This document shows, piece by piece, positions 1 to 53,062 of a stretch of 53,062 nucleotides of DNA. Under the pieces are notes generated by a model. That model saw only the letters and a list, made by a program, of their open reading frames with translations, was not told where the DNA came from and did not search any database. The position numbers were made by a program, and so were the translations under genes. Each line of letters opens with the position of its first letter. Position 1 is the first letter of the stretch. Source of the DNA: a virus; IMG/VR virus record IMGVR_UViG_3300005253_000551, positions 1-53,062 of that record. One strand, given 5' to 3'.

Positions 1-60
1 CCGCCACCCCCGCGCCGATCCCCCCACCAGGGCCCGGGGCCCCCTGAACTACAGACCCCT

Positions 61-204
61 ACCACCACATGTGGTGGTATGCAGGACCGTCGCTTTAAGG
101 CCCCTACCACTACATGTTGTGGTCGGTGGTTCCCGCCGTTGGCCGACCACAACATGTAGTGGTGCAGACGCTCTAACAGGGACAAGACCACAACATGTGG
201 TGGT
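61..204. repeat. Four-copy 18-bp palindrome array
   Basis: Four copies of the dyad ACCACNACATGTNGTGGT lie at 61-78, 106-123, 146-163 and 187-204. The first is a perfect palindrome, and the others differ only at the two N positions. Start-to-start spacing is 45, 40 and 41 bp, close to four helical turns, so bound dimers would sit on roughly one face of the DNA. I found no further full copy elsewhere in the window. This is typical of a multi-operator control region, an iteron-type origin or a partition site, and the sequence alone does not decide which. Confidence 0.85.
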
Positions 205-602
205 CCATTGGCCCCGAGGCACCCCCCACTGGGGGCCGATCCGTGGGGAGGTGGGGGGCTGTGGGCTGTGTCAGGCGGCCGGGTTGGGCGCCGTCAGCCT
301 CCAGCTAGCCCTCCTACCAACTTAGCCGATTCCCACGAGCTTATCTGAGGCGATGTCGCAGAGCCCGTGCTGCCGTGCTGGGAGTGTGGTGCGAAAAATT
401 TGCTAGAATTTCACATGGCTGCGAGTGCCGATCCACCGTGTGCGCAGCACCCGGGGTGGATGCGGCGTCACGACGGCCGAGTGGCGGCGGCCAGTGCCAG
501 CAAAGCTGGAGTGGCATGCGCTGACGGGCCACTGGCCCTGCTCGGAACCGGGGGTGGAAATGGCTGGCAGATCTGGGTGGTGGTGCGAGGTCGCCGTGAA
601 TC

Positions 603-631
603 TTGACTTCGCTTGGCGGTGATGGATGTAT
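603..631 (+). promoter_or_regulatory. Promoter-like element, TTGACTYC type
   Basis: A TTGACT -35-like box at 603-608 begins TTGACTTCGCTTGGC, very close to TTGACTTCGATTGGC at 4517. The -10 region is poor (ATGTAT at a 17-bp spacing). The first start codon follows 73 bases downstream at 676, the same distance as at 4517/4590. The shared element and spacing make it a candidate early promoter or activator site for the genes from 676 on. Confidence 0.5.
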
Positions 632-675
632 GGCCGAACCGGGAATGCTCCCCGGCCAACACGGAGGACGAACCA

Positions 676-963
676 ATGGGTATGAGCTTACGCCAGACAC
701 CAATACTGAGACGTGGTCGAACGCGGACTATCGTCTGGATGCATAAGCCGCAAGTGAAGCTGGGCGATAGTCGGGATGACGGCATCTCAACATTGATCAT
801 CAGCAGTGATGCGGACACCGAAGTCGAGCTGAGATTCTCCCACGGCGCCGTCAGCATGATAGATCTCCAGGAGCAGATCGCGGCTCTTGATTTGGAGGAG
901 CACTACATGAGTAGCCCCAAAGTGCTGGGTGAGATTGTCGAAAGGGAAGATAAGCATGTCTAG
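676..963 (+). CDS. Hypothetical protein
   Basis: A 95-residue protein that I do not recognise. The start at 676 is chosen because GGAGG lies at 663-667 with correct spacing; an in-frame ATG at 613 has no such site. The N-terminus is basic (RQTPILRRGRTRT) and the rest is a mixed, mostly acidic sequence without membrane segments or metal-binding cysteines. It is the first gene of a tightly overlapping rightward operon and overlaps the next gene by 8 bases. No function can be assigned. Confidence 0.6.
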   Translation: MGMSLRQTPILRRGRTRTIVWMHKPQVKLGDSRDDGISTLIISSDADTEVELRFSHGAVSMIDLQEQIAALDLEEHYMSSPKVLGEIVEREDKHV

Positions 964-1270
964 TAGATGCAAGAACTGTGGCGCCTACGCAGACGGAGGG
1001 TACGTATGTTCGCCTCGCTGTGCAGGCATTGTAGAGGGCGACGATGGTTGTGTCATCTGTCACTCGTGGGATGGATATAGCTGGTTACGGCGCCGGTGTG
1101 CGAAGCACATGCGCGAAGAGGACGAGGCTCAGCTTGCTAGGTATCGCGAGGCCGGCGACACGAGGATGGTTGCACACATGGAGAAAGGACTTGCCAAGAA
1201 CGATTTCGGGGTTGATCCCGTGTACGAACGCACCGGGCGCAGCGTGCTCTCGAGAGAGGAAGGCCAATGA
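956..1270 (+). CDS. Small zinc-binding hypothetical protein
   Basis: A 104-residue protein with an N-terminal cysteine cluster: C5-x2-C8, C18-x3-C22 and C32-x2-C35, then a C and H near residues 49-53. This pattern is typical of a zinc ribbon or two small treble-clef knuckles. The C-terminal half is charged and helical. The start at 956 follows AAGGGAAG and gives an 8-base overlap with the previous gene. Such proteins are common in phage early regions, where they bind nucleic acid or host proteins. The specific role is unknown. Confidence 0.65.
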   Translation: MSSRCKNCGAYADGGYVCSPRCAGIVEGDDGCVICHSWDGYSWLRRRCAKHMREEDEAQLARYREAGDTRMVAHMEKGLAKNDFGVDPVYERTGRSVLSREEGQ

Positions 1271-1917
1271 CTGATGAATTTGAGCAACAAGAGTTCTACT
1301 TCGTGACCACGGCTCTGCCCGGGCCGTCCAACGAGTGCGTGTTCGTCGATGTCCAGACGGCGGATGGCAATGACACGGGCCCGGAGGGGTGCGGGGCCGA
1401 CTGGGAGAAGCATCCCAGGTATCCCGGGTATTATCGGCTCGGCCCGTTCGCCAAGTACGGCGTGCGCCACGTCGAGACGCAGGCGAGCTTCGAGGCTGAG
1501 CTGAGGGGCAAGGACGCCGAGATCAAGATCCTGGAGGCCAGGCACGCGCCCGCGCTTGCACTGCATCGCGAGGTCCAGGAGGATCGGGATCGGGTGCTGG
1601 CCGAGCTTGAAAAGGCCAAAGATGAGCGGGATACGTCGATCAGGGCGATAGCGGCCATGACGCCGGTGATGGAGAAAGCGAACGAGGTGCTCAATGGTAA
1701 GCACGACGAGGCCGAGCGGCTGAAGGTCCAGCACGAGGTAGCGCTCGGCGAGCTGCGGGAAGTCCGGGGCGAGCTTGGCGTAGCGAACGGGGTGATCAGG
1801 TCCACACAAGCTGAGGTGGCGGGGCTCCGGCAGACCATCGACGAGGAGTGGTCGCAGGCGGCACATGAGCGGCGGAACCTGGAGAGCCAGGTTGTGGCGG
1901 CGAGGGCGGGGCGATGA
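1267..1917 (+). CDS. Coiled-coil hypothetical protein
   Basis: A 216-residue protein. Residues 1-70 form a short globular region rich in aromatic residues (EQQEFYFVTT, YPGYYRLGPF). Residues 75-213 are an almost uninterrupted charged heptad pattern predicting a long coiled coil. The ATGA overlap with the previous gene and the GAGAGAGGAAGG ribosome site fix the start. It may be a scaffold for a protein complex or a dimerising adaptor. No family was recognised. Confidence 0.65.
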   Translation: MTDEFEQQEFYFVTTALPGPSNECVFVDVQTADGNDTGPEGCGADWEKHPRYPGYYRLGPFAKYGVRHVETQASFEAELRGKDAEIKILEARHAPALALHREVQEDRDRVLAELEKAKDERDTSIRAIAAMTPVMEKANEVLNGKHDEAERLKVQHEVALGELREVRGELGVANGVIRSTQAEVAGLRQTIDEEWSQAAHERRNLESQVVAARAGR

Positions 1918-2297
1918 CAGACGTGCAGATGAAGGACGTGCACAAGGCCAGCGACGACCAATGGCGCGGCGAGGATTCAGACGATTGGGATCTGCCGTCG
2001 CGGGCCGTGGTCGCGTGCGACGGCAATGGCACCGGGGCTGTGCTGTGGACGGTTGGGCCCCATTTGGCGTTTGAGATCCAAGAATGTGGGTTCGTTGACC
2101 TGGCTGACCTCGGCCTTGACGGCGCGCCCCTGGGTGTCTCGATCTGGGAGGGGTTCTACACTATCGAGGGCGTCCGCCCAAATGATCCGGAAGACAACGA
2201 CAGTGCCTCTGTCCCGAACGGTGAGTTCCGGGCTCCGACCGATCAAGAATGGGAAGCGATCAAGGCGGGGCGCCGCCCGTGGGAAGGGCAGAAATGA
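1914..2297 (+). CDS. Acidic hypothetical protein
   Basis: A 127-residue acidic protein, soluble and without cysteine clusters. The central part (ACDGNGTGAVLWTVG, GVSIWEGFYTIEGV) looks like beta strands. It ends in a short C-terminal helix (TDQEWEAIKAGRRPW). It overlaps both neighbours by ATGA, so it is translationally coupled to the two coiled-coil genes around it. The three proteins may act together, but the function is unknown. Confidence 0.6.
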   Translation: MTDVQMKDVHKASDDQWRGEDSDDWDLPSRAVVACDGNGTGAVLWTVGPHLAFEIQECGFVDLADLGLDGAPLGVSIWEGFYTIEGVRPNDPEDNDSASVPNGEFRAPTDQEWEAIKAGRRPWEGQK

Positions 2298-2782
2298 AGG
2301 ACAAACACAAGCGGACGATCCTGCGGCTCGAACTGGAGGTAGAGGCGAGCAAGAAGGCGGTCGACGCTGCGGCCGGCGAGATCGTGGACCTGCGGACGTC
2401 GTTCTTGGAAGCACAGAAAGAGGCCGAGGAAGCAATCAGCGAACGGGACGAGGCCAAGGAGGAACTTGAGGAGGTGCGCCTTGACGCCACCAACGAGCAC
2501 GAGGAGCTGAGTGGCAAAGTCAAGGCGGCCAAGGCCGAACTGGCGGGCCAGAAGATCCTGCTCGACGAGGCGGTCGGGGCGGTCAAGCAATCGATCATCG
2601 AGACCGAGGAAGCCCGGGACGAGCGCGATGGCGTCCAGACCGAGAATGAGGAGCTGCGCCAGACCCTCAGCAGCGAGCGCGAGGACTGGCGGCGGGAACG
2701 GGGCACGCTGGAGTTCCGGGTGTCCGAGGCCGAGTCGCAGGCCGCTCTTGCCGCGGAGCGGCACCAGAGGCTGGGCGGATGA
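2294..2782 (+). CDS. Coiled-coil hypothetical protein
   Basis: A 162-residue protein that is predicted coiled coil over nearly its whole length (residues 8-158, dense E/K/A/L heptads). The start at 2294 uses GAAGGGCAG and the ATGA junction; an in-frame upstream ATG at 2249 would overlap the previous gene by 49 bases. It resembles the protein at 1267 in character and may be a diverged relative or partner. No enzymatic motif is visible. Confidence 0.6.
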   Translation: MKDKHKRTILRLELEVEASKKAVDAAAGEIVDLRTSFLEAQKEAEEAISERDEAKEELEEVRLDATNEHEELSGKVKAAKAELAGQKILLDEAVGAVKQSIIETEEARDERDGVQTENEELRQTLSSEREDWRRERGTLEFRVSEAESQAALAAERHQRLGG

Positions 2783-3105
2783 AGGACGGCGACGGGCCCC
2801 AAGATTTGGACAAGCTCCGGCGCCAGAAAGCCACTCTACAGCTCGCCGCGGAGGAAGGCTTCACGGGCCCGCAAGACCTGAACAAGCTCATCGGAGCCGG
2901 CAAGGACCTGTGGGAGAGCGACGAGGAGTTCGATGAGTGGATGGCCATGCTCAAGGAGATGAGGCGCTCGTCCGGTGATCGGGATGCCGATCACGTAGAG
3001 GCGCTGGACTTGCTTCGTGAGATGATCGCCAACCCCACAGCACAGCTCGTGCTGATCCACCGAGCGCAGGCGCTCCTCGACCGCATCGGCAAGAGGAAGG
3101 TGTGA
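2779..3105 (+). CDS. Hypothetical helical protein
   Basis: A 108-residue mostly helical protein. It contains a short internal duplication: GPQDLDKL near residue 6 and GPQDLNKL near residue 30, with similar DNA beneath both copies. The rest is charged helix with an acidic middle (SDEEFDEWMAMLKEM). The ATGA overlap with the previous gene sets the start. Function unknown. Confidence 0.6.
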   Translation: MKDGDGPQDLDKLRRQKATLQLAAEEGFTGPQDLNKLIGAGKDLWESDEEFDEWMAMLKEMRRSSGDRDADHVEALDLLREMIANPTAQLVLIHRAQALLDRIGKRKV

Positions 3106-3539
3106 CCCCCGGGACCGTCGACATCCTCTTGCGCGCCGCCGACCGCGTGCTCACGGCATGGTGCCAGAACGCAGACGGCTATGACTCTTTTGGTAAAGAC
3201 GTGGGTTATTCCTGGCGCCCTTCGGTAGAGTGGTCAGGTAGAGGTGCTATCTCAGAAGAGGCTAGCGGTACGGGATTATACGAACCTGCTATCCAGGCTG
3301 TTGAGCTTCTGCTCAAAAAGTGGGCGCCGCGTATTGTCTGTCCAGCGTGTAGAGGCGTCGGGAATGTGCCAGTTGGGCGCGAGAGTGACCCGGATGACTA
3401 CGATGCGGATGATGAATCTTATGTGACCAAAGAAGAGGACTACAACGACGCCCCAGGCCGCACCGCAGCCGAGGTCGCTCACCTGCTCCGCGGGGCGGCG
3501 CTGGAGGGTCTGTGGCCGGGTGAGGAGGGGAAGACATGA
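3102..3539 (+). CDS. Hypothetical protein with CxxC motif
   Basis: A 145-residue protein starting at a GTG inside a GTGA junction, preceded by AGAGGAAG. Around residue 80 a single CPACRGVGNV motif resembles one knuckle of a DnaJ-type zinc finger. A very acidic stretch (DPDDYDADDESY) and a C-terminal helix follow. With only one CxxC it could bind zinc as a dimer or lack metal. No specific function. Confidence 0.6.
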   Translation: MTPGTVDILLRAADRVLTAWCQNADGYDSFGKDVGYSWRPSVEWSGRGAISEEASGTGLYEPAIQAVELLLKKWAPRIVCPACRGVGNVPVGRESDPDDYDADDESYVTKEEDYNDAPGRTAAEVAHLLRGAALEGLWPGEEGKT

Positions 3540-3838
3540 CGAATAGGACGGAGCAACTGCTGGAAAGCCTGTTCGTCGACGGGCCGTGGACCTGGGAGTA
3601 CGTCGACAAAGAGATCGTGATCCTAGACTCAAAGCGCATGCTTGTCGCCCGGGTGGGTGCGAGGGAGGACACCAGCGAGCAGGTGGCGCACGCCTGTCTG
3701 CTGGTGAAGTCCCGCGAGCTGCTCAGGTGGCTCAACAGCATTCACATGGGCGAATATCGGTCGACGCAGTTCATGCGCACCGAGATCGGAAAGCTCCTGG
3801 CGGAGATCGCCGGAGAGCAGCATGACGACTCTGGCTGA
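3536..3838 (+). CDS. Hypothetical protein
   Basis: A 100-residue protein with an N-terminal helix, a short beta-rich segment (WEYVDKEIVILDSKRMLVARV) and a helical C-terminal half. It has no recognisable motif. The ATGA overlap with the previous gene and 17-base overlap with the next place it firmly in the same operon. Confidence 0.55.
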   Translation: MTNRTEQLLESLFVDGPWTWEYVDKEIVILDSKRMLVARVGAREDTSEQVAHACLLVKSRELLRWLNSIHMGEYRSTQFMRTEIGKLLAEIAGEQHDDSG

Positions 3839-4343
3839 ACGCCGGGCCTGGCTGCGGGAGGGGTGCCCCGTCGAGGAGCCGGAGTACAATCCAGATCACC
3901 TGCCTCTGTCTGCGCCAGGAAAGTGGGAGGGGTTCGCGCTGTCAGTCAACCGGTGGCTCGATGGCGACGGCGGAGAACTGCATGGGCATTGTCTTGGGTG
4001 CGGCGTCAGCGAGCGGTGGACAGGGCTGGAGAAGACGAAGGCGCCCATCACGGGTGTGCTGAAGCAGGTGAAGGCGGCTCAGGAGTGGATGGTGAACCAC
4101 ACGGTGGAGAAGCACGGCCTGCGCGGGCGCATAATCCTTGCCCGGGAGATATTCGGGCAGGGCCGAACGCACCTGTGGATATGGGCGGCGCAGATAATGT
4201 CCGCCGGGAAGAGCATCAATGGGGGCTGGGTGACGGCGCGGGGGAGCCCGCACAGCGGAATCCACCTGCGCGGCGATCCGAGCAAGTGGGCCGACCCGAT
4301 ACCGGCTCTGAGAGACCGTGTGAAAAAAGACGCCGTGATCTAG
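3822..4343 (+). CDS. Hypothetical protein with HCLGCG motif
   Basis: A 173-residue protein, last of the first rightward operon. It has a HxxxCLGC-type motif near residue 52 (HGHCLGCG) and a tryptophan-rich C-terminal half (HLWIWAAQIM, GGWVTARG). The start at 3822 overlaps the previous gene by 17 bases and has GGAGAGCAGC upstream. I do not recognise a family. The following 246 bases have no gene, so a transcript may end there. Confidence 0.55.
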   Translation: MTTLAERRAWLREGCPVEEPEYNPDHLPLSAPGKWEGFALSVNRWLDGDGGELHGHCLGCGVSERWTGLEKTKAPITGVLKQVKAAQEWMVNHTVEKHGLRGRIILAREIFGQGRTHLWIWAAQIMSAGKSINGGWVTARGSPHSGIHLRGDPSKWADPIPALRDRVKKDAVI

Positions 4344-4589
4344 CGCGGTGGGTGCAGAGGCGTCAGCGGAAGATCCGCGTGCCTAAAGGTCGGTGCTAGC
4401 CCGGCCCCGGCGTGGCAGTCAAGCGACGTGCGGGCCCCGCCTGACGGCGTACCTCCGCGTAATGACTGGACAATGTAAGCCCTTGAAAATACTTGAGAAT
4501 ATCTAAGGATCTGGGCTTGACTTCGATTGGCACCGGAGTGAGTCATGGCTCAGCAACGGAGAACACCAACCCCAGCACGGAGACACACG
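4344..4589. promoter_or_regulatory. Intergenic region with TTGACT promoter-like element
   Basis: A 246-base gene-free region that is noticeably richer in A/T around 4480-4510 than its surroundings. It carries TTGACT at 4517-4522 within TTGACTTCGATTGGC, matching the element at 603, and the next start codon is 73 bases away at 4590. The -10 sequence at 17-bp spacing (GAGTCA) is weak, so an activator or phage-specific factor may be needed. A second TTGAAA lies at 4483-4488. Confidence 0.5.
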
Positions 4590-4823
4590 ATGCACGCTGC
4601 TTACACACACCACGCTGTCAGTGAGAACGGGACCGCACACCGCGTCACAATCGTACGCCCAGATGGGAAGGTGCTGCACCTAGAGCTGACCGGCGACCGT
4701 CTCTATTACTCAGGGGACGCCCCCCGCGATGACTTGTTGGATGTGCTGCACACGCTTCCTGGTGGCCTAGCTTGGGAGTTCAGCGCACGCCCTCGATACC
4801 CTACGACGACAGCGATACACTAA
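4590..4823 (+). CDS. Hypothetical protein
   Basis: A 77-residue protein. The start at 4590 follows CACGGAG with good spacing; an ATG at 4545 lacks a site. The sequence has a histidine-rich N-terminus (MHAAYTHHAVSENG) and a short beta-rich core (RVTIVRPDGKVLHLELTGDRLYYSG). It is probably a small single-domain phage protein of unknown role, and it is the first gene behind the promoter-like element at 4517. Confidence 0.55.
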   Translation: MHAAYTHHAVSENGTAHRVTIVRPDGKVLHLELTGDRLYYSGDAPRDDLLDVLHTLPGGLAWEFSARPRYPTTTAIH

Positions 4824-4908
4824 CCCCATCCCCGAGCTTGTGACTGCGGTCGCAGGCTCCCCGGAGAGGGCCAGCATTTCGCTGCCCACACAACACGGAG
4901 GAGAGATC

Positions 4909-5568
4909 ATGGCAAAGAGCAACACGAACGGAAGCAAGAAGAGTACCAACGGGAAGAACGGCACGAAGGCGCCTGCCAAGAACGGGAACGGCAAGCCGGC
5001 CGGCAAGGGGGCCAACCCCAACAAGGACCCGGCCATGAAGGCTGGGAACAAGAGGGTGGCCAAGGCGACGCCCATCGTGCGGCGGGATCCAACACCGGGG
5101 CTAGCGCGGCGGGGTTCCACGGGGGCGTCAGCCCCGACGGCGGCCAAGCCTGGGCCGGACCCTCGCATGCCGGCGGTCGGCGCGAAGATCCAGAAGCTGG
5201 ACCGGCGCGGGGATGTCCGCTGCGAATGCACGGTCAAGAAGGACGGGATCCTCTACGCCGGTAAGACCTATAAGTCGCTGTCGGCTGCGGCGGTCGCGGC
5301 GGCCAAGGTCCTGAAGCTGGGCGGCAAGACCCAGAACGGGTTCACCTTCTGGGGGCTGAGCAAGCCGCCCCGCAATCCTGCCGACGTCCTGGAGGCCCTG
5401 AGCCGCGCCTGGGAGCGCTACGCCAAGGTCGTCAACGGGATGGAGGACTCGATCACGGCTGACAACTGGGAGGAGGTGCACGCCGCCATCAAGGATCACG
5501 CCACCAAGATCGCCGAGATGAAGACCCGCGCCGACAAGGCGGCCGACACGTACAAGAAGGCCGCCTGA
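4909..5568 (+). CDS. Basic protein with RAMA/DUF2924-like domain
   Basis: A 219-residue protein. Residues 1-80 are a disordered, histone-like tail of Lys, Asn, Gly and Ala. Residues 105-155 carry a compact motif (DGILYAGKTYKSLSAAAVAA, then NGFTFWGL) that matches the DUF2924/DUF4357/RAMA type, in which a short beta-helix unit ends in NGWxFW. These domains are linked to DNA modification and restriction proteins. Residues 160-219 are helical. The ATG at 4909 is preceded by CGGAGGAGAG. I infer a DNA-binding role, perhaps recognition of modified bases. Confidence 0.65.
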   Translation: MAKSNTNGSKKSTNGKNGTKAPAKNGNGKPAGKGANPNKDPAMKAGNKRVAKATPIVRRDPTPGLARRGSTGASAPTAAKPGPDPRMPAVGAKIQKLDRRGDVRCECTVKKDGILYAGKTYKSLSAAAVAAAKVLKLGGKTQNGFTFWGLSKPPRNPADVLEALSRAWERYAKVVNGMEDSITADNWEEVHAAIKDHATKIAEMKTRADKAADTYKKAA

Positions 5569-5581
5569 CGATCCGGCCTCA

Positions 5582-5622
5582 AGCCCCCGGGCTCGGCTCC
5601 ACACGACGCCGGGCCCGGGGCT
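5582..5622 (+). terminator. GC-rich hairpin after 5568
   Basis: The two arms AGCCCCCGGGCTCGGC (5582-5597) and GCCGGGCCCGGGGCT (5608-5622) are complementary apart from one bulge and a G-T pair, with a 10-base loop, 13 bases after a stop codon. No strong T-run follows, as is common for hairpins in high-GC genomes, so it may slow or stabilise rather than fully terminate. Confidence 0.55.
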
Positions 5623-5716
5623 CTCTTGAAGAGACAATGATCGGCACTCTTCTTGCATAGCGACGGCGCCCGTGCCATCCTAGCGTTGCCCGGAGTGGTG
5701 GACGGATCTAGAGTCA

Positions 5717-5759
5717 GTCTGGTTGTCCCGTCACCGCGTGGTGGGTTCGAGGACCAGAC
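5717..5759 (+). other. Nested dyad upstream of DUF5678-like gene
   Basis: GTCTGGT at 5717-5723 pairs with ACCAGAC at 5753-5759 and encloses a second hairpin, CACC-GCGT-GGTG at 5732-5743. It lies in the 240 bases between the hairpin at 5582 and the ATG at 5809. It looks like a structured leader. The same stretch is open in the frame of the downstream gene, so it could instead be coding if that gene starts at the TTG at 5653. Confidence 0.35.
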
Positions 5760-5808
5760 CCGTAAGACCCTGCCCCTGGGCTTCATTCGTGGAAGCAAGA
5801 GCAATGCC

Positions 5809-6096
5809 ATGCAAGCCATCGACGTCGAGTTCTACGAGGCCAACCGTGCCAAGCTCCTGAAGTCCTGCCCGGGTAAGTGGGTCGGCATCCAGGCCGGCGT
5901 GCTGATCGGCATCTGGGAGTCGTGTAGCGAAGCCTACGACGACACCGTGCGCCTCTCTGGCTCCGAGGACGTCCACGTTCGCCAGATTGTTCCCAAGGAT
6001 CAGGAGCCGGTCGTGAACATTCCTACCTGCTGGACCCGGCCAGTTCTCAACCTCAACGTTCCCCACGCAGCCTTCAAGCCCATCCCCAGCGCCTGA
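5809..6096 (+). CDS. DUF5678-like small protein
   Basis: A 95-residue protein from the ATG at 5809. The core from FYEANRAKLLKSCPGKWVGI to SCSEAYDDTVRL resembles the DUF5678 pattern: a helix, then GKWVAI-type strand, then a helix holding a regular E/A pattern. The family is small and of unknown function, found in bacteria and phages. The start is uncertain. The frame stays open back to a TTG at 5653 with no ribosome site, while the ATG has only a weak GGAAG. The gene is convergent with the J-domain gene, with a 17-base gap. Confidence 0.5.
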   Translation: MQAIDVEFYEANRAKLLKSCPGKWVGIQAGVLIGIWESCSEAYDDTVRLSGSEDVHVRQIVPKDQEPVVNIPTCWTRPVLNLNVPHAAFKPIPSA

Positions 6097-6113
6097 CGGT
6101 CGACGGACGGCCC

Positions 6114-6752
6114 TCACCGCGTGTGCTGGGTCTCCGGGTGCATCTCCGTCAGCGCCGTGCGGGCGTTGTCCTTGGCCTGATTCAATTCTTTGATGGCCTC
6201 TTCCGTGCCGCCTGCGTCCGGGTGAGCTTTTCTGGCTCGGGTCTTGTAGATCGCGTCCACGTCCGCGAGCGTTGTCGCCTTGGGGTCGACGCCGAAGAAT
6301 TCCCACCACGACACCGTGGTCGTCTGGCCGTTCGCAGGGGGCAGGGCCTTGAAGCCGCTGAACGCCCGCTCGAGGATATCCGTCGCACCGGCGCGCTTGA
6401 TCATCCGCAAGGCTCCGACGGTGAGGCCGCAGGCGCGGATGTTGTCCTTGACGTAGTCCCAGTGGTCGCAGGCGATCACCTGCTGGTTGCCCCGGATCGT
6501 GAAGTACACGGCCACACCCGGGTCCTGGTAGCGCCTGGAGCCGGCGCTGGCGTAGGGAAGCCCGTCATTGCGGGTTGGCACGTTGCTCGAGATCACGACG
6601 TGCGTGGCGTTGAACCGCCGTAGCTCCTCAACGAGGTCGTCGCGCGCCTTGCCGAACTCGGTCTGGTACCGCGCGCTGCTGTGGAATCGGACGCGTGGCC
6701 AGCCGCCGGGCCATTCGAGGGGGTAAGCTGCTGCGGACGCGATGTTGCTCAT
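6114..6752 (-). CDS. J-domain protein with N-terminal phage domain
   Basis: A 212-residue protein. Residues 1-140 form a domain I have seen in phage and prophage J-proteins (WPRVRFHSSARYQTEF, VVISSNVPTRNDGLP, DPGVAVYFTIRG, IACDHWDYVKDNIRA). Residues 147-205 form a J domain (WWEFFGVDPKATTLADVD, then KTRARKAHPDAGGT) with the HPD motif intact, which stimulates the ATPase of host DnaK. It probably recruits host Hsp70 to a phage process. The start at 6752 is set by GGGAGGAG; an ATG at 6767 would contain that site. It is the last gene of the leftward tRNA-rtcB operon. Confidence 0.8.
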   Translation of the reverse strand: MSNIASAAAYPLEWPGGWPRVRFHSSARYQTEFGKARDDLVEELRRFNATHVVISSNVPTRNDGLPYASAGSRRYQDPGVAVYFTIRGNQQVIACDHWDYVKDNIRACGLTVGALRMIKRAGATDILERAFSGFKALPPANGQTTTVSWWEFFGVDPKATTLADVDAIYKTRARKAHPDAGGTEEAIKELNQAKDNARTALTEMHPETQHTR

Positions 6753-7009
6753 GGTGACTCCTCCCATTGTCTCATCTTCTGGCGAAGCTCCTCACCGCGA
6801 ACAACACGTTCGGGGTGTGCATCGATTTCGGCTAGGCGCTGCTCTGCGATCTCGGCATCCACGCCATCGTCCCACCTCTCCATCCGGTCGGGCATCTCGG
6901 CAATCCCCTCGGTGGCGGCAGTCTTGTCCCGGCGCCGACGCTCGCGGCCGACGAGCGTCTTCGCGTGACGCTTGCCGGGGCCGACCATGTTCATGTGTGT
7001 GCGATTCAT
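6749..7009 (-). CDS. Small basic protein with antitoxin-like C-terminus
   Basis: An 86-residue protein. Residues 1-35 are very basic (GPGKRHAKTLVGRERRRRDK). The C-terminal half (AEIAEQRLAEIDAHPERVV, then GEELRQKMRQW) resembles the end of RelB/addiction-module antitoxins, where a helix precedes a W/P-E-E-V/L-R pattern. No toxin gene follows; the next gene downstream is the J-domain protein, joined by an ATGA overlap. It could be a lone antitoxin that neutralises a host toxin, or just a helical nucleic-acid binder. The start at 7009 is favoured but its ribosome site is modest. Confidence 0.5.
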   Translation of the reverse strand: MNRTHMNMVGPGKRHAKTLVGRERRRRDKTAATEGIAEMPDRMERWDDGVDAEIAEQRLAEIDAHPERVVRGEELRQKMRQWEESP

Positions 7010-7011
7010 CC

Positions 7012-7134
7012 TCACAGGTCTCTTTCCTCTCTGTCTAATCGCCTGTCCTGGCGCCACAGGACCACAAGAGTGATGGCGACCCACAGCCAGACTAAGCCTA
7101 GAAAGGTGAGCTGGGCGATATCTGATGCGGTCAC
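7012..7134 (-). CDS. Tiny membrane protein
   Basis: A 40-residue protein from a GTG at 7134 behind AGGAG (on the minus strand). It has one hydrophobic helix (IAQLTFLGLVWLWVAITLVV) followed by a short charged tail (RQDRRLDREERDL), so it should insert in the inner membrane with the tail probably in the cytoplasm. It is too short for a family call. It sits between another tiny membrane protein and the antitoxin-like gene. Confidence 0.55.
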   Translation of the reverse strand: MTASDIAQLTFLGLVWLWVAITLVVLWRQDRRLDREERDL

Positions 7135-7142
7135 GGTGTCTC

Positions 7143-7292
7143 CTATCTGAGGTGAATCTTGACGCCGCCCGTGAAGACGACGAAGAGCATGAACCAGGCG
7201 ATGCCCGGCAGCGGCTCCCAGTAGACGATCACCAGGAAGGCGAAGATGCACATACGCAGCACACCCCAAGCTACTCTTTCGCGATCACTCAT
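7143..7292 (-). CDS. Tiny membrane protein
   Basis: A 49-residue protein starting at 7292 behind a strong GAGGAGGACGAGC site. After a charged start (MSDRERVAWG) it has two hydrophobic stretches (LRMCIFAFLVIVYW and GIAWFMLFVVFTGGV) separated by EPLP, making a two-helix hairpin. Possible roles such as a superinfection-exclusion or envelope-modifying protein are speculative. Confidence 0.55.
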   Translation of the reverse strand: MSDRERVAWGVLRMCIFAFLVIVYWEPLPGIAWFMLFVVFTGGVKIHLR

Positions 7293-7450
7293 TGCTCGTC
7301 CTCCTCGGGCTTCTTGGGGTACATGTGGTCGTAGATCTTCATCCAGGTCTGCCATATCTCCGTCTTGAGCTTTCGCTTGGTCCTCTTTAGCCGGTTGACC
7401 TTCCTACGGAGGGTCTGCTCGTCGCGGGAGATCTTCCTGGGCTCGCTCAT
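7289..7450 (-). CDS. Small basic helical protein
   Basis: A 53-residue, strongly basic protein (RRKVNRLKRTKRKLKTEIWQ) with an acidic tail (KKPEEDEQ). It overlaps the tiny membrane gene downstream and the gene upstream, both by ATGA. The composition suggests RNA or DNA binding or a short coiled coil. No family recognised. Confidence 0.55.
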   Translation of the reverse strand: MSEPRKISRDEQTLRRKVNRLKRTKRKLKTEIWQTWMKIYDHMYPKKPEEDEQ

Positions 7451-7629
7451 GTCCAGCCCGCCTTCTTGCGCCACGCGGCGTCTTCGCCGTGGAGCAGGTA
7501 GTCGAGAGCGTTCTGGGCGCTGAGGATCGACCACTTGTTGCCGATCGGGTCCTTGCGAAGCCGGGTGAGCTTCCGCCTGAGGTACGCCAGGCGCCAATCG
7601 TTGAAGTCGTTGGTGGGCTGATCACTCAT
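7447..7629 (-). CDS. Small hypothetical protein
   Basis: A 60-residue, basic, mostly helical protein (WRLAYLRRKLTRLRKDPIG). It starts 3 bases after the rtcB stop codon and is probably co-transcribed with it. Although the amino-acid character is similar to the next gene, there is no clear repeat between them. No function can be assigned. Confidence 0.55.
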   Translation of the reverse strand: MSDQPTNDFNDWRLAYLRRKLTRLRKDPIGNKWSILSAQNALDYLLHGEDAAWRKKAGWT

Positions 7630-7632
7630 GGC

Positions 7633-8819
7633 TCATCCCTTCACGCACAGCACCGGGCGCAGCTCGTGCTCGATCTTCACAAGGTCCGCCTGGTAGCCCA
7701 TGACCTTGTCGATGTCCTTGTAGGCCCCAGGGATCTCGTCGAGGACGTCCTTGTCCTTCCGGCATTCGACACCGTCGGTCTGGGCTGCAAAGTCGTCGAC
7801 GGTGAAGGTCTTCTTCGCCTTGTTCCTGCTCATCCGCCGGCCGGCGCCGTGCGACGCGGACCGGAAGCTTTCCTCGCAGCCGAGGCCTTTGACGATGAAC
7901 GACTTCGTGCCCATGGAGCCCGGGATGATTCCCAGCTCGCCCTTGTCCGCGCTGATGGCACCCTTGCGGGTCAGGAAGACCTTCTCGCCGTAGTGCGTCT
8001 CCTCGGCGACGTAGTTGTGATGGCACATGACCGGCTCGTCGAAGGCGAGATGATCGGTCGACTCGTCGCCAGCCATGCTCAACTGCGGGAACGCCCGCAA
8101 CATCACGCCTGACAGGATCCGGATCATGTACTGCCGGTTCTGGAGCGCGTACTCCTGGGCCCAGTACAGGTCGTTACGGTACGCTGCCATCTCCGGGGTG
8201 CCGGCCAGGAACACGCTCAGGTCCGGGTCGGGCAGACCATCGTTGTGGGCGAGGGTCTTGGCGATGGAGATGTGGTAGTCGGCTAGCGTCTTGCCGATGT
8301 GCCGGGAGCCGCTGTGCAGCATGAACCAGACGGCGTCGTTCTCGTCGAGACAAAGCTCGATAAAGTGGTTCCCTCCGCCGAGCGTGCCCATCTGCAACAT
8401 GGCGCGCTCGAAGAGCTGTGCTGTTATCGGCTGCAATTCGTTGACCGTTCCCCACAGCGAGCTTCCCAGCACTTCGCTCGAAATCTTCTTGTTCCAATGG
8501 AAGCCGACGGGGATGGACCGCTCGATCTCGTGCCGGAGGTCGGCAAGCGAGTCGGGCAGGTCGGAAGCGGAGAGGTCCATCCGTACCGCGGCCATGCCGC
8601 AGCCAATGTCGACGCCGACGGCGGCCGGGCTGACCGCATCCTTCATGGCGATCACGGAGCCCACCGTCGCGCCCATGCCCCAGTGGACGTCGGGCATCGC
8701 GGCGACGTGGTGGAAGACCCAGGGCAGGCTCGCAGTGTTCTTGAGCTGGGCAAGGCCTGCGGCTCGATCTCGTCTTCCGGTGCCCAGATGCGGAGCTTGT
8801 CGAACTTGGTGATGGACAT
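7633..8819 (-). CDS. rtcB: RtcB-family RNA ligase, reading frame interrupted
   Basis: RtcB is a Mn2+- and GTP-dependent ligase that joins RNA 2',3'-cyclic phosphate or 3'-phosphate ends to 5'-OH ends. The family motifs are present in order: MPDVHWGMGATVG, GVDIGCGM with the metal-binding Cys, GTLGGGNHFIEL, HSGSRHIG, and SASHGAGRRMSR with the guanylylated His. The true N-terminus (MSITKFDKLRIWAPEDEIEP) begins at 8819 behind AGGAGGGAAC, but its frame shifts by -1 relative to the rest at about 8754. Joined, the product is about 395 residues, normal for short RtcBs. The break may be a sequencing error, a real inactivating deletion, or less likely a recoding site. It is the second gene after the tRNA at 8832. 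Confidence 0.9.
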
Positions 8820-8831
8820 GGTTCCCTCCTG

Positions 8832-8904
8832 TGGTTGCGGGGGGTGGAATTGAACCACCAAGGCCAAGCTTATGAGACCCGGTGAGGACCATCCTCTCCC
8901 CGCA
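8832..8904 (-). tRNA. tRNA with CAT anticodon (Met type), CCA encoded
   Basis: Read on the minus strand from 8904: acceptor TGCGGGG pairs with CCCCGCA, followed by ACCA. The anticodon stem CGGGT/GCTTG holds loop CTCATAA, anticodon CAT at 8874-8872. The variable loop is 5 bases, and the T-arm is GGTGG-TTCAATT-CCACC. The D-arm is short (GAGG-ATGGT-CCTC). The 3' end CCCCGCAACCA and GCGGGG start are like bacterial initiator tRNA, but position 1 pairs with A72 and the anticodon stem lacks three G-C pairs. It may be an initiator-derived or elongator tRNA-Met, or tRNA-Ile2 if the wobble C is modified. It lies 12 bases before rtcB, in the same direction. Confidence 0.8.
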
Positions 8905-8918
8905 TGAACGCCGCTCGG

Positions 8919-8947
8919 CATGTACCGTTGCCTGCGCTGGCTGTCAA
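8919..8947 (-). promoter_or_regulatory. Promoter for tRNA-rtcB operon
   Basis: On the minus strand there is a consensus -35 TTGACA (8947-8942), a 17-bp spacer and a -10 TACATG (8924-8919). Transcription would start near 8912, only about 8 bases before the tRNA 5' end at 8904, a typical arrangement for a tRNA-led operon. Confidence 0.7.
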
Positions 8948-9153
8948 GAATGGCGGCGGTAGAAATGCCCTCCCTCCCCCGGCGTTGCTCAGGCTTCGGC
9001 CAGGAGGAACAGACCGACCAACCGGGATCGGGAGGGCACGGGCGCCGTCGCGTCCAACTCCGCCGCCCTGTCACAAGCTACCCCGGTCCCCGCGCCGGTG
9101 CAAGTAGGGTTCTACGTGGAACACCGTTGAGATGTAGGCAATGGTGCTCCATC

Positions 9154-9179
9154 GTTCTCTACGGGGTGCCCCAGAGAAC
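9154..9179. other. Hairpin next to operator
   Basis: GTTCTCT at 9154-9160 and AGAGAAC at 9173-9179 form a 7-bp stem that encloses GGGG-TG-CCCC, with AC bulged. It ends 3 bases before the operator palindrome at 9183. It may be a second regulator site or a short terminator facing either operon. Confidence 0.45.
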
Positions 9180-9182
9180 AGT

Positions 9183-9203
9183 ATTGTGACCGAGGGTCAC
9201 AAT
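9183..9203. promoter_or_regulatory. Operator palindrome, 9-bp arms
   Basis: ATTGTGACC and GGTCACAAT flank a 3-base centre GAG as a perfect inverted repeat. It ends 4 bases before the -35 box of the promoter at 9208. Seven of the nine arm positions match the operator at 25930, which has the same 3-base centre, so both are likely bound by one regulator, probably the HTH protein at 25642. Confidence 0.75.
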
Positions 9204-9207
9204 CGCC

Positions 9208-9236
9208 TTGACTCCACAGCGCACACGCCGTACAAC
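9208..9236 (+). promoter_or_regulatory. Promoter for the 9274-20736 operon
   Basis: TTGACT (9208-9213), a 17-bp spacer and TACAAC (9231-9236) make a good sigma70-type promoter. The start codon at 9274 is 66 bases from the -35, close to the distance seen at the other TTGACTYC elements. The operator palindrome lies immediately upstream. Confidence 0.7.
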
Positions 9237-9273
9237 AGCATTACACGGAGCGCACAAGAACACGGAGACGACC

Positions 9274-9552
9274 ATGATCATGACCCAGATCGACAACCTT
9301 CCCGCCCTGCTTTTCAGAATGACGATCAGCAAGCAGATCCACGACCAAGTTGGAGACCCCCGCGATACCCTGGACCAGGTCCTGGGCCGCGCCTACGACA
9401 TGGGGGACGACGACGAGAGGCAGGAGGTCCAGGCCTGGACGGACCGCCAGCCTGACTCCTTCGAATCCGCGGCTGCTTTCACGGGAAGGGCGAATGCCAT
9501 CGCCGCCATCCACCGGCTGACCACCGAGGGCGGCGGGACGGGCGAGCAGTAG
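9274..9552 (+). CDS. Hypothetical protein, first gene of long rightward operon
   Basis: A 92-residue, acidic, mainly helical protein (LLFRMTISKQIHDQVGDPRDTLDQVLGRAYDM). The start at 9274 follows ACACGGAGACGACC; an ATG two codons later is also possible. It has no recognised family. As the first gene behind an operator-controlled promoter it is likely expressed early. Confidence 0.6.
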   Translation: MIMTQIDNLPALLFRMTISKQIHDQVGDPRDTLDQVLGRAYDMGDDDERQEVQAWTDRQPDSFESAAAFTGRANAIAAIHRLTTEGGGTGEQ

Positions 9553-9561
9553 GAGAACCTT

Positions 9562-9828
9562 ATGAAGAACCCCGTCCCGATGAGATGCGCCCGCGAGTGC
9601 CGCGAGCCACCGATCATCATCCATCACATGCCTGGCAGGATGGGGCGTGGCTTCCACCTCGCTTGCAAATGTCAGTGGGCGCCCGGCTCCGAGAGAGAGA
9701 GCAACGCGATCACGAACTGGAACGGGCAGCAATCTGGGATCGTGTATTATTCGTCGGACCCGACCTGCCGCCATCCGATCCACAAGCCACGCGGATTCCT
9801 CGCGCGGCTACGATCCATGTTCAGATAG
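9562..9828 (+). CDS. Lar-like zinc-ribbon protein
   Basis: An 88-residue protein with a cysteine pair (CARECRE), then CKC, and then SERESNAITNWN. The end of this pattern (s-eAi-xx-WN) is the signature of the Lar/restriction-alleviation and related phage zinc-ribbon families, in which two CxxC knuckles precede a short helix ending in WN. The cysteine spacing here deviates from the classic form, so the call is moderate. Lar proteins modulate host type I restriction. The start follows AGGAGAACCTT. Confidence 0.5.
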   Translation: MKNPVPMRCARECREPPIIIHHMPGRMGRGFHLACKCQWAPGSERESNAITNWNGQQSGIVYYSSDPTCRHPIHKPRGFLARLRSMFR

Positions 9829-9840
9829 AGGGAGGAAGCC

Positions 9841-10131
9841 ATGAGTGAGCAATACGCGAACAGGCGAGCCAGAGCATCGGTGTGCCTGCTGAGGGCAGCC
9901 GGACAGATCACACAGACGAGCAACGCGCTTCATGTCTTTGCCGTTCTCAAGGTTGAGACTGCCTTCGAGGATATCGGCGTCGAGCACGATGCCGTCGACC
10001 GGGTTCACGACGTGCTCGACTACTTTAACTGCGACCGCTACAGCGCACGCTACAGCGTAGAATGTGCGAAGCAGGTATACCGCGGTGCAGCTTTGGCTGA
10101 CTTCTTCTCAGCAGGCAGGAGGACGCCATGA
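9841..10131 (+). CDS. Hypothetical protein
   Basis: A 96-residue helical protein behind a strong GAGGGAGGAAGCC site. It has two isolated cysteines and no clear domain. It overlaps the DUF6011 gene by ATGA, so the two are probably made in equal amount. No function can be given. Confidence 0.6.
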   Translation: MSEQYANRRARASVCLLRAAGQITQTSNALHVFAVLKVETAFEDIGVEHDAVDRVHDVLDYFNCDRYSARYSVECAKQVYRGAALADFFSAGRRTP

Positions 10132-10628
10132 GCTACGAGAACGCACCCGCCACGAGAATGCTCGCCACCCAGTGCGCCGCCTGCGCCCGGCCCCTCGTCG
10201 ACGCCACCAGCGTCGAGACCGGCATGGGCCCGGACTGCCGCAAGAAGTACGGGGTCGACGACCTCGACCCGGAGGCGCGGCAGCAGGCCAATAAGCTGGT
10301 CTACCAGATCGCCCAGGACCAGGACGGGGCCACGGTCCTCGACTGCACCGCGCGCCTGCGCGAGCTTGGGTTCGGAGCGCTCGCGGCCCGGATCATCAAG
10401 CGCCTCAAGATCATCACGGTCTTCCGGTGCGACGCCGGCCTGGTGGTGAAGACGCCCTTCGACCCCAACGTCGTCGAGGCCATGCGCGAGATCCCTGGCC
10501 GGCGCTGGGACAAGGAACGGAAGACCAACATCTTCCCCGCGACTGCGGATCGCCAGGTCTGGGGTCTGCTACAGCGGTTCTACCCGGGGCAGACAGCCCT
10601 CGGGATTCACGGAGCGTTCACGATCTAG
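10128..10628 (+). CDS. DUF6011 zinc-binding protein with HARP-like C-terminus
   Basis: A 166-residue protein. Residues 14-42 match the DUF6011 knuckle, CAACARPLVDATSVETGMGP then DCRKKYG, a four-ligand zinc site common in phage proteins. Residues 90-160 (VFRCDAGLVVKTPFDPNVVE, then REIPGRRWDKERKTNIFP) resemble the HARP/SMARCAL1-type region (ip-rrWd-k-w-fp) that binds DNA forks in helicase relatives. No ATPase motif is present, so it is probably a DNA-binding accessory protein. Confidence 0.65.
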   Translation: MSYENAPATRMLATQCAACARPLVDATSVETGMGPDCRKKYGVDDLDPEARQQANKLVYQIAQDQDGATVLDCTARLRELGFGALAARIIKRLKIITVFRCDAGLVVKTPFDPNVVEAMREIPGRRWDKERKTNIFPATADRQVWGLLQRFYPGQTALGIHGAFTI

Positions 10629-10660
10629 CGAGCGCACAACACTGACACGGAGGCGATGTC

Positions 10661-10738
10661 ATGGAGGCAAGAATCTTAGACACGAAGGACGGTACGGTCG
10701 GCACGTCTCGGCGCGCGCCGAGAAGGCGGGCGGCATGA
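10661..10738 (+). CDS. 25-residue ORF coupled to the next gene
   Basis: ATG at 10661 follows CGGAGG with 7-base spacing. The frame encodes 25 residues ending in a basic tail (SRRAPRRRAA) and stops at TGA 10736-10738, inside an ATGA junction with the ATG at 10735. A perfect 18-bp palindrome (TCTCGGCGC and GCGCCGAGA, 10706-10723) lies within it. It may be a leader peptide whose translation controls the next gene, or a real micro-protein. Confidence 0.45.
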   Translation: MEARILDTKDGTVGTSRRAPRRRAA

Positions 10739-11532
10739 CGCGGGGGGAAGCTGCGAAGACTGCTAAGAAGTTGAAGCTGAGCGATCTGATGGTTGAAGCC
10801 TTAGAAGATATCGTGGTGGACTTAGGGGAGAAAGATATGCGCGTTCGCAAGCAGGCGGCACTCGTACGCCGCGGCCTGATCAAAGTTGATCTGCAATCAG
10901 GGAGGATTACTGCCTTGACTGATGCCGGCCGCAATCTTGCGATTGGGCTAGGTATTGATGTCAAGTACTGGGAGGAGTGCCGAGCCCGGCATAAGAAGGC
11001 GGAGGCAGCGGCGCGGAAGAAGGTAGCGGCGCCTGTGAAGACACGCTACTCGGGGGCGATGCGGAATCTGCTGCTGCGCCTGCTACATCATGGCAACGCA
11101 AATCTGAGCCAGAATGACCGGACCGCTGAGGCGCTGATTGAGCGCGACGCCAGTGCTTCACGAGATCCTCGGACGCCCGCGCCCGTGCGGTGGGTGTCCT
11201 GGGGCTGGCCACGGGAAGGGGAGCCTATACGGCAGGGGGAACCTAAGTTCCTGCACGGGCGCGGGCGGCTCATGTTGACCGCTGCCGGCCGTGATGACGC
11301 CAAGGCGATGGAGGCGGACGGCGTCAAGCGGGACGCCATCACCGAGGAAGGCGTTGAGCAGTTGCTTCTCGAAGCCATCGAGTTCGCCGACAGCGAGAAT
11401 CTGTTCAAGCGCATGGGCCACAAGGTCAGCACCATGTCCTTCAGGCACGCCGGACGGCGCGCAGGCGAACGCTCTGGCCTCGTTGTCACCGTCGACGACG
11501 CGGTCTTTCGTGTGAGCATTGAGCCTATCTGA
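10735..11532 (+). CDS. Hypothetical protein with winged-helix-like segments
   Basis: A 265-residue basic protein. Two segments look like the end of winged-helix units: LVRRGLIKVDLQSGRITALTDAG near residue 43, and HGRGRLMLTAAGRDDAKAM near residue 173, both following the pattern of a recognition helix, then a wing, then LT-x-G. A DNA-binding role is inferred. It is coupled to the 25-residue ORF upstream. Confidence 0.5.
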   Translation: MTRGEAAKTAKKLKLSDLMVEALEDIVVDLGEKDMRVRKQAALVRRGLIKVDLQSGRITALTDAGRNLAIGLGIDVKYWEECRARHKKAEAAARKKVAAPVKTRYSGAMRNLLLRLLHHGNANLSQNDRTAEALIERDASASRDPRTPAPVRWVSWGWPREGEPIRQGEPKFLHGRGRLMLTAAGRDDAKAMEADGVKRDAITEEGVEQLLLEAIEFADSENLFKRMGHKVSTMSFRHAGRRAGERSGLVVTVDDAVFRVSIEPI

Positions 11533-11575
11533 TGACGGCACAACGCGGGCGCGGCCCGCAGGAGGAGGAGAGGCG

Positions 11576-12682
11576 ATGACGAAGCCACTGAGCAAGACAG
11601 AGAAGAAGGCCCGCGCGAAGGCGATGGCATCGACCGTAGAGATCAAGAAGAAGATACCGGCCAAGCCTAAGAAAAAGCCCGCTACCAAGGCCAAGAAGGC
11701 GCCGCTTGGTCCCATCCCGGACATCGTTAATTACGTCGTGGAGGAAGGCCCGTTCTCCATGAAGGAGCAGCGTGAATGCGCTCCGGGCTTGGATAACGAT
11801 GCAGTGTATCGCGAAGCAGAGGAGGCTGTGAAGCTGGGCTGGTTGCGAAAGAATAAGAAGGGCATCTACTCCTTGGCCAGGAAGGTGCCCAAGAAGAAGG
11901 CGCCGGTCAAGAATAAGCCCGTCACCAAGGCCAAAAAGGCTGCGAAGACGGAGCTGAGCGACAAGGATCTCAACGACGTAGAAGAGGTCGTGGACTTCCT
12001 CATGGACAACTGCCCTGACAGATCTCCCCCGGTGACCGCTGGCGAGCTGGACAGCGAAGCTATAGGCGGTCCACAGGTACTCCGGAACGCTTTGAAGCTG
12101 GGCAGGATCGTCAAGGACGGCGACGGCTACCGCCTGAACAAGGGGGGCGATGTCGCGATGGGAGCGCTCGCTATTCTCCAGAAGGTTGAGGAGGAGTCGG
12201 TTCGTTGCGCCGAAGAGCTGGCCGAGGTGAAAAAGCTATACGACGAGGGACGCAAGAAGTCTGCCACCGTGGAGCCCGCGCTCCGCACCAAGGTCACAAC
12301 GCTGGAAAAGCAGATCACCGGGTGGGAGCTACGCAACAATATCCAGATCGCAACCTACCGCCTCGAACGGTGGGAGGCCGGGCTACTAAGCGAGGGTATC
12401 CAAGAGACAGGTCGCAGCCTGGCCGGGCTACGCATGGCGATGAACGACGGTCTCACTGGTGGCGTGCCCGGGGATGCGACAATTGGTGATTATCGGACGT
12501 GGGCGTTCGCTCGGCTGGATGAATTGAACGCCGCCTTGGCCATCCTCAACAGGTACAGCTATCCGCGTGCCGGCGTAATGACTGAGGTCAAGCCGGAGCC
12601 CTCAGAGGACTTTGACAAGATGCTGACATGCTTGGTGTCACAGGACACGGGTCGGGTCGAGTGGCCAAGGAAGCGGACATGA
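11576..12682 (+). CDS. Histone-like protein with two winged-helix-like modules
   Basis: A 368-residue protein. The N-terminus (residues 1-45) and a linker (100-130) are Lys/Ala/Pro-rich like histone H1 tails (PAKPKKKPATKAKKAP; PKKKAPVKNKPVTKAKKA). Between and after them are two related modules (IPDIVNYVVEEGPFSMKEQ to GIYSLARK; VEEVVDFLMDNCPDRSPP to GYRLNKGG), each with winged-helix features. Residues 200-300 are coiled coil. The start at 11576 has GGAGGAGGAGAGGCG. I infer a chromatin-like DNA-binding protein. Confidence 0.6.
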   Translation: MTKPLSKTEKKARAKAMASTVEIKKKIPAKPKKKPATKAKKAPLGPIPDIVNYVVEEGPFSMKEQRECAPGLDNDAVYREAEEAVKLGWLRKNKKGIYSLARKVPKKKAPVKNKPVTKAKKAAKTELSDKDLNDVEEVVDFLMDNCPDRSPPVTAGELDSEAIGGPQVLRNALKLGRIVKDGDGYRLNKGGDVAMGALAILQKVEEESVRCAEELAEVKKLYDEGRKKSATVEPALRTKVTTLEKQITGWELRNNIQIATYRLERWEAGLLSEGIQETGRSLAGLRMAMNDGLTGGVPGDATIGDYRTWAFARLDELNAALAILNRYSYPRAGVMTEVKPEPSEDFDKMLTCLVSQDTGRVEWPRKRT

Positions 12683-12900
12683 TCCGGCACGTGTGTCACG
12701 CGCACGGCTGCAATATGAGCATCCCAACCAAGATGCTGATGTGCCGGCGGCACTGGCGGATGGTCCCCAGAGCTATCCAGAACGATGTGTGGGCCGCCTA
12801 CGTGCCCGGTCAGGATCAGGGGCAGAGCACCCCTACCGAGGAGTGGCACAAAGCGGCGGATGCGGCGATAGCGGCGGTCCGGAAGAAGGAGGGGATGTGA
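12679..12900 (+). CDS. Small zinc-binding phage protein
   Basis: A 73-residue protein with the pattern CHAHGCNMSIPTKMLMCRRHW: a C/H knuckle, then a C-x2-HW knuckle followed by RMVP. This is a recurrent small phage protein whose four ligands probably hold one zinc ion. The function is not established. The start lies in an ATGA junction. Confidence 0.65.
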   Translation: MIRHVCHAHGCNMSIPTKMLMCRRHWRMVPRAIQNDVWAAYVPGQDQGQSTPTEEWHKAADAAIAAVRKKEGM

Positions 12901-13451
12901 TGGCCTGGACAATCGTGAGGCTGGAGCGCGTGGGAGACGCTGGTGTTGTTGCCCAGTACGCGAAGCGATCTAAGCTCGGGGATCCTCGCTGGGATTTCGT
13001 GTCGGAGCTGTTGGCGAAGGAGGGGTATGAGCTGGGGCCAATCGTCGGAATGGTCACGCGCCCGAAGACGGAGTGGCCGTTCACGGCCTACATCTATACC
13101 AGCCTTGCAAAAGACGGCCAGGGCCGTTCCGGATCGCAACTTCATCGCTGGCCGGTTCGGTTGGCTTCGAAAGAGAAGGACATCGGCTTCCTCGACCAGA
13201 AGCGACACGTTGCCACGCAGGAGGACTGCAAGCTGCCGTGGAGCGGCCGCCGGGGAGGCGAGCGGTTCCGGTGCTACCTGTGCGGTCATCGGTTCAAGGC
13301 CGGCGACGGATATCGGTGGGTGCTCGGAACGAAGTCTGGCGTGTTGAACTTCATGGTCTGCGACGACTGCGACGGCCCGGACGTGATGGAGCGCTGGAAG
13401 ACGCAGGTCATCGAGGCTGGGGAACGATTCTGGTGGTACGGGGCGACATGA
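12900..13451 (+). CDS. Hypothetical zinc-ribbon protein
   Basis: A 183-residue protein. Residues 125-165 contain CYLCGHRF and then CDDCDG, two CxxC knuckles spaced as in a zinc ribbon. The N-terminal 120 residues form a mixed alpha/beta region without a known motif. It starts at a TGATG junction after AAGGAGGGGA. Probably a nucleic-acid-associated protein. Confidence 0.55.
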   Translation: MAWTIVRLERVGDAGVVAQYAKRSKLGDPRWDFVSELLAKEGYELGPIVGMVTRPKTEWPFTAYIYTSLAKDGQGRSGSQLHRWPVRLASKEKDIGFLDQKRHVATQEDCKLPWSGRRGGERFRCYLCGHRFKAGDGYRWVLGTKSGVLNFMVCDDCDGPDVMERWKTQVIEAGERFWWYGAT

Positions 13452-13744
13452 CACGGCTGGCGACGAGGGTCGTACATTGCAAGCGCGAGCGATCCGATGT
13501 CTATATTGGTCGCCCTTCGCGTTGGGGTAATCCGTTCAGCCATCTCTTTGGCACTCGGGCGCAGTATCGGGTTGCCTCACGCAAAGAGGCCATCGTGCGA
13601 TACGAAGAGTGGTTGGCGACGCAGCCCGAACTGATGGCCGCGCTACCTGAGCTGCGGGGCAAAATTCTCGGCTGCTGGTGTGCGCCGCAACCGTGTCACG
13701 GGGACGTGCTGGCGCGGCTGGCTGATGCGGCGGGAACGGCATGA
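13448..13744 (+). CDS. DUF4326 protein
   Basis: A 98-residue protein matching DUF4326 over its full length: VVHCKRERSDVYIGRPSRWG then NPF, a middle helix (EAIVRYEEWLATQPELM), and LRGKILGCWCAPQPCHGD with VLARLAD. The conserved N, R, C and H residues suggest an enzyme active site or metal site, but the family has no proven function. It lies one gene away from a DUF4406-type protein, and the two are often found in phage nucleotide-processing regions. Confidence 0.8.
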   Translation: MTRLATRVVHCKRERSDVYIGRPSRWGNPFSHLFGTRAQYRVASRKEAIVRYEEWLATQPELMAALPELRGKILGCWCAPQPCHGDVLARLADAAGTA

Positions 13745-14079
13745 CCGACTGGGACAAGCACTCGCGGCCAGAGATGGACCACGGGGTCCTCAGCCCTTCG
13801 GGGCGGGTGTCCAAGCGGGCCCGCAAGGCCAAGCTGGCCATCGAGGCGGCGCGGTTGTTCCCGCCGGGGTTCTGGGACAAGCCAGTGCCGACAGCGGCAC
13901 AGGAGGCCGCACAGGCCGCGCTGCAGCAACGCCGGCACGCAACCAGGCTGACAGACCTGGCGAATCGTGGCATGCACCCTCGCAAGTACAAGAAAGAGGC
14001 GGCCCGGGCCCTGGCAGAAGCGAAAGCGCTTGAGGCGGAGCACGGGCTCTCGCCGCAGATCGAGGAGGAGCAGTCGTGA
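13741..14079 (+). CDS. Hypothetical Ala/Arg-rich helical protein
   Basis: A 112-residue, alanine-rich, basic protein (KRARKAKLAIEAARLFPPGF; QEAAQAALQQRRHATRL) that is predicted almost wholly helical. It lies between the DUF4326 and DUF4406-type genes, with an ATGA overlap upstream and a GTGA overlap downstream, so it is probably part of the same functional unit. Confidence 0.55.
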   Translation: MTDWDKHSRPEMDHGVLSPSGRVSKRARKAKLAIEAARLFPPGFWDKPVPTAAQEAAQAALQQRRHATRLTDLANRGMHPRKYKKEAARALAEAKALEAEHGLSPQIEEEQS

Positions 14080-14420
14080 AGATCATCTACATCTGTCACC
14101 CCTACTCCGGCGACCCGGAGAGCAACCGCGAGAAGGTGGCGAAGATCTGCATGGCGGTGGCGAGGACGGGGCTGCTACCGCTGGCGCCGCAGATCTACCT
14201 GCCACAATTCATCGATGAGGAGACGCAGCGGGAGCTGGCGATGGAGATGTGCCGGGAGCTTCTGACTCGTTGCGATGTCCTCGGTATCTGCGGCGACGAG
14301 ATCACGGCCGGCATGAAGGAGGAGATCGCGCTCGCCGAGGAGCTGGGGATCACCAAGGGCACGATCACGCTCGTCGAGGGGATCGCTGGCTTCCCGTCAA
14401 TGGAGAACGCGGTGGCGTGA
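14076..14420 (+). CDS. DUF4406/nucleoside deoxyribosyltransferase-like protein
   Basis: A 114-residue protein starting at GTG. It opens with MKIIYICHPYSGDPESN, the typical first strand and nucleotide-sugar loop of the DUF4406/DUF7768 and nucleoside 2-deoxyribosyltransferase-like fold. APQIYLPQFID, LLTRCDVLGICGD and GMKEEIALAEELGI follow, the D-x-G-E region in which the catalytic Glu normally sits. It is likely a nucleotide- or nucleoside-processing enzyme in the cytoplasm, substrate unknown. Confidence 0.7.
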   Translation: MKIIYICHPYSGDPESNREKVAKICMAVARTGLLPLAPQIYLPQFIDEETQRELAMEMCRELLTRCDVLGICGDEITAGMKEEIALAEELGITKGTITLVEGIAGFPSMENAVA

Positions 14421-14448
14421 GCCCCGCGCCGGACCTGAAAGGACGACC

Positions 14449-14622
14449 ATGCTAAAGAAGCAAGACTTGACACAGAGGATCGCGTTCCTGGTGACTGATG
14501 AGCAATACGAGGGGGCGCAGGAACTGGCTGAACTCGAAGGGCAGCCCACGGTCAGCTCGTTCCTGAGACTGCTCCTCGACCGCGCGTTGGCGGCCCAGAA
14601 GGCATTCAAAGAGGGCGTGTGA
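14449..14622 (+). CDS. Ribbon-helix-helix (CopG-like) regulator
   Basis: A 57-residue protein. It has a short beta strand (TQRIAFLVTDEQ), a first helix (YEGAQELAELEG) and a second helix (TVSSFLRLLLDRALAAQ), the layout of ribbon-helix-helix DNA-binding proteins that bind palindromes as dimers. The ATG at 14449 follows AAAGGACGACC. No toxin gene follows, so a stand-alone repressor is more likely than an antitoxin. It is a candidate binder of the palindromes at 61-204. Confidence 0.65.
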   Translation: MLKKQDLTQRIAFLVTDEQYEGAQELAELEGQPTVSSFLRLLLDRALAAQKAFKEGV

Positions 14623-14683
14623 GATGCAGTCGGGTGGCTGCGTGCGTATGTAGGAGTGAGATGGCCGAACCAAGGAGGAAGCG

Positions 14684-15403
14684 ATGACTGATGATCTCGT
14701 AGAGACTAGGCAAGGATTCTACTGGGGCGACGTAGAGGTCATGCGGCACATCGTCAACATGGACGGCAGCCGAGTGCTCTTTGTCAGCGCCCCGCGTTCC
14801 AACCTACGGATCAAGATCTCCCCGGCGGGACTCATCGAGTCTGAGACGAACCACCGCGACCTTGCTCCAGAAGGAGAGGCGAAGACGCTGCGCCGGTGGT
14901 GGTCGTCAATCAAAAGCCGTCAGTGGTGGTCGTCATGGTACGGCGGCACCGGCGACAAGCCGAAGGAGGTCGGAAGCGACTACGCTGTCACAGGATTTAG
15001 CGCCGTCAAGGAATCAAAAGACTCCCCCCGCCATCAGACGTTCGAGATGCTGACCGACGAGGCCAAGGCGAAGGGCCGGTGGTGGGTCTCGTGGTGGGGC
15101 AGGGAGTATGGGTTCAAGTTGCACTTGCCGTGGTGGGTCTCTGGCGAACGCCTCGGCACCCCATGGGTCGACGGCGAACGCCTCGGCGCCCCAGACGTGA
15201 TCTTTCAGACCGAAATCTGTGCGGCGGTACTGGCCAATAGTAAGGAAGAAGCCCGCGCAGTAATTACCGACGCGCATGACGACGGCGAAGCCGGGATCGT
15301 CGAGTGGCGATTCGCTGAGCCGCGCCCCGTTGACTGGTCTCCGTTCTGTGATCGCTTTCCGCGCGCTGACTGGATGCAGTGGCCGGAGGAGGAGAGACGA
15401 TGA
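14684..15403 (+). CDS. Tryptophan-rich protein with internal repeats
   Basis: A 239-residue protein with paired tryptophans in repeated settings: RRWWSSIKSRQWWSSWYGG near residue 70, GRWWVSWWGRE near 130, and LPWWVSGERLGTPWVDGERL near 148. Beneath these are short DNA duplications: GTGGTGGTCGTCA at 14896 and 14923, and a 30-bp tandem unit at 15143-15202. Such Trp repeats could bind membranes, sugars or a protein partner. No family recognised. The start follows AGGAGGAAGCG. Confidence 0.55.
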   Translation: MTDDLVETRQGFYWGDVEVMRHIVNMDGSRVLFVSAPRSNLRIKISPAGLIESETNHRDLAPEGEAKTLRRWWSSIKSRQWWSSWYGGTGDKPKEVGSDYAVTGFSAVKESKDSPRHQTFEMLTDEAKAKGRWWVSWWGREYGFKLHLPWWVSGERLGTPWVDGERLGAPDVIFQTEICAAVLANSKEEARAVITDAHDDGEAGIVEWRFAEPRPVDWSPFCDRFPRADWMQWPEEERR

Positions 15404-15555
15404 TGCCTCAGAGGATGCGGGACGCAGTTGTGTACCTCTTACTTGGGTTCATCATCGGCCACCTCATCGGCTCTGATGCGCCCATCAGGGGCAAGGCGCT
15501 CCAGGACCCGAGATATCAAGACGCCCTACTTGTGACTACCGAGGAGGAACAATGA
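15400..15555 (+). CDS. Small membrane protein
   Basis: A 51-residue protein coupled by ATGA junctions on both sides (start 15400, stop 15553-15555). It has one membrane helix (AVVYLLLGFIIGHLIG) near its N-terminus and a short polar tail. It is the first of several small membrane genes between 15400 and 17028, which may act on the host envelope or as lysis accessories, though that is inference. Confidence 0.6.
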   Translation: MMPQRMRDAVVYLLLGFIIGHLIGSDAPIRGKALQDPRYQDALLVTTEEEQ

Positions 15556-15830
15556 ACCAAGACTACTACACACAGCACCGTTGGCGGATGGGCAAGCCCG
15601 AGCACCGGGTGCAGATCTTCTTCCGACCATGGAACTCGGAAGATGGGGAGAGCAGCCCGGACCACAGTGTTCGGATCGGCACGCTCCAGTTGGACGTCGA
15701 GTCGGGCAAAGTGACCTGCGACCCAGAGGAGCAGACACCGTTCTTCGAGGAGACCTACGACGCCTTTGAGATGCTCGAAGATTTCTGGGCCTGGATCGGC
15801 GAAGGCATTTCACAGGTGCAGGAGGCGTGA
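15552..15830 (+). CDS. Hypothetical protein
   Basis: A 92-residue soluble protein with a beta-rich N-terminal half (HRVQIFFRPW, VRIGTLQLDVESGKVTC) and an aromatic helical end (FEMLEDFWAWIGEGI). It starts in an ATGA junction with GAGGAGGAACA upstream. No family recognised. Confidence 0.6.
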   Translation: MNQDYYTQHRWRMGKPEHRVQIFFRPWNSEDGESSPDHSVRIGTLQLDVESGKVTCDPEEQTPFFEETYDAFEMLEDFWAWIGEGISQVQEA

Positions 15831-16054
15831 TGACGATTGCTCTCACAATCTTGTCGATTGTTCTCCTCACCGCGCTTTACCGAGCGTCGGAGAAGATTGT
15901 CCGTCTGCGTGCTGAACGACGTGAATGGTGGAAGTCGGTGGCGAAAGAGGCGGCCGACAAGATGGTCGAAGAGAACGGCGGCACGGTCAAAGTCACTATC
16001 GGTAACGAGCAGTACGTCGCGGGCACGGACGACACGGAGGGCCCGGAGCAATGA
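15830..16054 (+). CDS. Small membrane-anchored protein
   Basis: A 74-residue protein with an N-terminal membrane helix (MTIALTILSIVLLTALY) and a charged, soluble remainder (RAERREWWKSVAKEAADKMV). The ATG at 15830 forms a TGATG junction with the preceding stop codon; a GTG at 15827 is also open. Probably an inner-membrane protein with its tail in the cytoplasm. Function unknown. Confidence 0.6.
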   Translation: MTIALTILSIVLLTALYRASEKIVRLRAERREWWKSVAKEAADKMVEENGGTVKVTIGNEQYVAGTDDTEGPEQ

Positions 16055-16287
16055 GCTGGATCGCGGCCAACATCGGATTGATCAACCTGGGGATGATACT
16101 CGCGCTCTTCTGGTTCGCCTGGGAGAGGGAGCGCCACATTCGGCGCCTGCAAGACCGGCTCGCTGAGGCCAACACCATAATGGCCGATCAGCATCTGGCC
16201 TTGTGCCTCGCCAACGGGGACGACCCGGACGAGGTGGCAGCCGAGTGGGTAGCCAAGCACAAATCTGAAAGGGGCATCGAACAATGA
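16051..16287 (+). CDS. Small membrane-anchored protein
   Basis: A 78-residue protein with one membrane helix (IGLINLGMILALFWFAW) followed by a charged coiled-coil-like segment (RERHIRRLQDRLAEANTI). It resembles the previous gene in plan (anchor plus cytoplasmic helix), and the overlap by ATGA suggests the two products may associate. The i-spanin-like topology is noted, but no lysis genes are next to it. Confidence 0.6.
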   Translation: MSWIAANIGLINLGMILALFWFAWERERHIRRLQDRLAEANTIMADQHLALCLANGDDPDEVAAEWVAKHKSERGIEQ

Positions 16288-16802
16288 GCAGACGAATCTA
16301 CCGTGCCGATATAGGAGCCATGCGCCCGCTACACCCGGCGTGGGGGCTGTGGTTCACAGACCTTGTCGGCCTCAACATCTCTCTCTTTTCGGGATTCGTC
16401 TTGATGCGGAGCGATTCCTACAAGAGGGTCACGAATGGTCCGCATGGCCCGTGGGACTCGACGATCTGGCACGAGGGGCAGCACCACCGGCAGAAGAAAG
16501 CGGACGGCCTTGTCCGGTTCGCGTTCCGCTACTGGTTCTCCCGCAAGTGGCGGGCGCGGTACGAGCGCGAGGCCTATGAGGTGACCCTGGCCTGGCTGAT
16601 TTGTCACGAAGATGGACACGGCAAGGACGGCGCCGGCGAGGCGTGGGCGCGCCACATAGTGAAATCGATGTCGAGCTGGAAGTACGCCTGGATGATGAGC
16701 AGGTACGAGGCTACCGAGTGGGCGTTCAGCTTGCTCGGTGATCTTCTCAGGAATTGGCCCAAGATCACTTGGGAGAACGGACCGGACCCCGACGATGCAT
16801 GA
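16284..16802 (+). CDS. HExxH-motif protein (possible metalloprotease-like)
   Basis: A 172-residue protein with HEGQHHRQ near residue 63, a HExxH zinc-site motif, and YEREAYEVT some 30 residues later. The Glu in the second helix is where a gluzincin-type third zinc ligand would be. The N-terminal part has two mildly hydrophobic stretches. The small size and lack of a signal peptide argue for a minimal or degenerate peptidase domain. The activity is inferred only from the motif. Confidence 0.5.
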   Translation: MSRRIYRADIGAMRPLHPAWGLWFTDLVGLNISLFSGFVLMRSDSYKRVTNGPHGPWDSTIWHEGQHHRQKKADGLVRFAFRYWFSRKWRARYEREAYEVTLAWLICHEDGHGKDGAGEAWARHIVKSMSSWKYAWMMSRYEATEWAFSLLGDLLRNWPKITWENGPDPDDA

Positions 16803-17028
16803 TCTGAGTCTCCAGGTCATTGTCCACATGCTGATGCTGGCGTGGCTCGGTGCCGACGCTATAGTCCTGCGGGAGTGGGTCAGGAACGGTACCCCTCCGC
16901 GCGCGCTGGAGACCTCTGCGATTCGCATCGTGATCGCAGCCGTGATCGCGATGTCTCTTGTCACTTTAGCCTGGTTGCCGGGCGGCCACGAAGGGGAGAG
17001 CCATGTCTGTCACGCTAGGAACCCATAG
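16795..17028 (+). CDS. Small two-helix membrane protein
   Basis: A 77-residue protein with two hydrophobic segments (VIVHMLMLAWLGADAIVL and IRIVIAAVIAMSLVTLAWL), so a likely two-helix hairpin in the inner membrane. It overlaps the previous gene by 8 bases and the next by 26. No family recognised. A holin-like role is conceivable from topology, but no endolysin is adjacent. Confidence 0.5.
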   Translation: MHDLSLQVIVHMLMLAWLGADAIVLREWVRNGTPPRALETSAIRIVIAAVIAMSLVTLAWLPGGHEGESHVCHARNP

Positions 17029-17647
17029 GGAGCCGGTGCCACTGAATAGCGAAGACGGGAAGCTGCACGTATGGGCGTGCGGCGCCTGCGCCGCCGCGTA
17101 CGGCGGCAAGCTCGCAGAGAAGACCGCGCTTGAGTGCTGCGCAGAGATGCTGTGCGACTGCGGGAAGCCTGTCGATGGGAAGCATTGCACGAGTTGCTAT
17201 GCTTGCAGAGTCAAGACCCAAGATGCCAAAGAGCAGGCCCTCTTCGACAAGGCTGAGAAGATCCCGTGGCGGGAGTACGACGGGGAGATGGTCTACTCTG
17301 ATAGGCAGGAGTTCTATCCGGACGTTGACTCGATGGTAGACGCCGAGGACGACCCGCCGGACGATCCGCCTCGGTGGGCGTGGGCATGCACCTCACTCAA
17401 GCTGAAGTTCAACGCAATGGATCTCGTCAACGGTCAGCTCGAGGCCGACGATCATCATGAAGAGTCGAGGTCATACATCGGTGACAACGACGTGGCTGAA
17501 CTCCAGAAGCTGCTCGACGCATGGTGTGAGAAGCAGACGGTTGAGACCTTCTTTCCTGACTATTCGCGCGTCGTGACCTGCGACGACATCGTGGATGAGC
17601 GGCTGGCCGACCAACATGATGAGGACCCAGTCTCAGAAGGGAAGTGA
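17003..17647 (+). CDS. Cysteine-rich hypothetical protein
   Basis: A 214-residue protein with many cysteines in its first 70 residues (WACGACAAAY, ECCAEMLCDCGKPV, CTSCYACR), arranged as two or three zinc knuckles. The rest is very acidic (DAEDDPPDDPPRW). The start at 17003 has AGGGGAGAGCC. It lies directly before a DNA methylase and is coupled to it by TGATG. Possible partner or nucleic-acid-binding protein. Confidence 0.55.
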   Translation: MSVTLGTHREPVPLNSEDGKLHVWACGACAAAYGGKLAEKTALECCAEMLCDCGKPVDGKHCTSCYACRVKTQDAKEQALFDKAEKIPWREYDGEMVYSDRQEFYPDVDSMVDAEDDPPDDPPRWAWACTSLKLKFNAMDLVNGQLEADDHHEESRSYIGDNDVAELQKLLDAWCEKQTVETFFPDYSRVVTCDDIVDERLADQHDEDPVSEGK

Positions 17648-18504
17648 TGAACGAGAACCCGCGTCCATTCTTGAAGTGGGCTGGTGGCAAGGGCCAGCTC
17701 CTGCCCCGGCTGCTCGCCGAGCTGCCGTCCAACTTTGGTGACTACCACGAACCCTTTCTCGGTGGCGGCGCACTCTTCTTCGCCCTCTGTCGGCAGGGTC
17801 GCATGGCCGGCCGCAAAATCTATCTGAGCGACAGCAATGCAGAGCTGATCACCACCTACAAGGCGATTCGTGACGACGTCGATGGCGTGATCCGCAGGCT
17901 GGAGCCGTTAAAGTACGACGAGGACAAATTCTACGAAGTGCGTGCTATGAACCCGGCCAAGCTCCCGCCGACAGGTGTGGCGGCGCGCATGATCTATCTG
18001 AACCGCACCTGCTTCAACGGGCTCTACCGCGTGAACAAGAGTGGGCGATTTAACACGTCGTGGGGCTGGTACACGGACCCGCTGATCTGTGACGAACCGA
18101 ACCTGCGAGCGGTGTCGGCTGTGCTCGTCGGCGTCGATTTCAGAGCGGGGAGCTTCGAGGCGACGCGCTCCAAGGCAAAGGCCGGGGACCTTGTGTACCT
18201 GGACCCACCCTACCTCCCAGCGTCGGCCACGGCGAACTTCACGTCCTTCACCAACTTGGGGTTCAGCATCAAGGATCACGAGTGGCTTCTCCAGATGTTC
18301 TGGGACATGGCCGGGATAGGAGCTTTTATCCTTCTGTCCAATTCTGACAATGAGTGGGCGCGCGAGCATTACCGGCTCGGCAGTCGGATCATGGAGGTCC
18401 GCGCGCGCCGGAGCATCAACTCGAAGGGCACCAGTCGCGGCAAGGTCAAGGAACTCCTGATCGCCAGCTACCCAGAGGATAAGCAGAGTGCCCTCGCTCT
18501 TTAG
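17647..18504 (+). CDS. dam: D12-class DNA adenine methylase (Dam type)
   Basis: A 285-residue N6-adenine methyltransferase using S-adenosylmethionine. Motifs in order: FLKWAGGKGQLLPRL (SAM-binding start), YHEPFLGGGALFF, YLSDSNAELITTYKAI, the target-recognition region with YLNRTCFNGLYRVNKSG, and the catalytic YLDPPYLP. The length is normal for Dam relatives, which methylate GATC. It may protect phage DNA from restriction or mark it for replication. A second, diverged D12 domain is in the polyprotein at 34213. The start is ATG at 17647; a GTG at 17644 is also open. Confidence 0.92.
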   Translation: MNENPRPFLKWAGGKGQLLPRLLAELPSNFGDYHEPFLGGGALFFALCRQGRMAGRKIYLSDSNAELITTYKAIRDDVDGVIRRLEPLKYDEDKFYEVRAMNPAKLPPTGVAARMIYLNRTCFNGLYRVNKSGRFNTSWGWYTDPLICDEPNLRAVSAVLVGVDFRAGSFEATRSKAKAGDLVYLDPPYLPASATANFTSFTNLGFSIKDHEWLLQMFWDMAGIGAFILLSNSDNEWAREHYRLGSRIMEVRARRSINSKGTSRGKVKELLIASYPEDKQSALAL

Positions 18505-18546
18505 ACAACTGCGCGAAGGCGCCGACAACACAAGGGAGGTAGAACT

Positions 18547-19683
18547 ATGAAAATGATCGTCAACCAGAAGGAGCTGTCCAAGGCTCTGACCCGGCTCAAC
18601 CGGATCGCGCCCAAGAAGGATACGATGCCCATCCTGGGGCACGTTCTGTTGAACGGCCTAGTGGGCCATAAGCTGAAAGCTGTCGTCACCAACCTCGAGG
18701 TGTTCAGCGAGATACTTATCGAAGCTACGGGTGCCATCAGCGAGCCCTTGACCGTGGAGGTGCTCAAGTTCAAGAAGATCGTCGCAGCGCTGTCGTCGAA
18801 CGAGTCGGTGTCCTTGGAGCGCGCGGACGTGAAAGAGAAGGATTATCGGGGGATGGAGGAGCACAAGATCAAGCTCATCGTCTCGGGGTTGGACAGCGGG
18901 ACGGCGTACACCTTGCCGGCCGGCGTTGCTGCTGAATTCCCAACGATCAAGACAGTGGGTGGCGAGCCGAAGGAGGTGCCGACCAAGGACCTACTTGCGG
19001 CTCTTCAGGCCACGACTTACGCCATCAGCAATGACGAGTACAGGTACAACATCCACACTCTGAGCTTCGAGCCAGATGGAGATGAGACGATCATCGTGGC
19101 CACTGATGGCCATCGCTTGGCCGCTGCGCGGGTGCCGTTCCGAACATTTGATGGACAGGTTCTCATTCCCAGGGGTATGGCCATAGAACTTGAGAAGATG
19201 CTGCCCCTAGAATCTGATGACGTGTTGGTGTACAACGATGACGGTCACGTCGGGTTCGAGGTCGGCGGTATGATGCTGCACGCGAAGAAGCTCGAAGCAC
19301 AGTACCCGGACTGGCGGCAGATCGTTCCCAAGAATTTCGCTGGCGATTTCACCATTGACTCCCAGGCGCTCTGCGCTGGCGTCAAGCGTATCACGGCATT
19401 GGCTAGCGGGGACATAATCGGAGTGACGATAGTGGCTACCGAAGAAGAGTCCTGCCTCAAGGCCCGCACTGACGGAGTCGATGCGACCGAGCCGATTAAC
19501 ACGACCATCAAGATGCCTGGTGAGTTCGTCGTCCAGAAGCCCTACATCCTGGATGCGGCTAAGGCGCTCGGTCCCGGCCTGCTGCGAATGCAGGTTCCAG
19601 AGAACAACATCTCGGCGGCAAAGATCAGCCGCGCCGACGAGGACGACGGGTCATTCGCAGTGGTGATGGGGATAAGGATCTAG
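18547..19683 (+). CDS. dnaN: DNA polymerase III beta sliding clamp
   Basis: A 378-residue protein of full family length (about 370), with the three-domain clamp layout. Diagnostic segments are MPILGHVLLNG, VTNLEVFSEI, ATDGHRLAAARVP (central domain) and YPDWRQIVPKNF (third domain). It forms a ring around DNA and gives processivity to the polymerase. Phages with their own clamp usually replicate with a bacterial-type polymerase III, but no polymerase or clamp loader is in this window. A strong AAGGGAGG site precedes the start. Confidence 0.92.
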   Translation: MKMIVNQKELSKALTRLNRIAPKKDTMPILGHVLLNGLVGHKLKAVVTNLEVFSEILIEATGAISEPLTVEVLKFKKIVAALSSNESVSLERADVKEKDYRGMEEHKIKLIVSGLDSGTAYTLPAGVAAEFPTIKTVGGEPKEVPTKDLLAALQATTYAISNDEYRYNIHTLSFEPDGDETIIVATDGHRLAAARVPFRTFDGQVLIPRGMAIELEKMLPLESDDVLVYNDDGHVGFEVGGMMLHAKKLEAQYPDWRQIVPKNFAGDFTIDSQALCAGVKRITALASGDIIGVTIVATEEESCLKARTDGVDATEPINTTIKMPGEFVVQKPYILDAAKALGPGLLRMQVPENNISAAKISRADEDDGSFAVVMGIRI

Positions 19684-19686
19684 CGT

Positions 19687-19983
19687 ATGGGTGTCCGCGC
19701 GAGATGGATGTTGGTGTCCTGGGCCGTGCTCGCGGTGGCCTTATTCTGGCAGCAAATGGAATTGAAGTGGAGCAGGGAGGCCGGGACGCTGCTCCGTGAG
19801 CAGAACTCGACCCTCAAGAAGATCTGTGCCGGGGAGCACAAGATTGCTGACGTCGCGGAGCAGGTGTGCCTGCCATGCGAGGCGGTCCAACGCGACTGGA
19901 TTGGGGTGCTAGGGACGCATCACGATTCGCGCGGTCGCGGTAGGTCCAGGAGGGCAGGTGGCAACATAGGTGGCGGTCGGTGA
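19687..19983 (+). CDS. Small membrane-anchored protein
   Basis: A 98-residue protein starting 3 bases after the clamp gene. An N-terminal signal-anchor (ARWMLVSWAVLAVALFWQQM) is followed by a charged helix, a C-x-n-CLPC cysteine motif and a Gly/Arg-rich tail. If the tail is outside, the cysteines could form a disulfide. No family recognised. Confidence 0.5.
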   Translation: MGVRARWMLVSWAVLAVALFWQQMELKWSREAGTLLREQNSTLKKICAGEHKIADVAEQVCLPCEAVQRDWIGVLGTHHDSRGRGRSRRAGGNIGGGR

Positions 19984-20052
19984 CTCGACGAACGCTGAAA
20001 GTATCTGTAGGGTGCCAGGGCGGTCCTGGCGATCACAACTGAGGAGGTGATC

Positions 20053-20250
20053 ATGTTCCCAGGAGCCAGCAGCGAAGAAGACGTCTACGTCACACACGAC
20101 GGAGTCGTCCTCGACGAGGACAAGTACCGGGCCATTCTGTTCAAGATCAACGATGACGACGTGTGGATCCCGAGGTCGGTGATCGTCGAGTTCGACGGGG
20201 ACTCTGTGACCATCCCCCGGTGGAAGGCGCAGGAGCTGGACTTGGAATAG
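20053..20250 (+). CDS. Small acidic hypothetical protein
   Basis: A 65-residue acidic protein with a compact beta-rich core (VYVTHDGVVLDEDKYRAILF, DVWIPRSVIVEFDGD). The start at 20053 has GAGGAGGTGATC. The core has the look of an OB-like or SH3-like small barrel, and phages often carry such proteins near replication genes. The role is unknown. Confidence 0.55.
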   Translation: MFPGASSEEDVYVTHDGVVLDEDKYRAILFKINDDDVWIPRSVIVEFDGDSVTIPRWKAQELDLE

Positions 20251-20265
20251 ACGCAGGAGCTTGAG

Positions 20266-20736
20266 ATGCCTGAGCACCGATCACACCACAGGGCTGAGCC
20301 CGAGCCGCCGAGAAGGACAGCTAAGGACTATGCATGGATCGGCGCGGCGATCACCGCGCTAGGCACGATGCTTGGTGGCCACGCCTACGACCGTAACTCC
20401 AACCTCAACGAGAGCGAGAACACGCACAAAGGCGTCCTCTCGCACGTCGAGGCACAACTGACGATTCTGAGGTTTCAAATCAAGCGGCTTGAGGAAGACA
20501 ACAAGACCATGCGGAGGCGTCTCAGATCCCTGCGGTCTAGATCTTCGCAGCCTCGCGCCATGCGTGGGGATGCTGAGCCGCCCGTATCCTCTGGAGGGTG
20601 GGATGATCTCCCGACGGCTCCTGAACCGCCCCCGCCCCCGCCTCAGCGCAGCAAGACCGATATCTTCAAGATGATTCAGCAGAAGGCGCAGAATGGTGAG
20701 GTGTACCAGCCGCCGGGGAGCGGCTACTCACACTGA
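20266..20736 (+). CDS. Membrane-associated coiled-coil protein with proline-rich tail
   Basis: A 156-residue protein. A basic N-terminus leads to a weak membrane segment (YAWIGAAITALGTMLGG). A coiled coil follows (residues 60-95, LTILRFQIKRLEEDNKTMRR), then a proline-rich stretch (APEPPPPPPQ). It is the last gene of the long rightward operon. Similar plans occur in phage membrane tethers, but no family match is visible. Confidence 0.5.
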   Translation: MPEHRSHHRAEPEPPRRTAKDYAWIGAAITALGTMLGGHAYDRNSNLNESENTHKGVLSHVEAQLTILRFQIKRLEEDNKTMRRRLRSLRSRSSQPRAMRGDAEPPVSSGGWDDLPTAPEPPPPPPQRSKTDIFKMIQQKAQNGEVYQPPGSGYSH

Positions 20737-20776
20737 CATTGAGCGGGTGCGCCTGCATCGGCGAGCACTTGATACA

Positions 20777-20829
20777 GCCAATCCATTGGCGATTATGCAC
20801 TTGACAGCACCAGAGCGATACGCTACAGT
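20777..20829 (+). promoter_or_regulatory. Transposase promoter with upstream palindrome
   Basis: TTGACA (20801-20806), a 17-bp spacer and TACAGT (20824-20829) make a near-consensus promoter ending 7 bases before the transposase ATG at 20837. A perfect palindrome GCCAAT-CC-ATTGGC at 20777-20790 lies 10 bases upstream of the -35 and could be an operator. With so little leader, translation may begin nearly at the transcript 5' end. Confidence 0.65.
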
Positions 20830-20836
20830 ACAAGGC

Positions 20837-21790
20837 ATGGAACACACCGACCTTACCCTAATGTCCCTGATGCAGCGGTACTCGACCGAGGAAGCTGCCC
20901 GCGAGTGCTTTGAGCAGATCCGCTGGCCGGACGGGCCCTACTGTCCGCACTGCGGGAACTGTGAGCAGGATCGCATCTATAAGCTCACCGCGAACCGAGC
21001 CAAGAAAGCCCGCCCCGGTCTGTACAAGTGTGGGTACTGCCGCAAGTCGTTCACGGTGACGGTCAATACCGTCATGGAGCGTTCCAAGATCCCCCTGCGG
21101 AAGTGGCTCTGGGCCTGGTACATTATGTGCGCCAGCAAGACTCAGGTCTCGGCCCTACAGCTACAGCGCCAGCTTGAGATCGGGTCCTACCGCTCCGCCT
21201 GGTTCATGTGCCACCGGATCCGGTTCGGCATGAAGGACTTTGGAACCCACACGCCGCCCATGACCGGCACCGTGGAGGCCGATGAGATGTACGTCGGCGG
21301 GAAGGTGAAGGGCAAGGGGCGCCGCTACACGGGGAACAAGACTGCCGTGGTGTCCATGGTACAGCGCGGCGGGCGGGTCTACTCAGAGGTGATGCCCAAG
21401 GTGAACGGCCGGGAGGTGGACTTCCTGCTCAAGCAGCGCGTCGCACCGGAGGCCCACCTGAACACGGACGAATCCAAGCTCTACAGCCGGGCTAGCAGGC
21501 GGTTCGCCTCACACGACACCGTGAACCACGGCAGCGAGGAATGGTCCCGGCATGATGCGAAGACGGGCCGGGTGGCCACGACCAACACCGTCGAGGGCTT
21601 CTTTGGCAACGTGAAGCGCTCTCTGGACGGAACGCACCACCACGTCAGCGGGAAGTACCTGGGCCTCTACCTCGCGGAGCAGGACCACAAGTACAACACG
21701 CGGAAGGTTACCGACGGGACACGCACGGCCCAGGGGATCCTCATGGCCGAGGACAAGCGGCTGATGTTCCGGGGGCCGGCGAAGGCTTAG
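20837..21790 (+). CDS. ISXO2-like (IS1595 family) transposase
   Basis: A 317-residue transposase. An N-terminal zinc ribbon (CPHCGNCEQDRIYKL then YKCGYCRKSF) and a helical domain (MERSKIPLRKWLWAWYI) precede the ISXO2-type catalytic domain: GTVEADEMYVGG (first Asp), LNTDESKLY (second Asp), and TNTVEGFFGNVKR with HHHVSGKYLGLYL (Asn/Lys region). All catalytic positions look intact. I could not find clear terminal inverted repeats within 60 bases either side, so it may be a domesticated or solitary copy. The ATG at 20837 is preferred to an in-frame upstream codon because the promoter lies between them. Confidence 0.85.
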   Translation: MEHTDLTLMSLMQRYSTEEAARECFEQIRWPDGPYCPHCGNCEQDRIYKLTANRAKKARPGLYKCGYCRKSFTVTVNTVMERSKIPLRKWLWAWYIMCASKTQVSALQLQRQLEIGSYRSAWFMCHRIRFGMKDFGTHTPPMTGTVEADEMYVGGKVKGKGRRYTGNKTAVVSMVQRGGRVYSEVMPKVNGREVDFLLKQRVAPEAHLNTDESKLYSRASRRFASHDTVNHGSEEWSRHDAKTGRVATTNTVEGFFGNVKRSLDGTHHHVSGKYLGLYLAEQDHKYNTRKVTDGTRTAQGILMAEDKRLMFRGPAKA

Positions 21791-21835
21791 GGGGGCGTGA
21801 GCTACTGCCAAGCGATCTGCTGTGGGCTGGGGTGT

Positions 21836-22162
21836 CTATAGCTCGAATCGGATGTCGAGCACGTCCATCAGACTAGCCTCAATTCTGTCCATAGCGGCGG
21901 GCGTGACGGCGGATATAAAACGATGGATTCGCTTTTGTGAGAGTACGCGCATCTGATGAGTGATCGCGAGCCGAGCACGGTCAGGCGTCAGCCTTGGGCT
22001 GAATGCCTCAGCGAGGATTCGGATACAGCTATTCCGCATGTCTTCCTCACCATCCGGCGTGATGACTATGGGGACAGCAAGGACTACCTGCGGCTCCAGC
22101 AAGTGAACTTCGGCCGAAGAGGCCGCGATCCACTCGCGAGGCTTCCGTGCCTCGTCGCTCAT
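21836..22162 (-). CDS. MazF/PemK-like remnant or hypothetical protein
   Basis: A 108-residue protein starting at 22162 behind GTAGGAGGAGAG. The C-terminal half (HQMRVLSQKRIHRFISAVTP then AMDRIEASLMDVLDI) resembles the end of MazF/PemK toxins (dQirtv-kxRl-xxiG-ls-xxm-xxie-aL-xxL). The N-terminal strand and loop that carry the MazF active site (rGdiw, gsE) are not visible, so an active toxin is unlikely. It could be a degenerate copy or an unrelated helical protein. Confidence 0.4.
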   Translation of the reverse strand: MSDEARKPREWIAASSAEVHLLEPQVVLAVPIVITPDGEEDMRNSCIRILAEAFSPRLTPDRARLAITHQMRVLSQKRIHRFISAVTPAAMDRIEASLMDVLDIRFEL

Positions 22163-22261
22163 CTCTCCTCCTACCGTATGACTGGCGGGCACGCTGGCCT
22201 CAAAGACTACGCCGCGAACAAGTGTGAGTTCCTCTGCCATGGTACGGTCGCAGGTTCTGGC

Positions 22262-23107
22262 CTACTCAGAGGCATCATACGGTCGCAACAACTCCTCGGC
22301 CTCATCTAGGCCGTAGTCAAGAAGTTCAAGCTCCTCGGCGCTCACAGCTCTAGGCGGGTCATGCTTGACGGCTTTGGCTCGTTGTGGAGCCCGAAGATCG
22401 AATAGGCGGCGAGCACACGAGTAGCTATCCAACGCGCCGTACCTGGTCATCACGAAGACACCGCCGAGAACCTTCGGCTTGGGTTCCACGCCGAGGTGGA
22501 TCGCCCCGAAGCACATCATTCCATAGGCGAATAACGCCGTAGAGTAGTTGTACTTGCCGCACAGGAAGTGATCCTCTCTTTGTTCTGGCTCCTCAGTAGG
22601 CGGATCTAGTTCCATCGTTCGGGCCGCAAGCTGGGATGCCCGCTGGTGGGTATCCATCGCGAACCGTACCTCGCGCGCACCCTTCTCCCCAACGAGCACG
22701 GTTAGTCCCCCCAAAAGCATCTCGCGGATCTCGGATTCAGACACTCTCATGTACTCAGATTCAGGTGACACGGATTCTAGTGACACAGGCGCCAGGCTTG
22801 CTACGGCGGATCCGAACGCTCTCATCTCGCGTTGGAACTCACGACGCCGAGCCATAACGAACTCCATGAACTCGCCGGAAGTGGACGTGGAGGTAAGCGA
22901 CGGGGCAATGAAGCGGTCGTATATCTTCCGAGCTAGAATTGGCAACGTCTCCCGAGCGTGCTCTGGGAAGCCTTTTATGCTCTCGCTGTCGCGGCGAAGA
23001 TCTCCAACGACCCAAGGTGGGGTGAAGTAGCTATCCGACACCCGGTTGGCGAACCCGAGCCGCAACATCTCCGCGCCATCGGCAACTCTGGCTGCTGGAG
23101 ATACCAT
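22262..23107 (-). CDS. Hypothetical protein
   Basis: A 281-residue soluble protein, strongly helical, that I do not recognise. The start at 23107 has GAGAGGAGGACGG. It has two isolated cysteines and no clear active-site motif. It lies in a leftward block with a different gene density and more A/T-rich codons than its neighbours, which suggests an acquired accessory gene. Function unknown. Confidence 0.55.
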   Translation of the reverse strand: MVSPAARVADGAEMLRLGFANRVSDSYFTPPWVVGDLRRDSESIKGFPEHARETLPILARKIYDRFIAPSLTSTSTSGEFMEFVMARRREFQREMRAFGSAVASLAPVSLESVSPESEYMRVSESEIREMLLGGLTVLVGEKGAREVRFAMDTHQRASQLAARTMELDPPTEEPEQREDHFLCGKYNYSTALFAYGMMCFGAIHLGVEPKPKVLGGVFVMTRYGALDSYSCARRLFDLRAPQRAKAVKHDPPRAVSAEELELLDYGLDEAEELLRPYDASE

Positions 23108-23265
23108 AACCGTCCTCCTCTCAGATACGCACTTGTGTGCCAGCCCTAGTCTTGATCTTCGGTTCAGACCAAGTGGACTCTAGCGAGAACATCTCGCTCA
23201 AGCTTTGGCAATGCTTGTTGGCGGCGTGCGGTCCCTGACAGTTCTTTTGGAATTGAGAACCGGAA

Positions 23266-23343
23266 TCATCCGAACTTAGCCCGGAGTGCTCTGCGAATCA
23301 TCCGGTCGAACTCGCTGCACTGCGTGGGGAATCGAGTCTCCAT
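23266..23343 (-). CDS. 25-residue ORF with strong ribosome site
   Basis: On the minus strand, AGTAGGAGGGATAGAC leads to ATG at 23343. The frame gives 25 residues (METRFPTQCSEF then DRMIRRALRAKFG) ending at 23266. A TTGACA lies upstream but without a good -10. The Shine-Dalgarno is among the best in the block, so translation is likely. It could be a micro-protein or a leader for the gene at 23107. Confidence 0.45.
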   Translation of the reverse strand: METRFPTQCSEFDRMIRRALRAKFG

Positions 23344-23536
23344 GTCTATCCCTCCTACTCAACTTCGGTGCGCGACAACTTGCTCCGCTTACATAGCGTA
23401 CCGAACTTGTCAAGAGTAGCGAACAATTCAAGCATGCGCAACAGAACGACTCCCGCACGATTGACGCGTCGCGTTATGGGTCTAAGTTCGCTCGCCTCGC
23501 AGGTCGCCAGCATCTCCCACACGGCCTCGGCTACCG

Positions 23537-24217
23537 TTACTGGTCAGACAACCCGTCACCGCTCAGGCCGAGCAGGCTGCCAGTGCTCTTCAGAACTCCG
23601 TCGATCTCGTATACGCCACCCTTCTTGAGCCCGATCACTGCATCCTTGAAGTTCTCGCCGTAGGAGAGCGTGAGATCGGATATCAGTGACGGCGACTTGG
23701 GCGAGCACTTGTAGGTGACCCGGTAGCCGCTGAACGTGGCCTCCCTGACCTCGACGATCTTCAGCTTCCACTTGAACTGACCGCCCTTGTACTGCTTCCA
23801 GGCTTCGTCCTTCTGGAGGTCCGAGAGGTCAGAACTGGGCCCGAACTTCTTGGACACCGTGTAGCAGCTCTCGGTGATAGCCTTGCGCTGTACCGGCGCC
23901 GGGGCCGCGGCTGGGGCCGCAGTCGTTGCCGCCGTCCGGGGAGCCGATGCAGTGCTACCCGACTGCTTGTCTCCGATGGCGCTGACCACTACAAGCCCGA
24001 ACACTATCGACACGATCACGCGCACAGCCATCGGCCACACGTTGCCCTTCCACATGAGGGTGAGCCCGACAGGGAAGAAGAAGAGCAGGCTCAGGGCCAC
24101 GAAGAAGCCGCTGTAGTACCAGGCCCGCTTCTGAGGCATGGGCTGCTGCTGAACGAAGGGCTGTTGTTCGGGTGGGGGTTGCTGGACAGGTGGCTGGGTA
24201 GGTGGTGTCTCTGTCAT
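23537..24217 (-). CDS. Membrane protein with OB-like C-terminal domain
   Basis: A 226-residue protein. Residues 1-30 are Pro/Gln-rich (PPTQPPVQQPPPEQQP). Two membrane helices follow (YYSGFFVALSLLFFFPVGLTL and MAVRVIVSIVFGLVVVSAIG), then an Ala/Pro/Thr-rich linker. Residues 112-220 form a beta-rich domain (FKWKLKIVEVREATFSGYRV, KGGVYEIDGVLKS) that resembles the tRNA_anti-like OB fold. The plan suggests a membrane-tethered binding domain. It looks more like a bacterial than a phage core gene and may be cargo, such as superinfection exclusion. Confidence 0.55.
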   Translation of the reverse strand: MTETPPTQPPVQQPPPEQQPFVQQQPMPQKRAWYYSGFFVALSLLFFFPVGLTLMWKGNVWPMAVRVIVSIVFGLVVVSAIGDKQSGSTASAPRTAATTAAPAAAPAPVQRKAITESCYTVSKKFGPSSDLSDLQKDEAWKQYKGGQFKWKLKIVEVREATFSGYRVTYKCSPKSPSLISDLTLSYGENFKDAVIGLKKGGVYEIDGVLKSTGSLLGLSGDGLSDQ

Positions 24218-24312
24218 CCTGAAGCCTCCGCATGGAGCCTCCAGACGCCGCAGACAAAGATGGCCCGCGGGCCCAGAGGCAGCCGTAGGTTGTTGCTTCA
24301 GGACCTAGTAGC

Positions 24313-24383
24313 GACCGGATAGGGGCCCGCAGGCCGCAAGACCTGCGGCCTGCACCTCTCACGCCTGAGCGCGCTATCCGGTC
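24313..24383. repeat. Nested perfect inverted repeats
   Basis: The outer arms GACCGGATAG (24313-24322) and CTATCCGGTC (24374-24383) are perfectly complementary. Inside them GCAGGCCGCA (24329-24338) and TGCGGCCTGC (24344-24353) form a 10-bp hairpin with a 5-base loop. The structure is too large for a simple operator. It could be a recombination site, a plasmid-type origin relic or a structured RNA. Confidence 0.65.
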
Positions 24384-24504
24384 TATGTCACTTGCGAGCC
24401 GACTCTCATCAGATCGCTAGATCCTGAAGCATGGGCAGCCTAGCCCAGGCCGTGCGCCAAGGGCAAGCCCCGGTTGTTGATCCGGGCAGGCGCATCGGCT
24501 AGGA

Positions 24505-24534
24505 TTGACAAAAGTGGGCAAGCTCCGCTTGCCC
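24505..24534 (+). promoter_or_regulatory. TTGACA with hairpin over the -10 region
   Basis: TTGACA at 24505-24510 is followed by GGGCAAGC-TCC-GCTTGCCC (24516-24534), a perfect hairpin that covers the place where the -10 should be. The next ATG is at 24557. A regulator binding this dyad would block the promoter. The -10 itself is poor, so activity is uncertain. Confidence 0.45.
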
Positions 24535-24556
24535 AAATCTGTAGGATACGATAAAT

Positions 24557-24715
24557 ATGAAGAACGATACCCTCCCGATGCGGTCCGAAGACTTCTTCCA
24601 CATGGTGCGGGAAGGGCTCAAGGTGAAGCCTGAGCGATCAACCCCGGCGAAGGGCAAGCAGACCGCCAGCCCCAAGAAGGCCGACAAGGCTCCAGAGCCG
24701 CAGAAGCAAGCCTAG
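24557..24715 (+). CDS. Small basic ORF, 52 residues
   Basis: ATG at 24557 encodes 52 residues: an N-terminal helix (SEDFFHMVREGLKVKPERS) and a Lys/Pro/Ala-rich disordered tail (AKGKQTASPKKADKAPEP). A weak AGGA lies upstream. It stands alone between a regulatory hairpin and a terminator-like hairpin, so it has its own small transcription unit. Function unknown. Confidence 0.5.
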   Translation: MKNDTLPMRSEDFFHMVREGLKVKPERSTPAKGKQTASPKKADKAPEPQKQA

Positions 24716-24725
24716 TGGTACAAGA

Positions 24726-24744
24726 ACCGCCCCCAGGGGGCGGT
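24726..24744 (+). terminator. Perfect GC hairpin after 24715
   Basis: ACCGCCCCC and GGGGGCGGT are fully complementary with a single base between (in practice a 3-base loop). It begins 11 bases after the stop codon of the 52-residue ORF. No T-run follows. It is probably a terminator that isolates that unit. Confidence 0.6.
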
Positions 24745-24859
24745 CAGACAGCAGCTAACGGGGGAGGTGCGCGATCCACCTGCGGTTGCCAAGTTGATTC
24801 TCCTGTGGCACAGTAGGAAGCGCAAAAGCAAGGCAACCCATTCAAAGGAGCACAAGAAG

Positions 24860-25012
24860 ATGCCTAGTACAGGACAGACATGTGAGACGTCTGGAATCTA
24901 CAGACCGAGTTGCGGGTGCAAAGAGATCGCTCTCAGCAAGGGAGAGACCTTCCCACCGTGCGCGGGGAAGCACCAAGGGATCACCTGGACCTTGGTTCGA
25001 CCGACACAGTAG
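24860..25012 (+). CDS. Small YjzC-like cysteine protein
   Basis: A 50-residue protein: GQTCETSGIYRPSC, then GCKEIALSKGETFPPC, then ITWTLVRPT. The pattern (G-x-x-C-x-x-SG-x-Y then L-x-x-Ge-x-fP-x-C then W-x-L) resembles the YjzC group and related mini zinc ribbons. AAAGGAG precedes the ATG. A TTGATTCT element 66 bases upstream (24794) resembles the TTGACTYC sites. Its last 32 bases overlap the convergent gene at 24981. Function unknown. Confidence 0.6.
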   Translation: MPSTGQTCETSGIYRPSCGCKEIALSKGETFPPCAGKHQGITWTLVRPTQ

Positions 25013-25400
25013 ACGCATCGAGACGCCCCCGTGCTTCGTCGCGGAGGAATTGGCTAATTGCTGGTGGGCTGTAGCCGAAGAGCATCCCGCAGATAGCGTC
25101 CGTATGCTCTTCGGGCACGGCGCCACTGTTCTCGGTGAGCCACTTGTAGAGACTCAGCACCCACGGCTCTGAGCAGAAGCCGTAGTGCGCCCACTCGCCG
25201 GTCTGGAAGATGAACGGTTCTGCATCATGGGAGCCGGTGCCGCCAACCGCCTCTCGAAGCATGTCTAGGATCGAGGCCATCTCTTCTGGTCTAGCTTCGC
25301 ACATGCCGCACAGGGCCAGCGCCCGCACCCCTCGGGACACAAGGTAGGCATCGTTGCTGGCGGCAAGACGCCGGGCAGCCTGAGCGGCGTCAAGCTTCAC
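24981..25400 (-). CDS. Hypothetical protein
   Basis: A 139-residue helical protein starting at GTG in a GTGA junction. It has a CGMCE motif near residue 30 and several further cysteines, plus aromatic segments (FIFQTGEWAHYGF). It is the last gene of the leftward unit led by the HTH regulator, so it may be under the same control. No family recognised. Confidence 0.5.
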   Translation of the reverse strand: MKLDAAQAARRLAASNDAYLVSRGVRALALCGMCEARPEEMASILDMLREAVGGTGSHDAEPFIFQTGEWAHYGFCSEPWVLSLYKWLTENSGAVPEEHTDAICGMLFGYSPPAISQFLRDEARGRLDASTVSVEPRSR

Positions 25401-25645
25401 GAGCGCCCTCGACTTGCTGCCGCTCTGGTGCTGTCAAGTGCATGATCGCCAATCCATTCATCGGACCACAGCGCCTCGGCGGCCTTCGCAAGGTGCTCTG
25501 GGGCGCCCAGTGTCCAACCGTCGCGGCGAACTAGGATGATGTGGGGCACAACCCCCAGCTCCATGGCCATCGCCGGCGACAGGGCCGTACCTTCGCTATC
25601 GACGAGGACGCGGTCTGGGACGAATGCTTGGTGGGAGAAGCTCAC
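25397..25645 (-). CDS. Hypothetical protein in HTH operon
   Basis: An 82-residue protein, from a GTG at 25645 that overlaps the HTH stop codon (GTGA). It has a beta-rich start (FVPDRVLVDSEGTAL, VVPHIILVRRDGW) and a helical end. Tight coupling on both sides suggests a functional link with the regulator, as in some phage repressor operons or toxin-antitoxin-like units, but no toxin motif is visible. Confidence 0.5.
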   Translation of the reverse strand: MSFSHQAFVPDRVLVDSEGTALSPAMAMELGVVPHIILVRRDGWTLGAPEHLAKAAEALWSDEWIGDHALDSTRAAASRGRS

Positions 25646-25878
25646 ACCGTGGCTCCGCGGGGCGGCTCCAGCCACGTGGGGCAGGGGATATTGATGGCGC
25701 GCTGGAGGTGGACGGCCAGCTCGAGCGAGGGGCGCTTGCGGCCGGATATCAGGTGAGAAATCTGGGAGGTGTGGATCTCGAGATAGGCTGCTGCGGAGAT
25801 CGCGACTCCGTCAAATGTCTCCTTGATGACGCTCAGCAGTAGCTCGGCTCCGTGACTTGCGGGGGCGGTTCGTAGCAT
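25642..25878 (-). CDS. Cro/C1-type HTH regulator
   Basis: A 78-residue protein with an XRE/Cro-type helix-turn-helix: AAAYLEIHTSQISHLISGRK with RPSLELAVHLQRAINI, including the typical S-Q-I-S-x-L-I-x-G recognition helix. The ATG at 25878 (AAGG site) is preferred to a GTG at 25923. The latter would lie inside the -10 box of the promoter at 25920-25948. It faces a rightward gene across a perfect palindrome that covers its own -35, the classic layout for an autoregulated phage repressor or Cro. Confidence 0.7.
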   Translation of the reverse strand: MLRTAPASHGAELLLSVIKETFDGVAISAAAYLEIHTSQISHLISGRKRPSLELAVHLQRAINIPCPTWLEPPRGATV

Positions 25879-25919
25879 CTTGGCCTTGTTCTTGCACCGG
25901 ACTGCGCTCAACGGGGCCC

Positions 25920-25948
25920 ACACTACCTAGAATTTGACCAGTGGTCAA
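25920..25948 (-). promoter_or_regulatory. Promoter of the HTH operon
   Basis: On the minus strand, TTGACC (25948-25943), a 17-bp spacer and TAGTGT (25925-25920). The -35 box is one arm of the palindrome at 25930-25952, so a protein bound there would block this promoter. Confidence 0.6.
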
Positions 25949-25952
25949 ATTC
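25930..25952. promoter_or_regulatory. Operator palindrome between divergent genes
   Basis: GAATTTGACC and GGTCAAATTC flank AGT as a perfect inverted repeat. It lies between the HTH gene and the gene at 26042. The inner 9 bases of each arm match the operator at 9183 at seven positions, and both have a 3-base centre. The simplest reading is one regulator, the adjacent HTH protein, acting at both sites. Confidence 0.78.
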
Positions 25953-25967
25953 GCGGCCTGCTGCAAC

Positions 25968-25996
25968 TTGACTCCGGGTCACAATCCCGGCACCCT
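25968..25996 (+). promoter_or_regulatory. TTGACTYC promoter-like element
   Basis: TTGACT at 25968-25973 with a 17-bp spacer to a weak CACCCT. A half-operator GGTCACAAT lies in the spacer. The start codon at 26042 is 74 bases from the element, matching the other members of the set. A helper protein may be needed because the -10 is poor. Confidence 0.5.
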
Positions 25997-26041
25997 CTGG
26001 TTGGTTCAAGGACCCAACAACACAGCCCACAGAGGACAGAA

Positions 26042-26935
26042 ATGACCACACAGCACACAGAGATCAAGCAAGCATGGCTCATGTGGATCGGTGAGACCCA
26101 CTATTCGACGTTCGAGGAGTTCGCCAAGGAGGCGCAGGAGCAGGGGGTGTCGAAGCGGATGTCCAGCACGGGGATAGCGAGGAGCATCATGGAGGACGGC
26201 AATGTCGTCTTCCTGGCCCACGACGAGGGGATCAAAGACCCCTGCCCGGAATGCCTCGAGACGTTCACCTGTCCAACCTGTTCCAAGGTTAAGGACGCGC
26301 CCGAAGGTCAAATCCTGCGGGGCCGCGAACCGGACCGGAACCCTGTCGAGTGTGAGCGGTGCCATGGCGCTGGGGAGGTCACTGAGGGAACCGGCGGGAC
26401 GGTCTACGTCGACGGGAACCGCATGCATTACAAGGCCTTTGTGGGGAGCTTACGGCACGGCCTGGTCCGCGATGACCACGTGATTCGCTTCGAAATGCAA
26501 TGCGAGGTCTGCTCGGCGACCGGGAATGTTCCTCTCGCGATGCTCTGCGGACTGTTCATCCCCCAGGGCATCGAGTACATCCTCCGCCCCGGCGACGCGG
26601 CCGAGGCCATGAAGAAGCTGCGCGAGGCCGGGATCCAGATCGTGACCCCTGGGGCATTGGCGAGAGAGATGTTGCGCAAGTGCGGGCGCCGGGCTGAGGG
26701 TGGCGTCTACATCGTCACGGACCCGTCGGCGGACCCTAAGCTAAGCAAGTCGGCTATCGACGACCTCGTTGCCAAAGAGTTCATCAAGCCCGGCGAGGTT
26801 GAGGTGCAGGGCGCGTTCGCATCCTTCATCAGGCCGATCCCCATCGTGCAGAAGCGGTTCAGGGGCGTCAAGAGGATCAAGATCCCGGCCAAGGCCTCGG
26901 TACCGGCGCAGCACATTCTCGAAGCCAGAGCGTAG
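26042..26935 (+). CDS. Zinc-finger protein with DnaJ-like cysteine repeats
   Basis: A 297-residue protein. Residues 60-165 hold four CxxC units (CPEC, CPTC, CERCHGAGEV, CEVCSATGNV). The last two match the CxxCxGxG repeats of the DnaJ zinc region. No J domain is present. The N-terminal 60 residues are helical, and the C-terminal 120 residues are mixed alpha/beta. It is the first rightward gene behind the HTH-controlled region, so it is probably early. The start at 26042 has GAGGACAGAA. It may be a chaperone-like or nucleic-acid-binding protein. Confidence 0.6.
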   Translation: MTTQHTEIKQAWLMWIGETHYSTFEEFAKEAQEQGVSKRMSSTGIARSIMEDGNVVFLAHDEGIKDPCPECLETFTCPTCSKVKDAPEGQILRGREPDRNPVECERCHGAGEVTEGTGGTVYVDGNRMHYKAFVGSLRHGLVRDDHVIRFEMQCEVCSATGNVPLAMLCGLFIPQGIEYILRPGDAAEAMKKLREAGIQIVTPGALAREMLRKCGRRAEGGVYIVTDPSADPKLSKSAIDDLVAKEFIKPGEVEVQGAFASFIRPIPIVQKRFRGVKRIKIPAKASVPAQHILEARA

Positions 26936-27032
26936 CTCCAGAGAGCTTCAATCCCTGTCGATCTGACGGCCCGGCGTGCCCATGGCGTCGGGCCGCCTTG
27001 CATTCTCGTTGCTGCTGTATAGACTTAGCGGG

Positions 27033-27665
27033 ATGATTCCCGGTTGGTCCAAAAAAGAGACAGAGGAAAAGGTCGGCGCCTACCTGGTCGCGCACGCCGG
27101 CGGTGATGACGACGACACCATCCGCGCCAAGATGGGTCTCACCCACGGCAAGTTCCGCCAGCTCAAGCGTGAAGCTCTCTCACTGGAGCGTGTCCACCTT
27201 CGCGGTCAGACCACCGAGGACGTCTACCTGGAATACAAGCTGAGCCAGGTGAGGCTCACTGGCTTCCTGGAGAGGATGCTTCCCGAGTTCAAGAAGGCCG
27301 ACCAGGCTGGTCCGCAGGTCGCTGCGATCAAGGCCATCGCCGACATCAATGACCGGGTGATTAAGACCGGACAGGAGATGGGCATCCTCGAGAGAGCGTC
27401 TGAGCCCGGCCAAGGCACCGGCGGGAACCTGTTCGCTGACCTAAGCACGGCCGCCCTTCGCAAGGTGATCACGTCGTTGGCCGGGGAGTACGCATCCCTT
27501 GAGGCGAAGTTCGGATCCAAGAACATCATCGATGCTGAGTACGGGGAGATCTACCAAGACCCCCCGAAAGAACTCCCCACCGTCGGCAAGCACAACCGCT
27601 CTTCCACCGGCAGGACGGCCGGCGCCCGGCGCCGGAAGGTTGTAAAGCAGAAGGCCGTGGGATAG
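27033..27665 (+). CDS. Probable terminase small subunit
   Basis: A 210-residue protein at the head of the virion gene block. An N-terminal helix-turn-helix-like segment (TIRAKMGLTHGKFRQLKREAL) is followed by a long helical central region (oligomerisation) and a basic C-terminal tail (RTAGARRRKVVKQKAV). This plan and the position three genes before the large terminase fit a TerS, which recognises the packaging site. Sequence identity to a named family is not obvious, so the call rests partly on context. Confidence 0.55.
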   Translation: MIPGWSKKETEEKVGAYLVAHAGGDDDDTIRAKMGLTHGKFRQLKREALSLERVHLRGQTTEDVYLEYKLSQVRLTGFLERMLPEFKKADQAGPQVAAIKAIADINDRVIKTGQEMGILERASEPGQGTGGNLFADLSTAALRKVITSLAGEYASLEAKFGSKNIIDAEYGEIYQDPPKELPTVGKHNRSSTGRTAGARRRKVVKQKAVG

Positions 27666-27789
27666 TAGAGATGTTGCCACTGAACTGGCCCCCAGTCGTG
27701 CGGCGTTGTTGTCGCTCGGCAGGTCTCGGGTTCTCTCGCCAGGCTCGTGACCGTCAAGAGGCCATTCACAGCGAAAAGAGGTGTGAAGG

Positions 27790-28101
27790 ATGGCTAGTGG
27801 AGCACCAAAGATTGCGTATGGTTCGTTCAAAGGAACGGGTGCCGACATCGACATCAAAGGCCAGATTGGCTTTAGGCCGAGGTCGGTGCGCATCATCAAT
27901 GAAGATGGCCCCGACGAGGGCGAGTGGATCGAGGGGATGGAGGACGCCTCCATCTTCAAGCGGGTCGCGGCTGGCACTTTGACCCTTGTGGCTGGATCGA
28001 CGACGAACGGCATCACGCCGCTCGCCGATGGGTTCAAGCTTGGCGCTGACACTGATCTGAACGTCAGTGGTCAGCTAGTGCGCTTCATCGCCACAGAGTA
28101 G
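27790..28101 (+). CDS. Small probable virion protein
   Basis: A 103-residue beta-rich protein (KIAYGSFKGTGADIDIKG, RPRSVRIINEDG, EGMEDASIFKRVAAGTLTLV, ITPLADGFKLGADTDLNV). This GADTDLNVSG ending is a recurring phage pattern in small structural proteins near terminase genes. It may be a capsid decoration or fibre-associated protein. AAGG precedes the ATG. Confidence 0.55.
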   Translation: MASGAPKIAYGSFKGTGADIDIKGQIGFRPRSVRIINEDGPDEGEWIEGMEDASIFKRVAAGTLTLVAGSTTNGITPLADGFKLGADTDLNVSGQLVRFIATE

Positions 28102-28120
28102 CGGCAGATACCCGGCGCGT

Positions 28121-28165
28121 GGTCGGCGGTTTATCCCCTTGGGCCGCTGACCCCGTGCCGGGGTC
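28121..28165 (+). terminator. Two overlapping hairpins
   Basis: GGTCGGCGG (28121-28129) pairs with CCGCTGACC (28144-28152, one G-T pair). GACCCC (28149-28154) pairs with GGGGTC (28160-28165). The two stems share bases 28149-28152, so only one can form at a time. This is the layout of an attenuator, located between two small virion genes. Regulation is inferred from structure only. Confidence 0.4.
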
Positions 28166-28208
28166 TGGCAACGAGTTGGAGACCGCATCGCGGTCAGGGA
28201 GAGTGTAG

Positions 28209-28598
28209 ATGTCTTTACTTGAGACCACACACAACCCGAAGTTGGCGCCGGTGTACGCGCGGCACCGTGTCGTTGAAGGTGCTATCGATACCGGGACCAT
28301 CACCGAAGAGCGGCGTGCGATGAACATGGCGTCGCATTCCCATGCTCACGTCCAGGTCATCCCGACCAACGGTGCCAACCCTGACGTGAAGGTTCTCTTC
28401 TGGTCGGAGGCAGCGAATCGGTTCATCGATCCACATCCGGATCAAGAGATCTCTTTCGGCGGGGCGGGCCCCGACGTCCCGTACGAGTTCACGTTCGAGC
28501 CTCGTGGGCGAAAGATCTTCATCTTTGTGACAGGCACGGTCACTGGCGACGACGTGGTCGAAATCCAGGTCGCTGGGTACAACGTCGAACGGGTCTGA
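28209..28598 (+). CDS. Small probable virion protein
   Basis: A 129-residue protein that is beta-rich, especially in its C-terminal half (SHAHVQVIPTNGANPDVKVL, YEFTFEPRGRKIFIFVTG, DVVEIQVAGYNVERV), consistent with a jelly-roll or Ig-like structural protein. It overlaps the large terminase gene by one base (TGATG). It may be a decoration protein or head fibre subunit. No family recognised. Confidence 0.55.
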   Translation: MSLLETTHNPKLAPVYARHRVVEGAIDTGTITEERRAMNMASHSHAHVQVIPTNGANPDVKVLFWSEAANRFIDPHPDQEISFGGAGPDVPYEFTFEPRGRKIFIFVTGTVTGDDVVEIQVAGYNVERV

Positions 28599-30070
28599 TG
28601 CAGCAGGCGGCGCAAGTCATCCCCCTGTTGCCCGGGGGAGTGCAAGCGCTCGCCAAGGCTGGCCGCGAGCAGCTAATCAATGCTGCGGTCAGTTATAGGC
28701 AAGCCCGCGACGAGTGGCTGCGCCGCGAGATCATCTTCAACAACCGTATCGACCTGCTCGCCAGCGTGGTGCTCGGGTACGTGGTCATGCCCTTCCATGG
28801 CATGATGCTCCGCTGGCAATTCCTGCATCCAGACAACCAGCAGTGGATGTTCCGTGGCGCCGGCAAGACTTCGCTGCTCACGGTGGTGAAGGCGATTCAC
28901 ATTCTGATCAAGAGCCGGGACGTTCGGATCCTCATCGCCAGCAAGACGGTCACCAATGCCGAGGGGTTCCTGAAGGAGATCAAGGCCCACCTCGAGGGCA
29001 CGCCACGGCTCGTCGAGCTGTTCGGGGAGTTCTACGACCCACACCGGGTTGGGAAGTGGGACAACAGGGAGATCGAGGTCGTCGGCCGCAAGACGAAAGC
29101 CAAGGAGGCCAGCATCACGTGTGTCGGTGTCGAGGGGACGGTCGTGTCCAGGCACTACGACGTCCTCATTAGCGACGACATCATCGACGAGGACAACGCC
29201 AGGACGAAGCGCATGCGTGACCTGGTGCAGACTTGGTATTATAAGACCCTCCTGCCGTGTCTCGAACCGCCCAGCGACAAGATCCCACATCGCGGCGAGC
29301 ACCATCGTCACGGGACTCGCTACCATTACGACGACCTGTACGGCCACCTCCAGAAGCACGAGCTGAAAGAGCATACGCAGGTGATCCCGGCCCTGTCAGA
29401 AGACGAGAAGAGCCCATGGCCGGATCATTACCCGGCAGAGCACTTCAAAAAGATCCGGGAGATCTCTGGCACGATTATTTTCAATTGTCAGTATCAGTGT
29501 AACACCGAAGCCATGCGCGGCGAGATCTTCCAGTACGATCACTGCCAACGGATTGAGGACGATGAGATCCCGAAGGGGCTCCCCATATACATGGGGGTTG
29601 ACCTGGCGATTTCCAAGAAAGAGACCTCGGACCTGACCACTATCGTCGTGATCTCTGTGGACGACGTCGACAACTACTACGTGATCGACTACTTCGAGGG
29701 CCACCTTCGGTTCTCGGAGCAGACGGCGGCGGTCAAGAGACTCTATAAGCAGCACGACCCGGTCCGCGTTGCTATCGAGACCAATGCCTACCAGGACGCA
29801 CAGTACCAGCACCTCAAAGATGGAGACCGCGAGCTGCGCCTCATAGGGGTCCGCCAGGACAAAGACAAGATCACCCGGGCTCATAAATTGTCTGCGTTGT
29901 TCGAGGCCAAGCGCATGTTCTTCCGCGCCAGCACGTTCAAGCTGATCGACCAACTTGTGGGATTCCCCGAGCACCGCTACGATGATGGCTTCGATGGTCT
30001 CGACTTGGCGATCAGGGCGAGCCGCCGGCGTCGCAAGTCAAAGCGGACCGTCGTCCCCGGACTGATGTAG
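28598..30070 (+). CDS. terL: Terminase large subunit
   Basis: A 490-residue packaging motor. The ATPase domain has a Walker A-type FRGAGKTSLLTVVKA near residue 86, and a Walker B-like YDVLISDDIIDEDN near 190. The C-terminal nuclease domain has GVDLAISKKETSDLTTIVVI near 333 (first catalytic Asp), an IETNAYQDAQYQHL segment near 396 and YDDGFDGLDLAIRA near 465 (late Asp). It cuts and translocates phage DNA into the procapsid through the portal. The length is normal for the family. Confidence 0.92.
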   Translation: MQQAAQVIPLLPGGVQALAKAGREQLINAAVSYRQARDEWLRREIIFNNRIDLLASVVLGYVVMPFHGMMLRWQFLHPDNQQWMFRGAGKTSLLTVVKAIHILIKSRDVRILIASKTVTNAEGFLKEIKAHLEGTPRLVELFGEFYDPHRVGKWDNREIEVVGRKTKAKEASITCVGVEGTVVSRHYDVLISDDIIDEDNARTKRMRDLVQTWYYKTLLPCLEPPSDKIPHRGEHHRHGTRYHYDDLYGHLQKHELKEHTQVIPALSEDEKSPWPDHYPAEHFKKIREISGTIIFNCQYQCNTEAMRGEIFQYDHCQRIEDDEIPKGLPIYMGVDLAISKKETSDLTTIVVISVDDVDNYYVIDYFEGHLRFSEQTAAVKRLYKQHDPVRVAIETNAYQDAQYQHLKDGDRELRLIGVRQDKDKITRAHKLSALFEAKRMFFRASTFKLIDQLVGFPEHRYDDGFDGLDLAIRASRRRRKSKRTVVPGLM

Positions 30071-30080
30071 GAGAGGCACC

Positions 30081-31853
30081 ATGTCAGAACAGAAAGCAAT
30101 CAATTTGGTGAAGTCGGCGGAGTCCGGCAACAAGACCAATCGGCGTGCCGTCCGCGCTATTGTGTTCGGCGCCGGCCGCGACAAGACCCCCGTCGCCAAG
30201 CTGCACGATGGCAAGGAAATCGGTCGCTCGCACGAGCTTCCGGAAGATCCGCTCGAGTCGCTGTCGTCGCAGGGAAGGATCCATGAGCCACCTTTTGACC
30301 TGCTGACGCTGGCGATGCTGCCGGAACACAGCACCGAGCTGGGCCCGGTCCTCGAAGCCATGGAGGTCAACATAGAAGGCTTCGGCCATCGATTCGTTCC
30401 CCGCATCGACATGGACAAGGCCGACGACGAGACTAAGACGGCCGTCAGGAAGGAGCACACATTCCTTACCAATTTCTTTGCTCACGCATCGTTGCGCGAC
30501 TCGTTCACGGCGACGCGGCGGAAGCTCAGACGCGACCACGAGGGCATCGGCAACTCGTACTACGAGGTGATCAGGAGTGCGACTGGTGAGATCCACGGTC
30601 TCAACCACCTCCCCGGCTACCAAATGCGCCTGGGGGTCATGGACCAAGACCAGATCAAGGTGGTTGTCCCGATCCTAGAACTCCAGGAGGACGGCAGCGT
30701 CAAGGTCGTGAACATTTCCACATGGCAGAGGTTCCGCAGGTTCGTGCAGAGCCGAACCGTCCAGCGTCAGAACCTGTCATTCGTGGGCACTGGCAAGCTG
30801 CGGTGGTTCAAGGAATTCGGCGATCCCAGAGTCTACGACCAGGACACCGGGGACGAGGTCACTGGCAAGGACCTGGCGACATTCCCGGAGGAGAAGCGTG
30901 CGAACGAGGTGGTGCATTTCCGCATCTACTCGCCGCGGACGCCGTATGGCCTGCCACGGTTCATCGGCAACCTGCTGAGCATCTTCGGGGACCGGGCCGC
31001 GGAGGAGATCAACTTCACGACGTTCACGAACAACAACGTGCCTAGTTCGATGATCCTGGTCTCGAACGGTCAGCTCACCGACGACACCATTGCGCGCATC
31101 AAGGAGTTCATGGAGAGCCTGCAGTCATCGGACAACCGCTCCAAGATGCTACTCATCGAGGCGGAGAGCGCTGATCAGACCGATGTCGGGGAGGACGGTG
31201 GGCACGTGAAGATCGAAGTCGTACCGATGACTGATTCGCAGCAAAAGGATGCGATGTTCCTGAACTATCAGGACAAGAACAAGGACAATATCCGTCGCTC
31301 GTGGCGCATCCCGCCCATATTTCTAGGGAAAAGCCAGGATTTCACGAAGGCCACGGCGGATGCAAGCCGCAAGCTTGCTGACGAGCAGGTGTTCGCTCCG
31401 GAGCGCGATGAGGTCGACGCCTTCGTCAACCGCCGGCTGTTCCCGTCCATGGGGATCATCTACCACCGCTTCAAGTCCAACAGTCCGAACACCACGGACA
31501 ACACCGAGCTGGTGAAGCTCGTGGCCAACGCCGAGAAGACGGGCGGCATGACGCCGAGGATTGCCCGGGTAATCCTGGAAGACATCCTTGGGCTGGAGTT
31601 GCCGGCGTTCCCGAAGGACTTCAACCCCGACGTCCCGTTCTCATTGACGATGGCGGAGGCCGTCAAGAACATGGCCGATCCCACGGAGCCTGGGCAGCAG
31701 GTGACCGCGCTCAAGACTCTCGACTTTATTGAGAAGCTGACGGGAGGAGATCTCTCCGACGAGCAGGAAGAACAGGCGGTCGGTGTCGCCTTGTCGCTCC
31801 AGCGCTACTTCGAGATGAAGTCCAACCAGAGCGCCAGCAGCCCGGGGATCTGA
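30081..31853 (+). CDS. Portal protein
   Basis: A 590-residue portal of the PBSX/HK97-like group. Typical segments are a core beginning near residue 150 (GNSYYEVIRSATGEIHGLNH), YSPRTPYGLPRFIGNLLSIF, and the stem/crown part DKNKDNIRRSWRIPPIFLG with ADASRKLADEQVFAPERD. It forms the dodecameric ring through which DNA enters and leaves. The N-terminal 90 residues are less conserved. GTAGGAGAGGCACC precedes the start. Confidence 0.9.
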   Translation: MSEQKAINLVKSAESGNKTNRRAVRAIVFGAGRDKTPVAKLHDGKEIGRSHELPEDPLESLSSQGRIHEPPFDLLTLAMLPEHSTELGPVLEAMEVNIEGFGHRFVPRIDMDKADDETKTAVRKEHTFLTNFFAHASLRDSFTATRRKLRRDHEGIGNSYYEVIRSATGEIHGLNHLPGYQMRLGVMDQDQIKVVVPILELQEDGSVKVVNISTWQRFRRFVQSRTVQRQNLSFVGTGKLRWFKEFGDPRVYDQDTGDEVTGKDLATFPEEKRANEVVHFRIYSPRTPYGLPRFIGNLLSIFGDRAAEEINFTTFTNNNVPSSMILVSNGQLTDDTIARIKEFMESLQSSDNRSKMLLIEAESADQTDVGEDGGHVKIEVVPMTDSQQKDAMFLNYQDKNKDNIRRSWRIPPIFLGKSQDFTKATADASRKLADEQVFAPERDEVDAFVNRRLFPSMGIIYHRFKSNSPNTTDNTELVKLVANAEKTGGMTPRIARVILEDILGLELPAFPKDFNPDVPFSLTMAEAVKNMADPTEPGQQVTALKTLDFIEKLTGGDLSDEQEEQAVGVALSLQRYFEMKSNQSASSPGI

Positions 31854-31856
31854 TCC

Positions 31857-33851
31857 ATGCCGGAGGTGTTGGCGCTCTACGACGTCGGGCTCGTAGCCAC
31901 CGATGCGGTCCTTGCCAAGGCGCTGGGATTGCCGGAGACGACCCAGATCGCGCGTAGGGAGTCACGTCTGCGGGTCTTCATGCTGCGCGCGTGGGACAAC
32001 CGTTCCGGGCCGGCCGTGACGGCAGGCGCTGTAGTCGCTACACGCGGGGGCACAGCCAAGGCAGTCGAGGCGGCTGTCGATAAGGCCATGCAACCCTGGG
32101 TGAACGACGTGAACCCGCGGATGGCGAGCGCCGTCGAGGACATCTACCGCCTAGCCCGCACGGCTGGCTGGCGAAAGGGGACTGGGCAGACAACGGCAGC
32201 GCTGACTTACGATACGCCGAACCTGACAGAGGTGCTCAAGGCGGCACCGCGAACCGGATTCTCTGTACTGCCGGCCTTCGATCTCGTGGACGAGGAGGCG
32301 GTGGATGCGCTACGGGGGCACCAGGTGTTCTGGATCGGCGACCACTACGACGAGAATATCTCCAAGGCCGTCGCCAACTCAGCGCGGGAAGCCATTGTCG
32401 AAGCTGGCCAGGACAGGGCGAAGGCTGGCCAACTCGTAAAGAAGGCGCTCGAGGCGGAGCTTGGGCGGGTCGTAACGCCGGGCGGATTCCACGGATCGGC
32501 GGCTCAATACTTCGAGGGTCTAGCGGCTAACGCCGCAACCGTGTCACGTGCTCACGGACAAATGAGTTCGTTCATGCGGATCGGGGCTACCACTTTCACC
32601 ATAACCAATCCTAATGACAGTCGCACTTGTCCTATCTGCTCTCACATGGATGGGAAGGTATTCACCGTGCAGCAAGGCGCAGAGCAGATGAGCAAAGAGC
32701 TGGCTGCGAAGTCGCCCGACGATATCAAGAAGGTCCACCCGTGGATCGGCGTGCCGAAAATGAAGGCGCTCTCGCCGACCCCGGGCGTGAAGGGCTCTAA
32801 GGGGCAGTCGGATAAGTTGGCGAAAGCTGGGTTCTCAATGCCTCCATTTCATTTTCGCTGTCGGGATACCGTCGACATCACGGAAGACGAGACGTTCGGT
32901 GAGCCACTAATTCCGCCGACACCCACGAAGCCGGTAGCTGTTCCTGGGGCTGTGCCGGGTGCTAAGCCACATCCAGACGACAAGATCCTTGCTGGCTTGC
33001 TGAACTCGGTGCCGAAGTCGACGACCGCTTTAGGAGAAGGTGTGAACCAAGCCAAGGTATTGAATTCGGTGACACCAGACGGTCGCAAGATTCGTTCGGT
33101 GTGGAAGTCTGTGGATACTGAGAAGGATCTTCTACGCACGGGTATTGATGCCGGGAGTTATCACTCGCGAGATGCAGCTGTGTATCAGCTAGATCGTCTG
33201 CTTGGGGGTGAGACTGTGGTGCCCCCAACTATCTCGCGCGATCTGGGCGGCAAGTTCGGACGTGGCTCGATGCAGCATTTTAAGTCTGGCGCTGTCACCA
33301 ACAGGAAGGTCAACCTCCAGGGGTTGAAGGCTAGCGACCCTACATTACGGCGCACAACGCTTCTGGATTACATCAGCGCCAACGATGACCGGCACGGGAA
33401 CAACGTGATGTACACGTTCTCGGGCAGCTCGAATAAGCCCAAGGCGTTGAAGCTCGTAGCCATCGACAACGGTCTCAGCTTTCCTAAAGGCCCGCCAGCG
33501 AGATACATCTTCCCGACCAACAACCACAGCTTGAAGCCCGACCTTCTGACGCTCAACGCAGGCCAGAGACGATGGGTCAAAGAAATGTCCTTGGATCGCG
33601 TTGCTGAGATTCTCAACGAGTCTGGCAACATCCCGAAGCCCGCCATCCGATCGACACTCGTACGGATCCGATCTTTGCAGAAGGACCCCAAAGTGATCAA
33701 GAAGATACTTGATGCCAAGATCATCGACCTCGACAACGCGGACTTGGACAACCCGGTGTTGGACTGGATGACTCGATCTAGCGAAGCACCTGGGTCTCTT
33801 CTGGATTCAGCAGAGCTTAGCAAGATTGACAAAATCATTGACAAGCTGTAG
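31857..33851 (+). CDS. MuF head protein fused to a PI3/4-kinase-like (SCO1664-type) domain
   Basis: A 664-residue two-part protein. Residues 1-340 are a phage Mu gpF/SPP1 gp7-type minor head protein, with TITNPNDSRTCPICSHMDGK and HFRCRDTVDI as the metal-binding end. Residues 405-600 look like the PI3/4-kinase-like SCO1664 group: IRSVWKSVD (possible nucleotide Lys), SRDAAVYQLDRLLG with VVPPT, ISANDDRHGNN (catalytic loop) and AIDNGLSFP (metal-binding Asp). The MuF part would place it in the capsid and allow injection. The second half appears richer in A/T at silent sites, hinting at later acquisition. Fused MuF proteins are known toxin carriers. Confidence 0.8.
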   Translation: MPEVLALYDVGLVATDAVLAKALGLPETTQIARRESRLRVFMLRAWDNRSGPAVTAGAVVATRGGTAKAVEAAVDKAMQPWVNDVNPRMASAVEDIYRLARTAGWRKGTGQTTAALTYDTPNLTEVLKAAPRTGFSVLPAFDLVDEEAVDALRGHQVFWIGDHYDENISKAVANSAREAIVEAGQDRAKAGQLVKKALEAELGRVVTPGGFHGSAAQYFEGLAANAATVSRAHGQMSSFMRIGATTFTITNPNDSRTCPICSHMDGKVFTVQQGAEQMSKELAAKSPDDIKKVHPWIGVPKMKALSPTPGVKGSKGQSDKLAKAGFSMPPFHFRCRDTVDITEDETFGEPLIPPTPTKPVAVPGAVPGAKPHPDDKILAGLLNSVPKSTTALGEGVNQAKVLNSVTPDGRKIRSVWKSVDTEKDLLRTGIDAGSYHSRDAAVYQLDRLLGGETVVPPTISRDLGGKFGRGSMQHFKSGAVTNRKVNLQGLKASDPTLRRTTLLDYISANDDRHGNNVMYTFSGSSNKPKALKLVAIDNGLSFPKGPPARYIFPTNNHSLKPDLLTLNAGQRRWVKEMSLDRVAEILNESGNIPKPAIRSTLVRIRSLQKDPKVIKKILDAKIIDLDNADLDNPVLDWMTRSSEAPGSLLDSAELSKIDKIIDKL

Positions 33852-33876
33852 GGTGTGCTCGTAGGAGATCGCTACG

Positions 33877-34125
33877 ATGAGGCTCCAGATATCCCAGACA
33901 GATCGTGACACGAACAAAGCTGATACGCTTGTCGTCTTCACTCTTGAGGGCGATGTCATCGCAGCGGACTGGAAGCCCGATTCAGAGGACTTTCAGTCCG
34001 ATCTTGAACGTGACGGCATTGTGACTGCGCGCGGGTTGTTCAGGCCGTCTGACGGCAAGGACTTCTTGGACAATCTTGAGCTAGCTTTCTCCAACTCCAG
34101 CAACATAATCGTAAAGACTCTGTAG
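33877..34125 (+). CDS. Small protein, possible immunity partner
   Basis: An 82-residue acidic protein immediately after the MuF-kinase gene. A beta-rich N-terminal half (ADTLVVFTLEGDVIAADWKP) is followed by a helix (DFLDNLELAFSNSS). In MuF polymorphic toxins the immunity gene lies directly downstream, and this gene has that position, size and charge. It has GTAGGAGATCGC upstream. The role is inferred from position only. It could alternatively be a minor virion protein. Confidence 0.5.
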   Translation: MRLQISQTDRDTNKADTLVVFTLEGDVIAADWKPDSEDFQSDLERDGIVTARGLFRPSDGKDFLDNLELAFSNSSNIIVKTL

Positions 34126-34212
34126 CCACATCCCCCGGGATTAGGCTCTTGTCGGCAGGCGTCCTGTCGGCTCGCTCTTGTGTCGCTCATCGGAGTGCGA
34201 TACCAGAGACTT

Positions 34213-37200
34213 ATGAGTAGACGCACAAGACGACGGGCAGCCCCCATCTCCGAACGGGAGGGTATGAACGTCGTGCCGGTCCAGAAGTCGGCCCTGGCGG
34301 TCGCCGATCCGGAGGTCGTCGTCGAGAAGGCCCCGCTGTCGACCGCGACGATCAACAACCTGCCGGACGCTGCCTTCGCTCTGATCAAGCCGGGAGGCAA
34401 AAAGGATGAGGACGGCAAGACGGTCCCGAGATCGTTGCGGGTCCTGCCCCATCACAAGGGGAGCGTCAGCAGGGGGTCCGAGAATACATCGCTCGATCTC
34501 CCCCGGCTGCGGAATGCGCTCGCCCGCTTGAGCCAGACGGACCTCACCGAGTCGCAGATGGAGGAGGCCCGCGCCCACCTCAACAGCCATGCCGATGAGG
34601 TGCTCCCGTCTCGGCAAGACAAGCCGGCGGAGAAGGCGATTGGTTCCCCATCCCTCGACGATGGCGGGAAGTTGAAGCCGGCTCAGACCGGCGGCCCCGG
34701 CCTGCTCGCTGGCGAGCCCAGAGCGAAGATTCCCCCGATCGAGGACCATTCCGGCCTGCCCACGCGGGGGGTCATCGTGTCCCCGCCGGCGTTGGCGAAG
34801 GCTGTCCTGGACGGGAAGAAGACGATGATCGTCAAGGCGGTCAACATGCCTATCGGCGGGCAGAGCTTGCTTCTGCTGTCGGAACAGAAAGCTATCGGAG
34901 TTGTGACGCTTGGCAAGGCACAGAAGATCACGGTGAAGCGACTCGCCGCTCTTGAATCCGAGCACCTCCTGACAAAGGACATCCTCGATGAGCGGGTCAG
35001 GATGCAGAAGGGCTGGGACAAGGGGCCGTTCTACGCTTACCCCGTCATCGACGTTGGCGTCGTGAAGACAATCTGGAGTTCGCCAGCGGGCAAGAAGAAG
35101 ATCGCCAACCGCCTCGTGGCGATGCTCCCCGAGCATACGACATACGTGGAGCCGTTCGCTGGCAGCGCCGCCGTCTTCTTCGCCAAGAAGCCGGTCAAGA
35201 CTGAGGTTCTTAACGACGCCGATCCCGACGTCGCTCAGGCGTACAAGCTCATCAAGAGCATGAACGATAAGCAGATCGAGAAGCTGAAGAAGATGAACTG
35301 GGTCGGCAGCAAGTCCGCCTACCTGAAGGTGTACGACTCGAAGCCGAGCAAGGACATCGAGAAGCTGTACCGCTTCCTGTACATGACGCACTTCTCGTAC
35401 GGCCGGCTTCGGACTCGGAGCTTCAACCCCGGGGCCGACGGGGTACCAGCGCGGACTGCGGATCGCCTAGCGACCTTCGGGCCTCGGCTCCGCAACGTCA
35501 AGCTCTACAGCGGTGACTACGCCGAGGTGATCAAGAAGTACGACAGCAAGGACACCGTCTTCTTCCTCGACCCTCCTTACGCTGGCTACAACGTCAACGT
35601 CGGCGAGAAGACGTTCAAGGAGGAAGAGTTCGTCGGCATCCTGAAATCGCTCAAAGGGAAGTTCCTGCTGACCTACGGAGTCCGCGGGAAGCTCCCTGGG
35701 CTGGTTAAGAAGGCCGGCTTCAAGATTAAGAGGATCCGCACTCCCCGGACCATGCGGAACATGCGCGGCGTCGGCGGGTCGGCGTTCCTGACGCAGATCA
35801 TCGTCGCCAACTACGACTTCGAAAAGAATGCCAAGAGCGTCGAGGAGAAGGAGAAGGCCGAGAAGGCGGAGGCCGCCGGCGGGGTCCCCATCTCCAAGAT
35901 CAAGAACGTCGACACCTACGACCCCAAGAAGAGCAGCAACGCCGTGCTGAAAGACGACTTCCGCACGCTGATGGCGTGGGCGGTCTCGCAGAAAGCCGAC
36001 CCTAAGAGGTTCAAGCATAGCGTCAAGGTGATCGAGGGCTTGCTGGCCAAGCTGCTCAAGGAGGCTGCCGAGCGCGGCCCCAAGGTCATCCAGTTCAATC
36101 CGCGCGGGTTGCGGCCCGGGCCGCGGGAGGTATTTCTCCGTGTGGCCGACCAGGTTGGGCTGCCTAAGGAGATGGTCAAGCGCTTCTCGCTTGGCAAGGA
36201 CACCGATCCAGAAGACCTGACCGGCACCGAACTTACCAAAGCCCACGCCATGCTCCACGACATGCAGCGCACTGAGACGGTTGTAGAGAAGTCGTCGAAG
36301 AGCTGGAGCACGGAGAGCATCACGAACATGCACGCGCGTGTCGTCGACGAGATGGCTGTGCGGAAGATGGAGCACCCGGCGCCGCCAAGCGACGGCCTTG
36401 ACCAGACCTCAGTGGATTTCGAGACCACAAAGGTGTGGGACGGAGTCGAGAAGCTGGCACCCAAGCAAGAGCCTCAGAAGCTGGACAACAAGCGCGCCAA
36501 TCTAAGGTCGGCGTTGAAGGACAACCCAGGAGAGCGGTGCAAGCTCTGCCAGTATTTCCAGAAGCCAACTGCATGCGCTGTCGTTGTGGGCCCCGTCAGC
36601 GAGGACCAGGTGTGCGACTGGATTCAGAGCCGTGAGGTCGAAGGCGCCCCGAGCTACCAGGTCGATGACAAGGATTGGCTGAGCTTCGTAGCCGGCATGG
36701 AGAAGGACCAACCATATCAGCACAAGGTCATTGACGGGGCGCTGACTCCGGAGGGGCCTCTGGTTCTCATCGAGGACACTGCGGAGCCGCCGCACCGATT
36801 CAGCCTGAGCAAAGAATTCCACATCGGTCACACCAGCCTGGAGCACCACTGGACCCAGGCGGAGGTGGATCGCTTGGTTGCCGTCGGCAAGAAGGCGGTC
36901 GTCAAGATCGAGAAGCAGGGGTCTATTGCTGAGCCGGTACCAGGCGCGCAGTTCGTTGGAGGCGAAGTAGCCGGAGACCAATTAGCCGAGATGGAAGCGC
37001 ATGGCTCTCCCGACGGGCTTTCCGACGAGGTGACGACGTCCAGCCCTGTGGATAAGGCGGACAAGCAGGCCGACCCGTTCATTGAGACCCCCGACGAGGA
37101 CAAGACTCATAGTTACGTCGTCCAGAACCACTGGCGCGGTAAGAGCGTGCACGCCGACTTCCGCGTCGAGATGCGCGACGGCAAGTTGCTGGTGGGGTTC

Positions 37201-38616
37201 ACGATGAACACCCAGATCGCTGGCGTGGTGGATGAGGCGGTCGTCACGCTCGACCAAGCCCAGGCGTGGACCAAGCGCATGGACGAGTTGAGTAAGATCG
37301 ATTGGCGCGACGGAGAGTGGGCCCTGCGATCCAAGCCCGGGGCAGATAAGCCTGTCCGCACCAGCATCCAGTCGGAGCGCAAGCAGGCGCACCCGTTCGC
37401 GTGGATAGACGTCGAGGGCAAGACCAAGGACACGGAGGAGGGCAAGCCCCCAGCGCCTGGGGCCACAGCCGAGTTCCCGGGCGTCTTCCACATCGTCGAC
37501 CAGGGTGAGATTGAGTTCGGTGTCCAGAAGCCGTGGTTCCACGAGTATTTCGTTCGCGGCAACGGCATGAACTACCGCCTGATGTTCCGCCAGCTCACCC
37601 TCGGCAGGCTTGAGAAAGCGCGGCACTCCTACACTCACTGCATGCGCTGTGAGAAGGCAGCTCCCAAAGTGGACGTGTTGTGGGCCGACGGTCGTGGGCG
37701 CGCGTGGTTCTGCTCCAAGTGCCTAAAGGCTTGGAAGAAGGAAGCTGGCAAGGCTGCCGAGATCGTCGGGACGAAGCAAATCGTTGGACCAAAAGCGCCG
37801 TCGAATTTCAACGACGTCCACAAGTCCGCGGTGCCGTCCATGACGGCCGAGGTCCATCCGGCGATAATCGAGATCCTCAAGCAGCGCGCACTCCCCCCAT
37901 CGAAGCCGCAGGGCGAGACGGGGTTCGCGGGTGAGCCTGCTTGGCTGGCCATTCAACCGGACGACATGACTCCGAACGTTCTTAGTAATGACGCAGTCAA
38001 GAAGCGGTTCGTCCCGCCCCTGGGCAAGTCAGCTCTGCCGAAAGCCGTCCGGGTACAAGTCCCAGAAGAGTTCCGCTACTGGACAAAGAGCACCACGGTT
38101 GATGCCGTGAAGACACGCAACGCTCTGGTGAAGGCGATGAAGAGTGGAGACGTGGACATTGACGTCGGCGCGCCGTTCAAGGTTCGCAAGGCAACCGTGG
38201 AGGATGCCGACTTCCAGCTAATCGCCGAAAAGGGTGATTTCCAGATAATCGTTCAAAAGCTTGACAAGGACAGACGCCTCGTGACAGGAGTAGTTCTTGA
38301 ACCAGGGGAGGTTGATGCACAGGGAGACACGGTATCGGAAGAGGTGATTGAGAATGCAGCCGGAGATTTCCTCTCAAATTTCAACTTGGAGACCGAGCTG
38401 GGCCTCATGCACAAGGCCTTCGGTGACATCGGGTTGGAACTCCGTGAATCGTGGATCGCGCCGCAGTCGATGAAGATAGGTGGACAGAAGGTCAAGAAGG
38501 GCACTTGGATAATGAAGATGAAGGTCGTCAAGGACAAGTTGTGGGATGCGGTGAAGGCCGGGAAGATCACCGGCTTCAGCATCGGCGGCGTGGCGACGAC
38601 CAAGCCCAAGGACTAG
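34213..38616 (+). CDS. Capsid protease polyprotein: D12 methylase, LigD-type phosphoesterase and XkdF-type protease
   Basis: About 1467 residues. Approximate order: 45-125 a phage domain (LPDAAFALIKPGG to RNALARLSQTDL); 283-535 a D12 adenine methylase (TIWSSPAGKKKIANRL, VEPFAGSAAVFF, FFLDPPYAGYN); 775-795 a CKLCQYF-type cysteine site; 965-1125 a LigD-like 3'-phosphoesterase (YVVQNHWRGKSVHADFRVE); 1142-1170 a CMRC/CSKC zinc site; 1333-1466 an XkdF-type protease (VVLEPGEVDAQGDTVSEEV, LGLMHKAFGD). Such proteases mature procapsids, so the other domains are probably packaged and cut free. The start is uncertain (34180 GTG, 34213 ATG or 34264 ATG). Confidence 0.75.
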   Translation: MSRRTRRRAAPISEREGMNVVPVQKSALAVADPEVVVEKAPLSTATINNLPDAAFALIKPGGKKDEDGKTVPRSLRVLPHHKGSVSRGSENTSLDLPRLRNALARLSQTDLTESQMEEARAHLNSHADEVLPSRQDKPAEKAIGSPSLDDGGKLKPAQTGGPGLLAGEPRAKIPPIEDHSGLPTRGVIVSPPALAKAVLDGKKTMIVKAVNMPIGGQSLLLLSEQKAIGVVTLGKAQKITVKRLAALESEHLLTKDILDERVRMQKGWDKGPFYAYPVIDVGVVKTIWSSPAGKKKIANRLVAMLPEHTTYVEPFAGSAAVFFAKKPVKTEVLNDADPDVAQAYKLIKSMNDKQIEKLKKMNWVGSKSAYLKVYDSKPSKDIEKLYRFLYMTHFSYGRLRTRSFNPGADGVPARTADRLATFGPRLRNVKLYSGDYAEVIKKYDSKDTVFFLDPPYAGYNVNVGEKTFKEEEFVGILKSLKGKFLLTYGVRGKLPGLVKKAGFKIKRIRTPRTMRNMRGVGGSAFLTQIIVANYDFEKNAKSVEEKEKAEKAEAAGGVPISKIKNVDTYDPKKSSNAVLKDDFRTLMAWAVSQKADPKRFKHSVKVIEGLLAKLLKEAAERGPKVIQFNPRGLRPGPREVFLRVADQVGLPKEMVKRFSLGKDTDPEDLTGTELTKAHAMLHDMQRTETVVEKSSKSWSTESITNMHARVVDEMAVRKMEHPAPPSDGLDQTSVDFETTKVWDGVEKLAPKQEPQKLDNKRANLRSALKDNPGERCKLCQYFQKPTACAVVVGPVSEDQVCDWIQSREVEGAPSYQVDDKDWLSFVAGMEKDQPYQHKVIDGALTPEGPLVLIEDTAEPPHRFSLSKEFHIGHTSLEHHWTQAEVDRLVAVGKKAVVKIEKQGSIAEPVPGAQFVGGEVAGDQLAEMEAHGSPDGLSDEVTTSSPVDKADKQADPFIETPDEDKTHSYVVQNHWRGKSVHADFRVEMRDGKLLVGFTMNTQIAGVVDEAVVTLDQAQAWTKRMDELSKIDWRDGEWALRSKPGADKPVRTSIQSERKQAHPFAWIDVEGKTKDTEEGKPPAPGATAEFPGVFHIVDQGEIEFGVQKPWFHEYFVRGNGMNYRLMFRQLTLGRLEKARHSYTHCMRCEKAAPKVDVLWADGRGRAWFCSKCLKAWKKEAGKAAEIVGTKQIVGPKAPSNFNDVHKSAVPSMTAEVHPAIIEILKQRALPPSKPQGETGFAGEPAWLAIQPDDMTPNVLSNDAVKKRFVPPLGKSALPKAVRVQVPEEFRYWTKSTTVDAVKTRNALVKAMKSGDVDIDVGAPFKVRKATVEDADFQLIAEKGDFQIIVQKLDKDRRLVTGVVLEPGEVDAQGDTVSEEVIENAAGDFLSNFNLETELGLMHKAFGDIGLELRESWIAPQSMKIGGQKVKKGTWIMKMKVVKDKLWDAVKAGKITGFSIGGVATTKPKD

Positions 38617-38619
38617 CAG

Positions 38620-39534
38620 ATGTCCGCGAAAGAGGAGCTGGACCAGGCGCGTGAACTGATAGGCTTGAAAGTGAAAGAGGTCAGTGCGGTCGACCGAGCC
38701 GCCAACAAGAGAACGTTCCTTGTAATCAAAAGACGGGAGGAAGACGGCATGAGCATCTTCGACAATGACCTAGGTGATGAGGGCTTCGAGATCGTCAAGC
38801 AGGAAGAGGAGGAGGAGGAGGAAGAGGAGGAGGGGAAGAAGAAGGCCGCTGATGATCCGGCAGCACTCACGAAGACCATGATGGGCTTCATGAAGAAGGC
38901 CATGACCGCTGCCGGCGTCGACAAGGATGAGATGACCAAGGCCCTGGAGGCCATGGAGAAGCTCACCGATTCTGTCTCCAAGGCGGGGCACGATGACGAC
39001 GAGGAAGAGGAAAAGGACGACGACGAGAAGAAGCAGAAGGCTCGCGGTGAGGACGACGAGGAGAACGATGACGGGAAGCCGTTCGGGAACAAGTCCAAGG
39101 AGACCAAGTCCGCGGACCAGCCCATCCTCAAGATCAACACTGACGGCAGCATCGAGCTGTCCAGTGAGATCACAAAGGGCCGCGTTGCGGGCGCCAGGAG
39201 CATCAAAAAGGTCTTGCAGCTCTTCGGGCATACGGCTGCCATTCTCAAGGAAGCCGACCCAGTCGTCTTCGAGAAGGCCCTCAAGGCGCTCGCGAAGGGT
39301 GACCTGCCGAAGGACCCGGGCTTCCCTAGCCAGGTCCGTCCGACCGAGCCGGAGGTGGCCAAGTCCGTCGGTGATCAGATTACCGCAGCGGTCACCAAGG
39401 CGATGGCTCCGGTGAACGAGAAGCTGGAGAAGATCGAGAAGACTCGCGGCGGATCGGCTTCGCTCGAAGACGGCGGCGGGACTGAGACCAAGGTTGAGAA
39501 AGGTGCTGGCATCTGGAGCGGTCTTCTCCACTAG
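38620..39534 (+). CDS. Probable scaffold protein
   Basis: A 304-residue, extremely acidic protein with long Glu and Asp runs (residues 62-71, and around 125-150) and coiled-coil parts. Its N-terminus (LKVKEVSAVDRAANKRTFLV then IKR) is typical of the end of phage protease regions (EVS-l-VDrPAn-k-xfl-x-K). Together with the position between protease and capsid, this fits a scaffold that is cleaved during head maturation. It begins 3 bases after the polyprotein stop. Confidence 0.65.
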   Translation: MSAKEELDQARELIGLKVKEVSAVDRAANKRTFLVIKRREEDGMSIFDNDLGDEGFEIVKQEEEEEEEEEEGKKKAADDPAALTKTMMGFMKKAMTAAGVDKDEMTKALEAMEKLTDSVSKAGHDDDEEEEKDDDEKKQKARGEDDEENDDGKPFGNKSKETKSADQPILKINTDGSIELSSEITKGRVAGARSIKKVLQLFGHTAAILKEADPVVFEKALKALAKGDLPKDPGFPSQVRPTEPEVAKSVGDQITAAVTKAMAPVNEKLEKIEKTRGGSASLEDGGGTETKVEKGAGIWSGLLH

Positions 39535-39587
39535 AACCCTACCACTTGAACCGATGAGCAACGTCTGAGCGCCGGAAGCCTTAATAT

Positions 39588-39624
39588 CTAAGGGGACTGA
39601 ACATCCCTAAGGAGACCGAACATC
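39588..39624 (+). repeat. Tandem 18-bp repeat carrying two ribosome sites
   Basis: CTAAGGGGACTGAACATC (39588-39605) is followed after one base by CTAAGGAGACCGAACATC (39607-39624), 16 of 18 identical. The second copy holds the AAGGAGA ribosome site of the major capsid gene, whose ATG starts at 39625. The first copy holds AAGGGGA. Duplicate ribosome sites may raise translation of the most abundant virion protein. Confidence 0.7.
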
Positions 39625-40818
39625 ATGCCAATCAGCAACGAAGAACTGGTCAGAAAGGCAGTCATCACCACCGATGCGCTAGCTGCCCAGGGGAAGCTCA
39701 ACACGGCGCAGTCGGATGCATTCATCGACTTCGTCATCAACGAGACGGTCCTCAAAGACCATGCTCGGGTGGTGAAGTTCCGCAACGAAGACCTGGACAT
39801 CGACAAGATCGGTGTTGGGGCGCGCGTTGCGATGCCGAAGGTCGAGGCGCAGGACCCCGGCATCCGGCGCGGGATCAACACCTCCAAGGTCACCCTCCGG
39901 CCGGAAGAGATCATCGTTCCATTCGAGATCGGTGACGTCTTCAAGGAGGTCAACATCGAGGGCTCAAATGTCGAGGAGCGGATCATCCGCATGATGGCGA
40001 CGCAGCTCGCCAACGACCTCGAAGAGCTGTACATCCTCGGCGACAAGCTCGGCCCGGCAATCACGCCGGAGAACTTCTTCGGCCAGGGATCAAGCACCGA
40101 CTTCCGCAAGGACACCTACCTGGCGCTCTTCGACGGTTGGTCCCGCTTGGGCGATAGCGCCAACGTGGTCGATGCTGAGGGCTCGAACATCGGCCTCAAC
40201 ATCTTCGGCAGGATGCTGCGGGCGATGCCGACCAAGTTCCGCCGGAACAAGGAAATGCTCCGGTTCTACTTGTCGCCAGACCTGTGGCAGCTCTTCGAGG
40301 AGAAGCTGGCCACCCGCGCGACCAAGCTCGGTGACGACGCGGCGGCTGGCGGCTCTCTCGGGCCGTTCGGTGTACGGGCTGTCCCAATCCCGCTGTGGGA
40401 CCTCCAGCCCCTGGCCGTGGAGCACATCGTGCTCACCGCCCTTCTTGCGACCTCGTTGCGGTCCACTGGCGTCACCAACGTCGTGGTGAACAACGACACT
40501 CTTGGTGCCACCGCCGAGACCCCATTCATCGAGGATACCGATTACATCCTCGATGCTGCGGCCGGGACCATCGCTCGTAAATCGGGCTCGGCTATCGGCG
40601 ACGGTGACACTGTGAAGGTGACGTACAACGCCTCACCCCAGATCCTCCTGACCCACCGGATGAACTTCATCGTCGGTATCGGTCGCGACATCCGGATTGA
40701 GAAGGACCGGGACATCTTCAAAGGCGTCAATCAGTACGCCATCACTGCGAAGGTGTCGGTCGAGTTCGAGGAGGACGAAGCCCTCGTCAAGGCCAAGAAC
40801 CTGGGAACTGACATCTAG
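39625..40818 (+). CDS. Major capsid protein
   Basis: A 397-residue protein of the HK97-fold capsid type. Segments include KFRNEDLDIDKIGVGARVAM, TLRPEEIIVPFEIGDVF (E-loop and P-domain-like), ERIIRMMATQLANDLEELYI (spine helix), MLRAMPTKFRRNKEMLRFYL, and a C-terminal ILLTHRMNFIVGIGRDIRIE then VSVEFEEDEALVKAKNL (late strands). The order scaffold, capsid, connectors and the strong leader agree with this. The closest subfamily was not identified. Confidence 0.85.
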   Translation: MPISNEELVRKAVITTDALAAQGKLNTAQSDAFIDFVINETVLKDHARVVKFRNEDLDIDKIGVGARVAMPKVEAQDPGIRRGINTSKVTLRPEEIIVPFEIGDVFKEVNIEGSNVEERIIRMMATQLANDLEELYILGDKLGPAITPENFFGQGSSTDFRKDTYLALFDGWSRLGDSANVVDAEGSNIGLNIFGRMLRAMPTKFRRNKEMLRFYLSPDLWQLFEEKLATRATKLGDDAAAGGSLGPFGVRAVPIPLWDLQPLAVEHIVLTALLATSLRSTGVTNVVVNNDTLGATAETPFIEDTDYILDAAAGTIARKSGSAIGDGDTVKVTYNASPQILLTHRMNFIVGIGRDIRIEKDRDIFKGVNQYAITAKVSVEFEEDEALVKAKNLGTDI

Positions 40819-40825
40819 GTTGGGG

Positions 40826-40847
40826 CCGGCAGCTAAGCCGGTTCTTT
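40826..40847 (+). terminator. Hairpin with T-rich tail after capsid gene
   Basis: CCGGC (40826-40830) and GCCGG (40837-40841) form a 5-bp stem with a 6-base loop, followed directly by TTCTTT. It lies 8 bases after the capsid stop codon. It is probably a partial terminator that keeps capsid mRNA higher than the downstream genes. Confidence 0.6.
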
Positions 40848-40883
40848 GCGGCGCAACCCCAAGCCATTGATTGGAGTCTCAAG

Positions 40884-41231
40884 ATGGCACGAGCAAGAAT
40901 CACGCTGAGAGGATGTCTCACCTACCAGACCCCCAAGGGGAAGACGTGGAAGAGGAACGAATCCCGGATCGTCACCAAACAGAGCGAGATCGATTACTTC
41001 AAGAACAACACCGAGTTCGTTGTCACCATCTTGCCGGACGCGGAGCCAAAGTTGCCTCCGAAGTCCGAGGACCCAAAGGCCTACACCTCAGCAATGCTGG
41101 GGCGCATGACCAAGCCTGAGCTGGTGACACTGGCGGCGGAACGGTTCACGCTCGAGATCGATCTGGATTCCCGGAAGCCCGACATCATAGTCGCGATCCT
41201 TGAAGCCCAGGCCCAGATGGAGGCCGCCTAG
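40884..41231 (+). CDS. Head-tail region protein with HeH/SAP-like C-terminus
   Basis: A 115-residue protein. The N-terminal half is beta-rich (RGCLTYQTPKGKTWKRNES). The C-terminal part (MTKPELVTLAAERFTLEID then KPDIIVAILEAQ) has the helix-extended loop-helix shape of HeH/SAP-type motifs seen in small phage head proteins. Located right after the capsid gene. The role is probably structural or in head assembly. Confidence 0.55.
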   Translation: MARARITLRGCLTYQTPKGKTWKRNESRIVTKQSEIDYFKNNTEFVVTILPDAEPKLPPKSEDPKAYTSAMLGRMTKPELVTLAAERFTLEIDLDSRKPDIIVAILEAQAQMEAA

Positions 41232-41247
41232 CGACGGAGACCAAGCC

Positions 41248-41535
41248 ATGCCCATGATCCAGATCTCAAAGCAGGGGTCTCCCTGCCAGGTGGATGACTT
41301 CCCGGAGAAGACCAAGCGTTCCTGCGATGGGGCCCTGTACCTCCGCCCCGGGACGGCCAGGTCCGTCACTGAGGACGAGCTGCATCACATCAACGCTACG
41401 CCGGTCCACGCCGCCCTCGCGGCACGGATCACGGTCATATCGGAGCCTCGGAAGCGGGTTGCTGTGCCGAAAGCCAAGCCATCGCCGGCTAGGTTCAGCG
41501 ACGGCAAGTCGGACAAGAAGTCCAAGGATAAGTAG
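41248..41535 (+). CDS. Small head-region hypothetical protein
   Basis: A 95-residue protein with a short core (GTARSVTEDELHHINATPVH) and a basic, disordered C-terminus (ARFSDGKSDKKSKDK). The start at 41248 is preceded by CGGAGACCAAGCC. It is probably a minor head or connector-associated protein because of its place. No family recognised. Confidence 0.5.
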   Translation: MPMIQISKQGSPCQVDDFPEKTKRSCDGALYLRPGTARSVTEDELHHINATPVHAALAARITVISEPRKRVAVPKAKPSPARFSDGKSDKKSKDK

Positions 41536-41545
41536 GACCTGAGCC

Positions 41546-41905
41546 ATGTTGAGGGTTCATACCCGCGACGGGCGTACCGCTAGCATCGACCTCAGCGATA
41601 GCGAACAGGCGAAGTGGCTGGCGTCGCGGCTTGGGGACCCCAGGTTCCAGGCTCAGATTACAGCCATGACGATCAGCCACCAAGGAGTCAGCTACGCGGT
41701 TGCCAGGCCAGATGGCCTTGGCCCGGTCACGTTCTTGGCTGAGCTGATGACTCCAGCACCGGATCGCAAGATCAAGGGTGGTGAGCGGATGATCTGTCTG
41801 GCCGGCGACGTGCGGGCGAGCGTCTTCGTCCACCAGCAGGAGCGCGCCGCGCGGGTGTCGCTGTTCAGGATCGGCAAGCAACGGTATAACCCGTTGGCCG
41901 CTTAG
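41546..41905 (+). CDS. Small virion-region hypothetical protein
   Basis: A 119-residue protein with beta-rich segments (MLRVHTRDGRTASIDLSDSE, ASVFVHQQERAARVSLFRIG). Ribosome site AGGACCTGAGCC. The function is unknown. It is conserved in place among the connector genes, so a small structural or assembly role is likely. Confidence 0.5.
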   Translation: MLRVHTRDGRTASIDLSDSEQAKWLASRLGDPRFQAQITAMTISHQGVSYAVARPDGLGPVTFLAELMTPAPDRKIKGGERMICLAGDVRASVFVHQQERAARVSLFRIGKQRYNPLAA

Positions 41906-41915
41906 GAGGGCTCGG

Positions 41916-42266
41916 ATGTCAGCGAGACCAACCCTGGTGTACGTGTCTAAGGCCAGCGACCTTCCCCTCAACGGGGGGTCGTTGAACGAGGCCGTGGGCG
42001 AAATCAGGCGGGCGATGGAGACCCACATCGCCAAGATCATGAAGCTCAAAAAGCCATTCGACGTGTTCATCTCGGACATCTTCGCCGACTCGGCTATCGC
42101 CGACATCATGCAGTTCAAGAAGAACGGGGGCCCGCCGGACCGCATGCTCCTCTCAGTGCCCTTCCAGCGCAACGCGGATGGCTTCGACTTCGGGAAGCCT
42201 GTCCCGGTCAAGCGCCGCATATCCTACGTTCCAGTGGCGAAGCGCGAGAAGAGCTTCTGGGAGTAG
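41916..42266 (+). CDS. Small virion-region hypothetical protein
   Basis: A 116-residue basic helical protein (LNEAVGEIRRAMETHIAKIM, KKPFDVFISDIFADSAIADI). No cysteines or membrane segment. It ends 14 bases before the connector-like gene. Function unknown. Confidence 0.5.
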   Translation: MSARPTLVYVSKASDLPLNGGSLNEAVGEIRRAMETHIAKIMKLKKPFDVFISDIFADSAIADIMQFKKNGGPPDRMLLSVPFQRNADGFDFGKPVPVKRRISYVPVAKREKSFWE

Positions 42267-42280
42267 CTTAGGGAGGCGTC

Positions 42281-43021
42281 GTGGCCTACATTACCGCTTC
42301 CGATATCCGCGCGGAGGGCCTCACCGCAGACCCTCCCACCGACGCCACCATTGATGCGACCATCGCCTTGGTCGAGGTCTTTGTCGAGCGCATGACGCGG
42401 CAGTGGTTCGATTCCCGGGCCGTGACACTCAAGCTCGATGGCGTCAACGGGGATACCTTGCACCTGCCGGTGCCGATCATCAACATCGACCATGTCCGGC
42501 TGAACAACGCCGAGGACAACCTCGATCCGGGGCTGTTCCTCGTCTACAATGGCCGCCTGCTCCCGGACGACCGCCGCAACCCACGCATCAAGCTGATCTC
42601 GAGCGACGAGCATCACGACATCTTCACGCGCCCGCTCGATATCCATCACCATCTTATCTTCCGTAAAGGGAGGCAGAACCAGGAGATCAAAGGCGACTTC
42701 GGATTCGTGGAGCTGGATGGCAGTACCCCGGAGCCGATCAAGCGTGCGGTCAAGATCCTGGTCATTGAGAAGCTTCAGAGCCCGCTGTTCGTGGATACGT
42801 CTGTCCCGCCGGTTCTGCCCCCTCCGCCGGCGCTCCTGGGCAACCTGCTCGAGGAGAAGACGGACGGCCACAGCAGGAAGTACGCCCAGGCTGGCGGGCC
42901 TGTCGAGAAGCGGCCGGCCGGGTTGTCGGGGATCACCGACAACAAGGAGTTCCACGATATCATCCGGCTCTACAAGGCTCCGATCTCGGTACAGTCGCCG
43001 ACACACTTCGGGCATGGCTAA
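42281..43021 (+). CDS. Head-tail adaptor-like protein
   Basis: A 246-residue protein starting at GTG after GGGAGGCGTC. The N-terminal part (YITASDIRAEGLTADPPTDA with IDATIALVEVFVERMTRQWF) is typical of the helical gp6/gp15-type adaptor that docks below the portal. A beta-rich middle with an IIN-x-DHVRLN-type stretch and a Pro-rich loop follow. Four small genes lie between it and the capsid gene, which is a usual location. Confidence 0.65.
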   Translation: MAYITASDIRAEGLTADPPTDATIDATIALVEVFVERMTRQWFDSRAVTLKLDGVNGDTLHLPVPIINIDHVRLNNAEDNLDPGLFLVYNGRLLPDDRRNPRIKLISSDEHHDIFTRPLDIHHHLIFRKGRQNQEIKGDFGFVELDGSTPEPIKRAVKILVIEKLQSPLFVDTSVPPVLPPPPALLGNLLEEKTDGHSRKYAQAGGPVEKRPAGLSGITDNKEFHDIIRLYKAPISVQSPTHFGHG

Positions 43022-43431
43022 TGCCGAACCCAAATTTGATCCATCCTGTCCCGGTACAGATCCAGCAGATCGACCGCAGTGAGACCTTCATGGACCCGGA
43101 CGCCCGGGAGCCCATCCAACACGCGGCGCGCACGGTTACCGTCACGGTTCAAGGGCAGCCGAGATGGAATTCACAGCTCTTGAAGGGTCACGACCGGGGC
43201 GGATCTACCGAGACGTCTCTCGGCTATGTGCTGTTCCGCCTGTCCGATCTCAATGCTCAGAGTGTTGTCCTGCAGGTGAACGACCGCTTCAAGAAGATCG
43301 GTAGCGTCAATACCGACGTCTTCATTGTCAGGCTGGAATTCCAGGGGCACTACCCAGATCAGGACGGCCCGACGCTCGTCAAGGCGCATTTCGAGGACCG
43401 GCAACCATCGAAGCAGAGGCGCGGATCCTGA
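43021..43431 (+). CDS. Probable head completion or neck protein
   Basis: A 136-residue beta-rich protein (TVTVTVQGQPRWN, SLGYVLFRLSDLNAQSVVLQ, VFIVRLEFQGHYP). The gene overlaps the adaptor gene by one base and is followed by a gpG/gp10-like gene, the typical place of the head-closure protein. The assignment rests mainly on order and size. Confidence 0.5.
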   Translation: MPNPNLIHPVPVQIQQIDRSETFMDPDAREPIQHAARTVTVTVQGQPRWNSQLLKGHDRGGSTETSLGYVLFRLSDLNAQSVVLQVNDRFKKIGSVNTDVFIVRLEFQGHYPDQDGPTLVKAHFEDRQPSKQRRGS

Positions 43432-44069
43432 TGCCGAAGACTGGGTTCGTGATGGATAGGGGCTGGCAGCGCCTGGATCTGGCGTTTGACGGCCGCAAGT
43501 TCAAGGGCGTGGCTCGCAAGCATCTGCGACTCGCGGCCGAGCGCAATGGTAAGCTGGCGCTTGGCGCTGTGCGGCGAGGTATCCGACGTGGTGGGTTTGA
43601 GGGCAATGCGGAACTCACGGAACACATCAAAGGCTCTGGCAAGAAGCCGCTGGTCGACAGCGGAACCAGGCTGTTCCAGGGTCTCACGTCCGAGGTGCAG
43701 AGTGACGACAAGACCGTGTTCATCGGGTTCCTCTTGGCCGACCGCAACTTCGAGGCTGCCGCAGCCATTCACGAGGGTGCGGTGATCAAGGTGTCCCAGG
43801 CGATGCGGGACATGTTCCGCCTGTTGTGGATGGTGAGTGTCGGCAACATGATCCCAGAAAGACTGACCGGCCGGGCGGCTGAGCTATGGGGGCGCCGACC
43901 TGGTGGGTGGCTGCCACTGAAGCCATCGACCAAGGTGATCATCATCCCGGCCCGTCCGTTCATCAAGCGGGCCTTTGAGGAGCCCAAGCTGCGAGCGGCG
44001 GTAAAGCGTCAGTGGGAGCAGGCCATCCAGCGTAGTCTCAAGGCACAGTCGAAAGGGAAGTCCAAGTGA
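43431..44069 (+). CDS. HK97 gp10/virion morphogenesis-like protein
   Basis: A 212-residue basic protein. The start, then RGIRRGGFEGNAELTEHIKG with KKPLVDSGTRLFQGLTSEV and TVFIGFL, matches the gp10/gpG pattern in which a KPL-x-DtG-x-L motif precedes the beta part. The end (IIPARPFIKRAFEEPKLRA) holds the R-P-F signature of the family. These proteins help tail completion or head-tail joining. The call is supported by motif and position. Confidence 0.7.
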   Translation: MPKTGFVMDRGWQRLDLAFDGRKFKGVARKHLRLAAERNGKLALGAVRRGIRRGGFEGNAELTEHIKGSGKKPLVDSGTRLFQGLTSEVQSDDKTVFIGFLLADRNFEAAAAIHEGAVIKVSQAMRDMFRLLWMVSVGNMIPERLTGRAAELWGRRPGGWLPLKPSTKVIIIPARPFIKRAFEEPKLRAAVKRQWEQAIQRSLKAQSKGKSK

Positions 44070-45331
44070 GGGTCACCAAGCTCGTCAAGCACTTCCATTT
44101 CGAGGAAGACGACCGCGGCGATATCACGCTGGGCGCTGGGATCCGCCTTGACGGGAGGATCAGCCGTCTGCGGCTCATTGGGCCGCCATTTCCCGCCTCT
44201 GGCATTGCTACGACGCGGGTCACGAACCCGACGACCGTCAAGCAGTGGATCGGATTCCAGGCGGTGATCGAGCATCAGTTCGTGGGAGGAGCTGCGGCCG
44301 GCGGAGGTGTCGCCAAAGTGCAGACCACCGATGCCGGCTATAGGCTCACCGATGGCACCGACGAGTTCTTCTTCAATGGCTCGACCTGGGAGGTCAACGT
44401 CGTTGACTTCAACACCGAGGAAGAGGTGGCAACGAACATCGCCACCTTCCCGGTCACGTCTCAGAAGTTGGGCGTCGTGGTGCAGCTCACCACCACGGAT
44501 TCCGACGTCACCCCTGAGCTTGAGGAGATCCGCGTCCTCTGGGCGAGCGACGTGGAGCAGTTCGAGGACATTATCTTGCGGTCGATGGTGCGGGAGCTAC
44601 GGGAATCCCTCCGGCCTATCGCCGAGCTGATCGTTGGAGCGACTGGATCTGGGGGCCCCGTCACGGAGATCGATATCAGCGGGAACGCCGTGGAGACGCC
44701 CTACAACATCGTCGACGTGGACTCCGTCTACGACGAGACAGCGGACCCGGACCATCTGGTCGACCTCTTTGTCTCATTCGTGCCGTCGACGGGGATCATC
44801 ACCATCAGCCCAGGCGTCCCAGACTCGAACGACATCCGAGTGCGCTTCATCTACGAGCCGCCAGTTGTGGTCACCACGAGCCAGGACTTCACGGAGATCT
44901 CCAAGGTGCCGGTCGTCGTCCTGGACGAGATTGGCTGGGCGGATGCTCGTCGGATGGCGATCCCGGACAAGGTCGTGGATAAGAGCGCTGGGACGGGGGT
45001 TAAAGTCCAGGCACCTATCCAGGGGGACCTGGAAATCACCCTCCAGGGCATCACGGATAAGCTCGTGGATCAGCACCGTCTGTCGGACGAGATCAAGCGA
45101 TTCTTCTTGAACCATCCTTCCATCCGTTCAAGGGGGCTTGACGAGGTATTCTCCTTACTGATAGTGGAGAAGTATGATTCTCGAACCCCATCCAGCAGTG
45201 CTGACCTTCACACGGGCCGAGCGTTGTTCCGCATCCGCGACGTGGTGTTCCACGGGAAGGATGCGGTCGACATCCCCGTAGTCACGAAGTTCTCAACCGA
45301 GGACGGCTTCATCTTAGCAGAGAAGCCATAG
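44066..45331 (+). CDS. Large virion-region protein of unknown role
   Basis: A 421-residue protein starting at GTG in a GTGA junction. It is beta-rich with many short strands (FHFEEDDRGDITLGAG, RVRFIYEPPVVVTTSQDF, LDEVFSLLIVEKYDSR). It lies directly before the sheath, where a tail terminator or sheath-connected protein would be expected, but it is larger than most tail terminators. I cannot assign a family. Confidence 0.5.
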   Translation: MRVTKLVKHFHFEEDDRGDITLGAGIRLDGRISRLRLIGPPFPASGIATTRVTNPTTVKQWIGFQAVIEHQFVGGAAAGGGVAKVQTTDAGYRLTDGTDEFFFNGSTWEVNVVDFNTEEEVATNIATFPVTSQKLGVVVQLTTTDSDVTPELEEIRVLWASDVEQFEDIILRSMVRELRESLRPIAELIVGATGSGGPVTEIDISGNAVETPYNIVDVDSVYDETADPDHLVDLFVSFVPSTGIITISPGVPDSNDIRVRFIYEPPVVVTTSQDFTEISKVPVVVLDEIGWADARRMAIPDKVVDKSAGTGVKVQAPIQGDLEITLQGITDKLVDQHRLSDEIKRFFLNHPSIRSRGLDEVFSLLIVEKYDSRTPSSSADLHTGRALFRIRDVVFHGKDAVDIPVVTKFSTEDGFILAEKP

Positions 45332-45343
45332 GAGGCTAGAGCC

Positions 45344-47653
45344 ATGGCACAGAAGAGATTTGGACCCACTCGTGGCGCTGGCGTCGCAATCGTTGAAGTC
45401 GAGGGGCAGAAGACGATTCAGCCCGGGGCTCTGGGCATGGTCGGCTACACCGGCATCCTAGAGAAGGGGCCGGTGGGTGAGCTGATCTCGGTGTTCAGCA
45501 AGCAGGAGTTCTTCAAAGTCTGCGGCGGGCTCATTCCAGACTCGCTGCTTCCGGACGCCGCCGAGGATTACTTCGACAACGCGGCCGGCGCCGGCGGCAT
45601 GCACCTCGTGCGCGTCACCGACGGCAACGAGGTGCAGTCGGAGCTGACGCTCTACTCACGGATCGCTGCAACGCGGACCGCTATGGGGACCGTCAAGGCG
45701 GCCAACGGTGGGCGCTGGGGCGGCAAGAAGGATGTCATCACGGACAGCCTTGCCAATCCAGCCGGATACACGGAACTCACGATCATCACTGGCAAGACCT
45801 TCACCGCAGACCAGTTGAAGGGTGGCATCGTCACCCTTGACGACGTCCCGAACAAGACCTTTGAGATTGTCGGCAACACGGTGGCTGGTGTGATCACGGT
45901 AGCCGCCGGCTCGACTATGCTGACCGACCTGGGCGCCAACGACCCAGCGCGCTACAACGTGGAGCTGGACAACCTGCTCCCGGACGGCGAGACCAAGGCT
46001 CTGTCCATCCTCATCGAGGACGGTGAAGAGAACCCGGACACCGAGTTCGCGCTGACGGTGTTCGTCGACGGCGTTGAGGTCAAGAAGTACGCGAATCTCC
46101 ATACCGACCCCGTGAACGGGCGCTACTGGGTCGCCCTCATCAACGACGACACCAACAACGACGAGATCTTTGTCGTCGACCTGGTGACTGGCACGCACGT
46201 TGCGGCTACCCGCCCGGCGAACCATTACGGGGTGAGCACTGTGAGTGGGATCGCTGCGACCGTGTTGACGGCGGAGATCCACGACGTGACCTTCAACGTC
46301 ACTGATGTCGAACCCGCGGTCACTCTGGGCACTACCAACGACGTGATGCTGGAGCAGGTGATCACTATCACGTTCTCGTCCGCCACTGCATTCACTGTGG
46401 TCTCTGACAGATTTGGATCGCTAGGCGCGGCGGGGACGACAGGGGCGGAATTCGTCCCGGACAACAAGTTCACGCCGCCGTTCACTGTTGCCCCGGAAGC
46501 CACCCTCGTTTTGAACGATACCATTATCATCCAGTACAAGCCCTTCATCCCGGGCTCGCTGGTCGACGGCTTCCTGTTCCCGGACAAGGCGGGGGCAACG
46601 ATCGCTACGAACAATCTCCTGCGATTCCGTATCACGGCCAACACCCACAACACGATCAATGTGGCGCTTGGGTCTGACATGCAGGTGGGTACGACTGACG
46701 TGGACGAGTTCCTCGTCGAGGCCCCGCAGGAGCTTGCCAAGGGACAGGACGGTATCTCCGATGTGGACGCCGACTTCATCACGCAGGGGTACGACGTCGA
46801 GACGTCGCCCTTCAATCGCCTGTTCGGGAAGAACTTCGGCCTGATCAAGATGGCCACGCCCGGCAACACGGCGACGGCGGTTCAGAAAGCCGGTGTGGCT
46901 TACGCGGCCAGCCGGAACTACCAGTACCGCAACGAGATCCCGCCTGGCATCGTGACGGAGACGGCAGCTATCGACTTCATCAACGGTGCCACTGGTGTCG
47001 GCCGCTCCATCTACGCGGTGGTCTCGTTCCCATCCTTCGGTGATGTCACTGACCAGGCCTCAAGGGACGGCAAGCTCAAGCAGGTCTCGCTCACGGGCCA
47101 AATCCATGGGCGTGAAGCCGCCATCGTTCGCGACAACGACGGCTACCAGAAAGCTCAGGCGGGCCTAGAAGCGACACTGCCGGCGCTCCTGGACATTCCG
47201 ACCAAAGACAAGGTCCTCAACGAGGAGCTGCTTAACCCGGTCGGTATTGGGGTGATCAAGAAGGTCAAGGGCAACTTCATCATCTGGGGTGACCGTACCC
47301 TCTTCGATGACCCCGAGTGGAAGTTCAAGCACCAGCGGGAGCTGATGAGCTTCTACGAGAACGTGCTCCGCGAGGAGTTCGACTTCATCATCTTCGCCAT
47401 CAACGACCCGGCCAACGACGCCGTCGCCATCAGCGCGCTCAATGGCTTCTTCCGGCCGGAGTTCGTGAAGCGGGCCCTGCGCGGTGCGACGTTCCAGGAA
47501 GCTGCGATCATTAAGATCGACAGCGAGAACAACCCAGACTCGAGTCGGGCCCAGGGCGACCTGATCGCTGACATCAGCCTGAAGCTAGCCGATACCGTGG
47601 AGCGGTTCATTATCAGGATCGGCAAGCAAGGCATTTTCGACCAGGTCGGCTAG
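45344..47653 (+). CDS. Tail sheath protein
   Basis: A 769-residue contractile sheath subunit, larger than typical (about 400-650). The N-terminus (VAIVEVEGQKTIQPGALGMV with GYTGILEKGP) and the C-terminus (SRAQGDLIADISLKLADTVE with RFIIRIGKQG) are diagnostic, as is the RNEIPPGIV-x-ETAAIDFING-type C-terminal domain. An inserted beta-rich domain (about residues 120-450) probably decorates the sheath outside. Its presence shows a contractile tail. GGAGGCTAGAGCC precedes the start. Confidence 0.88.
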   Translation: MAQKRFGPTRGAGVAIVEVEGQKTIQPGALGMVGYTGILEKGPVGELISVFSKQEFFKVCGGLIPDSLLPDAAEDYFDNAAGAGGMHLVRVTDGNEVQSELTLYSRIAATRTAMGTVKAANGGRWGGKKDVITDSLANPAGYTELTIITGKTFTADQLKGGIVTLDDVPNKTFEIVGNTVAGVITVAAGSTMLTDLGANDPARYNVELDNLLPDGETKALSILIEDGEENPDTEFALTVFVDGVEVKKYANLHTDPVNGRYWVALINDDTNNDEIFVVDLVTGTHVAATRPANHYGVSTVSGIAATVLTAEIHDVTFNVTDVEPAVTLGTTNDVMLEQVITITFSSATAFTVVSDRFGSLGAAGTTGAEFVPDNKFTPPFTVAPEATLVLNDTIIIQYKPFIPGSLVDGFLFPDKAGATIATNNLLRFRITANTHNTINVALGSDMQVGTTDVDEFLVEAPQELAKGQDGISDVDADFITQGYDVETSPFNRLFGKNFGLIKMATPGNTATAVQKAGVAYAASRNYQYRNEIPPGIVTETAAIDFINGATGVGRSIYAVVSFPSFGDVTDQASRDGKLKQVSLTGQIHGREAAIVRDNDGYQKAQAGLEATLPALLDIPTKDKVLNEELLNPVGIGVIKKVKGNFIIWGDRTLFDDPEWKFKHQRELMSFYENVLREEFDFIIFAINDPANDAVAISALNGFFRPEFVKRALRGATFQEAAIIKIDSENNPDSSRAQGDLIADISLKLADTVERFIIRIGKQGIFDQVG

Positions 47654-47689
47654 ACAACGGCAACAACTCTCTGACGTAGGAGCAAGGAC

Positions 47690-48124
47690 ATGGCAACCAA
47701 GCAACTCAAGAAAGCCCTAGAAGACGCCCAGGCGCTCCAGGATAGGTCCAGTGGCAGGGATACCCTGCGTGACGTGCTCGTCGACATGGCGAAGGCTGGA
47801 CCGCTGCTAAGGGGTGTGCAAGCGGTCATCGCCGTTGCAAGCCTCGACCAGATCATATTGCCATTCCCAGTGCGCGTTACCGGGCTTCTCGTTCAGGCCG
47901 GGGACTGGGGCAACACTACGGACACAATCGTTGCGGCAGAGGCCGCTAGCACTATTGCCACCGTGACGATTCCACACACTACACTTAACGGTAGCGAGAT
48001 TTTTACCCCTCTCAATGTAGAGGTCCCAGCCAACATACCCATCGAGCTTGAGGTGACTCAGGCACCGACTGCCGGGGCCAACTTCTTAGCGACGCTGCTT
48101 CTGAGCCCCATCAATGTCGAGTAG
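47690..48124 (+). CDS. Small virion protein between sheath and tube
   Basis: A 144-residue protein. A helical N-terminus (KQLKKALEDAQALQDRSSGR) is followed by beta-rich, Ala/Thr-rich stretches (IILPFPVRVTGLLVQAGDW, TIATVTIPHTTLNGSEIFTP). The place between sheath and tube genes suggests a tail component or decoration protein. No family recognised. GTAGGAGCAAGGAC precedes the start. Confidence 0.5.
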   Translation: MATKQLKKALEDAQALQDRSSGRDTLRDVLVDMAKAGPLLRGVQAVIAVASLDQIILPFPVRVTGLLVQAGDWGNTTDTIVAAEAASTIATVTIPHTTLNGSEIFTPLNVEVPANIPIELEVTQAPTAGANFLATLLLSPINVE

Positions 48125-48166
48125 CTGACGACCGGTGACGCACGCTAACCACGCGAGGAGAATACC

Positions 48167-48610
48167 ATGAAGGGTGAGATCCAAGCCGGCCATATCGGGC
48201 TCAATCAGTTCGAGTTGAAAGTTCAGCCCGGGCCGACGACCATCGTCTTTACCGAGATCTCCGGCATGCCGTCGGAGACGACGAGTATCGAACTCCCGGA
48301 TCGCACGCAGGCGACAGGCGGCGAAGAGACCGTCAATGAGTTCACGGCGATGCTGCCGATGCACCACGACGTCGAACGCATCTTCATGGACGTCTGGCAC
48401 CAGGAAGGGCGCGACCCCGTCATCCCGACCTACAAGCGGGTCGGCACGATGCTCTTCCGGAATATCCACGACGACAAGACTGTTGCCTATGAACTGATCG
48501 GCCTGTGGATCTCCAACCGCGTTCTCCCCGACGTGGACATGGCGAACGACGGCGAGATGGCCAAGATCGAGTACACGTTCAAGTACGACAGCATCATACC
48601 GCTGCCGTAG
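48167..48610 (+). CDS. Tail tube protein
   Basis: A 147-residue protein of normal length for T4 gp19/XkdM-like tail tubes. Core strands are NQFELKVQPGPTTIVFTEIS, the hydrophobic VNEFTAMLPMHHDVERIFM, PVIPTYKRVGTMLFRNIHDD and the end KIEYTFKYDSIIPL. The gene follows the sheath in the usual order, and GAGGAGAATACC precedes it. It forms the inner channel of the contractile tail. Confidence 0.75.
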   Translation: MKGEIQAGHIGLNQFELKVQPGPTTIVFTEISGMPSETTSIELPDRTQATGGEETVNEFTAMLPMHHDVERIFMDVWHQEGRDPVIPTYKRVGTMLFRNIHDDKTVAYELIGLWISNRVLPDVDMANDGEMAKIEYTFKYDSIIPLP

Positions 48611-48665
48611 TTCCCATAACACGCGGTTGGGCCTGACAAGGCTCCAAGCTAATTGGAGGTGAACC

Positions 48666-49556
48666 GTGGAAGATCCGAAAGCAGTGACGCGGCTGGTTCC
48701 GCGCAAGAGTGCGAAGATCGAGGTCATGCCCCTGGCAAGTCGGGGGGCGTCTCTTCCCCATGGAACTATGGGGATGGACGGCAAGGTGACCCGCGACCTG
48801 GCGAGCAAGCCATGGCGCGGTAAGGAGGAGAGGGAGATCGCCAAGCTCCGTGGGCAGGCGCGCTCGAATCCGGCGGGCTTTCCCGGGCGGCTTCTGGGGT
48901 TCATGTTCACCCAGGCCGGGCACCACAACTTCGAAAGCCTGAACGACGACCAGAGGGCCGTGGTCGTCAGTTCCATGCTCGCCGCCGACGTTCTCTACAT
49001 GTACATCTACCTCCGGTACCTGTGCATCGGGAAGGACGTCCGCCTCAACATCGTCTGCGACCGTTGCGGCCGGGGGTTCCCGTTCACGGCGGACTTGGAG
49101 ACGCTCGACGTGAAGTGCGTCGAGAACCCGGAAGATGCCGAGTGGACCTACGAGCTATCGGATCCGTTCAAGCTGCGCGGGGAAATAGTGGAGGCCCTCG
49201 AGATGGTCCCCATGCCCTGGGCGACCATGGAGAACACAATCCGCAACGCCGCCAAGGATGGGCTGGAGAACTCCTCGATCAAGATGGACGTCATGCTCGG
49301 CTGCATTCGATTCCGGTCGAAGGACCAGAAAGGCGACCTGGTCGAGCACACCCTGCGGCCCGAGGATCTTGATGAGATGTCGAAGCGCGACATCGAGATT
49401 CTCACTGAGCGGATCGAGGCGAACGGGATCGGCCCGGACATGCAGGTCACGGGGAGATGTCCGTCATGCGCCGGGACGTTCGTTCACAACCTGGAGTGGG
49501 GGTACGACAATTTTTTCGGCTCTTCTTCCCAACCCTCAGCCGCGGGGAGTTCATAG
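48666..49556 (+). CDS. Tail assembly chaperone (short form), zinc-binding
   Basis: A 296-residue protein starting at GTG (GGAGGTGAACC). Two cysteine pairs (CDRCGRGFPF near 124; CPSCAGTF near 266) could hold a zinc ion. It lies between the tail tube and tape measure genes, the standard place of the tail chaperone. Near its end a T-TTT-TTC slippery site allows a -1 frameshift into the frame ending at 49711, giving the longer form. The short form ends soon after in a serine-rich tail (GSSSQPSAAGSS). Confidence 0.7.
   Translation: MEDPKAVTRLVPRKSAKIEVMPLASRGASLPHGTMGMDGKVTRDLASKPWRGKEEREIAKLRGQARSNPAGFPGRLLGFMFTQAGHHNFESLNDDQRAVVVSSMLAADVLYMYIYLRYLCIGKDVRLNIVCDRCGRGFPFTADLETLDVKCVENPEDAEWTYELSDPFKLRGEIVEALEMVPMPWATMENTIRNAAKDGLENSSIKMDVMLGCIRFRSKDQKGDLVEHTLRPEDLDEMSKRDIEILTERIEANGIGPDMQVTGRCPSCAGTFVHNLEWGYDNFFGSSSQPSAAGSS
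49511..49517 (+). promoter_or_regulatory. -1 ribosomal frameshift slippery site
   Basis: T-TTT-TTC lies with the codon boundaries of the chaperone frame (AAT TTT TTC) and matches the X-XXY-YYZ rule. Slippage by -1 continues at CGG (49517) in the frame that ends at 49711. A tail-chaperone frameshift here is a near-universal feature of long-tailed phages, which supports the reading. Confidence 0.85.
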
Positions 49557-49711
49557 AGGAAGTGTTCGCCCTGCTCTACAGCGTCCCCGGCATGAGTTGG
49601 GAAGCATGCCTCGACATGGACACTGAGGAGCGTGGCCTGATGCTAAAGCGGCTGCTCAAGCAGCAAAAGCATGAGGAGGCGAGTATCAAGAAGGCTGGCA
49701 AGAAGCGGTAG
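49517..49711 (+). CDS. Tail assembly chaperone frameshift extension (long form)
   Basis: This is the second part of a -1 frameshift product, bases 48666-49517 then 49517-49711, giving 348 residues. The extension adds a 64-residue helical, basic tail (RLFFPTLSRGEFIEEVFALL, then MSWEACLDMDTEERGLMLKR). It would be the gpGT-like form that binds the tape measure protein. The frame is open from 49457, but it has no ribosome site of its own, so an independent gene is unlikely. Confidence 0.75.
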   Translation, partial: RLFFPTLSRGEFIEEVFALLYSVPGMSWEACLDMDTEERGLMLKRLLKQQKHEEASIKKAGKKR

Positions 49712-49717
49712 GCGATC

Positions 49718-52700
49718 ATGGCATTCGAGCGCATAGGCGTTGGCGGGTTCCTCTCCTTCGAGGAGAAAAAGGGGATCGCATCCATGAAGCGGGCGGGGGC
49801 TGCTTTCGGCAGCCTTCAGAAGAGCGCTGTCAGCTTTGGCAAGGGGATGTCGCAGGTCGGTGTGGGTCTCCGTGCCGCCGGCATTGCAGGCATAGCGGTC
49901 ACTGCCGGGCTCGGCATTGGCCTCTCCATCGCCGTCGACTTTGAGAAGCAGATGTCCGCGGTCGGGGCGATCACCCGATCCAATACCGAGGACATGACCC
50001 GGCTGACCGACGAGGCCAAGCGTCAGGGCATTGTCTCGGTCTTCTCAGCCACCGAGTCCGCTGAGGCCATGGAGGCCCTTGGCCGGGCCGGATTCGACAC
50101 GTCTCAGATCATTGAAGGCCTCGGCGGCGTGATGAACGCGGCTGCTGCTGAGGGGATCGGCCTGGCCGAATCCGCGAGTATCATCTCCCGGATTGTCAAG
50201 AGTATGGGTCTGGAAATTGGGCGAGCGTCCAACGTCGCCGATATCTTGGTCCTGACCTCGGCCAAGAGCAACACTAACATCGTCCAGCTTGGTGAGGCAT
50301 TCAAATTCGGAGCGCCCCAGGCGCGGCAGATGGGGATCCAGACGGAAGAGCTGGCCGCCATCTTCGGCAAGCTTGCTGATTCCGGCCTCGACGCGAGCAC
50401 CGGCGGGACGAATTTCACGAACTTCCTTGTCAAGCTGACTAAGCCGAGCAAAGAGGGTGCTCGGGTGATGAAGAAGTGGGGCATCGAACTCGAAGACGCC
50501 AACAAGAACTTGCTCCCCATCGGCGACATCGTCGACCAATTCTCCAAGAAGCTCAAGGGCATCCCGAGCGCGACCGAGAGAGCGCGGCTGGCCACAGAGC
50601 TGTTCGGCATCCGTGGTGCGAAAGCGTTCGGTGCCCTGGAATCGGCCGGCGGCAAGGCGATCAAAGACCTCACGCAGGATCTGCTTGAGTCGTCGTTCGG
50701 CATCGGGGCTGCGGCCGAGGCCGCGGAGAGACGTCTGGACAACCTCGCCGGCGCCTTCACCCTGTTCAAGTCGTCGGTGCAGTCCATCTTCATCGGGTTC
50801 TTCGACCCGCTACTGGGCCCGTTCAAGGAGACCGTGCAGGACATCACCGGCGGTCTGAACCAGGTCCTCGACGCCTTCGCGGGCTTGCAGAAGAACCAGA
50901 AGGCAACGGCCGATGCCTCCGTCGCAGCCGCCAAGCGTGAAGTCGATGGCTTCGCAAAGAAGAGCTTTGTGCTTGACCAGCTAAGTGAGCGGCAACGGGG
51001 AGCCGCTAAGGCTGGCCTTGCAGCCATCGTCGCACAGGCCGCGGGGGAGCAGAAGCTGTCTCGCTCTCAGGCAGCAGCGCAGGCCACCAGCATGGCTCAG
51101 TTCGTCGTTGGAGGGCTCGCCCGACAGAAGCTGAGCGATGAGGAGAAAATCGCCCAGAAGAGCGAGATAGAGGGCTTGGCAGCCATCGCCAAGACGCGGC
51201 GGCTCACGGCTGCCGAACAGGCAACTCTGAGGAACAAGTTCATCGGTTCCATCAACGCGCAAGCTGACGCTGAGACCAAGATCGCCGGCGTTGTTGACAG
51301 GGCAAAAGGGAATTCGGCGAAGAGCTTCATCGAACAGGCAGCTGCGCGCGCTAAGATCGAGGGCCAGATCGAGGGTGCTATCATCCGCAGAGAGCGCTTG
51401 GAGAAGATTGAGCGTGAGCAAGGTAGTACGGCCGCCACCATTGCCAAAGGGGTGTTGGCCGGGCTAGATTCTGTGAAAGCTGGGTTCAGCTCTCTGGTCG
51501 CCGGAGTCCGCAAGTTCGGGAAGCAGCTCAAGGACTCCGTCGGCGAAGAGCGGTTGGAGCAGTTCTTCAAGATCGCCACCATTGCCGTGCTCGTGGTCGG
51601 AGCGCTCGCTCCCGTGGCCTTGGCATTCGCCGCCATCGGATTCATAGCCAGTGCGGTGATCGGCCCCATCGTTGCCGGCCTGCTGTTGATGGCCCCCATC
51701 CTTGCGGTCATTGGCCTGGCTTTTCTGGCGGTACGCAAGGAGAACGAGACCGTCGGTGAGACGGTGGCCCGGGTGTGGAACACTATTGCCACGTTCATCG
51801 ACGACACCTTCACCAACGTGATCGAGCCGTTCATCGAAGGATTCCGGGAAGGGATGGGACCTGCCATCGATCTGGTCTCGCGAACCTTCTCAAGCTTCTT
51901 CGGCGTCATCAAAACGCTCGTCAATGAGATCTTTGCGATCTTCGACGACGGCACCGATGACACTGCAACGGACTGGCGAGAGGTCGGCATGGTCGTCGCC
52001 GAAGTCCTAGGCAACATCGTAGCGGTGGTGACCGGAGTCATCGGGTCTATCGTCACCGGGTTCCTGGTCGTGACTAAGTTCCTCGTCACTGCGCTGAAGG
52101 AGCCGTTCGAGGGCCTGTTCACCAGCGTGAAAGGGATTCTGTTCGGCATCCTCCAGTTGTTCCGCGGCGACTTCAAGGCCGGTCTCAAGACGATAATGCT
52201 CTCCATCGGCGATATCATGATGGCCCCTGTTCGGCTTTTCTTCAGCACGATTTCTAAGCTCGTCGACCTCACGCTTGGTGCCTTCGGCGATGCGATTCCG
52301 CCAGGGATCAGAAAGTCTCTGAACGCGTTCGCTGCTTCGACCGCCAAGAGAGCCGTCACCCCGGATAGGACCGGATTTGGGTTCGGGGTGAAGGCTGGAA
52401 CCACCGAAGCGGTTGTTGAGGCGGCGGACAAAGACGATAAGAGAAAAGGCGGACTAAGCTTTGGTGCGTTCCTTGCGAGTGAGGAGGACAAAGAGCGTGC
52501 CGTGCTCGAAGGGTTTGGGGTCGAAGCCAGCAAAGAGAACCTCGCGACCGCTAGGAAGATCCTGGCACGGCGTGCCGAGGAGGAGAAGGCGAGGGGGAAG
52601 GCCGCGTTTGAGGCGGCGCAGAAAGGCCTCACGGCCGACGTCAACGTCAATCTCAAGAACGTGCTCAATCAAGAGGTCAAGGCGTGCATCGACGGGGAGG

Positions 52701-52828
52701 ATTCGTTGAAGAACGCAGCCAAGCACACCCAGACGATCTTCGAGCGGTCCGGTGCAACCACTGAACCCTTCATCCGTCGGCAGATGCGCGAGACCGGCGT
52801 CGTCGTGCCGGCGACTGCGAGCACCTAG
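49718..52828 (+). CDS. Tail tape measure protein (TP901 type)
   Basis: A 1036-residue tape measure. The TP901-like core is seen at residues 60-330 (VDFEKQMSAVGAITRSNTED, SVFSATESAEAMEALGRAGF, SKSNTNIVQLGEAFKFGAPQ in general form, TELFGIRGAKAFGALESAGG). Two hydrophobic clusters lie near residues 620-665 and 760-790, probable membrane segments. The C-terminus is charged and helical. It sets the tail length and is later injected. It follows the frameshifted chaperone by 6 bases. Confidence 0.9.
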   Translation: MAFERIGVGGFLSFEEKKGIASMKRAGAAFGSLQKSAVSFGKGMSQVGVGLRAAGIAGIAVTAGLGIGLSIAVDFEKQMSAVGAITRSNTEDMTRLTDEAKRQGIVSVFSATESAEAMEALGRAGFDTSQIIEGLGGVMNAAAAEGIGLAESASIISRIVKSMGLEIGRASNVADILVLTSAKSNTNIVQLGEAFKFGAPQARQMGIQTEELAAIFGKLADSGLDASTGGTNFTNFLVKLTKPSKEGARVMKKWGIELEDANKNLLPIGDIVDQFSKKLKGIPSATERARLATELFGIRGAKAFGALESAGGKAIKDLTQDLLESSFGIGAAAEAAERRLDNLAGAFTLFKSSVQSIFIGFFDPLLGPFKETVQDITGGLNQVLDAFAGLQKNQKATADASVAAAKREVDGFAKKSFVLDQLSERQRGAAKAGLAAIVAQAAGEQKLSRSQAAAQATSMAQFVVGGLARQKLSDEEKIAQKSEIEGLAAIAKTRRLTAAEQATLRNKFIGSINAQADAETKIAGVVDRAKGNSAKSFIEQAAARAKIEGQIEGAIIRRERLEKIEREQGSTAATIAKGVLAGLDSVKAGFSSLVAGVRKFGKQLKDSVGEERLEQFFKIATIAVLVVGALAPVALAFAAIGFIASAVIGPIVAGLLLMAPILAVIGLAFLAVRKENETVGETVARVWNTIATFIDDTFTNVIEPFIEGFREGMGPAIDLVSRTFSSFFGVIKTLVNEIFAIFDDGTDDTATDWREVGMVVAEVLGNIVAVVTGVIGSIVTGFLVVTKFLVTALKEPFEGLFTSVKGILFGILQLFRGDFKAGLKTIMLSIGDIMMAPVRLFFSTISKLVDLTLGAFGDAIPPGIRKSLNAFAASTAKRAVTPDRTGFGFGVKAGTTEAVVEAADKDDKRKGGLSFGAFLASEEDKERAVLEGFGVEASKENLATARKILARRAEEEKARGKAAFEAAQKGLTADVNVNLKNVLNQEVKACIDGEDSLKNAAKHTQTIFERSGATTEPFIRRQMRETGVVVPATAST

Positions 52829-52830
52829 CC

Positions 52831-53062
52831 ATGTCGTTCATTGCATCCCTACTTGGCTTCGAGCAGACCTGGGTACTGACCCGTCTTCCCGAGACTATCG
52901 GAAGCATCCTTACTCCCGAGAAGGTCACGGGCCAGTTCCATGCGGAGGGGCTCACCGAGGAAGTTAAGAGCACCTACTCGGAGAAGTTCGCGCTCAACCG
53001 GCAGACTGCCATAACTCAGTTCGTGCATGGTGAGACGGAGACGCTCACCTTCACTGGCCGGT
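52831..53062 (+). CDS. Probable tail/baseplate hub-adaptor protein, cut by window end
   Basis: ATG at 52831 opens a frame that runs off the window after 77 codons. Visible parts include LLGFEQTWVLTRLPETIGSI, AEGLTEEVKSTYSEKFALNR and QFVHGETETLTFTGR. The last part matches the pattern of CIS-tube/LysM-linked tail proteins (sY-x-e-x-f, then Q-x-x-G-x-x-etL-x-fxg) placed after the tape measure. The remainder, probably with a LysM domain, is outside the window. Confidence 0.6.
   Translation, partial: MSFIASLLGFEQTWVLTRLPETIGSILTPEKVTGQFHAEGLTEEVKSTYSEKFALNRQTAITQFVHGETETLTFTGR

Follow-up and report, generated by a model that had tools for sequence, protein, structure and literature searches.

A giant phage head-gene protein that joins a D12 adenine methylase and a LigD-type phosphoesterase domain to a capsid maturation protease

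Why would a phage attach a DNA methylase and a DNA-end-processing domain to the protease that matures its capsid? The question is raised by a giant open reading frame on the plus strand, like its modules, the neighbouring head genes, and the second methylase gene described below, at 34213..38616 of a 53,062-nucleotide stretch of viral DNA (IMG/VR record IMGVR_UViG_3300005253_000551), which we call the window and which sits within a 62,943-base virus record. The frame is free of stop codons from 34126 to 38613 and comprises 1467 codons counted from the ATG at 34213. Its start is uncertain (GTG 34180, ATG 34213, or GTG 34273): the ATG has no Shine-Dalgarno sequence, whereas GTG 34273 has a GGAGG eight bases upstream at good spacing, so that translation may in fact begin some 20 codons downstream of the ATG. 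The encoded protein of about 160 kDa contains a D12 adenine methylase, a HiPIP-like cysteine motif, a LigD-type phosphoesterase (PE), a zinc-finger-like cysteine cluster, and a C-terminal XkdF protease. A single frame of this length with several domains had been proposed in an initial annotation made from the sequence by eye, and the same open frame is present in independent contigs.

The gene is part of the head gene cluster. Upstream are the terminase large subunit (28598-30070), the portal (30081-31853), the minor head protein MuF, whose C-terminus is kinase-like (31857-33851), and a small ORF (33877-34125) between MuF and the giant ORF. The scaffold (38620-39534; phrog_3017, C-terminal part) and the major capsid protein (39625-40818; phrog_1623) are encoded directly downstream, as had been annotated, in the same order as in the relatives. 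The C-terminal stretch of the MuF protein resembles PI3/PI4 kinases with an E-value of 7e-6, just below the Pfam cut-off; MuF is possibly a second multi-domain head protein. Elsewhere in the window, an IS1595-family (ISXO2-like) transposase gene is located within the virus genome (20693-21790).

Of the modules ahead of the cysteine sites, only the methylase has a library match. The first module is common to the relatives (34750..35064; own HMM, E 4e-55) and ASCH-like by eye only, as library searches gave no family. It is followed by a D12-class N6-adenine methylase domain (35056..35835), found with our own HMM and with Pfam (PF02086, E 2e-22; MethyltransfD12 at aa 293-459, 80.5 bits versus a curated cut-off of 22). 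The domain contains the LDPPY motif, so that the D12 assignment with its DPPY site holds well above the curated threshold. Against the Dam subfamily TIGR00571 it scores 81.3 bits, below the curated 114.85 bits, and its target site is not predictable. Two small conserved modules, HEL and HPAPP (35920..36432), were delineated with own HMMs and have no library match; these names, as well as ASCH and WLAI, are labels coined in this analysis, and Pfam detected no helicase family in the giant protein. Matches to AAA_33, TfoX_C, and ketosteroid isomerase were all below threshold and were taken as chance. A second, separate D12 methylase (17644..18504; Pfam E 1e-49), which is 25% identical to the fused one, adjoins the DNA polymerase III beta-clamp gene (18547-19683). 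All other modules of the giant protein are closest to those of the relative L021 (55-76% identity), while the fused D12 is 54% identical to the D12 of L016/L007 and 42% to that of L021, in which the D12 position differs. Judged by these identities, the D12 looks swapped relative to the nearest relative. Such turnover would be expected of exchangeable, possibly counter-defence cargo on a carrier.

Both cysteine sites recognised by eye have found some counterpart. The first, a HiPIP-like four-cysteine motif (C776..C803; 36538..36621), matches the HiPIP-type PioC with an E-value of 8.5e-4 and was found in the window copy only, among the large frames searched. The second, a CxxC...CxxC cluster directly after the PE domain (about aa 1131-1196; 37603..37800), is RING/treble-clef-like according to a weak fold match (Z about 5), and L021 has one too.

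The LigD-like 3'-phosphoesterase had also been called by eye. Sequence searches of Pfam, NCBIfam, and the PDB with this region (aa 945-1130; domain PE1, 37060..37620) gave no true match, including none to Pfam LigD_N. The domain was recognised through its predicted fold, its conserved residues, and a distant relative. An AlphaFold model of aa 945-1336, computed from a 14-sequence alignment of viral relatives and having a pLDDT of about 85-94 in the PE part, best matches the archaeal LigD-PE structure 3p43 (Foldseek E 9e-6, Z 16.0, rmsd 1.8 Å, 123 residues). Further matches are 3n9b (Z 13.4), 3p4h, 3n9d, 5dmp, and 2lj6; the strong PDB matches are LigD 3'-phosphoesterases only, and the next unrelated structure has a Z of 5. 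In the relative L121, Pfam LigD_N independently covers the PE domain, although below threshold (E 0.003, 18.3 bits versus a cut-off of 31.1). In LigD, manganese is held by His42, His48, and Asp50, supported by Gln40, and Arg52, His84, and Tyr88 are located at the phosphate (PMC8656161). PE1 has a conserved Q-x-H-x6-H-x-D-x-R motif, which includes the H-x6-H-x-D-x-R read by eye. Across 41 family sequences, each of its H, H, D, and R positions is 95-98% conserved, with the spacing between the two histidines being one residue longer than in LigD. Equivalents of the sulfate/phosphate-binding His84 and Tyr88 are not evident in the consensus of the same 41 sequences. According to the model, the PE of the window is a LigD-PE fold with its metal site, and the by-eye call is supported by fold and metal ligands alike. 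Enzymatic activity of PE1 is predicted but not assured because the His84/Tyr88 equivalents could not be traced. PE1 is nearly always followed by a conserved "AWLAI...SALPKAVR" module (37918..38178).

The C-terminal assignment is the most straightforward one. The XkdF-family capsid maturation protease (38215..38610; Pfam PF14550, E 7e-28) covers aa 1346-1463 with 97.5 bits versus a cut-off of 24 for Peptidase_S78_2/XkdF, in agreement with the initial annotation. The catalytic histidine and serine are kept at 99% and 100%, respectively, in 72 sequences, and the pair looks intact in the window. No other XkdF-type protease was found in the window. A separate small protease that may be produced from an internal start was considered but seems less likely, since there is no Shine-Dalgarno-backed start beyond aa 888 of the giant protein. 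A capsid maturation protease must be inside the procapsid to work. Therefore, the protein fused N-terminally to the only XkdF found must either enter the procapsid too or be cut off at assembly. A [VILM]-x-K-[AS] motif occurs 87 times in linkers versus 42 times in shuffled linkers, a twofold excess, but was set aside as cleavage-site motif because it is also frequent inside domains.

Since the first scans had been seeded with the giant protein, the major capsid protein served as the seed of a second survey. In the capsid-seeded survey, the slot before the scaffold is most often occupied by a bare protease of 148-275 aa. All scans combined gave 72 distinct proteases: 36 are small and complete, 26 are large and complete (459-1784 aa), and 10 are cut by contig ends. 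Beside the window copy there are 25 distinct large slot proteins, with shuffled modules. On a protease tree built on 132 columns the small/large label needs 2 changes, versus 23.6 with shuffled labels, and the enlarged forms cluster. Because of this distribution, the enlarged protease is, as far as the tree tells, old and stably kept, with a single origin not proven.

Relatives of the giant protein were found at 15 and then 36 loci in viral contig scans and at 7 loci in genome bins, with both archaeal and bacterial labels; several contigs recur between the scans, and the counts depend on seeds and contig ends. All except the archaeal virus ANMV-1 come from metagenomes or genome bins. Wherever the flanks are readable, the order in the protease-fused clade is TerL-portal-MuF-giant-scaffold-capsid. 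Within the proteins, for which architectures were assigned with an own HMM for each module, the modules appear in shuffled order: D12 methylases in one or two copies, methylases of a second type, PE1, another domain with the PE fold (PE2), and XkdF. Many relatives contain an ATP-dependent DNA ligase, with Pfam E-values as low as 7e-23; also found among the relatives are a nucleotidyltransferase called by motif only, 2H phosphoesterase modules, a C5 methylase end or fragment (L004), and a TGT-family transglycosylase (phrog_887) that we read as DpdA-like. The model of PE2 (pLDDT 90) matches 3p43 with a Z of 16.6. Although the models of both PE domains match LigD-PE, the HMM-HMM comparison of PE1 with PE2 is not significant (probability 6%), and in the protease-fused group PE2 has lost the first histidine. 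By its module content, the family seems to point to DNA protection and mending or counter-defence.

The window protein has neither ligase nor nucleotidyltransferase nor PE2 module. As these modules occur among its relatives, the DNA-end-processing domain is a remnant or reduced form of a LigD-like ligase and PE arrangement. Neither another ATP ligase nor Ku was found in the 63-kb record; Ku was also not found in 18 records, most of which may be incomplete. PE1 and AWLAI are retained where ligase, nucleotidyltransferase, and PE2 are lost, although seeding with PE1 accounts in part for its occurrence in most loci. In L008 the motif I lysine of the ligase is replaced by arginine, and L133 combines D12 and protease without a PE.

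Several relatives show further peculiarities. In L136 (3767-8995), an intein with a LAGLIDADG endonuclease (aa about 396-746) is located in the ligase module directly after the motif I KYDG; a place in a conserved active site is typical of inteins in DNA enzymes. Terminase and portal genes of related viruses also contain intein-like inserts, each about 310 aa long (L021:641-3205 and 3209-6115; L095:2808-5324; L039:1873-4662). The giant protein of L030 (6224-11422) has, by eye, an apparent metallo-beta-lactamase-fold module (HAHPDH). Two adjacent genes encode the giant protein in L035 (4289-7486 and 7877-11770), L033, L055, and L056, so that its N-terminal modules are separated from the ligase/PE modules.

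A sister group, comprising L037, L038, L040, and L030, has a giant protein whose last module is PE2; a separate protease-scaffold gene comes directly after it. Because this group and ANMV-1 have the unfused form, the protease fusion is a feature of one group, while a close link with head assembly extends further. The protease fusion is therefore not required for the function of the giant protein.

Taken together, we favour, with a probability of roughly 0.58, that the giant protein belongs to the polyvalent kind, as a cargo polyprotein that is packaged in the head, cleaves itself, and both protects and mends DNA at entry. Packaging, self-cleavage, injection, and action on the incoming DNA are what we infer from the architecture. 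The enlarged protease would double as a cargo polyprotein made with the other head genes, and the need for the C-terminal XkdF would carry it into the procapsid. There, the protease would cut itself free and release the N-terminal enzyme modules inside the head, and these modules would accompany the DNA when the next host is entered. The adenine methylase would mark the incoming DNA against restriction, and the LigD-type PE, together with the ligase in those relatives that have one, would heal 3' ends at nicks or breaks. This reading is supported by the fixed slot, the fusion of the only XkdF found, the age of the enlargement, the module content, the turnover of the methylase, the polyvalent precedent, and the L136 intein. 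Against it stand the unfused sister group, the untraced His84/Tyr88 and the altered ligase motif I in L008, and the size of the protein, which at about 160 kDa per copy is bulky for the interior of a head. In addition, a sealing partner for the PE of the window is not known, given that the protein lacks a ligase module and that neither an ATP ligase nor Ku was found in the 63-kb record. The proposed repair of broken ends, as part of the initial annotation, is thus plausible for the relatives with a ligase beside the PE but fits the window less well. It is possible, but rather doubtful, that the virions carry a complete LigD-like end-joining kit (ligase, two PEs, and nucleotidyltransferase) plus DNA modifiers as one self-cleaving, protease-fused protein, by which a genome that host defences nick or cut at entry would be masked and resealed at once, before viral genes are expressed.

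The modules might also be fused for co-expression only. In this case, activation of the protease would split them off, and they would modify and repair DNA late in the producing cell, before or during packaging, without being delivered to the next host. A methylase acting at the packaging stage would protect the progeny as well, the neighbouring MuF, portal, and terminase genes suggest that the packaging site is near, and the sister-group protein is made beside the protease without being fused to it. However, it is hard to see why a cytoplasmic enzyme would be fused to a protease of the closed procapsid, and why the position next to the capsid would be kept across the clade. Replicating DNA could already be modified by the separate D12 beside the clamp gene. 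We therefore regard co-expression as the sole purpose as unlikely.

The PE-AWLAI core could instead have a structural or targeting role in the head, for example in docking at procapsid entry. It would then derive from LigD-PE but be non-enzymatic, with only the accessory modules being enzymes. The persistence of PE1 and AWLAI after the loss of ligase, nucleotidyltransferase, and PE2 in the window would fit this, as would the decaying ligase of L008, the lost first histidine of PE2 in the protease-fused group, and the missing His84/Tyr88 equivalents. But the prevalence of PE1 is in part due to the seeding, L133 demonstrates that a PE is not obligatory for the slot, and a mere structural part would not need the metal ligands H, H, D, and R that PE1 keeps almost invariantly. 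A purely structural role is thus improbable. That the giant frame is an assembly artefact or a read-through of several genes, as its unusual length and the separate library names for its separate parts might suggest, is practically refuted by the 26 complete large forms, which are free of internal stops and come from independent contigs such as L021 (PE 69% and protease 76% identical), so that chance and chimerism are excluded.

In this virus and in a wide group of uncultured relatives, the capsid protease forms the end of a giant protein with DNA-modifying and DNA-end-healing modules, which suggests that the virus may load a kit for protecting and repairing DNA into its head. If this is true, phages load enzymes into the head by fusing them to a protease that is bound to go there, and the injected payload can include DNA repair, beyond DNA modification. 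The many natural module combinations of the relatives would then help to ask which activities are important when the genome enters, and would offer a ready design for packaging proteins. The architecture would also account for misleading database names such as "ATP-dependent DNA ligase" on parts of the family.

This name is carried by the ANMV-1 protein (AJP62006.1, KP703175; 866 aa), which has the same NTase-ligase-PE1-AWLAI-PE2 architecture but neither methylase nor fused protease. Among 50,697 phage records, only ANMV-1 contains the PE1 and ligase modules; its ligase goes unmentioned in the paper on this virus.

LigD combines the ligase, the 3'-phosphoesterase, and the polymerase of Ku-dependent end joining. 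Bacterial and archaeal LigD share with the giant proteins the PE fold and the metal residues, and the relatives add an ATP-dependent ligase in one polypeptide. Unlike LigD, the giant proteins are fused to a capsid protease and to DNA-modifying enzymes, no LigD-type polymerase module was seen in them, and the PE of the window has no ligase. Small XkdF proteases such as gp048 of the Pakpunavirus PaP1 and XkdF of PBSX belong to the same protease family and have the same position among the head genes. PaP1 gp048 (L137:5917-6387) is named "DNA methyltransferase", a name that has spread through Pakpunavirus records and looks like an annotation error, because the protein is an XkdF-type protease of 156 aa with nothing attached; PaP1-like phages were accordingly rejected as a ready methylase-protease fusion. 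The nearest cultivable analogue found is a Gordonia phage protein annotated as capsid maturation protease (Twonlo gp15, 950 aa; GTE6; Tiamoceli), which is encoded between MuF and capsid and has a 2H phosphoesterase domain, but has no Pfam match to D12, XkdF, or LigD_N and no match to the PE1 or ligase modules. In open-licence papers, we found no report of a capsid protease fused to a methyltransferase, ligase, or phosphoesterase.

The closest precedent in concept is the polyvalent proteins (Iyer et al. 2017; PMC5512222), multi-enzyme phage proteins that are thought to be injected. According to that survey, P1 DarB is a head protein with a protective effect on DNA in cis, P1 DdrB undergoes cleavage ahead of packaging, and a minority has a C-terminal assembly-type peptidase, with assemblin-like peptidases at C-termini. 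Polyvalent proteins are likewise very large, are found in terminase-portal phages, and contain DNA methylase, 2H phosphoesterase, and nucleotidyltransferase domains. The window protein resembles them in uniting several biochemically unlike domains, in being encoded among the head genes of a terminase-portal phage, and in holding a processing peptidase. However, this peptidase is XkdF and not one of the zincin or assemblin-like types described there, the methylase is a D12 and not the EcoKI/TaqI-like type joined to a SWI2/SNF2 ATPase, which prevails in phages although it is not obligatory, and the window protein is itself the capsid maturation protease. The same text names no XkdF protease, LigD phosphoesterase, or ATP-dependent DNA ligase; "ligase" appears three times, in the passages listed for RNA ligases. 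It describes archaea as poor in polyvalent proteins, whereas ANMV-1 would extend multi-enzyme head proteins to an archaeal virus. The initial statement that no characterised system has this composition thus applies to the combination and not to the general idea, which is known from the polyvalent proteins and from the Gordonia capsid protease with its 2H domain.
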